This document shows, piece by piece, positions 1 to 64,000 of a stretch of DNA of 64,000 bases (the first letter of the stretch is position 1; every line of letters starts with the position of its first letter). This DNA is from Cinnamomum chago (taxonomy: Eukaryota > Streptophyta > Magnoliopsida > Laurales > Lauraceae). The stretch spans positions 43,431,501-43,495,500 of the forward strand of contig CP142458.1 in assembly GCA_038049695.1 (NCBI GenBank), written 5' to 3'. The translations under genes were made by a program, and so were the position numbers. The notes beneath the pieces are model-generated. The model saw nothing but the letters and a program-made list of their open reading frames with translations, had not been told where the DNA came from and did not search any database.

Positions 1-200
1 CGTTGGTGCGACTAAATAGATTCAGACCTATTCCGGATCGGTGTTCGGAAAGTCTTTGAACCGTGGACGTAGCCTTTTTGGTGAACCACGTTAAATCTGT
101 TGTCCGTGTGTGTGATTTGATCTTTTGTTGTTGAAATTGGACCTGATTTTAGAGATCACTGATTCACCCCCCCCCCTCTCAGTGATCGCGATATCCAACA
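1..200 (+). repeat. 3' tail of an unrelated Copia-type LTR
   Basis: The segment has a GTGGACGTAGCC...GAACCACG pairing block, a GT-rich stretch, a TTCACCCCCCCCC run and the ending ATATCCAACA. Plant Copia LTRs commonly end this way just before the tRNA-Met primer site. No primer site follows. Sequence of family A LTR starts at 201 instead. It is not the same family as A, whose own LTR end has the same layout but different sequence. The left part lies outside the window. Confidence 0.5.
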
Positions 201-679
201 GCATGTTCACTTTAGCATCATTTTAGTTTTCACACATGCATTGTTTTAGAAAATCTTGAAATCTGATTTTATACATGCATTGGTTTTTAGTCTTGTAGAA
301 TTAATCACTTATGCTTGTTTTGTTTCTAAACTTGGATGCATTGGTTTTAGAATCCAAACTCTTTTGAAAACCTAATTCTTTGTGCTTTACTTTTGAGAAA
401 TCAAAATGAGGATTTAGGTTTGTGCCTTGCATATATTCATCATTTTCAGAATCACTTTTGTATGCATTCAAATGTAAAAAGAGTTTTATCAAATCAAGCA
501 AGCCTTTGGTTTCAAAGTTTCAAATCAATTTAGGCTTCTTGTGTTTCATGTTTTTAAACATCTTAGATTGATTTAAAACATGTTTCCAAGCTTGGTTTAG
601 TGGCCCAAAAATCCCCTCCAAGAAAAACCTTCTAATGTGGAAAAAATAAGATTTTTGGTCCCAGGCAGTCGACCTGCAG

Positions 680-848
680 TGTGGTAGGTCGACCTGCCCA
701 GGGACCCAGGTCGACTTGCCACACTGCAGGTTGACTGGGCTCCTGAAGCTCCAACGGTCATTTTTCTGACCGTTGTGTAGCAGGTCGACCCCCACTGTTG
801 CTAGGTCGACCTGTCACTAGCCGTTGGGCAGTCTTTTAGTATAAAAAG
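680..848 (+). promoter_or_regulatory. A1 LTR core promoter: palindromes, MSA-like sites, TATA
   Basis: TATAAAAAG lies at 840-848. TCCAACGGTCA at 750-760, and TAGCCGTTGGG at 818-828 read on the other strand as CCCAACGGCTA, both fit the mitosis-specific activator consensus YCYAACGGYYA bound by plant MYB3R factors. A third core (TGACCGTTG, 767-775) pairs with the first to form a hairpin. GGTCGACC-type palindromes recur from 667 to 812. Sequence matches are seen; cell-cycle control is inferred. Confidence 0.6.
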
Positions 849-1144
849 TAGTTCTTTCCTTTGTCAAAGTTGGAGATTTTTAAGCCTTCTTTGAGGCATT
901 TGGAGACAAGACAAAGGGGATGAACTAAGAGAGACCAAAGAGTCTTTTGGAGAGCTAAAGCTTGGATTAATGAAGTGAAATCTCTAAGTAAGCTCTACCT
1001 CTCTTAATCATAAGTTATGTGCTTTGTTTAAATTATTGGTAAATGATTTTTAGCATGATAACTATGATGTGTTGAATCCATTCTTCTCTTAATCTTTGAT
1101 CTAATTAAGATTGGATTCCTCACCTTGGTTTCAATCCAAGTTGT

Positions 1145-1475
1145 TTTAAAAGCTTTCTTAATCATGCTTAGCCAAAGTCTTTGATTTCCTTTAAAGCATG
1201 ATTCCTTGTCTTGGTTGAAACCTAATTTGTTGTTTTCATTCATTTAAACTTTAGTTAAATCTTTTGGTTTTGAAAACAACATTGCACATGCATCACATGT
1301 TCTAAGTTAGTCATTTTCATACAACTTGTGAGTCTTTGATTTTTATGTCATTAACAAGTTGTTTCTCATACATGTGATTTGCATTAAACTTCAATCAATC
1401 TTTTATGAGCCTTAACTTTTGAATTGCTTTAAGCAATATATTAATTGAGCTTTGTTTTTAATTTGATTGAAGTTA
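1145..1475 (+). other. Hairpin cluster in the A1 LTR leader
   Basis: Perfect inverted arms: AATCATGCTT 1160-1169 with 1194-1203; GTTGTTTTC 1229-1237 with 1272-1280, whose loop holds TTAGTTAAATCTTTT; ATCACATGT 1292-1300 with 1370-1378, enclosing ACAACTTGT 1321-1329 with 1354-1362; AACTTCAATCAA 1387-1398 with 1463-1474. It lies downstream of the TATA box, so it should be transcribed. The cluster recurs in every A LTR. Confidence 0.7.
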
Positions 1476-1637
1476 TCACACACACACATCATGAGCATAC
1501 ATCTTTGCATTCATTTAGTGTTTGTGTGAGTTGATTTATACTTTCATATTAGCCTATTTAAGAGGCAATTTCTTTGAGCTTAATTTGTATCTCTTAGAGT
1601 GATCTTTTGTGAAGACACTTTCTTAGAGAAATCTTTA

Positions 1638-1790
1638 TTTGTAAAGGTTATTGCTTAGCCTAAGAAAAACATTGTGTAAAGGTTATTGCTTAGCCTTGAA
1701 AAGCATCTTGTAAAGGTTGTGGTTGAGCCTAGTGAAAACAACAGTGTAAGGGTTATTGCTTAGCCTAGTAAAAAGCATAAATAGTGGAAA
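1638..1790 (+). repeat. 34-bp tandem repeat in the LTR leader
   Basis: Four to five units built on GTAAAGGTTATTGCTTAGCC plus about 14 bp. Each unit could form a short RNA stem GGTTA/TAGCC (one G-U pair) around loop TTGCT. Copy number varies among A LTRs: about six in A2 (11935-12125, 20907-21095) and A4 (32605-32795), about five in A5, about three in A6. Confidence 0.8.
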
Positions 1791-2032
1791 TCCGGTGGGG
1801 TGATTGGATCACAAGCCGGTAGTGGACGTAGGCATTGAGGCCGAACCACTATAAACCTTTGTGTTGTGGTGCTTGCTTTTGTGGTGATTGTTTATTTTAG
1901 CTTCCGCATATTGTTTGATTAATCATCACATGTGACTAGTTTATCTTAAAGAATTAAAATTTGTCTAAATTGGTCATATTTGTAGCATACCCTATTCACC
2001 CCCCCTCTAGGGTTAGGATCCCAGGACTTTCA

Positions 2033-2050
2033 ATTGGTATCAGAGCCTCG
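2033..2050 (+). other. A1 primer-binding site
   Basis: ATTGGTATCAGAGCC begins right after the LTR. TGGTATCAGAGC is the standard complement of the 3' end of plant initiator-Met tRNA used by Copia elements. Confidence 0.85.
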
Positions 2051-2132
2051 TGCTCTATCTTATAGGATCAAGTGTTTGGAACTCTTGATTAGGTGTAAAA
2101 ACCTAGAGTCTAAACCCTAGTGTTGTGCTTTT

Positions 2133-3548
2133 ATGAAAATCATTAGAATGGACTCCACTATGCTAGACTTTGTAGATTCTTCTAGACCCCTCATTCTTCC
2201 TTCTATTGGAGATTCAAACCCTCAAATTAATGAATCTCAATGTGAGTTAAAAGAAGAAGAAAATGATTATGATGAAGATGATCTTCAACAAGCCTATAAT
2301 GAATTATATACATTATCTTCAAAGCTTGATAAGAGAAATAAAAGTTTAAAAGAAGAATCTAATAGACTAAATATAGAGCTAGTCTCTTCAAAAGATGAAC
2401 TTAGAGAGAAAGAAGAAGTAATAAAATGTCTAGACTCTAAGTTCATGATCTCTTTAAATAACCTATCTAACATTCAAGATGAACTAAATGAATTAAAGAT
2501 AGGAAATGATGATCTTAAAAAGGAAAATTTAAATCTAAGAGATCAATTAAAAAGGCAAGACAAAGACTTTAACAATTTAAAATCCAAGTTGATTAAAAGT
2601 AAGTTAAAAACCTTAGAACTTGGATCTAATGTTGTTAATGAACTTAAAATTGAATTAAAACTTGCCAATGAAGAGCTAAGTAATTATAAGGAAATTGAAA
2701 ATGATCTTTTAAAAGTTAAACATGAAAATTCAATCCTTATAACCAAAGTCACTCAACTTGAAGGATATAAACAAAAGTATGAGTGCAAGTTTACCCAAAG
2801 TGAAGAAAGACTTGAAAAATTATTTAAATTGGGTAAACCTCATGGAGATAAGACGGGTCTTGGATTTGATAGGAATATTTCACATGACCCTAAATTCACC
2901 AACACTTTTGTGAAAGGTGAGTCCTCATTCTCTAGCACTCTCTCTCAAATGTCCAAAACTAAATGTCATTATTGTGGTAAAGAAGGACATTTTAAATTTG
3001 AGTGCAAACTAAGAAGAAGAAGCCTTGTGTCCAAACCCATCTTTGAACTCAAAAATGTAGAATCAAAATCTATGAAGGGTAAGACACTAAAAATCAAGAA
3101 AGACTCCAAAAAGACTAAACAAGTTAAATCTATTAAAATGGAGTCTCCTAAGATAGATTCTAAGAAGTTTAAACAAGTTAAACCAAGTTTAAAAGAATCT
3201 ATGAACAAAAAGCTTCTCAACCTATCTCCCTTATATCAACCCATGAAAGAACTTTTGAATAAAGTAACAAAGTTAAATTTAAAATTCAAAAGTCAAATAA
3301 AGGGAGAATATAAGAAGAAGAGAAAAATGAACAAATCCCCAAAGAAACAAACTCACCAACATCAAAAGACTAATCACCAATCTAAGCTAAATTTAGTCAA
3401 ATCTAAATATCATGGTGATAAGTTTAAATTGAAAATTTATCAAGTCAAATCTCCTTTAGTTGGTGAAAATTCCAAACTAGACCTCAAAGTTCAACCCTCT
3501 CAAGACCTTAGGTGGATTCCTAAAGTTATCTACTTAGACAAACCTTAA
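2133..3548 (+). CDS. gag: A1 gag-like protein (coiled coil, zinc knuckle, basic tail)
   Basis: An open frame of 471 residues begins about 100 nt after the primer site. Order: short N-terminus (about 1-40), acidic stretch, long coiled coil (about 50-240) containing a 49-residue unit near SKFMISLNNL, a CCHC zinc knuckle starting at C281 (CHYCGKEGHFKFEC), a Lys/Ser-rich basic tail (300-455) and the end DLRWIPKVIYLDKP. The second methionine (MDST) is the start shared with A5 and may be the true one. The usual N-terminal Copia gag fold (UBN2-type) is not visible, so this matches only the C-terminal part of a Sirevirus-like Gag. The knuckle should bind RNA and the coil should self-associate. The frame is also retained in A5 and nearly so in A2, which suggests the protein mattered recently. 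A function beyond Gag is not known. Confidence 0.75.
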   Translation: MKIIRMDSTMLDFVDSSRPLILPSIGDSNPQINESQCELKEEENDYDEDDLQQAYNELYTLSSKLDKRNKSLKEESNRLNIELVSSKDELREKEEVIKCLDSKFMISLNNLSNIQDELNELKIGNDDLKKENLNLRDQLKRQDKDFNNLKSKLIKSKLKTLELGSNVVNELKIELKLANEELSNYKEIENDLLKVKHENSILITKVTQLEGYKQKYECKFTQSEERLEKLFKLGKPHGDKTGLGFDRNISHDPKFTNTFVKGESSFSSTLSQMSKTKCHYCGKEGHFKFECKLRRRSLVSKPIFELKNVESKSMKGKTLKIKKDSKKTKQVKSIKMESPKIDSKKFKQVKPSLKESMNKKLLNLSPLYQPMKELLNKVTKLNLKFKSQIKGEYKKKRKMNKSPKKQTHQHQKTNHQSKLNLVKSKYHGDKFKLKIYQVKSPLVGENSKLDLKVQPSQDLRWIPKVIYLDKP

Positions 3549-3555
3549 GGCCTTG

Positions 3556-5335
3556 AACCACCTTGACCAACCTAACCTTTTTAGTTAAATCCTTTTGTTG
3601 GTCATGTTGCATTTGCATTTTGTTCTTTCTTAGTTACATTTCTTATAATGCAATGTTTATTTGTGATCAATTGATTTTGTTTTCATGCACCATTCTAAGT
3701 TACATATCATGGTTTTTCAAAATCATTTGATTATAATTTCATCATGTTAGATTTGCTTTTTGCTCACATTTAGTTTTATGTTTTGCATTGCATTTCTACA
3801 TGATCAATTGATTGTGAGTTCAAAAGCTTTCATAGCTAGATTATTCATGATCAATTGCTGTTGAATCATTTGTGTAGATGTCTTGGTAAGAGTTTTTTTT
3901 AACAAATGATTTGAATCAATTCAAGTTTTTCCATGGTTTTCTAAGTTATACTTTTATATGGAAAATCATTGTTTTGAAAAATCAACTTGTATGTGTTTCA
4001 TTTAAGTTATATCTTTTAAAATACAATGTTGAAAATTGATCTTCAAAATCATTCTTTTTATGCTCATTGTTGGATTTTGTTTATCAAAATGATTTGAAGA
4101 GTGTTTGAATGGAAATGCTCTATAACATCATTAGTTATAATCATCTAAGTATGTTCCATGTTCTCATTTCCTTTCCTTATGGTTTCATTATCTTAGAATT
4201 GGAAATGTATGTTGTTTGCATCTTTGCTTATTTAGTTATTCTTTTTATATGCAAATGACAATTGGTTCCATGTATGGTTGTGATCTTAGTTTTATTTGTA
4301 GAAACCATACTAGAACTCAAATCCATCCTCTATGCCTTATAGTCATTTCTTTTTGGATGGTTATGATGTTAATTCATGTAGATTCTCTTGGTGTCAACCT
4401 TATACATGTTTCAACTTCATAAGTAGTGTTCTTGATCATATGAAACTCTTTGAAATCCATTCATTGTATTTCTATATGTTTGATGGATATCTTAGATGTT
4501 GAATTCATATGATTTTGACACTTTGAAAATTGCATGCTTTACCAAGTCATATCTTTTTGCATTGCAATTTCTCTTGTTCATCACTATACTCATTAGTCAT
4601 ATCTTTAAAAGTGATGAATATCCATTTATGATGCTTGATGGAATTTTGTGTTTGTCACATCCTTGCTCTTTATCATGTTGTCAAATTCAATTGGTTACAA
4701 TTGGTGTAATGTTCGATTGATTTGATTTCTTGTGAATGTGATAGAACTTGTGTACATTGGATTGAACTTGATAGTTATATATTTGTTCCATGTCACACAC
4801 CATTAGCATCATAATTTTCATGATTGCCTCCTCCCTTGCTCATATAGGTAAATCTCATGACCACCATGTTTATGTGTTCATAATATTGGTTGGTTAATTG
4901 TTGAGGTAGGCTTCATGTTTGAACTTCATTTCACTCATCTTGCACTTTAATAAGTCATATTTATTGATTGAATGAAATGATTTCACAACTTACATAGCAT
5001 ATGATTTTCATAGTTAAATTGATTGATGCTATGTTTAATAAACCCCATTGCATCATGGATAGCTCTATTTTGGATTTTTCCTAATAGTTATATTTTTAAA
5101 TCCATTTTAGAGTGATTGATTTAATAGTCCAATCCTTGAATCTCAATTGGTATTCTTTGTTTTTCTCCAATTGGTATCCATGATTGCTTTTCTCATTGAC
5201 CTTGCTTTCTTTTGGTAATTTGATCATATTGAGCCTTATAGTTAAATGAATCTAATCCTTTCCTTGAAGTTGACCCTCAATTGGTAAAACCATCTACTTC
5301 TTGAACCAAATAGTTATACCTTGTCAAAAGTTTGA
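3556..5335 (+). other. A1 hairpin array (non-coding)
   Basis: No coding potential. Inverted-repeat units follow one another with 6-13 bp arms and loops of about 20-40 nt, most loops holding a variant of TTAGTTATATCTTT. Checked arms: TGACCAA 3564/3598; CAATTGATTTTG 3668/3718; AATCATTTGT 3864/3902; TTTTCCAT 3927/3958; TCAACTTGTAT 3982/4021; TCTTCAAAATCATT 4040/4088; CATTTCC 4165/4201; TTTGCAT 4215/4249; GTATGGTT 4272/4303; CCATCC 4323/4355; AAATTGCA 4527/4563; TTCATCACT 4577/4610; TCATTTCA 4926/4973; ACATAGCAT 4992/5026; GGATTT 5072/5098. The arms differ between units; the loop motif recurs. Confidence 0.75.
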
Positions 5336-5349
5336 CATAAGAAGAGAAT

Positions 5350-5940
5350 GGATTGAGGGGGAGTGTAAACCTTCATAGGAAGTATTAGTTTTGATCAAAT
5401 TCACCCTTGGAATGCCTTTGAACCCTCAGAGATAACTTCCATACATGATACCCTGTTATGAATTTCATTTTCGATTTCTTTTGTTAACAGGTGCTACTAA
5501 AGGTATTTTCCTTGTTTCATGTGTGTAGGTACCTTTGCAATTTAATGTCAAAGGGGGAGAGAGCATTCAAGTTCTCAAAAGGGTGAAGAGAATGTCCAAG
5601 CTTCCTAAGGGGAGAGTTGTGTATGATCTTCTACAAGGGGAGAGAATGCATATCTTGCCAAAGGGAGAGAGAGGCATGGTCAAAGGGGGAGAGCAAATAG
5701 AAGAAAGAAAGCTTGGGAGCTAAAGAAGATGCTTGGCCATAGAGAGGAAGATGAAAAGAAAGCTTGAAGAATGATCAAGCTCCAACCATCAAGAAGATTG
5801 AAGAAAAGATCCCAAGAGCCCAATCTAAGAGGAGGAGCATCCAAGAAGATTTCAAGACTTGTCCAGCTTAGGGGGAGCTGAAGACTTTGTGTGTAATTTC
5901 AATGATGAGTAAGTTTCCATCAAATTGCAAAGGGGGAGAT
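5350..5940 (+). other. A1 multi-PPT zone and polypurine tract
   Basis: At least eight AAGGGGGAGAG-like purine tracts occur (near 5355, 5551, 5607, 5634, 5661, 5682, 5871). The last, AAAGGGGGAGAT at 5929-5940, abuts the 3' LTR and is the functional PPT by position. Multiple PPT copies before the 3' LTR are a published Sirevirus trait. CCATCAAATTGCAAA (5917-5931) pairs perfectly with the start of U3 (5957-5971), which puts the PPT in a loop. Confidence 0.8.
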
Positions 5941-7411
5941 TGTTAGGGATTTTGTATTTGCAATTTGATGGATGCATGTTCACTTTAGCATCATTTGAGT
6001 TTTCAAGCATGTGTTGTTTTAGAAAATCTTGAAATCTGATTTTATACATGCATTGGTTTTTAGTCTTGTAGAATTAATCACTTATGCTTGTTTTGTTTCT
6101 AAACTTGGATGCATTGGTTTTAGAATCCAAACTCTTTTGAAAACCTAATTCTTTGCGCTTTACTTTTGAGAAATCAAATTGAGGATTTAGGTTTGTGCCT
6201 TGCATATATTCATCATTTTCAGAATCACTTTTGTATGCATTCAAATGTAAAAAGAGTTTTATCAAATCAAGCAAGCCTTTGGTTTCAAAGTTTCAAATCA
6301 TTTTAGGCTTTTTGTGTTTCATGTTTTTAAACATCTTAGATTGATTTAAAACATGTTTCCAAGCTTGGTTTAGTGGCCCAAAAATCCCCTCCAAGAAAAA
6401 CCTTCTAATGTGGAAAAAATAGGATTTTTGGTCCCAGGCAGTCGACCTGCAGTGTCGTAGGTCGACCTGCCCAGGGACCCAGGTCGACCTGCCACACTGC
6501 AGGTTGACTGGGCTCCTAAAGCTCCAACGGTCATTTTTCTGACCGTTGTGTGTAGCAGGTCGACCTCCCTGTTGCTAGGTCGACCTGTGACTAGCCGTTG
6601 GGCAGTCTTTTAGTATAAAAAGTAGTTCTTTCCTTTGTCAAAGTTGGAGATTTTTAAGCCTTCTTTGAGGCATTTGGAGACAAGACAAAGGGGATGAACT
6701 AAGAGAGACCAAAGAGTCTTTTGGAGAGCTAAAGCTTGGATTAATGAAGTTAAATCTCTAAGTAAGCTCTACCTCTCTTAATCATAAGTTATGTGCTTTG
6801 TTTAAATTATTGGTAAATGATTTTTAGCATGATAACTATGATGTGTTGAATCCATTCTTCTCTTAATCTTTGATCTAATTAAGATTGGATTCTTCACCTT
6901 GGTTTCAATCCAAGTTGTTTTAAAAGCTTTCTTAATCATGCTTAGCCAAAGTCTTTGATTTCCTTTAAAGCATGATTCCTTGTCTTGGTTGAAACCTAAT
7001 TTGCTGTTTTCATTCATTTAAACTTTAGTTAAATCTTTTGGTTTTGAAAACAACATTGCACATGCATCACATGTTCTAAGTTAGTCATTTTCATACAACT
7101 TGTGAGTCTTTGATTTTTTTGTCATTAACAAGTTGTTTCTCATACATGTGATTTGCATTAAACTTCAATCAATCTTTTATGAGCCTTAACCTTTGAATTG
7201 CTTTAAGCAATATATTAATTGAGCTTTGTTTTTAATTTGATTGAAGTTATCACACACACACATCATGAGCATACATCTTTGCATTCATTTAGTGTTTGTG
7301 TGAGTTGATTTATACTTTCATATTAGCCTATTTAAGAGGCAATGTCTTTGAGCTTAATTTGTATCTCTTAGAGTGATCTTAGAGAAATCTTTATTTGTAA
7401 AGGTTATTGCT
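5941..7411 (+). repeat. A1 3' LTR, left part
   Basis: Starts TGTTAGGGATTTTG right after the PPT and matches the 5' LTR. MSA-like sites lie at 6523-6533 and 6592-6602, and TATA at 6614. It stops inside a 34-bp repeat unit at TTGCT (7407-7411), which is repeated at 21362-21366 beyond the inserted A2. Confidence 0.9.
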
Positions 7412-8158
7412 TGTTAGGGATTTTGTATTTGCAATTTGATGGATGCATTTTCACTTTAGCATCATTTGATTTACACACACTTGGATGGTTTTAGAAAACC
7501 TTGAAATCTGGTTTTATACATGCATTGCTTTTAAGATTTGTAAAAGTATTGTTTTATGCATGTTTTGTTTTTATGCTTGGATGCCTTGGTTTTAGAATTC
7601 AAACTCTTTTGAAAACCTAATTCTTTGTGCATTACTTTTGAGAAATCATATTGAGAATTTAGGTTTGTGCCTTGCATGCATTCATCATTTTCAGAATCAT
7701 CGTTGTATGCATTTTCATTTGAAAAGAGTTTTATCAAATCAAGCTAGCCTTTCGTTTTAAAGTTTCGAATCATTTTTGGCTTTGTGTGTTTCATTTTTTT
7801 TAAACATCTTAGATTGATTTTAAACATGTTTCCAAGCTTGGTTAAGTGGCCCAAAAATCCCCACAAAGAAACACCTTCAAATATGCAAAAGTTGGGATTT
7901 TTTGAACCAAGGGGGTGGTTCGGCAGTGTCGCCGGTCGACCGGCCCAGAGGTCCCGGTCGACCGGGAACACTGCAGGCCAGAAGGGCCCCTGGAGCCCCA
8001 ACGGTAATTTTTCTGACCGTTGTGTGATCCCGGTCGACCGAGACCTGTTTGCAGGTTGACCGAGGACTAGCCGTTGGACTGTTTTTCATTATAAAGTCCA
8101 TTCATTTTCCAACGTTCAAGAGGCTTGAACCATGAACTTTTGAGTCCATATTGGAGCC
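7412..8158 (+). repeat. A2 5' LTR, part 1
   Basis: U3 with CCGGTCGACCGG-type palindromes (7930-8045), a perfect MSA match on the minus strand (8068-8078, TCCAACGGCTA) and TATAAAG at 8090. Ends at GAGCC, the target duplication of solo LTR B2. Confidence 0.9.
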
Positions 8159-8570
8159 TGTCGCGACCCCGGACCGGGCCCGCGGAACTGATCCGGGATC
8201 GGGACCATTAGTGTATAATGATTGAAGGGTCTACATCCACAATATACAATTTATTTAATTTCCCACAGGTGTCCGCGGTGAGGATATCACAACAATCAAT
8301 GAATATTTCTTCTTGAGTGCGGAAGCATGTAGTAAATCAAATAGTCCAACTATCATTAGTTGAAGACCATAACAATAAGTATAATTACTGTATCAGAATG
8401 AGCAATGATATATATAGCAAGTTTCCCCAAGTTGTCAAAGTTAAACAAAATATCAGTTAGTTACATTCCCAACAATAGAGGCCAACAAAGGCCAATACTA
8501 CAAAAGAATAACCCAAAAGAATAGTTAATAAGTTCCCTCCAAAATGTTACGCCTCTTGGCAACCCGATGT

Positions 8571-8663
8571 CTACATGACATCGTCAGCACGCCACTCAAC
8601 TAGAGGTTGCAGCTCACCTACTGCCTCCTCCGGCTCCTCCTCAAGGAAACCGGCAACGGGACC
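8571..8663 (-). CDS. B2 LTR acidic short reading frame (predicted leader exon 2)
   Basis: Thirty codons follow a GGTACTCAG acceptor-like site and end EWRADDVM-stop, with a run of Glu (EEEPEEA) before. The same frame and stop occur in all B LTR copies and, with different nucleotides, in family C (EWQPDDVI-stop). Not recognised as a known protein. Confidence 0.4.
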   Translation of the reverse strand, partial: GPVAGFLEEEPEEAVGELQPLVEWRADDVM

Positions 8664-10582
8664 TGAGTACCAAAGCAAATGGGTCAGACACGACGGTCTG
8701 GCAAGAGAATGAAAAGATGCAACAATATATAATAGGTGAAATCTCTTGAAAAGCATAGAAATCTGTTTAAACAAGAACTCTCCTAAAAAAGGTAAATCAT
8801 TTGCTATAAAACAAGTAAAACAAGATAAAATATATGAGGTATCCAAGGAATCGGGAATAACAAGGTGGCAATCACATAAAGCTAAGTCCTCTGTCACTAA
8901 AGTGACAACAGTATCACGGGACGTTGATCTCAGTCACACAAGGTGAGGAGAAACAACGTATACATATATACAATATAATTATACGGGAACGGGACCACGG
9001 TAGCGAACCGGGTATCGGGACGGGACCACGGTAATAAACCGGGCATAGGGATCCAAACTGCAGCTGGCGGGACGGGAGAGGGATTTCGAAGGCGGTGGAT
9101 CAAACCGACAAGGTATCCAAGCTTAGTGATGCCGACTCATAGGTCAAAACCAATCGAGACATATGCAAGTAAATCAAGTACAGTAAATAAACGGGTAAAA
9201 CGGGGGTGCTCAAGGGCACGCTGTCATTTCATGTCGGGCAATACATTTCGAGACGAGTCAATGCTGCTATCATGCTTTCGGGAAAACAACTCATGACATG
9301 TAAATCTGGGAAATAGAGAAATATGATGAACTATACCAATTCGGGAAAGATAAATGTTTTAAGATCTATTTGAGTGAATAGGGGTCCCGTATGTCGATCA
9401 TAGATATGACTTGGTACTCCTTGAGTTTGAAGACATCCCGGGCTCCTTATGCACTTTTACAATTTTCAAAACTTAAAATGAGCTTATGGTTATAACTAGA
9501 TGTTATGATAGAAAATCAATACTATAAACGGTCCATCCTAAGTATGTTGTCAACCCGGAACCATCGAGCAACCTACTCAGTCACCGAAAGGAATAGAATT
9601 CGCGATACCCAAGGAAATAAACTTTGCATTTAGGTATGAAGAGGATATCGTGTCGCTCCATCCCGTTCAAGATTGAATAGATTGAACTTCGATGCATTCC
9701 GAACCAACCGTGAAGAGCATCGGCTCAAGACGCTCTCACATATGGTCAAGTGAGTCCAAGGAGGGTAGCCAAGGTCCATAAAAAAAATAAATCTCAAAAC
9801 CCACTGGACTCAAATTTTTGTACCCGCGCATCAACACAGTTCAGGCAGACCGCATCGCTCGAGCGAATCTAAGGGTTCGCTCGAGCGAACTCATCGGTCG
9901 AGCGGATATTTAAATGCGTTCGAGCGACCAAGTTACTGGAATTCCCGAATCCTTTTCTGGACAGGTCGCTCGAGCGAACTGTCATGGTCGCTCGAGCGAA
10001 CTGTCCAGAAATGGGTTCCGGACCAGTTCAGCTGTCCTCTTTCTCTTCCTTTTTACAACTCTCCTTTAGCCCTTCATATGCATCATAAGAGGGGTCTATT
10101 TCTCCCTTCAAACTACAACAAATCCTCCATCAAATCCATCATAATCTCTTCCATCACCCATGCATTCAATACAAGGAGAAAGGAGAAGGGAACCATTTCA
10201 CAATCTATATAAACATTTGCAATAAAACAAGGAGACATTCAATGCCATAAACCACTACTTCTCCAAGATTATAAATGTGTCATTAATACTTATCAAGAGC
10301 ATTCATTTCAAAACAAAGCAATAAATGCATATTAATGGGAAATGTCCAAAATCCATGAAAGCTTAGGAAAATCATTCATTCACTTGCCTTAAGTCTTCTA
10401 ACAATGGAATCAAGCTCTAACAATCTCCAAAGACAATGAATCCAAGCTACAAGGCAAAAACCCCAAATAAAACCCTAAAATGGTCAAACAATGAAATCAC
10501 AAAGAAATCTTCCAATAATGAGGGTGAAGCTTCTCTAAGGTCCAAGGAATACAATTCTAGAAGATAAAAGGGAAATACTTAC
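8664..10582 (-). other. B2 predicted LTR leader intron
   Basis: Donor CAA|GTAAGT at 10582 and acceptor TACTCAG near 8664. Equivalent sites occur in B1 (27949; 29780), B3 (14679; 12696), B4 (43135; 33546) and C (47195; 48588). The GC palindrome cassette lies inside. No transcript evidence is available. Confidence 0.45.
9845..9995 (-). repeat. TCGCTCGAGCGA palindrome cassette in B2
   Basis: Six copies of TCGCTCGAGCGA or close variants in otherwise AT-rich LTR sequence. The same word recurs in B1 (28541-28820), B4 (34750-34925) and C (47455-47690). B3 has an unrelated palindrome here. Confidence 0.8.
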
Positions 10583-10841
10583 TTGTAAGGTCCTCTAATG
10601 GACAAGGTAAGCTCAAAGGAAATCCTTGGAATGTGGGTTTTCTCCACAAAACTAACAAGAGGAAGCTCTCAATGAGGTGAAGAAGATGATGATTTCTAAT
10701 CTTTTCTTGGTGCAAGCTTGAGAGTGGATTGAGTGATGAAAGGCAAGAGCAAGAAGAAGATGAAGAAGAAAGCCCTAACTTTCTCTCTTGTGCTGGAAAA
10801 GAAGAATGGAGAAGAAGGGAAATGGCTTCCCTTGTTAACAA
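10583..10841 (-). CDS. B2 LTR exon-1-like open frame
   Basis: An ATG-started frame (from 10841) runs into the predicted donor at 10582. Ser-rich, then ...PTFQGFPLSLPCPLEDLT. Its phase at the donor is compatible with the acidic frame after the acceptor. The stretch next to the donor is also open in B4 (43136-43268). B1 and B3 do not keep an ATG-started frame here, so coding is uncertain. Confidence 0.3.
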
Positions 10842-11348
10842 TGAGTTGGGTTGGGTAGGTCCCGCAACTTAAGAAGCTAAATGGGCTGAAATCATCTCTC
10901 TCGGGTCCACGGATGAATTCGACGAAGAAGGAAGAAATGTTCGTCGAAATATCTAGTTTCCAAAAAGTGTATGTTTCGCGGGTTTCGAGAATATTAAGTT
11001 TTGGGTACAGATTTGGTGTGCAATGACTGTTTTGCCCTCAAGGCCAAGAATTCGGGTTTCGGGATCTCAAACGAAAACGGGATCAACATAAAAGTTGTCG
11101 GGATTAACAATGCCAATAAAACGAGATTAAAACCATAAATGTAAAAATCTCCGATAAATCCTCAATCATATGCAATGTCATGAAAAGGAACCCCCAAAGG
11201 GCCCTACTAACACAAAGCCAATCAAAATCCCCAAAACTATATCAGAAGCTATTCCAAACCCATCTTAACCAAAAATCACTAATCAAGCTTAGCACTAACA
11301 CGCAACTTAATTAGTACTAATCGGGCTCACTCGGGTCGGGGTCTTATA

Positions 11349-12186
11349 GAGCCAAAGAAAGGGGAAGAAGTTGGAAAGGCTAGAGGGCTATTTGGAAATC
11401 AAATGCTTGAGTTTTTAAAAGGTACATCATACTTATCATTTTGATTTCCATTAAAAGTAGAATCAATGCATGTTTAAATCTTTGTATTTTCATTTATGCA
11501 TGATTTCTAGCTTTTAAAGAGTTGTTTTGCAAACTCATTATCTTCATTGGTATATTAGAATGGTTAGCAATCACTCTCATCTAAATCACATGTGTTCTTA
11601 GACTTTAATATTCATACAACTTGTTTTAGTTCATTTCTTTAAGTTGTGTGAATCTTTCATGTGATTAGCATTTACCTTCAATCATCATTTTATTAAGCTT
11701 TGATTTTAAAATGCATCATGCATTCATTTAAGAGCTTCATTGTTGAAATTGATTGAAGTAAAGCATTCATACACTTGTGCACACACTTTAGCTTGTTTTA
11801 GTGTATGTTTGTAATTTGATTTACACTTTCATATTAGCCTATTTAAGAGGCAACATCATTGTGCTTAAATTGTATCTCTTAGAGTGATCTTTTGTGAAGA
11901 CACTTTCTTAGATAAATCTTTATTGTGTAAAGGTTATTGCTTAGCCTAGGAAAAGCATCTCGTAAAGGTTATTGCTTAGCCTAGGAAAAGCATCTTGTAA
12001 AGGTTATTGCTTAGCCTAAGAAAAGCATCTTGTAAAGGTTATTGCTTAGCCTAGAAAAGCACATTGAGAGGTTGTTGTTTAGCCTAGAAAAACTTCATTG
12101 TAAGGGTTATTGCTTAGCCTATTGAAAAGCATAAATAGTGGAAATCCGGTGGGGTGATTGGATCACAAGCCAGTAGTGGACGTAGG
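11349..12186 (+). repeat. A2 5' LTR, part 2
   Basis: Continues at GAGCC with the leader region: hairpin arms ACAACTT/AAGTTGT near 11627-11655, and six 34-bp repeats (11935-12125). Ends at GTAGG, the target duplication of B3. Confidence 0.9.
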
Positions 12187-12602
12187 TGTCGCGACCCCGG
12201 ACCGGGAAATCCCAATCCGGGATGGGGACTAAGGATGATGTTAATGTGATCCACAACTGTTTAATAATACCATACGATTCATTTAATTTCCCACAGGTGT
12301 CCGCGGTGAGGATATCATAACCAAAATTGAATATTTCTGTTAAATGCGGAAGCGTGTAGCAAATCAAATAGTAGACTATCTCTAGTCATAAAAGCAATGA
12401 CATCAAGTGTAAATACCGTATCAGAATGAGCAATGATATATATAGCAAGTTTTCCCAATAGTTGTTAAGGTTAGACAAAATATCATTTATTTACATTCCC
12501 CAAAAATAGAGGCCAACAAAGGCCAATATAACAAAATAATAACCCAAAAGAATGGTTAAGTAGATCTCCCAAAATGTTACGCTTCTCAGAGCAATCTGAT
12601 GT

Positions 12603-12695
12603 CTACATGACATCGTCAGCACGCCACTCAACTAGAGGTTGCGGTTCGCCTACCGCCTCCTCTGGCTCCTCCTCAAGGAAGCCGACAATGGGACC
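12603..12695 (-). CDS. B3 LTR acidic short reading frame
   Basis: Same frame as in B2 (GFLEEEPEEAVGE...EWRADDVM-stop) after a TACTCAG acceptor-like site. Donor CCAA|GTAAGT lies at 14679. No ATG-started upstream frame is visible in this copy. Confidence 0.35.
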   Translation of the reverse strand, partial: GPIVGFLEEEPEEAVGEPQPLVEWRADDVM

Positions 12696-13659
12696 TGAGT
12701 ACCAAAGCAAAGGATCAGACACGACGGTCTGGCAAGAGAAAGCAAGGATACAACAATATATAATGTAAGAAATCTCTTGGAAAGCGTGTAAATCTGATTA
12801 AGCAATAACTCTCATAAAATAGGTAAATCGTTTGCTATAAAACAAGTAAACAAGATAAAACATATCAGGTATCCAAGGATTCGGGAACTAACAAGGTGGC
12901 AATCACATAAAGCTAAGTCCTCTGTCACTAAAGTGACAACAGTATCACGGGACGTTGATCTCAGTCACACAAGGTGAGGAGAAACAACGTATACATATAT
13001 ACAATATACTTATACGGAAACGGGACCACGGTAGCGAACCGGGTATCGGGACGGGACCACGGCATTAGACCGGGTATCGGGATCCAAACTGCAGCTGGCG
13101 GGACGGGAGAGGGATTTCCAAGTCAGTGGATCAGACTGACAAGGTATCCAAGCTTAGTGATGCCGACTCATAGGTTAAAACCAATCGAGACATATCAAGT
13201 ATTCAAGTACAGTCAATAAACGGGTAAAACGGGGGTGCTCAAGGGCACACTGTCTTTCCATATCGGGCAATACATTTCGGGACAATTCACTGTCGCTATT
13301 GTAGCTCCAAAGCTTTCGAGAAAACAAGTCATGCGATGAAATTCCTGGGAATGAGGTGAAACAATGCACTATAATGAAATTCGGGCAAAATATCAATTTA
13401 GAAATCCAATCATGTGAATAGGGGTCCCGTATGTCTATTATAGCCCTTACTTGGTACTCTTTGAGTTTTGAGACATTCCGGGCTCCTTATGCACTTCTAC
13501 GATTTTTCCAAAATTCCGAATGACATATTTGTGATGTGTTTCCTTTCACGGAGGCCTTGTACAATGCCTCGAGGATCTCCTTCAACTGATAAAGCTCAGT
13601 GCTCGATCGAACCGGAGAAATTGGCTCGAATGAGGAATTCTCTGAAATCTGGGGAATTT

Positions 13660-14095
13660 CGGTCACCTGGGGTCACCTGGCGGTTAGCCGCCGCTGGGGC
13701 ATGCGGCTAGCCGCTGGATGACCGCCCAGCTGACCGCCACTGTGCTGCAGGAAATACAGCTTACTGGAAGGCTGACCGCCCAAATACGGTTACCTGGCGG
13801 TTAGCCGCTGATGCGTTCGGCGGTTAGCCGCTGGGTAACCGTGGAGTTGACCGGATTTCAGGGGAGATTTCTGATGCTCTCGGAAAAGGTAACCGTGAAT
13901 GGCGGTTGGCTGGCGGTTAGCCGCCGATGTACCCGACGGTTAGCCGCTGGCTAACCGTGAGGCTGACCGCATTCGGAGGTGGAAAATGAAACTCTCTGGG
14001 AAAGTCACCGTGAACGGCGGTTGGCTGGCGGTTAACCGCCGGTGGGTTCGGCGGTTAGCCGCTGGCTAACCGTGAGCTGACCGCCCGGTACAGAA
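13660..14095 (-). repeat. GGCGGTTAGCCGCC palindrome cassette in B3
   Basis: About twelve GCGGTTAGCCGC or GGCTAACCG words, partly in three larger units of roughly 120 bp (near 13790, 13895 and 14010). It occupies the place where B2, B1 and B4 carry TCGCTCGAGCGA. GC-rich in AT-rich surroundings. Confidence 0.8.
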
Positions 14096-15461
14096 AAGCT
14101 CACTGTGTTCAGTTTTGAGTCATTTTCTTCCTCCAAACCCTCTTCCTCACATCCACCAAGTCCTACAATTAACAATGAGCTAATAACTCCCCCAATGCAT
14201 CTCTTTACACTTCTCCAAATCCCCATTAGGAGTGCTCTCCATCACTTCTTCCATGTCAGGTCCAATGCAAAGAAGAAGGGAAGTAAACCATTTCACAAAC
14301 ATACATCTAAGCTATCCCAAGGACAATAAATGCTCTACTAACATGTTTATGAAACCTTGAATGAAACTATCAAGATACATTATGAGCATTTATTTCAAAC
14401 AAACCTCATTAAATGAAAGCATGGAAAATCCATAAAGACTACACCAACTCATTTCAAAATTTAAAACATCCAATCATTCACTTGCCTCTAGTCCAAGCTA
14501 GCTGAAAACAAGTCTTTGATCACCTCTATTGCTCAAAGCCAAGCTACAATCAAAAATCCCCAAAACAACCCTAAAATGGGTTACACCAAGATTGAAAATG
14601 AAAGAGCTTTCAATAATGCACATGTAGAATCTCAATGGCTAGAGGAACACTAATCTAAGAGATGGAAATGATCACTTACTTGGATGACCTTCAAATGAGG
14701 AGAACTAGTTCAAAGAAGATCTCAATGTTGATGAATCCCTCCACAATTAGTATCAATGGATAGCTTGTGAGATGAGGGAGTGATTGGTGAGTTCTAATGC
14801 TTGATCTATGAACTATTGGTGTGGCTTGGAGATGAAGAAGCAAGAAGAAGAAGAAGAAGAGAACCACAAGAGCAAACCCTAGGCTCAGTGGCTGTGCTGG
14901 AGCAATGGAGAATGAAGTGAATGGGACAGTGGCTTCCCTTTTGTTAACACTTGAGGGGTTGGGTCCCACAACTTAAGGGACTTGATTGGCTGAGATCATC
15001 TCTATCGGGGCTTCTAATGAATTCGACGAAGGAGAGATAAATGGTCGCCGAAATATCTAGTTTTCAAAAATTACATGTTTCACGGGTTTCGAGAATATCG
15101 AGTTTTGGGTGCAGATTTGGTGTGAAATGACTGTTTTACCCTCTAGGCTATGAAATCAGGTTTCGGGGTCTCGAATGAAGACGGCATCAGCATGAAAGTT
15201 GTCGAGATCTACAAGATGCATGCAACGGGCCAAAAACATAATTCACAATAAATCGGGAAATTCCTCGAGAAAATACAAAGCCGAAAAGGGAACCCCCAAA
15301 GGGCCCCACAAGTTACCAAAGCAAATCAAGACAATCGAATTAGCCCAAAACCATAATCAAAGCTAATCCAAACCCAACTTAACCAGAAACACTAATCAAG
15401 CTTAGCACTAACACGCAACTTAATTAGCACTAATCGGGTTCACTCGGGTCGGGGTCTTACA

Positions 15462-15666
15462 GTAGGCATTGAGGCTGAACCACTATAAACCTTGGTGTTG
15501 TGGTGCTTGCATTTGTGGTGATTGTTTATTTTAGCTTCCGTATTTTGTTTGATTAATCATCACATGTGACTAGTTTATGTTAAGAATTTAATATTTGTTT
15601 AAATTGGCCATATTTGTAGCACACCCTATTCACCCTCCCTCTAGGGTTAGGACCCAAGGACTTTCA
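15462..15666 (+). repeat. A2 5' LTR, part 3
   Basis: Ends ...TAGGACCCAAGGACTTTCA and is followed at once by primer site ATTGGTATCAGAGCC (15667 on). Confidence 0.9.
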
Positions 15667-15766
15667 ATTGGTATCAGAGCCTCGTGCTCTATTTTATTGG
15701 ATCAAGTGTTTGAAACTCTTGATTAGGTGTAAAAACCTTGAGTCAAAACCCTAGAGTTGTCCTTGC

Positions 15767-17178
15767 ATGAAAATCATTAGAATGGACTCCACTATGCTAG
15801 ACTTTGTAGATTCTTCTAGACCCCTCATTCTTCCTTCTATTGGAGATTCAAACCCTCAAATGAATGAATCTCAATATGAGTTAAAAGAAGAAGAAAATGA
15901 CTACGATGAAGATGATATTCAACAAGCCTATAATGAATTATATAAAGTATCCTTAAAGCTTGAGAAGAAGAACAAAAGTTTAAGAGAAGAATCTATGAAT
16001 CTTAACAAAGAGCTAGTCTCTTCTAAAGATGAACTTAGAGAGAAAGAAGAAGTAATAAATTGCGTTGAATCTAAGTTCATGATCTCTTTAAATAATCTAT
16101 CTAACATTCAAGATGAACTAAAAGAATTAAAGATGGATTATGATAATGTCAATAAGGAAAATTTAAATCTAAGAGATCAAAGAAAAAGGCAAGACAAAGA
16201 CTTTAGCAATTTAGAAGCCAAGTTGATTAAAAGTAAGTTAAAAACCAAAGAACTTGGATCTAATGTTGTTAATGAACTAAATCATGAATTAAAACTTGCC
16301 AATGAAGAGCTAAGCAAATATAAGGAAATTGAAAATGAACTTTCAAAAGTCAAAAATGAAAATTCAATCCTTATAACCAAAGTCACTCAACTTGAAGGGT
16401 ATAAACAAAAGTATGAGTGCAAGTTTACCCAAAGTGAAGAAAGACTTGAAAAATTATTTAAATTGGGTAAATCTCATGGAGATAGGACGGGTCTTGGATT
16501 TAATAGGAATATGTCACATGACCCTAAATTCACCAACACTTTTGTGAAAAGTGAGTCCTCTTTCTCTAGCACTCTTTCTCCAATGCCCAAAACTAAATGT
16601 CATTATTGTGGTAAAGTAGGACATTTCAAATTTGAGTGCAAACTAAGAAGAAGCCATGTGTCTAAACCCCTCCTTGAACCCAAAAAGGTAGAATCTAAAT
16701 CTATGAAGGGTAAGACACTAAAAATCAAGAAAGACTCCAAAAAGACTAAACAAGTTAAATCTATTAAAATGGAGTCTCCAAAGATAGATTCTAAAAAGGT
16801 TAAACAAGTCAAACCAAGTTTAAAAGAATCTATAAACAAAAAGCTTCTCAACCTATCTCCCTTATATAAACCCATGAAAGAACTTTTGAATAAAGTAACA
16901 AAGTTAAATTTAAAATTCAAAGTCAAGTAAAGGGAGAAAATAAGAAGAAAAGAAAAGTGAATCAATCCCCAAAGAAACAAACTCACCAACTTCAAAAGAC
17001 TAATCACCAATCTAAGCTAAATTTAGTCAAATCTAAATATCATGGTGATAAGTTTAAATTGAAAATTTATCAAGTCAAATCTCCTTTAGTTGGTGAGAAG
17101 TCCAAAATAGACCTCAAAGTTCAACCCTCCCAAGACCTTAGGTGGATTCCTAAAGTTATCTACTTAGACAAACCTTAA
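15767..17178 (+). pseudogene. gag: A2 gag-like gene (about one break)
   Basis: Co-linear with A1 gag: MDST start, coiled coil with the 49-residue unit, CCHC knuckle (CHYCGKVGHFKFEC), Lys-rich tail and the same DLRWIPKVIYLDKP ending. Close to A1 along its length, with changes scattered mostly in the coil. Interpreted as a recently degraded copy. Confidence 0.8.
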
Positions 17179-17184
17179 GGCCTT

Positions 17185-18960
17185 GAACCTCATTGACCAA
17201 CCTATTCTTTTTAAGTTAAATCACTTTGTTGGTCATGTTGCATTTGCATTTTGTTTCTCTCTAGTTTCATCTATTAAAATGCATTGTTTCTTTATGATCA
17301 ATTGATTTTGTTTTCATGCACCATTCTTGTTACATATCATGGTTTTCAAAATATTTTGATTATAATTTCATCATGTTTGATTTGCTTTTTGCACACATAT
17401 GTCTTGCATTGCATTTCTTTACATGATTAATTGATTGTGATTTTAAAAGCTTTCATAGCTAATTTATTCATGATCAATTGTTGTTGAATCATTTGTGTAG
17501 ATGTCATAGTAAGATTATTTGAACAAATGATTTGAATCAATTCAAGTTTTTTCATGGATTTCTAAGTTACACTTTTATATGGAAAATCATTGTTTTGAAA
17601 AATCAACTTGTATGTGTTTCATTTAAGTTATATCTTTTAAAATACAATGTTGAAAATTGATCTTCAAAATCATTCTTTTTATGCTCATTGTTGGATTTTG
17701 TTTATCAAAATGATTTGAAGATTGTTTGAATGGAAATGCTCTATAACATCATTAGTTATATTCATCTAAGCATGTTCCATGTTCTCATTTCCTTTCCTTT
17801 TGGTTTCATTATCTTAGAATTGGAAATGAATGTTGTTTGCATCTTTGCTAATTTAGTTATTCTTTTCTCTATGCAAATGACAATTGGTTCCATGTATGGT
17901 TGTGATCTTAGTTACATTTGTAGAAACCATATTAGAACCCAAATCCATCCTCTATGCCTTCTAGTCATTTCTTTTTGGATGGTTATGATGTTGATTCATG
18001 TAGATTCTCTTGGTGTCATCCTTATACATGTTTCAACTTCATAAGTAGTGATCTTAATCATATGAAACTCTTTGAAACCCATTTCTCATATTTCTATATG
18101 TTTGATGGATATTTTAGATGTTGAATTCATATGATTTTGACACTTTGGAAATTGCATGCTTTACCAAGTTATATCCTTTTCATTGCAATTTGCCTTGTTC
18201 ATCACTATGCTCTTTAGTCATATCTTTAAAAGTGATGAATATGCTTTTATGATGCTTGATGGGATGTTGTGTTTGTCACATTCTTGCTCTTAATCATGTT
18301 GTCAAATTCAATTGGTTTCTTTTGGTATAATTTATGATTGATTTGATTTCTTGTGATTGTGATAGACCTTGTCTACAATGGATTGAACTTGATAGTTATA
18401 TATCTGTTCCATGTCACACACCATTGGCATCATAATGTTCATGATTGCCGCCTCTCTTGCTCATATAGGTATATCTCATGACCACCATGTTTATGTGTTC
18501 ATAATATTGGGTGGTTATTAGTTGAGGTTGGCTTCATGATTGAATTTCATTTCACTCATTCTTGCACATTAATAGTCATATTTATTGTTTGAATGAAATG
18601 ATTTCAAAACTTACATAGCATATGATTTTCATAGTTAAATTATTTAATGCTATGTTTAGTAAACCCCATTGCATCATGGATAGCTCTAATTTGGATTTCT
18701 TAATAGTTATATTCTTTATAACTCCATTTTAGAGTGATTGATTTAATAGTCTTATCCTTAAATCTCAATTGGTACTCTTTGTTTTTCCAATTGGTATCCA
18801 TGATCGCTTTTCCCATTGACCTTGCTCTCTTTTGGTAATTTGATCATATGAGCCTTATAGTTAAACGAATCTAATCCTTTCCTTGAAGTTGACCCTCATT
18901 TGGTTAAACCATCTACTTCTTGAACCAAATAGTTATATCTTGTCAAAAGTTTGACAAAAG
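17185..18960 (+). other. A2 hairpin array
   Basis: Same order of inverted-repeat units as A1. GTATGGTT...AACCATA (17900-17930) encloses CTTAGTTACATTTG; ACATAGCAT/ATGCTATGT lies near 18613-18654; CCATCC/GGATGG near 17945-17980. Loops vary more freely than arms relative to A1. Confidence 0.75.
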
Positions 18961-18969
18961 AAGAGAATG

Positions 18970-19577
18970 GATTGAGGGGGAGTGTAAACCTTCATAGGAA
19001 GTATTAGTTTTGATCAAATTGACCCTTGGATTGCCTTTGAACCCTTAGAGTCTTCTTCCATACATGATAGCCTGTTATGATTATCATTTTCGATTTCTTT
19101 TGTTAACAGGTGCTACTAAAGGTATTTTCCTTATTTCATGTGTGTTGGTACCTTTGCAATTTAATGTCAAAGGGGGAGAGAGAGAGTTCAAGTACTCAAA
19201 GATCTCCTACTCTTCAAAGGGGGAAAGAGCATGTTCAAGCTTCCTAAGGGGAGATGTTGTATGATCTTCTACAGGGGGAGAGAATGCATATCTTGCCAAA
19301 GGGAGAGAGAGGCATGGTCAAAGGGGGAGAACAAATAGAAGAAAGAAAGCTTGGAGCTAAAGAAGATGCTTGGCCATAGAGAGGAAGATGAAAAGAAAGC
19401 TTGAATAATGATCAAGCTCCAAGCATCAAGAAGATTGAAGAAAAGAGCCCAAGAGCCCAAGCTAAGAGGAGGAGCATCCAAGAATATTTCAAGACTTGTC
19501 CAGCTTAGGGGGAGCTGAAGACTAAGTGTGTAATTTCAATGATGAGTAAGTTGCCATCAAATTTCAAAGGGGGAGAT
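18970..19577 (+). other. A2 multi-PPT zone and PPT
   Basis: Repeated GGGGGAGAG tracts (near 18976, 19171, 19218, 19274, 19323, 19506). The final AAAGGGGGAGAT (19566-19577) touches the 3' LTR. The flanking hairpin arms match at 14 of 15 positions. Confidence 0.8.
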
Positions 19578-21361
19578 TGTTAGGGATTTTGTATTTGCAA
19601 TTTGATGGATGCATTTTCACTTTAGCATCATTTGATTTACACACACTTGCATGGTTTTAGAAAACCTTGAAATCTGGTTTTATACATGCATTGCTTTTAA
19701 GATTTGTAAAAGTATTGTTTTATGCATGTTTTGTTTTTATGCTTGGATGCCTTGGTTTTAGAATTCAAACTCTTTTGAAAACCTAATTCTTTGTGCATTA
19801 CTTTTGAGAAATCATATTGAGAATTTAGGTTTGTGCCTTGCATGCATTCATCATTTTCAGAATCATCTTTGTATGCATTTTCATTTGAAAAGAGTTTTAT
19901 CAAATCAAGCTAGCCTTTGGTTTTAAAGTTTCGAATCATTTTTGGCTTTGTGTGTTTCATGTTTTTTAAACATCTTAGATTGATTTTAAACATGTTTCCA
20001 AGCTTGGTTAAGTGGCCCAAAAATCCCCACAAAGAAACACCTTCAAATATGCAAAAGTTGGGATTTTTTGAACCAGGGGGGTGGTTCGGCAGTGTCGCCG
20101 GTCGACCGGCCCAGAGGTCCCGGTCGACCGGGAACACTGCAGGCCAGAAGGGACCCTGGAGCCCCAACGGTAATTTTTCTGACCGCTGTGTGATCCCGGT
20201 CGACCGAGACCTGTTTACAGGTCAACCGAGGACTAGCCGTTGGACTGTTTTTCATTATAAAGTCCATTCATTTTCCAACTTTCAAGAGGCTTGAACCATG
20301 AACTTTTGAGTCCATATTGGAGCCAAAGAAAGGGGAAGAAGTTGGAAAGGCTAGAGGGCTATTTGGAAATCAAATGCTTGAGTTTTTAAAAGGTACATCA
20401 TACTTATCATTTTGATTTCCATTAAAAGTAGAATCAATGCATGTTTAAATCTTTGTATTTTCATTTATGCATGATTTCTAGCTTTTAAAGAGTTGTTTTG
20501 CAAACTCATTATCTTCATTGGTATATTAGAATGGTTAGCAATCACTCTCATCTAAATCACATGTGTTCTTAGACTTTAATATTCATACAACTTGTTTTAG
20601 TTCATTTCTTTAAGTTGTGTGAATCTTTCATGTGATTAGCATTTACCTTCAATCATCATTTTATTAAGCTTTGATTTTAAAATGCATCATGCATTCATTT
20701 AAGAGCTTCATTGTTGAAATTGATTGAAGTAAAGCATTCATACACTTGTGCACACACTTTAGCTTGTTTTAGTGTATGTTTGTAATTTGATTTACACTTT
20801 CATATTAGCCTATTTAAGAGGCAACATCATTGTGCTTAAATTGTATCTCTTAGAGTGATCTTTTGTGAAGACACTTTCTTAGATAAATCTTTATTGTGTA
20901 AAGGTTATTGCTTAGCCTAGGAAAAGCATCTCGTAAAGGTTATTGCTTAGCCTAGGAAAAGCATCTTGTAAAGGTTATTGCTTAGCCTAAGAAAAGCATC
21001 TTGTAAAGGTTATTGCTTAGCCTAGAAAAGCACATTGAGAGGTTGTTGTTTAGCCTAGAAAAACTTCATTGTAAGGGTTATTGCTTAGCCTATTGAAAAG
21101 CATAAATAGTGGAAATCTGGTGGGGTGATTGGATCACAAGCCGGTAGTGGACGTAGGCATTGAGGCCGAACCACTATAAACCTTGGTGTTGTGGTGCTTG
21201 CATTTGTGGTGATTGTTTATTTTAGCTTCCGTATTTTGTTTGATTAATCATCACATGTGACTAGTTTATGTTAAGAATTTAATATTTGTTTAAATTGGTC
21301 ATATTTGTAGCACACCCTATTCACCCCCCCCCCCTCTAGGGTTAAGATCCAAGGACTTTCA
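19578..21361 (+). repeat. A2 3' LTR (uninterrupted)
   Basis: 1,784 bp from TGTTAGGG to GGACTTTCA. Shows the empty target sites of B2 (GAGCC near 20321) and B3 (GTAGG near 21152). MSA-like site 20234-20244, TATAAAG 20256. Confidence 0.92.
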
Positions 21362-21366
21362 TTGCT

Positions 21367-21750
21367 TAGCCTAAAAAAAGCATTGTGTAAAGGTTATTGC
21401 TTAGCCTTGAAAAACATCTTGTAAAGGTTGTTGTTGAGCCTAGTAAAAACAACATTGTAAGGGTTATTGCTTAGCCTAGTAAAAAGCATAAATAGTGGAA
21501 ATCCGGTGGGGTGATTGGATCACAAGCCGGTAGTGGACGTAGGCATTTAGGTCGAACCACTATAAACCTTTGTGTTGTGGTGCTTGCTTTTGTGGTAATT
21601 GTTTATTTTAGCATCCGCATATTGTTTGATTAATCATCACATGTGACTAGTTTATCTTAAAGAATTAAAATTGGTCTAAATTGGTCATATTTGTAGCACA
21701 CCCTATTCACCCCCCCCCCCCCCTCTAGGGTTAGGATCCCAGGACTTTCA
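21367..21750 (+). repeat. A1 3' LTR, right part
   Basis: Resumes after the second TTGCT with the 34-bp repeats and ends CCCAGGACTTTCA. The next base belongs to a B LTR interior. Confidence 0.88.
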
Positions 21751-22258
21751 AGGTCCCGTTGCCGATTTCCTTGAGGAGGAGCCAGAGGAGGCGGTAGGTG
21801 TGCCGCAACCTCTAGTTGAGTGGCGCGCTGACGATGTCATGTAGACATCAGACTGCTATGAGAAGCGTAACATTTTGGGAGGACTAATTAACCATTCTTT
21901 TGGGTTATTGTTTTGTTCATATTGGTCTATGTTGGCCTCTATTCTTGGGAATGTAACTAAATGATATTTTGTCTAACTTTAACAACTTCTGGGAAACATG
22001 CTTTAGATCATTGCTCATTCTGATACAGTTTTGATATTTGACGTTAATGCTTTCATGACTAGAGATAGTTGTCTATTTGATTTGCTACATGCTTCCGCAC
22101 TTAAAAAGAAATATTCCTTGATGGTTGTGATATCCTCACCGCGGACAACTGTGGGAAATTAAATAAAGTGTTTCTTCTTGATGTAGATAATCATCAATCA
22201 TCATTAATCATTATTCACTAATGTCCCGATCCCGGATTTCCGGTCCGGGGTCGCGACA
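21751..22258 (+). repeat. B1 5' LTR remnant
   Basis: The final ~500 bp of the LTR, ending GGTCCGGGGTCGCGACA. Opens with the acidic short frame (21752-21844). Primer site CTGGTATCAGAGC follows at 22261. Confidence 0.88.
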
Positions 22259-22400
22259 GACTGGTATCAGAGCGAGACGTGTTTCAAGCAATTAAAAGAA
22301 ACTAGAAAGCCTAAGGACGTGGCGAGGATCCGTTAGATCTTTCGTTAGCTAGTATCGTGTGAGCAATGTGTGACCCTTTATATTATTATGTGCTAACAAC

Positions 22401-25400
22401 TTGTTTTGCAGCATCATGCCTCCACGTAAGAGAACAGTGAATGGTATTCCTTCTGGCAGTAACAGTGATCACACCGGGCCAGTGGAAGAGGATATAGTTG
22501 AGAACAACCCACCAAACCAGTTTCAGGAAATGATGCAAGCCATGCTTGACCAGCAACGTCAAGCCAACGAAAACCAAGCCAGATTGCAAGAACAAATGCT
22601 CAGGAGGGAAGAAGACCATGCTAGAGAGATGGCAGAAATGCAGAGGCAATTGCTTGAGGTCTTGCAAAGAAGACCAGATCCGGTTCAACCTCAGCCAGCA
22701 ATCGTCATAAACCAAAGGCAACATGATCCCAATGCCTTGTTTGAGCGATTCAGGAAGAGAGCTCCGAAGGAATTCCTTGGGGAAGAGGACCCACTAGCTG
22801 CAGATGACTGGTTGGAACACACCGAGAACATCTTCGAGATCTTCCAGTGCACGGGAAGTGATAGAGTGAAGCTAGCATCATCCCTTTTAGTTGGCACAAC
22901 AGACAGATGGTGGAAAACAGTGAGAGAAGAATATAGGACCATGACTGATGCAGAAGTGTGGGCAAACTTCAAGAGGCAGTTTCATGACAAATATGTACCC
23001 GCCCACGTCAAGAAGCAAAAGGCTATAGAGTTTCAGCAGTTGGTGCAAGGGGGCATGACAGTCTTAGAATATCTCACCAAGTTCGAGAGATTGTCTAGAT
23101 ATGCCCCAGAGTTGGTAGATACGGTGGAGAAGAAAATCGCTAAATTCTTTGAGGGGCTTAATCCCTTCATTGAAAGAGATGCCACCGGAGTAGTACCACC
23201 TACTACTTTTGATGAAGCAGTGAAGAGGGCATACAAATTCGAGAACTTCCACAACAAGATCCTCAGAGTGCAAGGCAAGAGTCCAGCTCAGCAGCAGAAT
23301 TTCCAGCATCAGAGGAACCATCAGAATAAGAGGCAGAGGACAGGGCCAAATGTGCAGAATCCAGTGGTTTGCATCCACTGTGGGAAGAACCATGCTAGTG
23401 CTGAATGTCATACTATCACGGGAGCGTGCTTCAGGTGTGGTTCGATGGACCATAGGATGAGGGATTGCCCTAGGCCAAACAGACAGCAGCAGCAACAAAG
23501 GCCACAACGTCCACCACCACCACCACAGCATGAATTGGTTGTCCAAAACCAACCAAGGCCACTTCAGCAGCAAGCACCACAGCAACAACAGTTCAGACCG
23601 CAACAGCAGCCACAGCAGCAGGCCCGTCATCAGCAGGGACAGCAGCGTCCACCGCAGCAGAATAAGAATGCACCACATGGCAGGCCACAACAAGCTCAGA
23701 ACAGGCCACAGCAGCGAGGTCAAATCTACGGGGTCAATAGAGTGGATGCAGAGGCAGCGGGTAACGTAGTGGACGGTACACTTCTTGTTTGTGGGATTAA
23801 AGCTATGATTTTGTTTGACCCTGGCTCTACACATTCTTTCGTGTCCCATAAGTTTGCTAAGTTGATTGATATGCATGCTATAGAACTGGAGTTCATTTTG
23901 ACTGTGGCAACCCCAGGAGGTAAACAAGTTGTTTGTAGAACCTTTTACCCTAATTGCACAGTTCAGATAGGAGAAGTGGTTTTAACCGCAGATCTCATTT
24001 CTTTGGAGATGTTTGATTATGATGTCATCCTAGGGATGGATTGGCTGGCAGGGTACCATGCCACAATGAATTGTTTCCATAAGACCCTCACTTTCAAGTT
24101 GGTTGAGACACCAACAGGAGTGTCATTTCTGGGAGAGAGGAGGAATCCTCGTGCAGGGTTTGTTTCAGCGTTGAAGGCTGGCAGACTTTTGAGAAGTGGA
24201 TGTGAAGCTTATTTAGCGTTTATCGCTGAGGATAAACGGTCCCAAGGGGTGGAGGAGATCCCAATTGTTTGGAAATTCCCGGATGTTTTTCCAGAGGAGA
24301 TTCCAGGTTTGCCACCCATGAGAGAGATTGATTTCACTATCGAGTTGCTACTAGGGACTGCCCCGATATCTATTGCACCTTATAGAATGGCTCCATCGGA
24401 GTTGGGAGAGTTGAAGACTCAGTTGCAAGAATTGTTAGACAAAGGTTTTGTGAGACCGAGTGTTTCACCATGGGGAGCCCCAGTCTTGTTTGTTAAGAAG
24501 AAGGATGGTTCGATGAGAATGTGTATCGATTACAGAAGATTGAATCAAGTGACCATCAAGAACAAATACCCTTTGCCAAGGATAGATGAATTGTTTGATC
24601 AATTGCAAGGTGCATCATACTTTTCGAAGATTGATTTGAGATCTGGTTACCATCAGCTGAGAGTTAGAGAAGCAGATGTGTTGAAAATAGCCTTCCGGAC
24701 AAGATATGGCCACTGTGAGTTCCTAGTGATGCCATTTGGGTTGACTAATGCACCGGCAGTGTTCATGGCATTGATGAACAAGATATTTGCAGAGTATCTA
24801 GATCAGTTTGTTGTAGTGTTTATTGATGACATTTTGGTGTACTCCAAGACCAAGGAAGAGCATGAAGAGCATTTGAGGATTGCATTGCAACTCTTGAGAG
24901 AGAATCAGCTGTATGCAAAGCTTAACAAGTGTGAATTTTGGCTAGACCAAGTAGCATTTCTAGGACACATTATCTCAAGAGAAGGTTTGTCAGTGGATCC
25001 GTCCAAGATTAAAGCAGTCATCAGTTGGGAAAGACCGAAGAATGTGACAGAAATCAGAAGTTTTCTGGGATTGGCAGGTTATTATCGAAGGTTTGTGAAA
25101 GGTTTTTCGTCGATTGCGTCACCTTTGACGAAGTTGACAAGGAAAAATATACCATATGTGTGGACAGAGCAGTGTGAAGAGAGTTTCCAAGAGCTAAAGA
25201 AGAGATTGACTACAGCACCAGTCCTTACTTTGCCATCCGGGAGCAGCGGTTTCACCATTTTTACCGATGCTTCGAATGTTGGACTTGGTTGCGTGTTGAT
25301 GCAAGAAGGAAAAGTGATTGCTTATGGATCTCGACAGTTGAAAGATCACGAGAAGAACTATGCCACCCATGACCTTGAGTTAGCAGCTGTTGTTTTCGCG

Positions 25401-27184
25401 TTGAAAATGTGGAGACATTACCTCTATGGAGAGCAGTTCGAAGTCCACTCCGACCACCGCAGCTTACAGTACTTGTTTTCACAGAAGGTATTGAACATGA
25501 GGCAGAGGAGATGGATGGAATATATCAAGGACTATGATTTTCCAATCAAGTACCACCTGGGGAAGGCCAATGTGGTTGCAGATGCCTTGAGTAGGAAATC
25601 AGTAGGATTGGCGAACCTAAGTGGCACTTGTATTTTTGAGCAGTTTGAAGAGTTGAGTTTAGACTTACAGCCTCTAAGGAAGGGTGTTTCGTTAGCTAAC
25701 ATGACGGTGTCAGAACCTTCTTTCATTCAGAAGATCAAGGATAGTCGGTTGCAAGATCCAGAGTTGGGCAAAATTTCAGAGCATATAGCAGAACGTCCTG
25801 ACTTCCGTTTTGTTGATGGAGTTCTGTACTACCGTGACCGTTTGTGTGTACCTAACATTGAAGATTTGAGGAATGACATCATGACTGAAGCTCATAGCAC
25901 GAAGTACTCTATGCATCCAGGCGGCACAAAGATGTATCAGAATTTGAAGGGCAGATTTTGGTGGAACAACATGAAGAGAGAGATTGCAGCGTTTGTCTCC
26001 CGTTGTATGACCTGTCAGTTGATTAAAGCAGAGCATCAGAGACCTCCAGGGTTGTTACAGCCATTAGAGATCCCGGAATGGAAGTGGGAGCACATTACCA
26101 TGGACTTTATTTCGGGATTACCGAGGACTAGTAGAGGCAACGATGCAATTTGGGTCATTGTCGACCGTCTCACCAAGTCAGCGCATTTCCTTGCTATGAA
26201 GACAGGGAAGAAGATGCACATGCTACCTTTGGCAGAGTTGTTTGTCAGCGAGATCGTTAGTCGTCATGGGCAGCCAGTTTCTATCACTTCTGACCGAGAC
26301 AGCAGGTTTGTCTTGAGGTTCTGGAAGACATTGCATGAGTCTATGGGCACGAGACTACAGTTTAGCACGGCGTATCACCCTCAGACAGATGGCTAGTCAG
26401 AGAGGACGATTCAGACTCTTGAGGATATGCTACGTGCTTGTGTGTTAGATTTCAAGACACAATGGGATGAGACTCTACCGTTGTGTGAATTCGCTTACAA
26501 TAACAGTTACCACTCAAGTATTGGAATGGCTCCTTTTGAGGCTTTGTATGGCAGAAGATGTAGGACACCTGTTTGTTGGGAAGAAGTCGGTACTCGCAGT
26601 TTCCATGGACCGACGATTGTTAGTGAGACCAGCGACAAGATCAAGTTGATTCAAGAACGTCTGAAAGTGTCCCGGAGTAGACAGAAGAGCTATGCAGACT
26701 CCCACCGCGGGGATTTACAGTTCAAGGAAGGAGATAAGGTTTTCTTGAAAGTGTCACCTACAAGGGGAACATTGAGATTTGGTCAGAAGGGCAAGTTATC
26801 ACGGAGATACATTGGACCCTATGACATTGTGAGCAAGATTGGTGACGTGGCCTATAGATTGGCCTTACCACCTGAGTTATCTGGTGTACACAACGTCTTC
26901 CATGTGTCTATGTTGAAGAAATATGCCCCCGATCCGTCGCATGCACTCCGGCATGAGCCATTGGAGATCGGAGAGGATGCTACATATGTGGAGAAGCCCG
27001 TTGAGATCATCGATACAAAGGAACAAGAGTTGAGGACTTAGACTATTCAGTGGGTGAAGGTATTGTGGGAGAACCATGGACCGGAAGAGGCCACATGGGA
27101 ATTACGAGATCAAGTTCAGAAGAAATATCCACATCTTCTACCTGAGGTGAGTCTTATAGTTCATTTGGAGGACCAAATGCCCTA
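22401..27184 (+). pseudogene. gag-pol: B1 gag-pol polyprotein (about two breaks)
   Basis: Likely start MPPRKRTV (22416). Order by residue from 22401: Gag capsid-like domain (about 110-280, [15 protein letters not shown]...WANFKRQF), zinc knuckles ([13 protein letters not shown] and [14 protein letters not shown], about 325-355), a Gln/Pro-rich linker (about 360-450), aspartic protease ([11 protein letters not shown], about 471), reverse transcriptase ([19 protein letters not shown] about 695; FIDDILVYS about 807), RNase H (FTIFTDAS about 953), integrase with HHCC finger (HPGGTKMY, about 1172) and DDE core ([16 protein letters not shown]), and a C-terminal chromodomain-like segment (YVEKPVEIIDTKEQEL...WVKVLW). 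The double knuckle and chromodomain point to Tekay/Del chromoviruses. That clade is known to integrate into heterochromatin. Confidence 0.88.
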
Positions 27185-27196
27185 AGGGGTGGAGGA
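27184..27196 (+). other. B1 polypurine tract
   Basis: AAGGGGTGGAGGA immediately precedes TGTAAGACCCCG, the LTR start. C has the same tract before its 3' LTR (46201-46213). Confidence 0.8.
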
Positions 27197-28540
27197 TGTA
27201 AGACCCCGACCCGAGTGAACCCGATTAGTGCTAATTAAGTTGCGTGTTAGTGCTAAGCTTGATTGGTGTTTTTGGCTAAGTTCGGTTTAAATTAGCCTTT
27301 GTTATAGTTTTGGGGTATTTTGATTGCCTGGTGTTAGTGGGACCCTTTGGGGGTTTCCTTTTCATGACATTGCACATGATTGAGGATTTATCGGAGATTT
27401 TGCATTCATTGTTTTAATCTCGTTTTATCGGTATTGTTAAGCTCTACAACTTTCATGTTGATCCCGTCCCCGTTTGAGATTCCGAAACCCGAATTCTTGG
27501 CCTTGAGGGCAAAAACAGTCATTGCACACAAATCTGTACCCAAAACTTGATACTCCCGAAACCCGCGAAACATATACTTTTTGGAAACTAGATATTTCGA
27601 CGAACATCTCTTCCTTCTTCGTCGAATTCATCCGAGGTCCCGAGAGAGATGATTTCAGCCTAAGTAGATTGTTAGTGGTGGAGCCCACTCCTCACTTGCT
27701 ACAACAGGAGACCCTTCCCTTCCATTGTCATTTTCCAGCACAAGAGAGAGAACTAGGGCTTTCTGAGCAACTCCTTCTTCTTCTTGCCTTCCATCACTCA
27801 ATCCACTCCCAAACTTGCACCAAGAGGAGATTGGAGGCCACCATCTTCTTCATCTCCTTGAGAGCTTTCTTTCCATAGCTTTTGTGGAGCACACCAACCA
27901 TTACAAGATTTCCTTAGAGCTTACCATTGCCATTAGAGGACCTTGCAAGTAAGTTTTCCCCCTCATCTTATAGAATTGTTATCTCCTAGCCCTTGAGAAG
28001 CTTCACTATTATCCTTGGAACATTTCCTTTCTATTTCATTGTTTTGACTCTTTTAGGGTTTGGTTGTTTTGGGGATTTTTGTCATAGCTTGGATTCCTTG
28101 CTTGGGAGACTTGTTAGAGCTTGATTTCATTGACTTGAAGACCTAAGGCAAGTGAATGATTGGATGTTTTAAGTTTTAAATGATTTGGTGAAGCATTTAT
28201 GGATTTCATGTTTTCATTAATATGCCTATGGTTGAAATAAATGCTCTTGATGGAGAGCCTTATGAATGCATTTATGATCATATAGAAGTGTTGGTTCATA
28301 GCAATTAATGTTTCATTGTTTTGTCTTGAATATGTACATTGTGTGAAATGGTTTCCTCTTCTCTTTGCTTGTATGGGATGTGATATGGATGGAGGAGAAT
28401 GGGATGGATGTAGTTGGGAAATTGAAGTCATTTGGATGGAGATTTATACTCCTTATTTGATGTATGAAAGTGGTTAAAATGAGATTGTAGAAGGAAGAGA
28501 AGGAGGACAGCTAAACTCGTCCGGAATCAATTTCTGGACA

Positions 28541-28820
28541 GTTCGCTCGAGCGACCATGACACTTCGCTCGAGCGATCTGTCCAGAAAAGGGTTCGGGCA
28601 TTCCAGCAGCTTGGTCGCTCGAGCGGACCCCTGGTCGCTCGAACGGACATTCCAGAACTCATTCCAGAGAGTTGTTCGTTCGAACGCATTTAAATATTCG
28701 CTCGACCCAATGAGTTCGTTCGAGCGACCTCAAATTCGCTCGAGCGAACCCACCCAGACCACCATTCCAGCGAGCGACTCGCTCGAGCGAACCCTCCAGT
28801 TCGCTCGAACGATGCGGTTC
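28541..28820 (+). repeat. TCGCTCGAGCGA palindrome cassette in B1
   Basis: About ten TTCGCTCGAGCGA-like words, some decayed (TTCGTTCGAACG), spaced 15-40 bp. It lies inside the predicted leader intron. Confidence 0.8.
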
Positions 28821-29780
28821 GTCTGGCATAGACTATTTTTGGGACAATGTTCAACTGTTTCAATGGTTGGGTCTATTCTCTGGGAACCCCTCTATATTAA
28901 GGAGATTTATCAAGCATTGTATGAGGCCATTTGAGGAAGAAACCATATCACCAAGATTTCATTCAAAGTTTTGAAACTTCAAGGTGTATAAGGAGCCCGG
29001 GATGTCTTCTAACTCAAGGAGTACCAAGTCTTTATTATAATCGACATACGGGACCCCTATACACTAAATAGATCTTAAAACCAGTATTTTATCCGAAATT
29101 GTTATAGCTCATAATTTCACCTCATTGCAAGATTTATCTTTCATGATGTGTTTTCCCGAAGGCAGGATAGTTAACTAGTAACAGTGATTTGTCCCGAGAT
29201 ATATTACCCGACTTGGAACGAAAATGTTCCTTTGTGCACCCCGTCTTACTCGTTTATATATTGTACTCGATTTACTTGCATAAGTCTCGATTTGATATTT
29301 AACCTATGTGTCGGCATCACTAAGCTTGGACACCTTGTCGGTTTGATCCACCGACTTGGAGATCCCTCTCCCGTCCCGCCAGCTGCAGTTTGGATCCCGA
29401 TACCCGGTCATTACCGTGGTCCCGTCCCGATACCCGGTTCGCTACCGTGGTCCCGTCCCGTATATTTATATTGTGTATATGATTTGCGTTGAATCTCCTC
29501 ACCTTGTGTGATTGAGACCAACGTCCCGTGATACTGTTGTCACTTTAGTGACAGAGGACTGAGCTTTATGTGATTGCCATCTCGTGAGTTCCCGATCCCT
29601 TGGTTACCTCATATATTTTATCTTGTTTACATATTTTCTAGCAAATGATTGATCTATTTTGTGAGAGTTCTTGCTTAAACAGATTTCCTTGCTTTTCGAG
29701 ATATTCATCTATTATATGTTGTTGTATCTTTTCACTCTCTTACCAGACCGTCGTGTCTGATACATTTGCTTTGGTACTCA

Positions 29781-29873
29781 GGTCCCTTTGCCGGTTTCCT
29801 TGAGGAGGAGCCAGAGGAGGCGGTAGGTGAGCAGCAACCTCTAGTTGAGTGGCGTACTGACGATGTCATGTAG
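29781..29873 (+). CDS. B1 LTR acidic short reading frame
   Basis: GPFAGFLEEEPEEAVGE...EWRTDDVM-stop after acceptor-like TTGGTACTCAG. Equivalent to 21752-21844 in the 5' LTR remnant and 33453-33545 in B4. Retained in five B LTR copies; function unknown. Confidence 0.4.
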   Translation, partial: GPFAGFLEEEPEEAVGEQQPLVEWRTDDVM

Positions 29874-30280
29874 ACATCAGACTGCTATGAGAAGCGTAAC
29901 ATTTTGGGAGGACTAATTAACCATTCTTTTGGGTTATTGTTTTGTTCATATTGGCCTATGTTGGCCTCTATTCTTGGGAATGTAACTAAATGATATTTTG
30001 TCTAACTTTAACAACTTCTGGGAAACATGTTTTAGATCATTGCTCATTCTGATACAGTTTTGATATTTGACGTTAATGCTTGCATGACTAGAGATAGTTG
30101 TCTATTTGACTTGCTACATGCTTCCGCACTTAAAAAGAAATATTCCTTGATGGTTGTGATATCCTCACCGCGGACACCTGTGAGAAATTAAATAAAGTGT
30201 ATCTTCTTGATGTAGATAATCATCATTAATCATTATTCACTAATGTCCCGATCCCGGATTCCCGGTCCGGGGTCGCGACA

Positions 30281-30687
30281 GGTCCGCTCGAGCAACCAAG
30301 ACTCTGTTTGATCCAAGCGCAGACAGAGAGTTGTCCACTCAAGCGACCATAGGGTCCGCTCGAGCGAACTACCCTCTGTATAATCTGGAGCAAGGCAGAG
30401 AGTTGTCCGTTCGAACGTACTTATTATCCGCTCGAACGAACTGTCTCGCTCAAGTAAAGTGTCATCACCTTATAAAGTTCGCTCGAGCGAACCTGCCAGA
30501 TTCAGGAGGAGAATTATTTCGTTGTGTATTTTCTTGAAGATTGGAAAACTAGACTATGTTAAGGGTTTTGACTTGACATTGTGTAAATGGGACTTCGAAA
30601 TGCAACCCAACTTCGGGGACACCAATTCTTATATATATTCCGACATTTGGAGTCTCAATTACACAAAGGTCAATTAGCAGCCTTAAC
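30281..30687 (+). repeat. C 5' LTR fragment
   Basis: Matches 47484-47880 of C's 3' LTR, including the TCGCTCGAGCGA words and the AACTTCGGGGACACC block. Confidence 0.8.
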
Positions 30688-31115
30688 AAGTGTTTCACCG
30701 TGGGGAGCACCGGTGTTGTTTGTGAAGAAGAAGGATGGAAGTTTGAGAATGTGCATTGACTACAAGAAGTTGAACCATGTGACCGTGAAGAACAAGTATC
30801 CACTGCCAAGGATAGATGAATTGTTTGACCAATTGCAAGGAGCAGCCTATTTTTCCAAGATAGACTTGAGGTCAGGGTACCATCAGTTGAGAGTTAGAGA
30901 CTCAGATGTTTAGAATACAGCTTTTAGAACAAGATATGGGCACTATGAGTTCTAAGTGACACCCTTTGGTTTGACAAATGCACCCGCAGTCTCTATGGCT
31001 CTAATGAACAAGGTCTTTGCACCTTATTTGGATCACTCCACGGTAGTATTCATTGATGATGTCCTCGTATATTCCAACAGTAAGAAGGAGCATGAAGAAC
31101 ATTTGAGGACAGCGT
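30688..31115 (+). pseudogene. pol: C pol, reverse transcriptase first part
   Basis: Encodes [40 protein letters not shown] and FIDDVLVYS, the finger-palm part of a Tekay reverse transcriptase. Continues at 43899 on the far side of the A4 insertion. Degraded, with several breaks across the gene. Confidence 0.8.
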
Positions 31116-33452
31116 TGTTAGGAATTTTGTATTTGCAATTTGATGGATGCATTTGCACTTTAGCATCATTTGATTTACACACACTTGCATAGTTTTAGAA
31201 AACCTTGAAATCTGTTTTTATACATGCATTGGTTTTAAACTTGAAGAAATTTTGTATTATGCATGTTTGATTTCTAAACTTGGGTGCATTGGTTTTAGTA
31301 TCCAAACTCTTTTGAAAACCTAATTCTTTCTGCATTATATTTGGAAAATCATATTGAGAATTTAGGTTTGTGCCTTGCATACATTCATTACTTTCAGAAT
31401 AAGTTTTGTATGCATTTTCATTTGAAAAGAGTTTTAGAAATCAAGCTAGCCTTTGGTTTTAAACTTTTGAATCTCTTTAGGCGTTTTGTGTTTCATGTTT
31501 TTGAACATCTTAGAATCACTTAAAACATGTTACCAAGCTTGATTTAGTGGCCCAAAAATCCTCCCAAAGAAATACCTTCAAATGTGCAAAAGTTGGAATT
31601 TTTGCAAAAGGGGAGTGACCTGGCAGTGTCGCCGGTCGACCGAGACCTGCTTCCCGGTCGACCGGGAACACTGTCGGTCGAGTTGCAGGTTTTGTGCTGA
31701 AACCTGCCAACGGTCAGAAATATGACCGTTGTGCCTTCCCGGTCGACCGAGACCTGTGTCTAGGTCGACCGAGGACTAGCCGTTGGGCATTTTTGGCTAT
31801 AAAAATGAGTTCTTTCCTTTGTCCAAAGTTGGAGATTTTTAAGCCTTCTTTGAGGAGATTTGAGACAAGACAAAGGGGATGAACTAAGAGAGACCAAAGG
31901 GGTCATTAAGTGAAGCTTAAGCTTGGATCAACTAAGTTAAATCTCCAAGTAAGTTTTACTTTTAATTAATCATTTGTTATGTGCTTTATTTGAACTTTGG
32001 AAAATGATTTCAAGCATGATAACAATGATATGTTGAATCCATTCTTCCCTTCATCTTTGATATTCAAGATTGGATTCATCACTTTGATTTCAACCCAAGT
32101 TTTGTTTTAAACTTTCTTAATCATGCTTAGCCTAAAACTTTGATTTCTTTTATTGCATGATTATTTCACTTGGTTGAAACTTCCCTTGTTGTTTTCATTC
32201 TTTTAATCTTTAGTCAAATTAGTTTTGAAAACAACATTGCACACGCATCACTTGATTAGGCTTAAACACTTTCATACAACTTGTGATCTTTAGATTTTCA
32301 TATCATTCACAAGTGTGTAATTGTTCAAGTGATTTGCATAGAACTTCAATCATATCTTTTTGTGCCTTAAACTTTCAAATTGCATTAATCATAAATTGAT
32401 TGAGCTTACTTTTAAACTTGATTGAAGTTTTCACACACACACACTTCATAAGCATACATCTTTGCATTTCTTTGAGTGTTTGTGTGAGTTAGATTTTCAT
32501 TTTCATATCCTCCTATCTTAGAGGCAAATACATTGAGCTTTAAATTGTATCTCTTAGAGTGATCTTTTGTGAAGACACTTTCTTAGAGAAATCTTTATCT
32601 TGTAAGGTTATTGCTTAGCCTAAGAAAAGCATCTTGTAAGGTTATTGCTTAGCCTAAGAAAAGCATTGTGTAAAGGTTATTGCTTAGCCTTGAAAAGCAT
32701 CTTGTAAAGGTTATTGCTTAGCCTATAAAAGCACATTGAGAGGTTGTTGTTTAGCCTAGAAAAACAACATTGTAAGGGTTATTGCTTAGCCTAGTAAAAA
32801 GCATACATAGTGGAAATCCGGTGGGGTGATTGGATCACAAGCCGGTAGTGGACGTAGGCATTGAGGCCGAACCACTATAAACCTTGGTGTTGTGGTGCTT
32901 GCATTTGTGGTGATTCATTTATTAGCTTCCGCATATTGTATGGTTAATCATCACATGTGACTAGTTTATGTTAAGTAATTAAAATTTGTTTAAATTGGTC
33001 ACAATTGTAGCTCACCCTATTCACCCCCCCCTGTCGCGACCCCGGACCGGGCCTACAGGACTGATCTGGGATCGGGACCATTAGTGGATGATGATTGATG
33101 ATGATTATCTACATCCACAATATACAACTTATTTAATTTCCCACAGGTGTCCGCGGTGAGGATATCACAACTATCAATGAATATTTCTTTTTGAGTGCGG
33201 AAGCATGTAGTAAATCAAATAGTAGACTATCTCTAGTCATAAAAGCAATGACATCAAGTGTAAATACTGTATCAAAATGAGCAATGATATATATAGAAAG
33301 TTTCCCAAAAGTTGTTAAAGTTAGACAAAACATCATTTAGTTACATCCCCAAAAATAGAGGCCAACAAAGGCCAATACCACAAAAGAATAACCCAAAGAA
33401 TGGTTAATTAGTTCTCCCAAAATGAAACGCCTCTCATAGCACAATCCGATGT

Positions 33453-33545
33453 CTACATGACATCGTCAGCACGCCACTCGACTAGAGGTTGCGGCTCACC
33501 TACCGCCTCCTCTGGCTCCTCCTCAAGGAAGCCGGCAACGGGACC
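33453..33545 (-). CDS. B4 LTR acidic short reading frame
   Basis: GPVAGFLEEEPEEAVGE...EWRADDVM-stop, nearly identical to B2. The matching exon-1-like stretch lies at 43136-43268 beyond A5, which sits within the predicted intron. Confidence 0.38.
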   Translation of the reverse strand, partial: GPVAGFLEEEPEEAVGEPQPLVEWRADDVM

Positions 33546-35494
33546 TGAGTACCAAAGCAAATGGGTCAGACACGACGGTCTGGCAAGAGAATGAAAAGAT
33601 GCAACAATATATAATAGATGAAATCTCTTTGAAAAGCATAGAAATCTGTTTAAACAAGAACTCTCATAGAACAGGTAAATCATTTGCTATAAACAAGTAA
33701 ACAAGATAAAATATATGAGGTAACCAAGGGATCGGGAATAACAAGGTGGCAATCACATAAAGCTAAGTCCTCTGTCACTAAAGTGACAACAGTATCACGG
33801 GACGTTGGTCTCAGTCACACAAGGTGAGGAGAAACAACGTAAATCATATATACAATATAAATAAACGGGAACGGGACCACGGTAGCGAACCGGGTATCGG
33901 GACGGGACCACGGTAATGACCGGGTGTCGGGATCCAAACTGCAACTGGCGGGACGGGAGAGGGATTTCCAAGTCGGTGGATCAAACCGACAAGGTATCCA
34001 AGCTTAGTGATGCCGACACATAGGTTAAATAACACATCGATATATATGCAAGTAAATCAAGTACAAGTAAATAAACGGGTAAAACGGGGGTGCTCAAGGG
34101 CACGCCGTCATTTCATGTCGGGCAATACATTTCGAGACAAGTCAATGCTACTATCATGCTTTCGGGAAAACAACTCATGACATGTAAATCTTGGAAATAA
34201 AGAAATATGATGAACTATACCAATTCGGGAAGGATAAATGTTTTAAGATCTATTTGAGTGAATAGGGGTCCCGTATGTCGATCATAGATATGACTTGGTA
34301 CTCCTTGAGTTTGAAGACATCCCGGGCTCCTTATGCACTTTTACGATTTTCAAAACTTAAAATGAGCTTATGGTTATAACTAGATGTTATGATAGAAAAT
34401 CAATACTATAAACGGTCCGTCCTAAGTATGATGTTAATTCGGAGACATCGAGCAACCTACTCAGTCATCGAAAGGAATAGAATTCGCGATAACTAAGGAA
34501 AAAGTCTTGTATTTAGATATAAAGAAGATATCGCGTCATTCCGTCCCGTTCAAGATTGAATGAAGTGAACATCGATGTTACCAAACCAACCGTGAGGAGC
34601 ATCGGCTCAAGACGTCCTCACATATAGTCAAGTGAGTCCAAGGAGGGTAGCCAAGGTCCCACCTAGAACCGGAAAAAAATAAAAATCTCAAAATCCACTG
34701 GACCTAGAACCGAAATTCTGTACCAGTGCAATAAAACAGTTCAGGCAGACCGCATCGCTCGAGCGAATCGAAGGGTTGGCTCGAGCGAACTCATCGGTCG
34801 AGCGGTTATTTAAAATGCGTTCGAGCGACCAAGCTACTGGAAAACCCGTATCCTTTTCTGGACAGGTCGCTCGAGCGAACTGTCATGGTCGCTCGAGCGA
34901 ACTGTCATGGTCGCTCGAGCGAACTGTCCAGAAATGGGTTCCGGACCAGTTCAACTGTCCTCTTTCTCTTCCTTTTTACAACCTTCCTCCAGCCCTTCAT
35001 ATTCATCATAAGAGGGGTCTATTTCTCCCTTCAAACTACAACAAAACCTCCATCAAATCAACCATATTGTCCTTCACCAACCATACATTCAACACAAGGA
35101 GAAAGGAGGAGGGAACCATTTCACAATCTATATATACCTTTGCAACAAAACAAGAAGACATTCAATGCCATAAACCACTACTTCTCCAAGATTATAAATG
35201 TGTCATTAATACTTATCATGAGCATTCATTTCAAAACAAAGCAATAAATGCACATTAATGGAAAATGTCCAAAAATCAATAAAAGCTTAGGAAAATCATT
35301 TATTCACTTGCCTTAGGTCTTCTAACAAAGAAACCAAGCTCTATTAAGTCTTCCAAGACAATGAATCCAAGCTACAAGGCAAAACCCCAAATAAAACCCT
35401 AAAATGGTCAAACAATGAAATAACAAGAAAACCTCCCGAGGATGATAGGGAAGCTTCTCTAAGGTCCAAGGAATACAATTCTAGAAGATAAAGG

Positions 35495-37243
35495 TGAAAG
35501 TCCTTGGGATCCTAACCCTAGAGGGGGGGTGAATAGGGTTTGCTACAAGTATTACCAATTTAAACCAATTTTAACTTCTTTAAAACAAACTAGTCAAATG
35601 TGATGATTAATCATATAAAATGCGGAAGCTAAACAAAAACAATCACCACATAGCAATCACCACAACACAATATTTATAGTGGTTCGGCCAACGTGCCTAT
35701 ATCCACTACCGGCTTGTGATCCAATCACCCCACCGGATTTCCACTATTTATGTTTTTTACTAGGCTAAGCAATAACCCTTACAATGTTGTTTTTCTAGGC
35801 TAAACAACAACCTCTCAATGTGCTTTTGTAGGCTTAGCAATAACCTTTACAAGATGCTTTTCAAGGCTAAGCAATAACCTTTACACAATGCTTTTCTTAG
35901 GCTAAGCAATAACCTTTACAAATCAAGAAGATTTTCTCAAAGATAGTGTTTACACAACACTCTCAGAGATTACAATTTAAGCTCAAATTAATTTGCCTCT
36001 AAATAGGCGGATATGAAAATGAAAACTAACTCACACAAACACTCAAAGAAATGCAAAGATGTATGCTTATGAAGTGTGTGTGTGAAAACTTCAATCAAGT
36101 TTAAAAGTAAGCTCAATCAATTTATGCTTAATGCAATTTGAAAGTTTAAGGCACAAAAAGATATGATTGAAGTTCTATGCAAATCACTTGAACAATTACA
36201 CACTTGTGAATGATATGAAAATCTAAAGATCACAAGTTGTATGAAAGTGTTTAAGCCTAATCAAGTGATGCATGTGCAATGTTGTTTTCAAAACTAATTT
36301 GACTAAAGATTAAATGAATGAAAACAACAAGGGAAGTTTCAACCAAGTGAAATAATCATGCAATAAAAGAAATCAAAGTTTTAGGCTAAGCATGATTAAG
36401 AAAGTTTAAAACAAAACTTGGGTTGAAATCAAAGTGATGAATCCAATCTTGAATATCAAAGATGAAGGGAAGAATGGATTCAACACATCATTGTTATCAT
36501 GCTTGAAATCATTTTCCAAAGTTTCAAATAAAGCACATAACAAATGATTAATTAAAAGTAAAACTTACTTGGAGATTTAACTTAGTTGATCCAAGCTTAA
36601 GCTTCACTTAATGACCCCTTTGGTCTCTCCTAGTTCATCCCCTTTGTCTTGTCTCAAAGCTCCTCAAAGAAGGCTTAAAAATCTCCAACTTTGGACAAAG
36701 GAAAGAACTCATATTTATAGCAAAAAGTTGCCAACGGCTAGTCCTCGGTCAACCTAGACACAGGTCTCGGTCGACCCAGAACACACAACGGTCAAAAAAG
36801 TGACCGTTTGAAAAACTGCTTTTAGCGGCGGACACAGAAACCGCCGGTAAAAGTGGTTTTTCCGCCGCTAAAAGTCCTGTTTTCCCAAAAATGTATTTTA
36901 TTAAAGTAATTTTGGTTGGGAATTTCTTGGGCCATTAAATCAAGCTTGAAAACATGTTTTAAATCATTCTAAGGGTTTTAAAACATGAACCATAAAAAGC
37001 CTAAAAAGATTTGAAAGATTTAAAACTTAGGCTAGCTTGATTTTCTAAAACTCTTTTCTAAAAACCAATGCATCCAAGATTTAAAAACAAATCATGCATA
37101 AATTGATACTTTTACAAATCTTAAAAGCAATGCATGAATAAAACAAGATTTCAAGTTTTCTTTAAATCAATGCAACCGTGTAAATCAAATGATGCTTGAA
37201 TGAAAATGCATCCATCAAATTGCAATCTACAAAATTCCTAACA
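35495..37243 (-). repeat. A5 3' LTR
   Basis: TATAAATA (minus strand) at 36712-36719, with GCCAACGGCTA at 36730-36740, one mismatch from the MSA consensus. U3 holds a TTTTAGCGGCGG/CCGCCGCTAAAA inverted repeat (about 36820-36875) not seen in A1, A2 or A4. Confidence 0.92.
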
Positions 37244-37885
37244 ATCTCCCCCTTTGCAATTTGATGGCAAACACACTCACCGCTGAATTTACACACTTAG
37301 TCTTCAGCTCCCCCTCAGCTAGACAAGTCTTGAAATCTTCTTGGATGCTCCTTCTCTTAGCTTGGGCTCTTGGGCTCTTTTCTTCAATTTTCTTGATGCT
37401 TGGAGCTTGATCATTCTTCAAGCTTTCTCTTCTTCTTTCCTTTCTATGACCAAGCATCTTCTTTAGCTCCAAGCTTTCTTTCTTCTATTTGCTCTCCCCC
37501 TTTGACCATGCATTTCTCTCCCTTTGGTAAGATATGCATTCTCTCCCTTTGTAGAAGATCATATCTCCCCTTAGGAAGCTTGGACATTCTCTTCACCCTT
37601 CTTGAGAACTTGAATTCTTTCTCCCCCTTTGATGGATAGGAGATCTTCGAGTACTTGAACTCTCGAACTCTCTCCCCCTTTGCCATTAAATTGCAAAGGT
37701 ACCTACACACATGAAATAAGAAAAATACCTTTAGTAGCACCTGTTAACAAATGAAATCGAAAATGAAATACGTAACAGGCTATCATGTATGGAAGTTATC
37801 TCTAAGGGCTCAAAGGCAATCCAAGGGTAAGTTTTATCAAAACTAATACTTCCTATGAAGGTTTACACTCCCCCTCAATCCATTC
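37244..37885 (-). other. A5 PPT and multi-PPT zone
   Basis: ATCTCCCCCTTT (37244 on) is the PPT in reverse. Further CTCCCCCTTT tracts lie near 37493, 37527, 37565, 37620, 37671 and 37868. Arms TTTGCAATTTGATGG on the gag side and CCATCAAATTGCAA on the LTR side flank the PPT. Confidence 0.8.
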
Positions 37886-37889
37886 TCTT

Positions 37890-39690
37890 CTTTTGTCAAA
37901 CATTTGACAAAGATTTAACTATTAGATGCAAGAAGAAGATGGTTTAACGAAATGAGGGTCAACTTCAAGGAAAGGATTAGATTCATATAACTATAAAGCT
38001 CAATATGATCAAATTACCAAAAGAAAGCAAGGTCTAATGAGAAAAGCAATCATGGATACCAATTGGAAAAACAAAGAATACCAATTGAGATTTAAGGATA
38101 TGACTATTAAATCAATCACTCTAAAATGGAGTTATAAAGAATATAACTATTAAGATAAATCCAAATTAGAGCTATCCATGATGCAATGGGGTTTACTAAA
38201 CATAGCATTAAATAATTTAACTATGAAAATCATATGCTATGTTAGTTTTGAAATCATTTCATTCAATCAATAAATATGACTATCATGTGCAAGAATGAGT
38301 GAAATGAAATTCAAACATGAAGCCAACCTCAACTTATAACCAACCAATATTATGAACACATAAACATGGTGGTTAAGAGATATACCTATATGGGCAAGGG
38401 AGGTGGCAAACATGAACATTATGATGCTAATGGTGTGTGACATGGAACAAATATATAACTATCAAGTTCAATCCAATGCACACAAGGTCTATCACATACA
38501 CAAGATAAGTCATCAATTGGATATGAAATCAATGGAAAATTATACCAAATGAAACCAATTGAATATGATAACATGATTAAAAGCAAGGATGTGACAAACT
38601 CAAAATCCCATCAAGCATCATAAATGCATATTCATCACTTTTAAAGATATGACTAATGAGCATAGTGATGAACAAGGTAAATTGCAATGCAAAAGTATTT
38701 GACTTGGAAAAGCATGCAATTTCCAAAGTGTCAAAATCATATGAATTCAACATCTAAGATATCCATCAAACATATAGAAATACAATGAATGGATTTCAAA
38801 GATATTCATATGATCAAGAACACTACTATGAGGTTGAAACATGTATAAGGATGGTATCAAGAGAATCTACATGAATCAACATCATAACCATCCAAAAAGA
38901 AATGACTAGAAGGCATCGAGGATGGATTTGGGTTCTAGTATGGTTTCTACAAATATTACTAAGATCACAACCATACATGGAACCAATTGTCATTTGCATA
39001 TAAAAAGAATAACTAAATAAGTAAAGATGCAAACAACATACATTTCCATTTCTAAGATAAAGAAACCAAAAGAAAAGGAAATGAGAACATGGAATATGCT
39101 TAGAAGATTATAACTAAAGATGTTATAGAGCATTTCCATTCAACCAATCTTCAAATCATTTTGATAAACAAAATCCAACAATGAGCATAAAAGAGAATGA
39201 TTTTGAAGATCAATTTTCAACATTGTATTTTAAAAGATATAACTTAAAAGAAACACATACAAGTTGATTTTTCAAAACAATGATTTTCCATATAGAAGTA
39301 TAACTTAGAAATCCATGGAAAAACTTGAATTGATTCAAATCATTTGTTCAAATAATCTTACTATGACATCTACACAAATGATTCAACAACAATTGATCAT
39401 GAAAAATCTAGCTATGAAAGCTTTTGAAGTCACAATCAATTGATCATGTAGAAATGCAATGCAAAACATAAAACTAAATGTGAGCAAAAAGCAAATCTAA
39501 CATGATGAAATTATAATCAAATGATTTTGAAAACCATGATATGTGACTAGAATGGTGCATGAAGACAAAATCAATTGATCATAATGAAGCAATGCATTTT
39601 AATAGATGTAATTAAAAGAAACAAAATGCAAATGCAATCATGACCAACAAAAAGGTTTAACCATAAAGTATAGGTTGGTCAATGAGGTTC
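37890..39690 (-). other. A5 hairpin array
   Basis: Same unit order as A1, reversed; the loop motif reads AAGATATAACTA on the plus strand. AATCATTTGT (39338-39347) pairs with ACAAATGATT (39374-39383). TTTTCCAT and ATGGAAAA flank AAGTATAACTTA near 39285-39322. An ATGGAATATGCT/AGCATTTCCAT stem near 39090-39142 is longer than in A1. Confidence 0.75.
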
Positions 39691-39696
39691 AAGGCC

Positions 39697-41262
39697 TTAA
39701 GGTTTGTCTAAGTAGATAACTTTAGGAATCCACCTAAGGTCTTGGGAGGGTTGAACTTTGAGGTCTATTTTGGACTTCTCACCAACTAAAGGAGATTTGA
39801 CTTGATAAATTTTCAATTTAAACTTATCACCATGATATTTAGATTTAACTAAATTTAGCTTAGATTGGTGATTAGTCTTTTGATGTTGGTGAGTTTGTTT
39901 CTTTGGGGATTGATTCACTTTTCTTTTCTTCTTATTTTCTCCCTTTACTTGACTTTTGAATTTTAAATTTAACTTTGTTACTTTATTCAAAAGTTCTTTC
40001 ATGGGTTTATATAAGGGAGATAGGTTGAGAAGCTTTTTGTTTATAGATTCTTTTAAGCTAGGTTTGACTTGTTTAACCTTTTTAGAATCTATCTTAGGAG
40101 ACTCCGTGTTAATTGGTTTAACTTGTTTAAGCTTTATGGAGTCTTCCTTGGTTTTTAGTGTCTTACCCTTCAAGTTTGATTTTACTTTCTTTGGTTCAAA
40201 GATGGGATTAGACACATTGCTTCTTCTTAGTTTGCACTCAAACCTAAAGTGTCCTTCATTGCCACAATAAACACATTTGGATTTGGGCAAAGGAGAAAGA
40301 GTGCTAGAGAATGAGGACTCACCTTTCACAAAAGTGTTGGTGAATTTAGGGTCATGTGAAGTATATTTATCAAAACCAAGACCCGTCCTATCTCCATGAG
40401 GTTTACCCAATTTAAATAATTTTTCAAGTCCATCTTCACTTTGGGTAAACTTGCACTCATACTTTTGTTTATACTCTTCAAGTTGAGTGACTTGGGTTTT
40501 AAGGGTTGAATTTTCATTTTTAACTTTTGTTAGTTCATTTTCAATTCCCTTAAAATTGTTTAGCTCTTCATAGGCAAGTTTTAATTTAGATTTAAGCTCA
40601 TTAACAACATTAGATCCAAGTTCTAAAGTTTTTAAATTACTTTGAGCATTAGACAAATTTTCATTGGAAATTGTCAACTTGGATTTTAAATAGTTAATGT
40701 TTTCATCTTGTCTTTTAATTGTATCTCTTAGGTTCAAATTTTCATTTTTAAGCTCATCACAATTTATCTTAATCTCATTTAATTCATCTTGAGCATTAGA
40801 TAAATTTTCCTTAGAGATAGTCAATTTAGATTCAAGATTGTTAAAGTCTTTATCTTGCCTTTGTAATTGATCTCTTAGTTTTAGATTTTCCTTATTAAGA
40901 TGATCATAACCTATCTTTAATTCTTTTAGTTCATCTTGAGCATTGTATAGGTTATTCAAAGAGATCATGAACTTAGATTCTACACAATTTATAAATTCAC
41001 CTTTTTCTCTAAGTTCATTTTTAGAAGAGTCTAATTCTTGGTTTAGCCTTTTAGATTCTTCTTTTAATCTTTTATTTTTCTTGGAAACCTCTAAGGACCA
41101 TGTGTACAATTCCTCATAGGCTTCAAGTTCATCAAATTCTTCTTCTTTTAATTCAAGTTGAGATTCTTTAATTTCAATGTTTGAATCTCCACAAGATGGA
41201 AGAATGAGGGGTCTAGAAGAATCTACACAAGAATCTACAAGGTCTAAACTAGTGGAATCCAT
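39697..41262 (-). CDS. gag: A5 gag-like protein, extended coiled coil
   Basis: 521 residues, open. MDSTSLDLVDS start, acidic segment, coiled coil (about 60-290), CCHC knuckle (CVYCGNEGHFRFEC, about 329-342), Lys-rich tail and the family ending DLRWIPKVIYLDKP. It is 50 residues longer than A1, mainly because a 49-residue coil unit, exactly seven heptads, is present about 2.5 times here (SKFMISL..., SKLTISK..., SKLTISN...) against about 1.3 in A1. No UBN2-type capsid domain is visible. Expected role: RNA binding through the knuckle and self-association through the coil. The start corresponds to the second Met of A1, which favours MDST as the family start. Confidence 0.78.
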   Translation of the reverse strand: MDSTSLDLVDSCVDSSRPLILPSCGDSNIEIKESQLELKEEEFDELEAYEELYTWSLEVSKKNKRLKEESKRLNQELDSSKNELREKGEFINCVESKFMISLNNLYNAQDELKELKIGYDHLNKENLKLRDQLQRQDKDFNNLESKLTISKENLSNAQDELNEIKINCDELKNENLNLRDTIKRQDENINYLKSKLTISNENLSNAQSNLKTLELGSNVVNELKSKLKLAYEELNNFKGIENELTKVKNENSTLKTQVTQLEEYKQKYECKFTQSEDGLEKLFKLGKPHGDRTGLGFDKYTSHDPKFTNTFVKGESSFSSTLSPLPKSKCVYCGNEGHFRFECKLRRSNVSNPIFEPKKVKSNLKGKTLKTKEDSIKLKQVKPINTESPKIDSKKVKQVKPSLKESINKKLLNLSPLYKPMKELLNKVTKLNLKFKSQVKGENKKKRKVNQSPKKQTHQHQKTNHQSKLNLVKSKYHGDKFKLKIYQVKSPLVGEKSKIDLKVQPSQDLRWIPKVIYLDKP

Positions 41263-41351
41263 TCTAATGATTTTTATGGAAGCACAACACTAGGGGTTTA
41301 AACTCTAGGTTTTTACACCTTATCAAGATACACTTGATCCTAATATAGAGC

Positions 41352-41370
41352 ACGAGGCTCTGATACCAAT
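41352..41370 (-). other. A5 primer-binding site
   Basis: GGCTCTGATACCAAT on the plus strand, the reverse of ATTGGTATCAGAGCC, abutting the 5' LTR. Confidence 0.85.
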
Positions 41371-43119
41371 TGAAAGTCCTTGGGATCCTAACCCTAGAGG
41401 GGGGGTGAATAGGGTTTGCTACAAGTATGACCAATTTAGACCAATTTTAACTTCTTTAAAACAAACTAGTCAAATGTGATGATTAATCATATAAAATGCG
41501 GAAGCTAAACAAAAACAATCACCACATAGCAATCACCACAACACAATATTTATAGTGGTTCGGCCAACGTGCCTACATCCACTACCGGCTTGTGATCCAA
41601 TCACCCCACCGGATTTCCACTATTTATGTTTTTTACTAGGCTAAGCAATAACCCTTACAATGTTGTTTTTCTAGGCTAAACAACAACCTCTCAATGTTCT
41701 TTTATAGGCTTAGCAATAACCTTTACAAGATGCTTTTCAAGGCTAAGCAATAACCTTTACACAATGCTTTTCTTAGGCTAAGCAATAACCTTTACAAATC
41801 AAGAAGATTTTCTCAAAGATAGTGTTTACACAACACTCTCAGAGATTACAATTTAAGCTCAAATTAATTTGCCTCTAAATAGGCGGATATGAAAATGAAA
41901 ACTAACTCACACAAACACTCAAAGAAATGCAAAGATGTATGCTTATGAAGTGTGTGTGTGAAAACTTCAATCAAGTTTAAAAGTAAGCTCAATCAATTTA
42001 TGCTTAATGCAATTTGAAAGTTTAAGGCACAAAAAGATATGATTGAAGTTCTATGCAAATCACTTGAACAATTACACACTTGTGAATGATATGAAAATCT
42101 AAAGATCACAAGTTGTATGAAAGTGTTTAAGCCTAATCAAGTGATGCATGTGCAATGTTGTTTTCAAAACTAATTTGACTAAAGATTAAATGAATGAAAA
42201 CAACAAGGGAAGTTTCAACCAAGTGAAATAATCATGCAATAAAAGAAATCAAAGTTTTAGGCTAAGCATGATTAAGAAAGTTTAAAACAAAACTTGGGTT
42301 GAAATCAAAGTGATGAATCCAATCTTGAATATCAAAGATGAAGGGAAGAATGGATTCAACACATCATTGTTATCATGCTTGAAATCATTTTCCAAAGTTT
42401 CAAATAAAGCACATAACAAATGATTAATTAAAAGTAAAACTTACTTGGAGATTTAACTTAGTTGATCCAAGCTTAAGCTTCACTTAATGACCCCTTTGGT
42501 CTCTCCTAGTTCATCCCCTTTGTCTTGTCTCAAAGCTCCTCAAAGAAGGCTTAAAAATCTCCAACTTTGGACAAAGGAAAGAACTCATATTTATAGCAAA
42601 AAGTTGCCAACGGCTAGTTCTCGGTCAACCTAGACACAGGTCTCGGTCGACCCAGAACACACAACGGTCAAAAAAGTGACCGTTTGAAAAACTGCTTTTA
42701 GCGGCGGACACAGAAACCGCCGGTAAAAGTGGTTTTTCCGCCGCTAAAAGTCCTGTTTTCCCAAAAATGTATTTTATTAAAGTAATTTTGGTTGGGAATT
42801 TCTTGGGCCATTAAATCAAGCTTGAAAACATGTTTTAAATCATTCTAAGGGTTTTAAAACATGAACCATAAAAAGCCTAAAAAGATTTGAAAGATTTAAA
42901 ACTTAGGCTAGCTTGATTTTCTAAAACTCTTTTCTAAAAACCAATGCATCCAAGATTTAAAAACAAATCATGCATAAATTGATACTTTTACAAATCTTAA
43001 AAGCAATGCATGAATAAAATAAGATTTCAAGTTTTCTTTAAATCAATGCAACCGTGTAAATCAAATGATGCTTGAATGAAAATGCATCCATCAAATTGCA
43101 ATCTACAAAATTCCTAACA
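41371..43119 (-). repeat. A5 5' LTR
   Basis: Same length as 35495-37243 and almost identical. TATA at 42588-42595 in reverse orientation. Confidence 0.92.
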
Positions 43120-43898
43120 AAAGGGAAATACTTACTTGTAAGGTCCTCTAATGGACAAGGTAAGCTCAAAGGAAATCCTTGGAATGTGGGTTTTCTCCAC
43201 AAAACTATCAAGAGAAAGCTCTCAATGAGGTGAAGAAGATGATGATCTCTAATCTTTTCTTGGTGCAAGCTTGAGAGTGGATTGAGTGATGGGAAGCAAG
43301 AGCAAGAAGAAGATGAAGAAGAAATCCCTAACTTGTGTTTGTGCTAGAAAGAGGAAATGGAAGAAGAAGGTCTCCTCTTGTAGTAAGTGAGGAGTGGGCT
43401 CCACCACTAACAATCCTAATTAGGCTGAAATCATCCCTATCGGGGCTTCTAACGAATTCGACGAAGGAGGAAGAAATGATCGTCGAAATATCTAGTTTCC
43501 AAAAAGTATATGTTTCGCGGGTTTCGGGAATATCAAGTTTTGGGTACAGATTTGGTGTGCAATGACTGTTTTGCCCTCAAGGCCAAGAATTCGGGTTTCG
43601 GGATCTCAAACGAAAACGGGATCATCAAAGCGGGTAAAACGGGAATAAAATCATGAATGTAAAAACTTCCGATAAAACCTCAAACAATAGCAATGTCATG
43701 AAAAGGAACCCCCAAAGGGCCCTACTAACACAAAGCACATCAAAATCCCCAAAACTATATCAAAAGCTATTCCAAACCCAACTTAGCCAAAAACACTAAT
43801 CAAGCTTAGCACTAACAAGCAACTTAATTAGTACTAATCGGGTTCACTCGGGTCGGGGTCTTACACCCCCTCTAGGGTTAGGATCCCGAGGACTTTCA

Positions 43899-46200
43899 AG
43901 CGTTGCAGCTCTTGAGGGACAACCAGCTTTATGCAAAACTCAGTAAGTGCGAATTCTGGTTAGAACAAGTTGCGTTTCTAGGCCACATCATCTCCAGAGA
44001 AGGCTTAGCAGTTGATCCAGCTAAGATCGAGGCAGTTGTTAGTTGGGCGAGGCCAAGCAGTGTGACAGAAATTAGAAGCTTTTTGGGGTTAGCAGGCTAC
44101 TACAGAAGATTTGTCCAAGGTTTTTCGTCCATTGCAGCCCCGTTGACAAAATTGACCCGGAAGAATGTCCCATTTGTTTGGACTGATCAGTGTGAAACAA
44201 GTTTTCAAGAGTTGAAAGGAAGGTTAACCACAACTCCAATCCTCACATTACCCTCGAGCAGCGGCAGGTTTATTGTTTATACAAATGCTTCGAATGTGAA
44301 ACTGGGTTGTGTATTGATGCAGGATGACAAGGTGATTGTTTATGGCTCGAGACAGTTGAAGGACCATGAGAAGAATTATGCAACTCACGACTTGGAGTTG
44401 GCAGCAGTTGTGTTTGCTTTGAAGATGTGGAGACACTATCTCTATGGAGAGAAGTTTGAAGTTCATTCCGACCACAAAAGTTTATAGTATTTGTTCTCGC
44501 AGAAGGATTTGAACATGAGGCAGAGGAGGTGGATGGAGTATATCAAAGGTTATGACTTTCCCATCAAGTATCATCCAGGCAAAGTGAATGTTGTAGCTGA
44601 TGCATTGAGTAGAAAATCAGTGGTCATGGCTAGTTTGAGAGGAATGGGTGTCTTACAGCAGTTTGAAGAGTTGGGTGTAGAAGTACAAGCTCTAAAATTG
44701 GGTGCGATGTTAGCAAACATGACAGTTTCAAAACCTACCTTCATCAAGAAGATTAAGGAAAATCAGTTGCAAGACCCAGACTTGGCCAAGATAGTAGAAG
44801 TTATTGCAGAGCGCCCCGATTTCAAGATGGTGAATGGAATATTGTATTTTCGTGACAGATTGTGTGTGCCAAATGTGGATGATTTGAAGAGCGAGATAAT
44901 GAATGAAGCTCACAGCACGAGATATTCTATGCATCCGGGTAGCACGAAGATGTACCACAACTTGAAGAATAGATTTTGGTGGAACAACATGAAGAGAGAG
45001 ATAGCAGCTTTTGTGTCACGTTGTCTAACTTGTCAGTTGATTAAGGCAGAGCATCAGAAGCCTCCAGGTTCGTTACAGCCCTTGGAGAGCCCGGAGTGGA
45101 AATGGGAGCACATCACCATGGATTTCGTCTCCGGTTTGCCTAATACTAAGAAGGGAAATAATGCAATTTGGATCATTGTAGATCGTCTGACAAAGTCTGC
45201 TCACTTCATTCCGATGAAGACCGGGAACATGATGCACATGGCACCATTGGTGAAGTTATTTGTTGATGAGATTGTTAGTAAACATGGTCAGCCCGTCTCC
45301 ATTACTTCAGACAGAGACAGTAGGTTTGTTTCAAAGTTTTGGAAAACTCTTCATGAGTCGATGGGTACCAAACTCCAGTTCAGCACAGCTTATCATCCTC
45401 AGACCGATGGTCAGTCAGAAAGGACTATACAGACTCTCGAAGACATGTTGTGTGCTTGTGTATTGGACTTTAAGATTCAGTGGGATGAGTGCTTACCGCT
45501 TTGTGAATTTGCATATAACAATAGTTACCACTCTAGCATCGGTATGGCACCTTTCGAGGCACTTTATGGTAGAAGATGCAGAACTCCGGTTTGTTGGGAA
45601 GAAGTCGGTGAACGTAGTTTTCATGGACCGACGATAGTTGGAGAGACAAGTGACAAGATCAAGTTGATTCAGGAACGGTTGAAGATAACCCGAAGTAGGC
45701 AAAAGAGTTATGCAGATACTCACAGAAGAGAAATGCAGTTTCAAGTAGGTGACAAGGTGTTTTTGAAAGTCTCACCAGCTAGAGGGACTTTGAGGTTTGG
45801 ACAGAAGGGCAAATTGTCTAGAAGGTTTATTGGTCCGTATGAGATTTTGAGCAAGATTGGAGATGTCGCTTATAGGCTTGCGTTACCGCCGGAACTTTCC
45901 GGGGTACACAATGTTTTTCATGTTTCTATGCTCAAGAAATATGTCTCTAGTCCTGCACACATTCTACAGCATGAGCCTTTAGAGATTCGGGAAGATGCCT
46001 CGTATGTAGAAAGACCGATCAAGGTCATTGACACCAAGGAGCAAGAATTGAGAAACCGGATCATTCATTGGGTCAAAGTGCTTTGGGAAAATCACGAGCC
46101 AGAGGAAGCCACCTGAGAATTGAGAGAACAAGTGCAAAGGAAGTATCCACAGCTTTCACCAGAGGTAATTGTTTGATTTATTTGGTGGACCAAATATCCT
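43899..46200 (+). pseudogene. pol: C pol, remainder (several breaks)
   Basis: Continues the reverse transcriptase ([28 protein letters not shown]), RNase H ([16 protein letters not shown]; the usual Asp of TDAS is not seen), integrase with HHCC finger (HPGSTKMYHNL...CLTCQ), core ([30 protein letters not shown]) and a chromodomain-like end (YVERPIKVIDTKEQELRNRIIHWVKVLW). Close to B1 but a separate family by LTR. Confidence 0.85.
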
Positions 46201-46213
46201 AAGGGGTGGAGGA

Positions 46214-49074
46214 TGTTAGACCCCGACCTAGACCAACTCGACTAAGTGTGCGATTAGTATGTGTTTAGTCCTAAGTGGGTTTAGTTGTTTTTGGGTTAGA
46301 AATAATTAGTTTTAGTCTTGGTCATAGCTTTGGAAATTTTGAGAACGTTAGCATTAGTTAGGCACACTCAGGAAGGCCTGAGTGCACGTGTAAGTAAGCT
46401 TGGGAAGATCGTATCGGTCTCCGTGTGATTGTGATCTTGATTTCATTTGAATGATTTTTCTATGTGTTACAACTTTCGTCTTAGACTCATTCATGTTTGA
46501 AGCCCAAAAACCCAAGTTTTGGCCCAAAGTGGGTAAAATTGTCTTTTATGCACAAATCTGGACACAATTTTCGAGATCTCAAAACCATGTCAAAAATATA
46601 CTTTTTGGAAACTAGATATTTCGACGATCGTTTTATCCTTCTTCGTCGAAGTCATCCGAGGCCCTCAAGGTCATGTTTTTGTCATTTCAAGTTCAAGATA
46701 TTTGGGCCCCACTTGCAAGTGCCTTAAGTTAACTCATCTTTTTCCGCTCTTTACTCTTTTCATTCTAAAACCCAAATTCCTGCAATTTCTAAACCTAGGG
46801 CAAGGAAAACCCTTTTCTCTCTTCATCTTCATTTCCTCTTGCATGCTTTGGCTAGAGAGCTCCAAATAGAATTCCAAGCTTATCACCTTCTTCCTCTCCT
46901 TGCAAGATTTCCATTTGGTACCAATTTCTTGGAGCTTCGTGTGGAGCAAGCCCTTCATTTTCTTCTCTCTCTCTCTCTCTTGTTTGGCCATTGTTAGGTA
47001 AGAACTTCCACCCATAATTTTCATGGAGTTATATTGGTTCCTTAAGATCTTGTTTTTCAGTTGAAAACCCCTTTTTATGAAAATGGGTTCTTTGCTTTCA
47101 ATTGTGTTAAGTTTGGTATGGTTTTCTCTTGGGTTCTTGTAGTGTGGGATTAGCTTGAGTGAAGTGCTTGAGAAGAGTATTAGCATTGGTCAAGGTAAGT
47201 AATCTCTCTAGGAAATGATGTATGTGTACTTTGATTTCATTGTATTTAGAATTGTGCTTTTATTTTGTTTACAAGCTTCATGATTATGTTTTCATTGGAT
47301 TTGGATGCTTGAAATTGTGATAAATGAACCCTTGGTGAGCATGAAGGCTCAAGGGAATGTATGTGATTGATGGATGAGAGGAAGGAGAAAAATGTAGTGG
47401 AGGTTGTACAAGAGAAAGGCAGTTTCTGCACTCTGCGAGTTCAGGCAGAAGCTAATTCGCTCGAGCGACCCTTGGGTCCTGTAAAGCGACCAAGACTCTG
47501 TTTGATCCGAGCGCAGACAGAAAGCTGTCCGCTCGAGCGACCATAGGGTCCGCTCGAGCGAACTGCCCTCTGTATAATCTGGAGCAAGGCAAAGAGTTGT
47601 CTGTTCGAACGCACTTATTATCCGCTCGAACGAACTGTCTCGCTCGAGTGAAGTGTCATCACCTTATAAAGTCGCTCGAGCGAACCTGTCAGATTCAGGA
47701 GGAGAATTATTTCGTTGTGTATTTTCATGAAGATTGGAAAACGAGACTATGTTAAGGGTTTTGACTTGATATTGTGTAAATGGGACTTCGAAATGCAACC
47801 CAACTTCGGGGACACCAATTCTTATATATATTCCGACATTTGGAGTCTCAATTACACAAAGGTCAATTAGCAGCCATAACACATGCTTGTCAGATTTCGT
47901 GTTTGAATTCCGTTTTGGTACGATAAGTGCCATCGTGTACTAGTTTTGGATTTCAATTATAAGCTTGTTTTGAAGAATTGTTTCAAGAAAAAGGGGATCA
48001 CTTCCTAAGCGTGTTATGCATATTAATTATGCCTTGCTAGTCGTGTTCATCGTGTTTTGATAAGTGATTTCCCCCTTTTTTTACCTCGACATGCTTGATA
48101 GTGTTTCGCGTGTTTTGTGCATTCATGAATTAAGTAAACACCACCGAGCTTAGACTGCCCTTTTAGTTTGATCCACTGTCTGGGGGTCTTTAAACATGTG
48201 GACTGTCTGCAGACTAGTCGTGTGTTTATTACACATCGTGCGTGTCCGGTTCCACGGCCGGAATTCCAGTCTTTGTGGGAAATCGTGTCGTGCTTATATT
48301 ATGTATATCGTGCTTGTCGTGCGTGCTTGCTCTTTTCATTATATAAATGATAGAGAAAGGATGGGCTCTTTGTGGATGCTAACTATTCATGATATATTAT
48401 GTATTCATGCTAGTTTGTTTTTAGTACCTCGGTTTTTTTTGTATTCTCGAAAATGTATTTCAGTCATTGTAGTATTTCAAATTAGAGAATTACTTATATG
48501 TTTTCTTAAAACGTTATTGTTTCATGCTTGTACCTAAATTGATTACCTGCCAAACCGTTGTGTTTGACCCATGTTTGTTGGTGCCCAGATGCAGGAGACG
48601 TTACCTTTGAGGAGGAGCGTCAGGAGGAGGCTTGTGAGCTAACCCCTGTGAGAGAGTGGCAGCCCGATGATGTCATCTAGACGTCGGGATGGTTTTTGAG
48701 TCTCGTCAACTTTTGTCTTAGGGTTTCTGGAATTATTTTGGAAAATTGTATTGGCCTTTGTTGGCCTCTTATGGGTTGTAACCAAACTTAAAGTACTTTT
48801 GAATTAGTCACTTAACTTGAATATTAATGGGAATGCCATGTTAGCTTCTTTCTTTGATACTATGTCTTGTTATTAATTGTGATAGCACTTAAATATTTTG
48901 TTGGTGCTTATCTTGGTGCGTTTTGCCACAAGCTTCCGCATACTTGATCGTGTGAGGCAGAATCCGCGTGTCTTTGGGAATCCTCACCGCGGGAACCTGT
49001 GGGAAAGCAAAATCTTCAATAGTAATTGTAACATTTACGTCGCGGGCCCGGGGTCCCGTTCCGGGGTCGCGACA
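46214..49074 (+). repeat. C 3' LTR
   Basis: 2,861 bp from TGTTAGACCCCGACC to GGGGTCGCGACA. Shares with B the conserved block (46596-46661), donor AAG|GTAAGT (47195), palindrome cassette (47455-47690) and acidic frame (48591-48680). A CT-repeat lies near 46963-46980. Confidence 0.88.
48591..48680 (+). CDS. C LTR acidic short reading frame
   Basis: AGDVTFEEERQEEACELTPVREWQPDDVI-stop. It aligns without gaps to the B frame from EEE to the stop, sharing E, P, EW and DDV positions although the DNA has diverged. Acceptor-like GTGCCCAG precedes it. Confidence 0.4.
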   Translation, partial: AGDVTFEEERQEEACELTPVREWQPDDVI

Positions 49075-51130
49075 AAAACAATCACTCTAAAATGGATTTA
49101 AAAATATAACTACTAGGAAATATCCAAATTAGAGCTATCCATGATAAAATGGGGTTTATTAATCATAGTATCAATCAATTTAACTATGAAAAACATATGC
49201 TATGAAAGTTTTGAAAACATTTCATTCAATCAATAAATATGACTATTAATGTGCAAGATGAGTGAAATGAAATTCAAACATGAAGCCAACCTCAACTAAT
49301 AATCAACCAAGATTAAGAATACATAAACATGGTGATCATAAGATTTACCTATATGAGCAAGAGAGGTGGCAAACATGAAAATTATGATGCTAATGGAGTG
49401 TGACATGGAACAAATATATTACTATTAAGTTCAATCCAATGTACACAAGGTTTATCACATTCACAAGAAATCAAATCAATCGAAAATTATACCAATTGAA
49501 ACCAATTGAATTTGACAACATGATAAAGAGCAAGAATGTGGCAAACACAAAATTCCATCAAGCATCATAAATGGATATTCATCACTTTTAAAGATATAAC
49601 TAATGAGCATAGTGATGAACAAGGTAAATTGCAATGCAAAAGGATATAACTTTGTAATGCATGCAATTTTCAAAGTGACTAAATCATATGAATACAACAA
49701 CTAAGATATCCATCAAACATATAGATATACGAGGGATGGATTTCAAAGAGTTTCATATGATCAAGATCACTACTAGGAAGTTGAAACATGTATAAGGATG
49801 AAATCACTTAGAGAATATACATGAATCAACATCATAACCATCCAAAAAGAAATTACTAGAAGGCATAGAGGATGGATTTGAATTCTAGTATGGTTTCTAC
49901 AAATATAACTAAGATCACAACCATACATAGAACGATTTGACATTTACATAGAGATGATCAATCAACACTCAAGATCTAACTCATACCATATCATCCATAA
50001 AGAATATAACTATGCAAGCACAAGAAGGTATGGAGTTAGAGGGACATCATGGATCGCATAAAGATGAAGAAGGATCAGATATATGGATATACCTATTAAG
50101 AACAATGGATTAATTCCAATTCATCTAAAATGATCCATTAATCTATCATGCAACGTCTCCACTCTTAGCAAATGTACTAAGCTTACAATGCAATGGAAAA
50201 TGGCTATGAGGTTTATACCAAATGAACTTAGCACATTAAATCACATATGTACTTATTAGGCTCAAATGATAATAAAACAAAAGATTTAACTATAAAGCAC
50301 ATAAACAATCATCAATTTGCATTAATGAAAATATATATCAAGTTAGGCACAAACATGCAAATCAATGAAACCATATCCAGCCATGCAATGTAAGACATCA
50401 AAAACAATTTGCATAAAAAGAATGTAACTAAATGAGCAAAGATGCAAATTGTTTGTAAAAATTATTTCCTTCCAAATGATATAATCATAATTAAGCACAA
50501 GGAAATAAATTCAAGGAAAATGCTTCTATAAATACAACCAATAAAGCTTAGAACATTTTCCAAAGTTTTTCAAATCACTACAATATTTAAATTTCCGACA
50601 AAGAATCATTTATAGAATTATGAGCAAGTGATTTTGAAAAACAAGAAGTGTACTATTGTAAATTTTCAATTTGTATTCTAAAAATGACAATAGACACTTG
50701 AACACATATTTTCCATACCAAGAAATATAACTTGAAACTCAATGGAAAACTTAAATTGCTTCAAATCATTTGATTTACAAAAAGATCTAACTATGACATT
50801 CATCAAATGATTTTCCAACATCAATTGATCATGAAAAATCTAGCTAAGAAAGCTTTTGTAATCACAATCAATTGATCATGAATACATATTCACTACAAGA
50901 GATATAACTATATGAACAAAATGCAAATCCATCATGAAAATATTGCAATCAAAGGATTTTGAAAACCATGAGATATGACTTAAAAGCTCATGAAGACAAA
51001 ATCAAATGATCACAAAGAAACATTGCATTTTAAAAGATGTGACTATAAAGAAACAAAATGCAAATGTAACAATGACCAACAAATAGATTTAACTATAAAG
51101 GATAGGTTGGTCTAGAGAGGTTCAAGGCCT
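49075..51130 (-). other. A6 hairpin array (longest version)
   Basis: Includes units seen only partly elsewhere: AACTCATACC/GGTATGGAGTT near 50019-50060 around AAGAATATAACTAT; CAATTTGCAT/ATGCAAATTG near 50408-50448; TTATTTCCTT/AAGGAAATAA near 50462-50511; GGAAAATG/CATTTTCC near 50515-50563; TTTTCCAT/ATGGAAAA near 50710-50748; AATCATTTGAT 50764-50774 with ATCAAATGATT 50802-50812. Confidence 0.75.
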
Positions 51131-51403
51131 TAAGGTTAGTCTAAATGTGTACCAATGAAGATTCACCTAAGGTCTTGAAAAGGAAGTCCCTGAGAGTTCA
51201 CTTCAGGACTCACCAACTCTTGGAGATATAACTTGAAAAAGTCTTAGAGTGGTGCAATGATACAGTGGGGAAATTTCATTTTCAATCATAGTGGAAATCA
51301 TTACAAAGATGTGCAATAAAACACAACACTAGGGTTCTAATCTAGAAAGGATCAACTCCGGGTTGTTAAGCCCTAAAATGGAGTAACCTCGCTCTGAACC
51401 AAT
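51131..51403 (-). other. A6 gag/leader remnant
   Basis: About 270 bp resembling the ends of the A gag region (GCCTTAAGGT, CACCTAAGGTCTTG), then a leader with no useful ORF. A primer-like GCTCTGAACCAAT ends it. The subfamily keeps LTR and hairpins but essentially no protein. Confidence 0.6.
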
Positions 51404-53308
51404 TGAAAGTCCGGGGATCCGAACCCTAGAGGGGGGGTGAATAGGGTGAGCTTCAATTATGACCAGTTTTAATCAATTTTAACTTCTTTAAATTAAACTA
51501 GTCACAAGTGATGATTATCAAACAAAATGCGAAAGCTTAATAAAAACAATCACCACAAAGCAAGCACCATCACACAAGGATTTATAGTGGTTCGGCCTCA
51601 ATGCCTACATCCACTACCGGCTTGTGATCCAACACCCCACCGGATTTCCACTATTTATGCTTTTCAATAGGCTAAGCAATAACCTTTACAATGATGTTTT
51701 TCAAGGCTTAACATCAACCTATACACTTTGCTTTTCTTAGGCTAAGCAATAACCTCTTCAACCAATGGTTGGTTATCTCTCTAAGTAGTGTCTAAAATAC
51801 ACTTGATGGAGATACAATTTAGCTCATTACAATGCCTCTTAATTAGGCGGATATAGAAGTGAAAAACTAATTCATACACACACACTATGAATGCAAAGAT
51901 GAATGCTCAATGTGTATGTATGATGTCCTCAATCATTTTTAAAATGAAAGCTCATAAATGTATGCCTAAGGCTTTTGAAAGCTTTAGCTCATAAAAATAT
52001 TTCTGATTGAGGTAAGAATGCTAATCACATGTTAAAAATAACTTGTAAAAGATATACATTTTTATCCTAAACAAGTTGTGAAATTCTAAGTACAAAACAT
52101 GTGATGCATAGGGATGTCAATCAAATTATCAATGAAGCTCAATATGTGTATGCTATAAGCATAAAACATAAAAAATAGATTTGATTGAAAATAGGGGACA
52201 AATCATATGTAATTATAAAATCAACTTGAAAATGATATACCTATCAAAGAAAAGCAAGTTGTGAAACTTTAAAACAAAGTTACATATGATTTGTAAAGAT
52301 GTTGAATCCAAAATATAAGATATATTTGAAAGTGATTTTCTTATGATGAAAAAAAACAACCATAGATTCAACCAAGTATAGGAATCATGTTACATATAAT
52401 TTCAAAGATTCTTTCACTAACATGATTTACTTAGATTTACCAATTAAAGTACTACTTGGATTGAATCAATGGTGATGCATCCAAAACAATCAATCAATTC
52501 AAAACATAAACATGTTAAGGATACAACAAATCATAGTTTATCAAGCTACAAAAGATTTACCAAAAATAAAGCAAAGTATGAAAACATATGATTAAGAAAA
52601 AGTAAAGCTTACTTACAGATTTAACTTCATTAATCCAAGCTTTAGCTTTCCTAATGACCCCTTTCATCCCTTAGCTCATTCCCCTTTCATTGGCCTCAAA
52701 ACCTCTCAAGGAGGGCCTTGAAATTGCTAACTTCCGGGAAAGGAATGAACTAGTATCTATAGCCAAAAACAACCCAAGGGCTCTTCCCCGGTCGACCTGG
52801 CCCTTCCTCGGTCGACCTGGCCTTCACAACGGTCAAAAAACAGACCGTTTGAAAAAGGGCTAACGGCTATTTCCCGGTCGACCCGCAATGAGCTCGGTCG
52901 ATCGAGCCCACTGCGGGTCGACCTGGCCTGGGACCAAAATTCCCTATAATTGCATATTTTTGCATATTTCAAAGTCTATTCAAGAGGGAACTCTTAGGCC
53001 ACTAAATGAAGCTTGAAAACATGTTTTAAATCATTCTAAGGGTTTTAAAACGTGAAACATAAAAAGCCTAAAAAGATTTGAAAGATTAAACCATAGGCTT
53101 GCTTGATTTTCTAAAACTCCTTTTCAAAACTAATTACATCCAAGATTAAAAAAAATCATGCATAAATCAATATTTCTTCAAGTCTAAAAACCAATGCATG
53201 TAAAAATCAAGATTTCAAGATTTTCTAAAACAATGCATATGTGTGTAAATCAAATGATGCTAGAATGATAATGCATCCATCAAATTGCAATACACAAAAT
53301 TCCTATCA
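51404..53308 (-). repeat. A6/A7 shared LTR
   Basis: 1,905 bp, TGAAAGTCCGGGG to AATTCCTATCA. Holds two related double-stem hairpins: ATCACATGT/ACATGTGAT (52024-52032, 52097-52105) and ATCATATGT/ACATATGAT (52202-52210, 52282-52290). U3 has CGGTCGACC palindromes (52788-52925) and GCTAACGGCTA (52859-52869). Confidence 0.85.
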
Positions 53309-53900
53309 ATCTCCCCCTTTGCAATTTGATGGAAACTTACTCACCACTGAATATTACACACTAAGTCTTCAGCTCCCCCTAAGCTGGATAACTCTTGAAA
53401 TCTCTTGGATGCTTTGTTTCTTAGCTTGGGCTCTTGGACTTTTTCTTCATTCTTCATGATGCTTGGAGCTTGATCATTCTTCAAGCTTTCTTTTCATCTT
53501 TCCTTCTTTATGGCCAAGCATCTTCTTTAGCTTCCGAGCTTTCTTCTTTCACCTCTCCCCCTTTGACCATGCCTCTCTCTCTCTCCCTTTGGCAAGATAT
53601 GCATTCTCTCCCCCTGTAGAAGATCATACAATATCTCCCCTTAGGAAGCTTGGACATTCTCTTCCCCTTTTGAGAACTTGAATGCTCTCTCCCCCTTTGC
53701 CATTAAATTGCAAAGGTACCTACACACATGAAACAAGGAAAATACATTTTAGAAGCACATGTTAACAAAAGAAATTGAAAATGAAATACATAACAGGTTA
53801 CCATGTATGGAAGTTATCTCTAAGGGTTCAAAGCCAGTCTAAAGGTCAATTTGATCAAAACTAATACTTCCTATGAAGGTTTACACTCCCCCTCAATCCA
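53309..53900 (-). other. A7 PPT and multi-PPT zone
   Basis: ATCTCCCCCTTTGC at 53309 plus CTCCCC tracts near 53373, 53565, 53607, 53634, 53689 and 53888. The PPT hairpin arm TTTGCAATTTGATGG is kept. Confidence 0.78.
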
Positions 53901-55036
53901 TTCTCTCCTTTTGTCAACATGTTGACTAAGATTTAACTATTTGGTGCAAGAAGAAGATGGTTTTACCAATTGAGGGTCAACTACTTCAAGAAAAGGATTA
54001 GATTCGTTTAACTATAGAGCACAATATGATCAAATTAGCAAAAGAGAGCAAGGTCAAGGAAAAAAGCGATCATGGATACCAATTGGAAAAGCAAAGAATA
54101 CCAATTGAGATTCAAAGATAAGTCTATTAAAACAATCACTCTAAAATGGATTTAAAAATATAACTACTAGGAAATATCCAAATTAGAGTTATCCATGATA
54201 AAATGGGGTTTATTAATCATAGCATCAATCAATTTAACTATGAAAAACATATGCTATGAAAGTTTTGAAAACATTTCATTCAATCAATAAATATGACTAT
54301 TAATGTGCAAGATGAGTGAAATGAAATTCAAACATGAAGCCAACCTCAACTAATAATCAACCAAGATTATGAATACATAAACATGGTGATCATAAGATTT
54401 ACCTATATGAGCAAGAGAGGTGGCAAACATGAAAATTATGATGCTAATGGAGTGTGACATGGAACAAATATATTACTATTAAGTTCAATCCAATGTACAC
54501 AAGGTTTATCACATTCACAAGAAATCAAATCAATCAAAAATTATACCAATTGAAACCAATTGAATTTGACAACATGATAAAGAGCAAGAATGTGGCAAAC
54601 ACAAAATTCCATCAAGCATCATAAATGGATATTCATCACTTTTAAAGATATAACTAATGAGCATAGTGATGAACAAGGTAAATTGCAATGCAAAAGGATA
54701 TAACTTTGTAATGCATGCAATTTTCAAAGTGACTAAATCATATGAATACAACAACTAAGATATCCATCAAACATATAGATATACAAGGGATGGATTTCAA
54801 AGAGTTTCATATGATCAAGATCACTACTATGAAGTTGAAACATGTATAAGGATGGAATCACTTAGAGAATGAATCAACATCATAACCATCCAAAAAGAAA
54901 TGACTAGAAGGCATAGAGGATGAATTTGAATTCTAGTATGGTTTCTACAAATATAACTAAGATCACAACCATACATAGAACGATTTGACATTTGCATAGA
55001 GAGGATCAATCAACACTCAAGATCTAACTCATACCT
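53901..55036 (-). other. A7 hairpin array, cut by the Tat element
   Basis: Near copy of 49075-50000 plus the PPT-proximal units. Stops at CTCATACC, where the intact A6 copy continues. Confidence 0.75.
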
Positions 55037-55189
55037 TGGGGGGTGGCCCCCCAAGGGGCTTCAATCACCTTGTAGTGTTGGTTGCTGCAGAGTTTTCTTG
55101 AAGGAGCAGGGTTGTAGAGATTTCTCCGAGGATTTTTGAATGATTTTCTGGCGATTTTTCGGGATCCCTTTCCCTTGGAATGACCCTCC

Positions 55190-55197
55190 TATTTATA
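55190..55197 (-). promoter_or_regulatory. Tat LTR TATA box
   Basis: Minus strand reads CCTATAAATAGGAGG, a strong plant TATA context. Confidence 0.6.
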
Positions 55198-56155
55198 GGC
55201 CTTTGGTAGCCATTTAGGAGAGTTTATGAGCATTGATTTGTATTAATGCTCATAATGGAAGGAGTTGCAAGTTTTAATTTACTTGTTTTGTAACTCCTTT
55301 TTCTTGGCTTCTGATTGGCCGGTGGAGGATAATGGGCATTTAGTTGCCTTTAATCTCCATGATGAGGGGAGTTTCATGGTTTTAATGCCATGAATACTTG
55401 GATTTGTAACTCCCATTTGCTTGCTTTTGATTGGGCCGTTCAAAATAATGAGTTAATGACCGCATTAACTTGCCATAAACGGGTCATTTAACTTCATTAA
55501 TTGATTGCCCGGGCGCTTGAAGAGTCGCGGGCCGTGCCGCGTCCTTTGAGATTCTTCTTGCGATGATCACCAATGGACCCACATGCTATTTGATGTCGGA
55601 TGGTGATCCAATTTCAAACATTGGTTGATGTCAGCGGGCCAGCAACATCTGTCCAGTCGATTTCGTGATCGGGCGGGCAGAAAGTGTGCTTTCTTGGTTA
55701 GCCGTTTGGCAATTTTGAGGCGTGCGATGATGATCACATGCTTTTGATGGTAGATCTGAGATGTTGGCGAAGATCAGCTGATTCCGAGCACCAAAAATCA
55801 GATTTTCAGAAAATCACAGGGGCCAATCAACTCGGAACGCGAAAGAAACCCGAAAAACGGGGTTTTTGGGCGAGGTCCGGCGGCCCGGAGTTCCATGGTC
55901 GCCGGCAACCATGGGGCCGGCGACCATGGGCCATGGCCCATTTTCGGTCGCCGTTTCTCCGCCGTTTTTCATCCTTTTTCGCTTCTGTTTTCTTCTGCAT
56001 TTTTCTTGGGATTCCCTCTCATTTATTGGTTGGATTTCCCTCAAGAAAACCTGACGAGAATCCATGCAAATCAGATCGCAAAGTTTCCTATTTTCCGGAA
56101 AAGCCGAAGACTTTGCCGTGGAGAACTGCCGATTTTTTGTCAAGCGTCGAAACTA

Positions 56156-57000
56156 GGTCAAACGATGTCAGAACAGCCTGAAATTCGACGTGTAGCTTCT
56201 TGAGCAATAGACAAGACCAACCATAGGCTTTTGTTTGAGTTTTGAAGCCGTTTGGGGGCCCGCAAATGCTTGACTTGATTTCACTGCGAGGGAAATGCCG
56301 AGCTTTGACTTTTGGTCAAACGATGTCTGATTGACCTAAACTTCGACGTGTGACTCCCTTATCAGTAGATAAGACCAACCATAGGCTTTCGTTTCAGTTT
56401 TGAAGCTGTTTGGGGTCATGCAAACACTTGCCTTTGTTTCACCGCGAGGGAAATGTCGAGCTTTGACTTCTGGTCAAACGATGTCCGATTGACTTGAAAT
56501 TCGACGGGGAGCCTACTGGAGTCATTTTGAGATGATCCACAAGCTCCGAATTGGGTGCCATGGTCCCAGGGTGCTCTGCCGCCGGTAGGCTTAATTTTGT
56601 TCCCGAGCATCGAAAGTGGGTCAAACGTTGTCAGAATGACCTGAAATTTGATGCGCAGCCCTTTGGAGGTATGCAGAAGCCGCCCATGTGCTCCGTTTGA
56701 TGAGTGATGGCCCTGGTAGTTCTCGCTACCTAAGGGCTTGATTTTGCTGTTCGAGAGTTGACGGAGGGTCAAACGGTGTCGGTTTGACTTGAAACTTGAC
56801 ATGGAGCCTTTTGGAGGTATTTTGTAACCATCCGTAGGCTCTGATCGAAGATTTGGGGTCTTCGACACTGTCGCCGCCGGGAGCTGCTGCTTAGCTGTTG
56901 GAGAAGTGAAGCTAGGCCAAATGATGTCGGAATGGCCCGAAACTTCATGTGTACCCCTCTTTTGGTTGTTTTGAATGACCTTGCAGTTTTTTGTTTGATT
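56156..57000 (-). repeat. Six degenerate ~150-bp repeats in the Tat LTR
   Basis: GGTCAAACGATGTC...TTGACCTGAAATTCGACG recurs near 56158, 56314, 56473, 56618, 56767 and 56914, with spacings of about 156, 159, 145, 149 and 147 bp. The first two units also share a CAACCATAGGCTTT...CCGCGAGGGAAATG stretch. Confidence 0.75.
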
Positions 57001-57118
57001 CTGACAAGATCTGATGCTTGAAGTGGCGTCTGCCTATTTTTGGTAGGATGCGGCTCCATGTAGCTTTTGGTGTGAAGAGGCAAAGTGACATTTTTGGTGT
57101 CAGCAAATGCCCCCTCGA

Positions 57119-60100
57119 GGTACAGTGACGATATAGCTTTTGCAGTCGATGTGCCTCGAAGAGAATCTTGAAGAAGAGCTTCTAACTTGACCAAGAGTCT
57201 TTGAGCATTTTTTTTTGATGGAATAGCCTTTTGAGCTTCCAAGGGATTTTATGGTAGTGAGAGGGATCACGTACCATCTCAAGGTAAGATTTTGAGAATG
57301 ACATTTGGATTTGGATTTGGTTTTGGTTTTTTGGTTTTGATTTTGACCTTGTGACCTAACAAGCTGTATGTGGAAGGTTAGGGGGTCAGGTTTTTTGTTT
57401 TGGTTTTGACCTTGTGACCTAACAGGCTGTATGTGGCAAGTTAGGGGGTCGGGTTTTGATTTTTGGTTTTGGTCTTGTGACCTAACAAGCTGTATGTGGC
57501 GAGTTAGGGGACCATGGTTTGGTTTTTTGGTTCACTCTTTGAGACAATTTTGGGTCCATTGCAGTGGTTTGGGCTTTTGTGGAATGTCAATTTCAAGATT
57601 TTGGCTTAATTTGGTTCATGAGGTGGGATGGTTTGGATTTTTGGAAACTCATGAAGCTTGGATTTTTGTATGGTATGGTCCAATCAACTCAAAGGAGGCA
57701 TGGAACCATTTTTGTATGCTCTTGGTAAGAGAAATTTTGACTAAAAGCCACTTTTAGTGCCTAGGTGGTCAAACCTGACTCATATGGGCTAACCCATGGG
57801 ACTTAAGCTTTGAAGGATGGCTTAGATCTCATATGGTGTCATTTTTGTAAAGAATATCTAAAGATATCTCCTTTGGGTGGAGAATATCTAAAAATATCTT
57901 TACTTTGAGAGATTTTCTCAAGTTTTCTTGATTTTGGGAGAGATTCTCTCAAAATATCTTTCTTTGGGAGAGAATTTCTCAAAGAATCTTTGTTTTGGGA
58001 GAGAATTTCTCAAAGAATCTTTGTTTTGGGAGAGAATATCCCAAGTTTCCTTTTCTTTTGGGAAGGTTGCTAATTTTTAGCACTTACCTCCTTACTTTTC
58101 TCCTCTTTCCTCTTTTGGTTTGCTTTCTTCTATAAAAGCAAAGGGGTGGGATCTCTTGCTCCTATTGCTTTTCTTTTTGCAAAAATCTTCAAGAGAGCTC
58201 CAAGATCTCCTCTTCTTCAAAGACCTTCAAGTTCTTCTTTTTCTTCTCCATGGCTTCAAGTGAGTTTTTCTTTCTCAACAAGAAATTGCATGTAAAAGTA
58301 GAAAAAAGTTTCTTTTCTTTTTTTTTCTTTTTTTTTCACGTGTTTCCCTTTTTTTTTACACGTTTTTTTTTTCTCTTTTTCTCCTTTTTTTTTTTGATAC
58401 CTCTATGTAAAACATTTTTGGTATTCTGTGTACCTTTTACTTAAATTCTTTTTTGATGAAAATAAGCAAAGGTTGGATGAGAATGTTTGTTTAAAAATTT
58501 TGATCAAAAGGTTATCATTTTGTGAAAATCTTTTGTCAAAAGGGTTGTTTTGGCATGAAAGCCAGATTTTGCGGCAAAAGCCAGGTTTTTTGATGGCTTG
58601 AAAAGCCGAATTTCGAGATGGCATGAAAGCCGAAATTTGGGTTTATGGCATGAGAGCCAAAATTTTGGATGGCGTGGAAGCCGAAATTTTGAGGTGGCAT
58701 GAAAGCCGATTTTGGTGGCGTGAAAGCCAGATTTTGGGATGGCATGAGAGCCAAAAATTTTTTGAGATGGCATGAAAGCCGAATTTTGGGTTTATGGCAT
58801 GAGAGCCAATTTTTTGGGGTGGCATGAAAGCCGAAATTTTGAGGTGGCATGAAAGCCGATTTTGGTGGCGTGAAAGCCAAATTTTGGGATGGCATGAGAG
58901 CCAATTTTTTTTTAGATGGCATGAAAGCCGAATTTTGGGTTTATGGCATGAGAGCCAATTTTTTGGGGTGGCATGAAAGCCGATTTTTTTTTTGGGTGGC
59001 ATGAAAGCCGGTTTTTGTGGCGTAAAAGCTGATTTTTTTTTAAAATGGCATAAAAGCCGAGTTTGGGATGGCATGGGAGCCAGAGATTTTTTGTGGCATG
59101 AGAGCCGGTTTTGTTTTTGGTGTAAGAACCAGATTTTGTTTTTGGCATGAAAGCTGAAATTTCTTTTTGGCATGAAAGCCAGATTTTTTGTTTTTGGCAT
59201 GAAAGGAAAATTTTTTTTTTTGAAAACCGAGTTTTGTTTTGTTGGCGTGAAAGCCAGATTTTTGATTTTTGGCATGAAAGCCGGGTTTTTGTTTTGCCAT
59301 AAAGGCCGGATTTTTGTTTTTGGCGTAAAAGCCTGATTTTTGGTTTTCAAAACGTAAGTATCGACTAAAAAGTCGCCTCCCTGCTGAATGGTCTTGCAAG
59401 TATCGATGGAATGTCGCTTCCTTGCTCATTCGGTTGCGAGTATCGATGGAATGTCGCCTCCTCGCGGATTTGGGTGCAAGTATCGACTAAGCGTCGCTTC
59501 CCTGCTTTTGTCTTCAAAAATTTTGTTTTGTGGGTATCGATGGAATGTCGCTTCCCCATGATTTTTGAAGTTTGAGGTTTTTTCGAACCTTCGTTTTGTT
59601 TTTTGTTTGTTTTGAAATTTGGGTTGTGGATATCAACTGGAACGTTGCGTCTCCACGATTTTTGAAATTTTGGGGTTTTGGAAGTATCGAATGGGGTTCG
59701 CATCCTTCCGATTTTGGGTTTTGCAAGTATCGACTGAACGTCGCTTCCCTGCGGTTTTTGAAAAACCATTTTTTGTTTAAAGACACGAGGGTCGTAAATT
59801 TTGACTCAAAACCATTTTGGTGGTAAAAGTCGGGGTGGACTAGGGCTGAAATCCCTAGGTCTTGATTTTGTTTCAAACCATGAATTTTAAGTTCAAGGAT
59901 CGAAAATTTTGGTCAAGTTTGGGAAGAGGCTCCTGAACTTGGATTTTTGGATTTGCTTTTCTTTTTTTGAACAATGAAACGATGAAAGAGACATTGTTTT
60001 GAGGGGTTTTTTTTTAGAAATTTCAACAAGAGGATGAAAATTCCTAAAGGAGTGGGTTTGACGAGCAGATACCTAGGAATAGGCTTTGGCCGTGCAGGCG

Positions 60101-60127
60101 TCGCTCTGACCCTGATGGAAGAAGCCT
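57119..60127 (-). other. Tat 3' untranslated region, tandem-repeat rich
   Basis: No convincing gene. Repeat blocks: three ~63-bp units (57340-57530, GACCTTGTGACCTAACA); about six ~35-bp GGGAGAGAATTTCTCAAAG units (57850-58050); about 25 ~30-bp GGCATGAAAGCCGAATTTT units (58545-59340) with a partial ~150-bp higher order; eight AGTATCGACTGAACGTCGCTTCC units 47-70 bp apart (59345-59770). 58310-58400 is a poly-T/CT tract. Known Tat 3' UTRs are hypervariable and seed satellites. Confidence 0.75.
58128..58262 (+). promoter_or_regulatory. Promoter-like module antisense to the Tat element
   Basis: Plus strand: TATAAAAG at 58131, a CT-rich leader, then CTCCATGGCTTCAAGTGAGT at 58246, a good start context with a donor-like GTGAGT a few codons later. 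The frame after it is poly-Phe low complexity. Tat elements are known to carry extra ORFs, sometimes antisense, between pol and the 3' LTR; this may be a relic. Confidence 0.3.
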
Positions 60128-63100
60128 TCAAGGGTAGTACCGCTTCAAGAACTTTCCATTGATGGGGAGCATACATCTGTCACCCTCCATGTTTAGAAGA
60201 GCGTATGCGCCGTTGGAGAAGACTTTGTCGATGACGAAATGTCCCTCCCATTTTGGTTCAAATTTGCCTTTGGATTTGTTGGCAAAAACCATTGGTCTTT
60301 TTACTGTAAGAACCAAGTCTCCCTTTTTGTAGGCGCGTTGCCTGACCTTCTTGTCAAAATATCCTGCCATGCGTGCTTGGTAGAGTTTAATGCTTTGTAG
60401 AGCTTCGAGCCGTCTCTCATCGAGGTTATCCAGCTCTTGGAGTCTCAATTTGACATTACTTTCTTGCGTCATGTCGTTTTGCAGAGATACCCTTAAGGAA
60501 GGAATTTGAACTTCCAAAGGGACAACAGCTTCGCATCCATAGACCAAGAAGAATGGTGTGCTATGGGTTGGTCCTCGAACGGTGGTTCGATAGGCCCACA
60601 AAGCTTCAGGCAGTTTGTCGCCCCAATCTCTTCTGTGACTAGAGACCATTTTCTTGAGGATTTTGCAGAGCGTTTTGTTAAAAGCCTCTGCTAGTCCATT
60701 CGCTGCCGGATTGTACGGAGTTGAAGGACAACTTTGGATTTTGTATTTGTCGCAGAACCTGTAGAATCGGTGATCGCGGAACTGTGGTCCGTTATCATGG
60801 ACAAATCTTTTAGGTATGCCGAAGCGACAAATTATATTAGTGCGCAAGAATTGAAGGACTGATGAGGTCTTCATTTCGTTGAGCGCAAATGCTTCTGACC
60901 ACTTGGAGAAATAATCCGTAGCAGCGAAAATGAAGCGATGACCTTTGCTTGATGGGGGAGAGATAGGACCTATGATGTCCATACCCCAGGCTTCAAAAGG
61001 CCATGAGATTGCTGTAGGATGTAGCCATTCCGGAGGCATGTGGACATAATCTCCATGAACTTGGCATTGTTGGCAGCGCTTAGCAAATTGCATTGCATCA
61101 GCCACCATGGTAGGCCAATAATGACCTAACCTTTTTATCTGATCGTAGAGCTTAGGCCCAGCCTGATGGGCTCCACAAAGACCAGCATGTACTTCTTTGA
61201 GTGTTTCCTCAGCCTCTTGTTGTGACAAGCAGCGTAGAAGTACTCCATTGTAGGATTTCCTATAAAGCATTTTTGAAGGAATATCCAAATGAAAGTTTGG
61301 GGTTCGCCTTTGGATGCTTACCCGCTCTTTTGGATCCTCAGGTAGGATTCCGAACATGATGTAATCAATGAACGGATCCCTCCAGTCGCCGATCAGAGGT
61401 TTACGGACGGAGATCCGACTTCCAACCACTTGGTGGCATTCAGCAACTGCTTGATGTGTGTTGAGAGGAGGGAGAATCCTTTTTTGACACACTGTAACTT
61501 GCATGTTTTCCCCTTCTTGGATTGCCATAGACGCAGCAAGTCCAGCCAAGGCATCTACACGAATGTTTTCACCTCTGAGGATGTGGGTGATTTGACAGAT
61601 GTCGAACTTTTGTCGAAGCGATTGTGCCTTGTTGTAGTAAGGCAACAGATCGGGCTTCCTGACTTCAAATTTCTTATTCATCTGGTTGACGATCAGTTAA
61701 GAGTCTCCAAAAGCTTCCAGCGTAGTGATGCCGGATTCAAGGGCGAGCTCCAATTCTACAATGAGGGCTTGGTACTCAGCTGCATTGTTTGAACATGGTT
61801 CCAGTAGCGAGAATGCGTGTGGAATCATGTATTTGTCGGGACTAACAAAGAGAATGCCAATTCCCGATATTTGATTTCCCTTTTCATTTGTCCTGGTTGC
61901 GCCATCGAAGTATATGTGCCAGGAAGCATTTGATAAGGAAGTCTCCACACTGTAGACCGATTCGTCTGGGAGGTCATCCCTGAGTGGAGAATCTTTAGGC
62001 AATGGATGCTCCGCGAGGAAGTCTGCTAGAGCTTGGCCTTTGATTGCGTTTTGTGGTACATACCTAATGTCAAATTGGGACAGGAGGATGGACCATTTTG
62101 CCAGTCGGGCATTGAGAGAACCTTCTTTTGTGACAAGGACCTTTAGGAGGTTGATCCTCGAAATCAGGTACACTGTGTTGGATAGCAGGTAGTGACGCAG
62201 TTTTTGTACGGCGAACATCACTGCCAAGCATTCTTTTTCGACTGGAGAGTAGCGATGCTCTGCACCTATCAACATGCGGCTAAGGTAATATAGAGCAGCT
62301 TCTTTTCCCTCGTCATTCTTTTGTGCGAGGAGAGCGCCTAAAGAACAGTCAAGGGCTCTTGTGTACAAGAGGAATGGTTTTCCAGTTCTGGGGGCAGCCA
62401 ACACTGGAGGTTTAGTCAGGTATGACTTGATGTCCTGGAACGCGGCTTCACATTCAGCATCCCAGACAAAATCGACACCTTTCTTCATTAACCGAGAGAA
62501 TGGACGGCACTTCCCTGATAGGTTGGAGATGAACCGTCGAATGTATGCCAATCTTCCTTGGAGCCCTTTTAATTGTCTTAGGGTTCTTGGAGATGGCATT
62601 TCTAGGATAGCCTTGACTTTGGTGGGGTCAAGCTCTATGCCAGCTTTCCGTACTATGAATCCAAGAAACTTACCCGATGAAACACCGAAGAAGCATTTGA
62701 GGGGATTCATTCGCAGTTTGTGTTTGCGAAGTCGGAGGAAGACTTCTCGAAGATCTTTGAGATGGTCTTCTTTTCTTTTGCTTTTGACGGCGAGGTCATC
62801 GACATAACATTCGACCGTCTTGTGCTGCATATCTTGGAAGATCTTCATCATAGCCCTCTGATATGTAGCGCCGGCATTCTTCAGACCGAATGGCATGACA
62901 GTGTAGCAATACACGCCAAACGGGGTTCGAAATGCTGTGTGTTTTTCATCTTCAGGATGCATCTTTATCTGATTGTAGCCAGAGAAGCCATCCATGAATG
63001 TCATTCGCTCGAACCCACAGGTGTTGTCGATCATCACCTCCGGTATAGGGAGCGGGAATTCATCTTTTGGGCATGCATTGTTCAGGTCTCTGTAATCAAT

Positions 63101-63991
63101 GCAGACCCTAATTTGCCCATTTTTCTTCGTCACGGGGACGATGTTGGCCAACCATTCAGGATGCTGTTCCTCACGGATGAAGCCAATGCTTTTGAGTTTT
63201 TGAACTTCTTGTTCAATTTTGTCCATCACGTCAGGACGGAACCTTCTTTGGCCTTGTTTGACAGGCTTGATATCTTTTTGAAGATTGAGTTTGTGGACTG
63301 CTATTTTGGGGTCTAAGCCAGGCATCTCAGCGTAAGACCATGCAAAACAATCAACGAACTCATGAAGAAACACGATATACTCGGGTAACTCATCATCCTT
63401 TATATTCTTGCTTATGAATACAGGATGTGGGTTATCAGGTGTTCCCAAGTCTATCTTTTGAACAGAATCTTCAGTTGGAAGGTTTGAAGGTGGTTCCTCC
63501 ATAATATTTTCGGAGGCTTCCAGCCCAACAAAGCCTTCTGGAGTTCCAAAGGTATCTACAGACCACGGCTCTTCTTTTGTCCATGGGTCTTCTTGATTGG
63601 TACTTTTCTCAAGATTTGCTATGAGATGGTCCCAATCACCTGTTGAAACTAGGTCGAAGTAGGGCACTTCTTTTGGAGATGATGGTTCTTTTGGGCTAGA
63701 AAATCGTGTATCCGTATCATCGGTCAATTCCTCTTCATCATCCGAGAAATCATACCAATTGGGTGAGCTTCTTGAATCTTCGACGGGTGACTATTCAAAG
63801 AGATATCCGGGGAGATCGATGTCTTCATTAATATGAGATGTTGAGGCTTGGTCGGCAAGACGACTTTGCAGCCTTTGTGTCAACTGTCTCAAGGGAGCGT
63901 CAGGATCATACCCCAGCCCATGTGAAGACTTTTCTATGTGGCGGTGGGGTTTCCAACCTTCCAGTTGACTTTTGGTCAGGGTTGGTTCCAA
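60128..63991 (-). pseudogene. pol: Tat pol polyprotein, C-terminal part (one to two breaks)
   Basis: From the right: KSSHGLGYDPDAPL region (63.9 kb), reverse transcriptase (IRVCIDYRDLNNACPKDEFPLP about 63.1 kb; YVDDLAVKSK about 62.8 kb), RNase H (FLLYTRALDCSLGALLAQ about 62.35 kb), a connection domain, archaeal-type RNase H (WHIYFDGATRTNEKG about 61.9 kb, NNAAEYQAL about 61.78 kb), integrase finger (HAGLCGAHQAG...CQQCQ about 61.1 kb), core (WGMDIIGPISPPSSKG; VHDNGPQF; GLAEAFNKTL) and a C-terminal end FLKRYYP. The tandem RNase H domains identify the Tat clade. Confidence 0.85.
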
Positions 63992-64000
63992 TGGCGTGAT

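Follow-up and report, generated by a model that had tools for sequence, protein, structure and literature searches.

A hairpin array with a recurrent loop motif in non-autonomous Sirevirus-type retrotransposons, putatively a multi-site RNA signal

Within a 64,000-nucleotide stretch of DNA (hereafter, the window), a group of LTR elements that we call family A carries an array of small hairpins. Arm sequences of different hairpins are unrelated, and the loops, mostly 20-40 nt long, often share a short motif. In the reference copy A1, the array extends from ~2580 to ~5330 (+), which takes in both the 3′ two thirds of gag and the non-coding half. Pairing in the array is under selection. We propose that the array is a cis-acting RNA element whose loops are putative multi-site binding sites for a zinc-knuckle/Gag protein in packaging, a reading to which we assign a probability of about 0.5. 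The initial annotation of the window had described a string of hairpins restricted to the non-coding half; the many stem-loops, the unrelated arms and the shared loop motif hold, with pairing under selection, but the restriction does not.

Family A copies and Sirevirus hallmarks

By appearance, the window is nuclear DNA of a plant with many nested LTR elements. On sequence criteria, family A is a non-autonomous LTR element, present in several copies, that has most of the DNA hallmarks of Sireviruses (Ty1/copia). The non-coding half of A1 lies at 3549-5340 (+). The arrays of the other copies lie at 16191-18959 (+) in A2 (3′ part of gag, 16191-17178; non-coding, 17179-18959), at 37891-40850 (−) in A5 (3′ part of gag, 40850-39697; non-coding, 39696-37891), at 49075-51250 (−) in the gag-less copy A6 (pieces matching A1, 51129-50708 and 49950-49075), and at 53909-54998 (−) in A7, where the 3′ part of the array is found (non-coding, 54998-53909). 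Across copies, the non-coding half is 90-92% identical to that of A1, with 80% for the first A6 piece, and A7 is 98.1% identical to A6 (913 bases). The two LTRs of A5 are 99.6% identical, which shows recent movement of family A.

Based on Bousios et al. 2010 (PMC2829016), Sireviruses resemble family A in having multiple AGGGGGAG octamers, an AT/TG attachment site, an inverted repeat at the terminal polypurine tract (PPT), a CA/ATTGG/TATCAGAGC junction, a poly-C integrase signal and, less clearly, palindromic boxes in the LTRs. The 5′ LTR/PBS junction of A1, at 2031-2046 (+), has the 16-base sequence CA/ATTGG/TATCAGAGC, which is exact in A1, A2 and A5 and lacks one base in A6. The PPT zone of A1 (5341-5940 (+), taken as 5341-5943 in the motif matrix scan and the stem count) contains five copies of AGGGGGAG, no match to the motif matrix and no stem excess; the 3′ LTR begins at 5941. 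All 23 matches to AGGGGGAG in the window fall in the PPT zones of four family A copies (5, 6, 6 and 6), and the terminal octamer is followed by AT/TG (AGGGGGAGATTG) once per zone in all four. An inverted repeat with 13-base arms (5918-5930/5958-5970), identified by eye in A1 only, borders the terminal PPT. The poly-C integrase signal has seven matches with at most one mismatch, three of which lie ~20 bases before LTR/PBS junctions. Palindromes of the form GGTCGACC number 23; the eight LTR stretches of family A contain 1-4 apiece, and many lack the outer C/G. Described Sireviruses have more, with 3-14 boxes with the CGG-CCG core per 3′ LTR (PMC2829016).

A1, A2 and A5 each have one ORF, which encodes a Gag-like protein with a zinc knuckle. 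In A1, this ORF (2133-3548 (+); 471 aa) contains one CCHC knuckle, and its 3′ part bears the hairpin array. The knuckle had already been recognized in the initial annotation, and Pfam agrees for A1 (zf-CCHC, E = 0.00035), where the match narrowly passes the cut-off, with the A5 knuckle falling below it. Pfam identified no capsid domain in family A Gag at E 0.01, so the protein would be at most an adaptor for a partner's Gag; because it has a knuckle and apparently no capsid part, the Gag of a partner element is likely needed. Between A1 and A5, gag has a dN/dS of 0.47 and a dS of 0.22. Among the 22 ORFs of at least 120 aa in the window, three are family A Gag, five have domains read as Ty3/gypsy, and none has a copia pol domain; family A lacks pol, whereas Sireviruses have it. 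Searches of viral contigs and of non-plant genome contigs gave no relatives, and a PDB search by sequence gave no match.

Extent of the hairpin array

The five inverted repeats quoted in the initial annotation are all present at 3556-5335, with a one-base bulge in TCTTCAAAATCATT/AATGATTTGAAGA. Perfect arms of at least 8 bases with loops of up to 90 number 14, compared with 5.3 in dinucleotide shuffles (0/200 reach this count); longer arms show a weaker excess, with counts of 4 for arms of at least 9 (12/200 reach), 2 for at least 10 (15/200) and 0 for at least 11 (200/200). Perfect arms of at least 8 are also in excess in gag (12 vs. 3.8) and in the LTR (22 vs. 3.65). When folded with limited span, 3556-5335 has an energy of −363.9 on the sense strand, compared with −279.5 (sd 10.6) in shuffles, none of which was as low (0/40), and −325.0 on the antisense strand, compared with −233.2 (sd 10.2).

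Strict stems with loops of 18-40 number 13 in the A1 non-coding half (7.4 in shuffles), 14 in that of A2 (6.9) and 18 in that of A5 (7.4); gag 2561-3548 contains 8 (2.75), and in each of these regions 0/100 shuffles reach the observed count. Outside the array, there are 2 such stems in 5′ gag (1.3 in shuffles) and 1 in the PPT zone (2.5). Since the excess is found in gag and the non-coding half and not in the PPT zone, the array starts at ~2580 and stops before the PPT zone. Inverted 7-mers separated by 20-40 nt show a similar distribution: per 10,000 opportunities, the non-coding half has 8.6 of them in A1 and 7.8 in A2, compared with 1.6-1.9 beyond 200 nt, and gag has 11.3 compared with about 1.8, with values of 0.13 in the gypsy ORF and 1.8 in the PPT zone. 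The LTRs have an excess of inverted 7-mers at 20-40 nt and at other distances too. An unrelated repeat-rich stretch at 55000-58500 has 4.3 inverted 7-mers at 20-40 nt, compared with about 1. Direct 7-mer repeats are locally in excess in A1 as well (9.6 at 40-60 nt).

The number of hairpins had been put at 25-30, and 27 fold domains do lie wholly inside 3556-5335, but this count is not above chance. We rejected the fold-domain count as evidence, as the stretch has 29 domains and the shuffles have 27.9; the number of hairpins is thus uninformative, and the energy is not. What exceeds chance in the array is pairing strength, loop size and the register of the motif. A strict scan of 3556-5335 identified 17 non-overlapping stems. 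Windowed folding gave modest z values (about −1.1 for the A1 non-coding half, −0.8 for gag and about −0.9 for the whole-window mean), with no strand preference and with low values elsewhere in the window too. TRF analysis of 2100-5940 returned six rows of 19-29 bases and no tandem array.

All individual hairpins of A1 described here are on the (+) strand. Within gag, the motif occurs in the loops of ATCCAAGTT/AACTTGGAT (2582-2625), AGACTCCA/TGGAGTCT (3101-3146), ATAGATTCT/AGAATCTAT (3153-3202) and ACTTTTGAAT/ATTCAAAAGT (3251-3293); the loop of GTTTACCCAA/TTGGGTAAAC (2789-2838) lacks the strict motif, and in TTATAAGGA/TCCTTATAA (2684-2742) both bases of two pairs differ in A5. A hairpin at 3500-3556, with the motif in its loop, spans the gag stop codon, and its stem is retained in the gag-less A6. 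In the non-coding half, motif-bearing loops belong to GACCAAC/GTTGGTC (3559-3609), a long hairpin with a 19-position stem (3661-3736), TGTTGTTTGCAT/ATGCAAATGACA (4210-4260), TTCATCACT/AGTGATGAA (4575-4620), TCATTTCA/TGAAATGA (4926-4980) and ACATAGCAT/ATGCTATGT (4992-5034), the last of which has one A-T pair that is T-A in A6 and A7. There is no strict motif in the A1 copies of AATCATTTGT/ACAAATGATT (3861-3914), whose A6 counterpart is AAATCATTTGAT/ATCAAATGATTT, of the bulged TCTTCAAAATCATT/AATGATTTGAAGA (4040-4100), or of GTATGGTT/AACCATAC (4272-4310).

The loop motif and its register with stems

The loop motif is WAGTYAWATYT, with the core WAGTYA, and it occurs on the sense strand in many loops. 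Across 2131-5340 of A1, the core appears 26 times in sense orientation and never in antisense, compared with 5.8 in shuffles; the sense/antisense counts are 25/1 in A2 and 24/4 in A5. The longer string AGTYAWAT appears 14 times in A1, compared with 0.7 when shuffled. The non-coding half of A1 contains 16 cores, 10 of them in loops, and gag 2561-3548 contains another 10. That most loops carry the motif, as first described, is true of stems with loops of 18-40 (9/13) and is less clear in a wider scan (9/17). Measured in 16 A1 loops, the distance from the 5′ arm to the core G is 11-23 bases, and in 15 of these loops the last core A comes 9-16 bases ahead of the 3′ arm; this spacing places the full motif nearer the 3′ arm, as had been noted.

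A position matrix for the motif, built on A1, matched 10 sites in gag 2561-3548; the non-coding half of A1 gave 17 matches (~10 per kb in both regions), and the non-coding parts of A2, A5, A6b and A7 gave 8-9 per kb. It had no sense-strand matches in 5′ gag, U3, the gypsy ORF or any of the four PPT zones. Elsewhere, match numbers are mostly close to those in shuffles; 8200-11340 has 4 matches (1.5 in shuffles) and the A7 LTR has 5 (0.7).

To assess register, we took the best stem around each motif and compared the mean with the values given by every circular shift of the motifs. The mean in A1 is 8.75, compared with 6.09 (sd 0.39) for the shifts, and no shift reaches the observed value in A1 (0/3230), A2 (0/3215) or A5 (0/3403); motif and stem are in register. 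The same is true of the non-coding parts alone (A1, 0/1712; A2, 0/1701; A5, 0/1726; A7, 0/1010) and of the 3′ parts of gag alone (A1, 0/908; A2, 0/908; A5, 0/1074), the latter with the stems and cores of this region contradicting a purely non-coding array. In A6, 1/2238 shifts reach the value for the internal region, and 25/666 reach that for the middle, which has only 3 motif sites. With a looser motif pattern, the register is reached by 0/2700 shifts on the sense strand, and the antisense control is null (939/2700). The LTR R-U5 region was considered as part of the array and rejected, as 280/1117 shifts reach its register. By eye, the ten motif sites in gag occupy all three reading frames, with seven of them in one frame (V codon), so protein constraint may contribute within gag.

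Selection on pairing

That pairing is selected follows from the slow arms of the non-coding half, pair changes on both sides of stems, the motif-stem register and the retention of the array in A6. In the non-coding half, arms have 0.033 (A2), 0.026 (A5) and 0.029 (A7) substitutions per site, compared with 0.077, 0.086 and 0.101 for the rest, i.e., 0.3-0.4 times the rate; when the arm mask was slid along the sequence, 1, 0 and 0 of 1752 masks were as slow. Arms in gag are not significantly slow (0.047 vs. 0.067 and 0.089 vs. 0.117; 224 and 205 of 1378 slid masks), and the synonymous rate in gag arms shows no clear difference. Motif cores change more slowly than other loop sites in A2 (0.032 vs. 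0.075), A5 (0.039 vs. 0.116), A7 (0.057 vs. 0.070) and A6a (0.167 vs. 0.239), but not in A6b (0.098 vs. 0.070).

Three hairpins, picked because two-sided changes had already been noticed in them, keep their pairing despite these changes. At 4210-4260, four pairs are changed on both sides in A6 with the loop largely conserved (2/500 shuffles reach this); at 4040-4100, two pairs are changed on both sides in A6 (25/500); and at 2684-2742 in gag, pairs 2686/2740 and 2692/2734 are changed on both sides between A1 and A5 (48/500). The changes in the gag hairpin come with four amino-acid differences (E/G, I/T, Y/F and I/K). Taken globally, two-sided changes are mixed: counted as cells rather than events, a standard pair is kept in 4/5 with A1 as reference, 10/11 with A2 and 9/17 with A5, compared with 3/14, 10/32 and 24/44 in slid controls, so the A5 set shows nothing. 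We also tried the duplex energies of chimeric arms as a test of pairing and set it aside; both chimeras were clearly weaker than both natives in 2/6 hairpins (h10 and h13), and in the others one chimera was equal or better, with off-register pairing.

A1 and A5 differ by 7.2% in the non-coding half and by 19.3% in the LTRs, with the gag dS given above. The PPT zone, which lacks the array, is equally conserved between copies (93.8% identical); as it differs by only 6.2%, further constraints may play a part, or the copies may exchange sequence.

In A6, the PBS region is followed by a match to the very start of gag, which then joins sequence near the gag 3′ end. This copy therefore lacks the gag ORF yet keeps the array, which points to a cis function served by proteins supplied in trans. 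The middle of A6 (50705-49960 (−)) is strongly diverged from A1 and rich in stems, with a summed score of 80.6 compared with 44.5 in shuffles (0/200 reach). At least two stems in this region (h10 and h13) have altered arms but are homologues of A1 hairpins, and at least four strict stems (50368-49930 (−)) have no assignable A1 counterpart.

Proposed function and alternatives

To our knowledge, little is known about how plant LTR retrotransposons choose RNA for their particles. Non-autonomous elements must carry all that they need in cis, and an element composed of LTRs, a partial Gag and a hairpin array shows which RNA features selection protects. We propose that the transcript of this non-autonomous Sirevirus would form a chain of small hairpins, starting within gag and stopping just short of the polypurine zone, in which arms are free to vary while paired and many loops display WAGTYAWATYT nearer the 3′ arm. 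These loops would be repeated sites for a nucleocapsid-type zinc-knuckle protein, namely the Gag of a partner Sirevirus, with family A's own capsid-less Gag possibly acting as an adaptor in loop binding. Many weak sites would jointly select the RNA for virus-like particles, like the dispersed packaging signals of some ssRNA viruses. If true, such a distributed packaging code would tie retrotransposons to ideas developed for ssRNA viruses, and we know of no earlier dispersed packaging-signal system in an LTR retrotransposon. One hairpin with one loop motif would be a ready probe for its binding protein.

More tentatively, and at somewhat less than even odds, family A might be a retrotransposon largely turned into packaging code, with a 2.7-kb loop-motif hairpin array, coding sequence included, that has been retained despite Gag amino acid changes and in a gag-less derivative, and with which it would vie with autonomous elements for their particles. 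Ty1 Gag has similar affinity for many RNAs and prefers Psi RNA in competition (PMC8396678); under such conditions, many weak sites could be important. Position counts against packaging: the proposed Ty1 and accepted retroviral packaging signals lie near the 5′ end (PMC8396678), whereas the family A array is internal and 3′.

All the structural evidence, including the retention of the array in gag-less A6, is equally compatible with a selected RNA array that does another job, such as providing sites for host RNA-binding proteins (for export, stability or a translation block that makes the RNA available to reverse transcription) or dimerisation. BARE keeps translated and packaged RNA pools apart (PMC3735527), so a switch element would be useful. 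We nevertheless regard such a job as rather unlikely, given that about twenty motif copies over 2.7 kb seem excessive for a single switch or export element and that Rfam returned no match in 171-7412, although Rfam is not a store of protein-binding motifs as such.

We infer that the selected form is RNA, because the motif lies on one strand and inside loops and because the arms vary freely. Folding did not distinguish the strands; the excess is equal on sense and antisense, both in windows and over the whole region. In motif stems of four non-independent copies, G·U and A·C stand at 48:28 in total (16:7, 12:5, 9:9 and 11:7, with 9:9 in A5), a weak signal. A DNA-level array, in which palindrome-like sites or cruciforms serve a DNA-binding protein, recombination or silencing, gains from the fact that fold excess and pair changes are blind to strand and from the short-palindrome arrays, thought to be regulatory, of Sirevirus LTRs (PMC2829016). 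It is improbable, as the motif is non-palindromic and occurs inside loops on the transcribed sense strand only, the Sirevirus palindromes described in that source have short spacers and constant arms, and arms that are unrelated between units would not form the DNA site of one protein.

In maize Sireviruses, small RNAs are drawn to structured regions (Bousios 2016, via PMC10760457), and the hairpins could in principle feed a small-RNA pathway as a host target or viral decoy. This is very improbable for family A, whose stems, mostly of 8-15 bp, fall short of the 21 nt of pairing needed in the maize case; in addition, structure in maize Sireviruses peaks in the LTRs, and loop sequence would not be selected. 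Least credible is an array with no function, in which AT-rich vocabulary or a decayed duplication series mimics hairpins: the region is AT-rich with recurrent words and local direct repeats, and shuffles give 7.4 of the 13 stems and equal fold domains, but inverted words peak mainly at 20-40 nt, arms show paired changes, TRF finds no tandem array, and we judge this reading contradicted by the slow arms and by a motif-stem register above all circular shifts.

Comparison with known systems

We class family A as Sirevirus-type and TR-GAG-like, and its internal hairpin array is undescribed in the searchable open literature; by titles and abstract openings, we found no such array in an LTR retrotransposon in open-licence publications. 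LARD interiors are said to have conserved RNA structure. TR-GAG elements are LTR elements whose sole coding part is a Gag domain or a Gag plus protease, a description that A1, A2 and A5 may fit with their single knuckle-bearing ORF, in which no capsid-type Gag domain was identified; LARD elements, like A6, have a long non-coding interior (PMC6022998); the excerpted text of that source describes no loop-motif hairpin array for either, whereas family A has one. In Sireviruses, inverted repeats are reported at the PPT and, by citation, at the gag/pol boundary, with palindromes in the LTRs and near env (PMC2829016). The relevant passages of that paper contain no description of a loop-motif hairpin array in gag or the linker, unlike family A.

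A6 resembles BARE2 in having no Gag of its own and in presumably being packaged by the Gag of another element. BARE2 retains pol. It is a gag-less parasite of BARE that is packaged by others and keeps dimerisation and packaging signals (PMC3735527); in the portions of the source that concern them, these signals are not described as an array, whereas A6 has one.

Family A has the layout of dispersed signals, i.e., many stem-loops with variable stems and a common loop motif. The STNV genome has perhaps up to 30 stem-loops with a preferred loop motif, and RNAs with several of them assemble better (PMC3593212); for enterovirus E, 29 dispersed packaging sites have been proposed (PMC7793301). In both viruses, as in family A, one short loop motif recurs in many stem-loops dispersed along the RNA. 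They differ in that the viral cases draw on SELEX, assembly or cryo-EM data and involve no reverse transcription, whereas a function for family A is suggested by its sequence. Retand gypsy elements, which have tandem repeats of 8-100 bp between pol and the 3′ LTR (PMC11963269), are like family A in having a long repeat-bearing interior 3′ of the genes; their repeats run head to tail, whereas the units of family A share only the loop motif and the pairing.

Hairpins in the family A LTR

In addition to the internal array, the string of hairpins with unrelated arms that runs through the 3' part of gag and the non-coding half of A1, the R-U5 part of the family A LTR carries hairpins of its own, found at 1074-1362 in A1 and in other LTR copies. 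Three of the R-U5 hairpin loops have the heptamer CTTTGAT in common, on the sense strand only; it occurs three times in A1 (0.33 expected) and 3, 3 and 1 times in three other copies. The loop of the R-U5 hairpin at 1228-1281 contains the internal-array motif, WAGTYAWATYT. Where both sides of a pair differ between A1 and three other LTR copies, a standard pair was kept in 7/11, 5/9 and 13/18 cells, as raw counts without a slid control. The A1 5' LTR also contains a near-perfect hairpin of 31 positions with GTCGACC palindromes (666-737), located in the LTR region of the Sirevirus-type repeated boxes.

Gag and arrangement of copies

The A5 Gag contains a coiled-coil-like sequence of about 58 aa (40636-40809, minus strand) that is absent from the A1 Gag; because this extra part is similar to the adjoining stretch, it is possibly an internal duplication.

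A2 seems to have inserted at 7412, close to the end of the A1 3' LTR: the A1 sequence stops there, and the A2 LTR begins with TGTTAGGG. The gag-less copy A6 (51391-49075, minus strand) and A7 appear to have one LTR in common (53305-51446), in a tandem-recombinant-like arrangement. A6 is interrupted at 49074 by an insert that starts with TGTCGCGACCCCGG; this sequence, which looks like the terminus of a different family of inserted repeats, occurs six times (8159, 12187 and 33032, and 22258, 30280 and 49074 on the minus strand).

Other retrotransposon ORFs

Minus-strand ORFs at 22416-27041, 44515-46116 and 60131-63502 are read as Ty3/gypsy from their retrotransposon domains: RT, RNase H and integrase, to which the stretch at 22416-27041 adds protease and gag.
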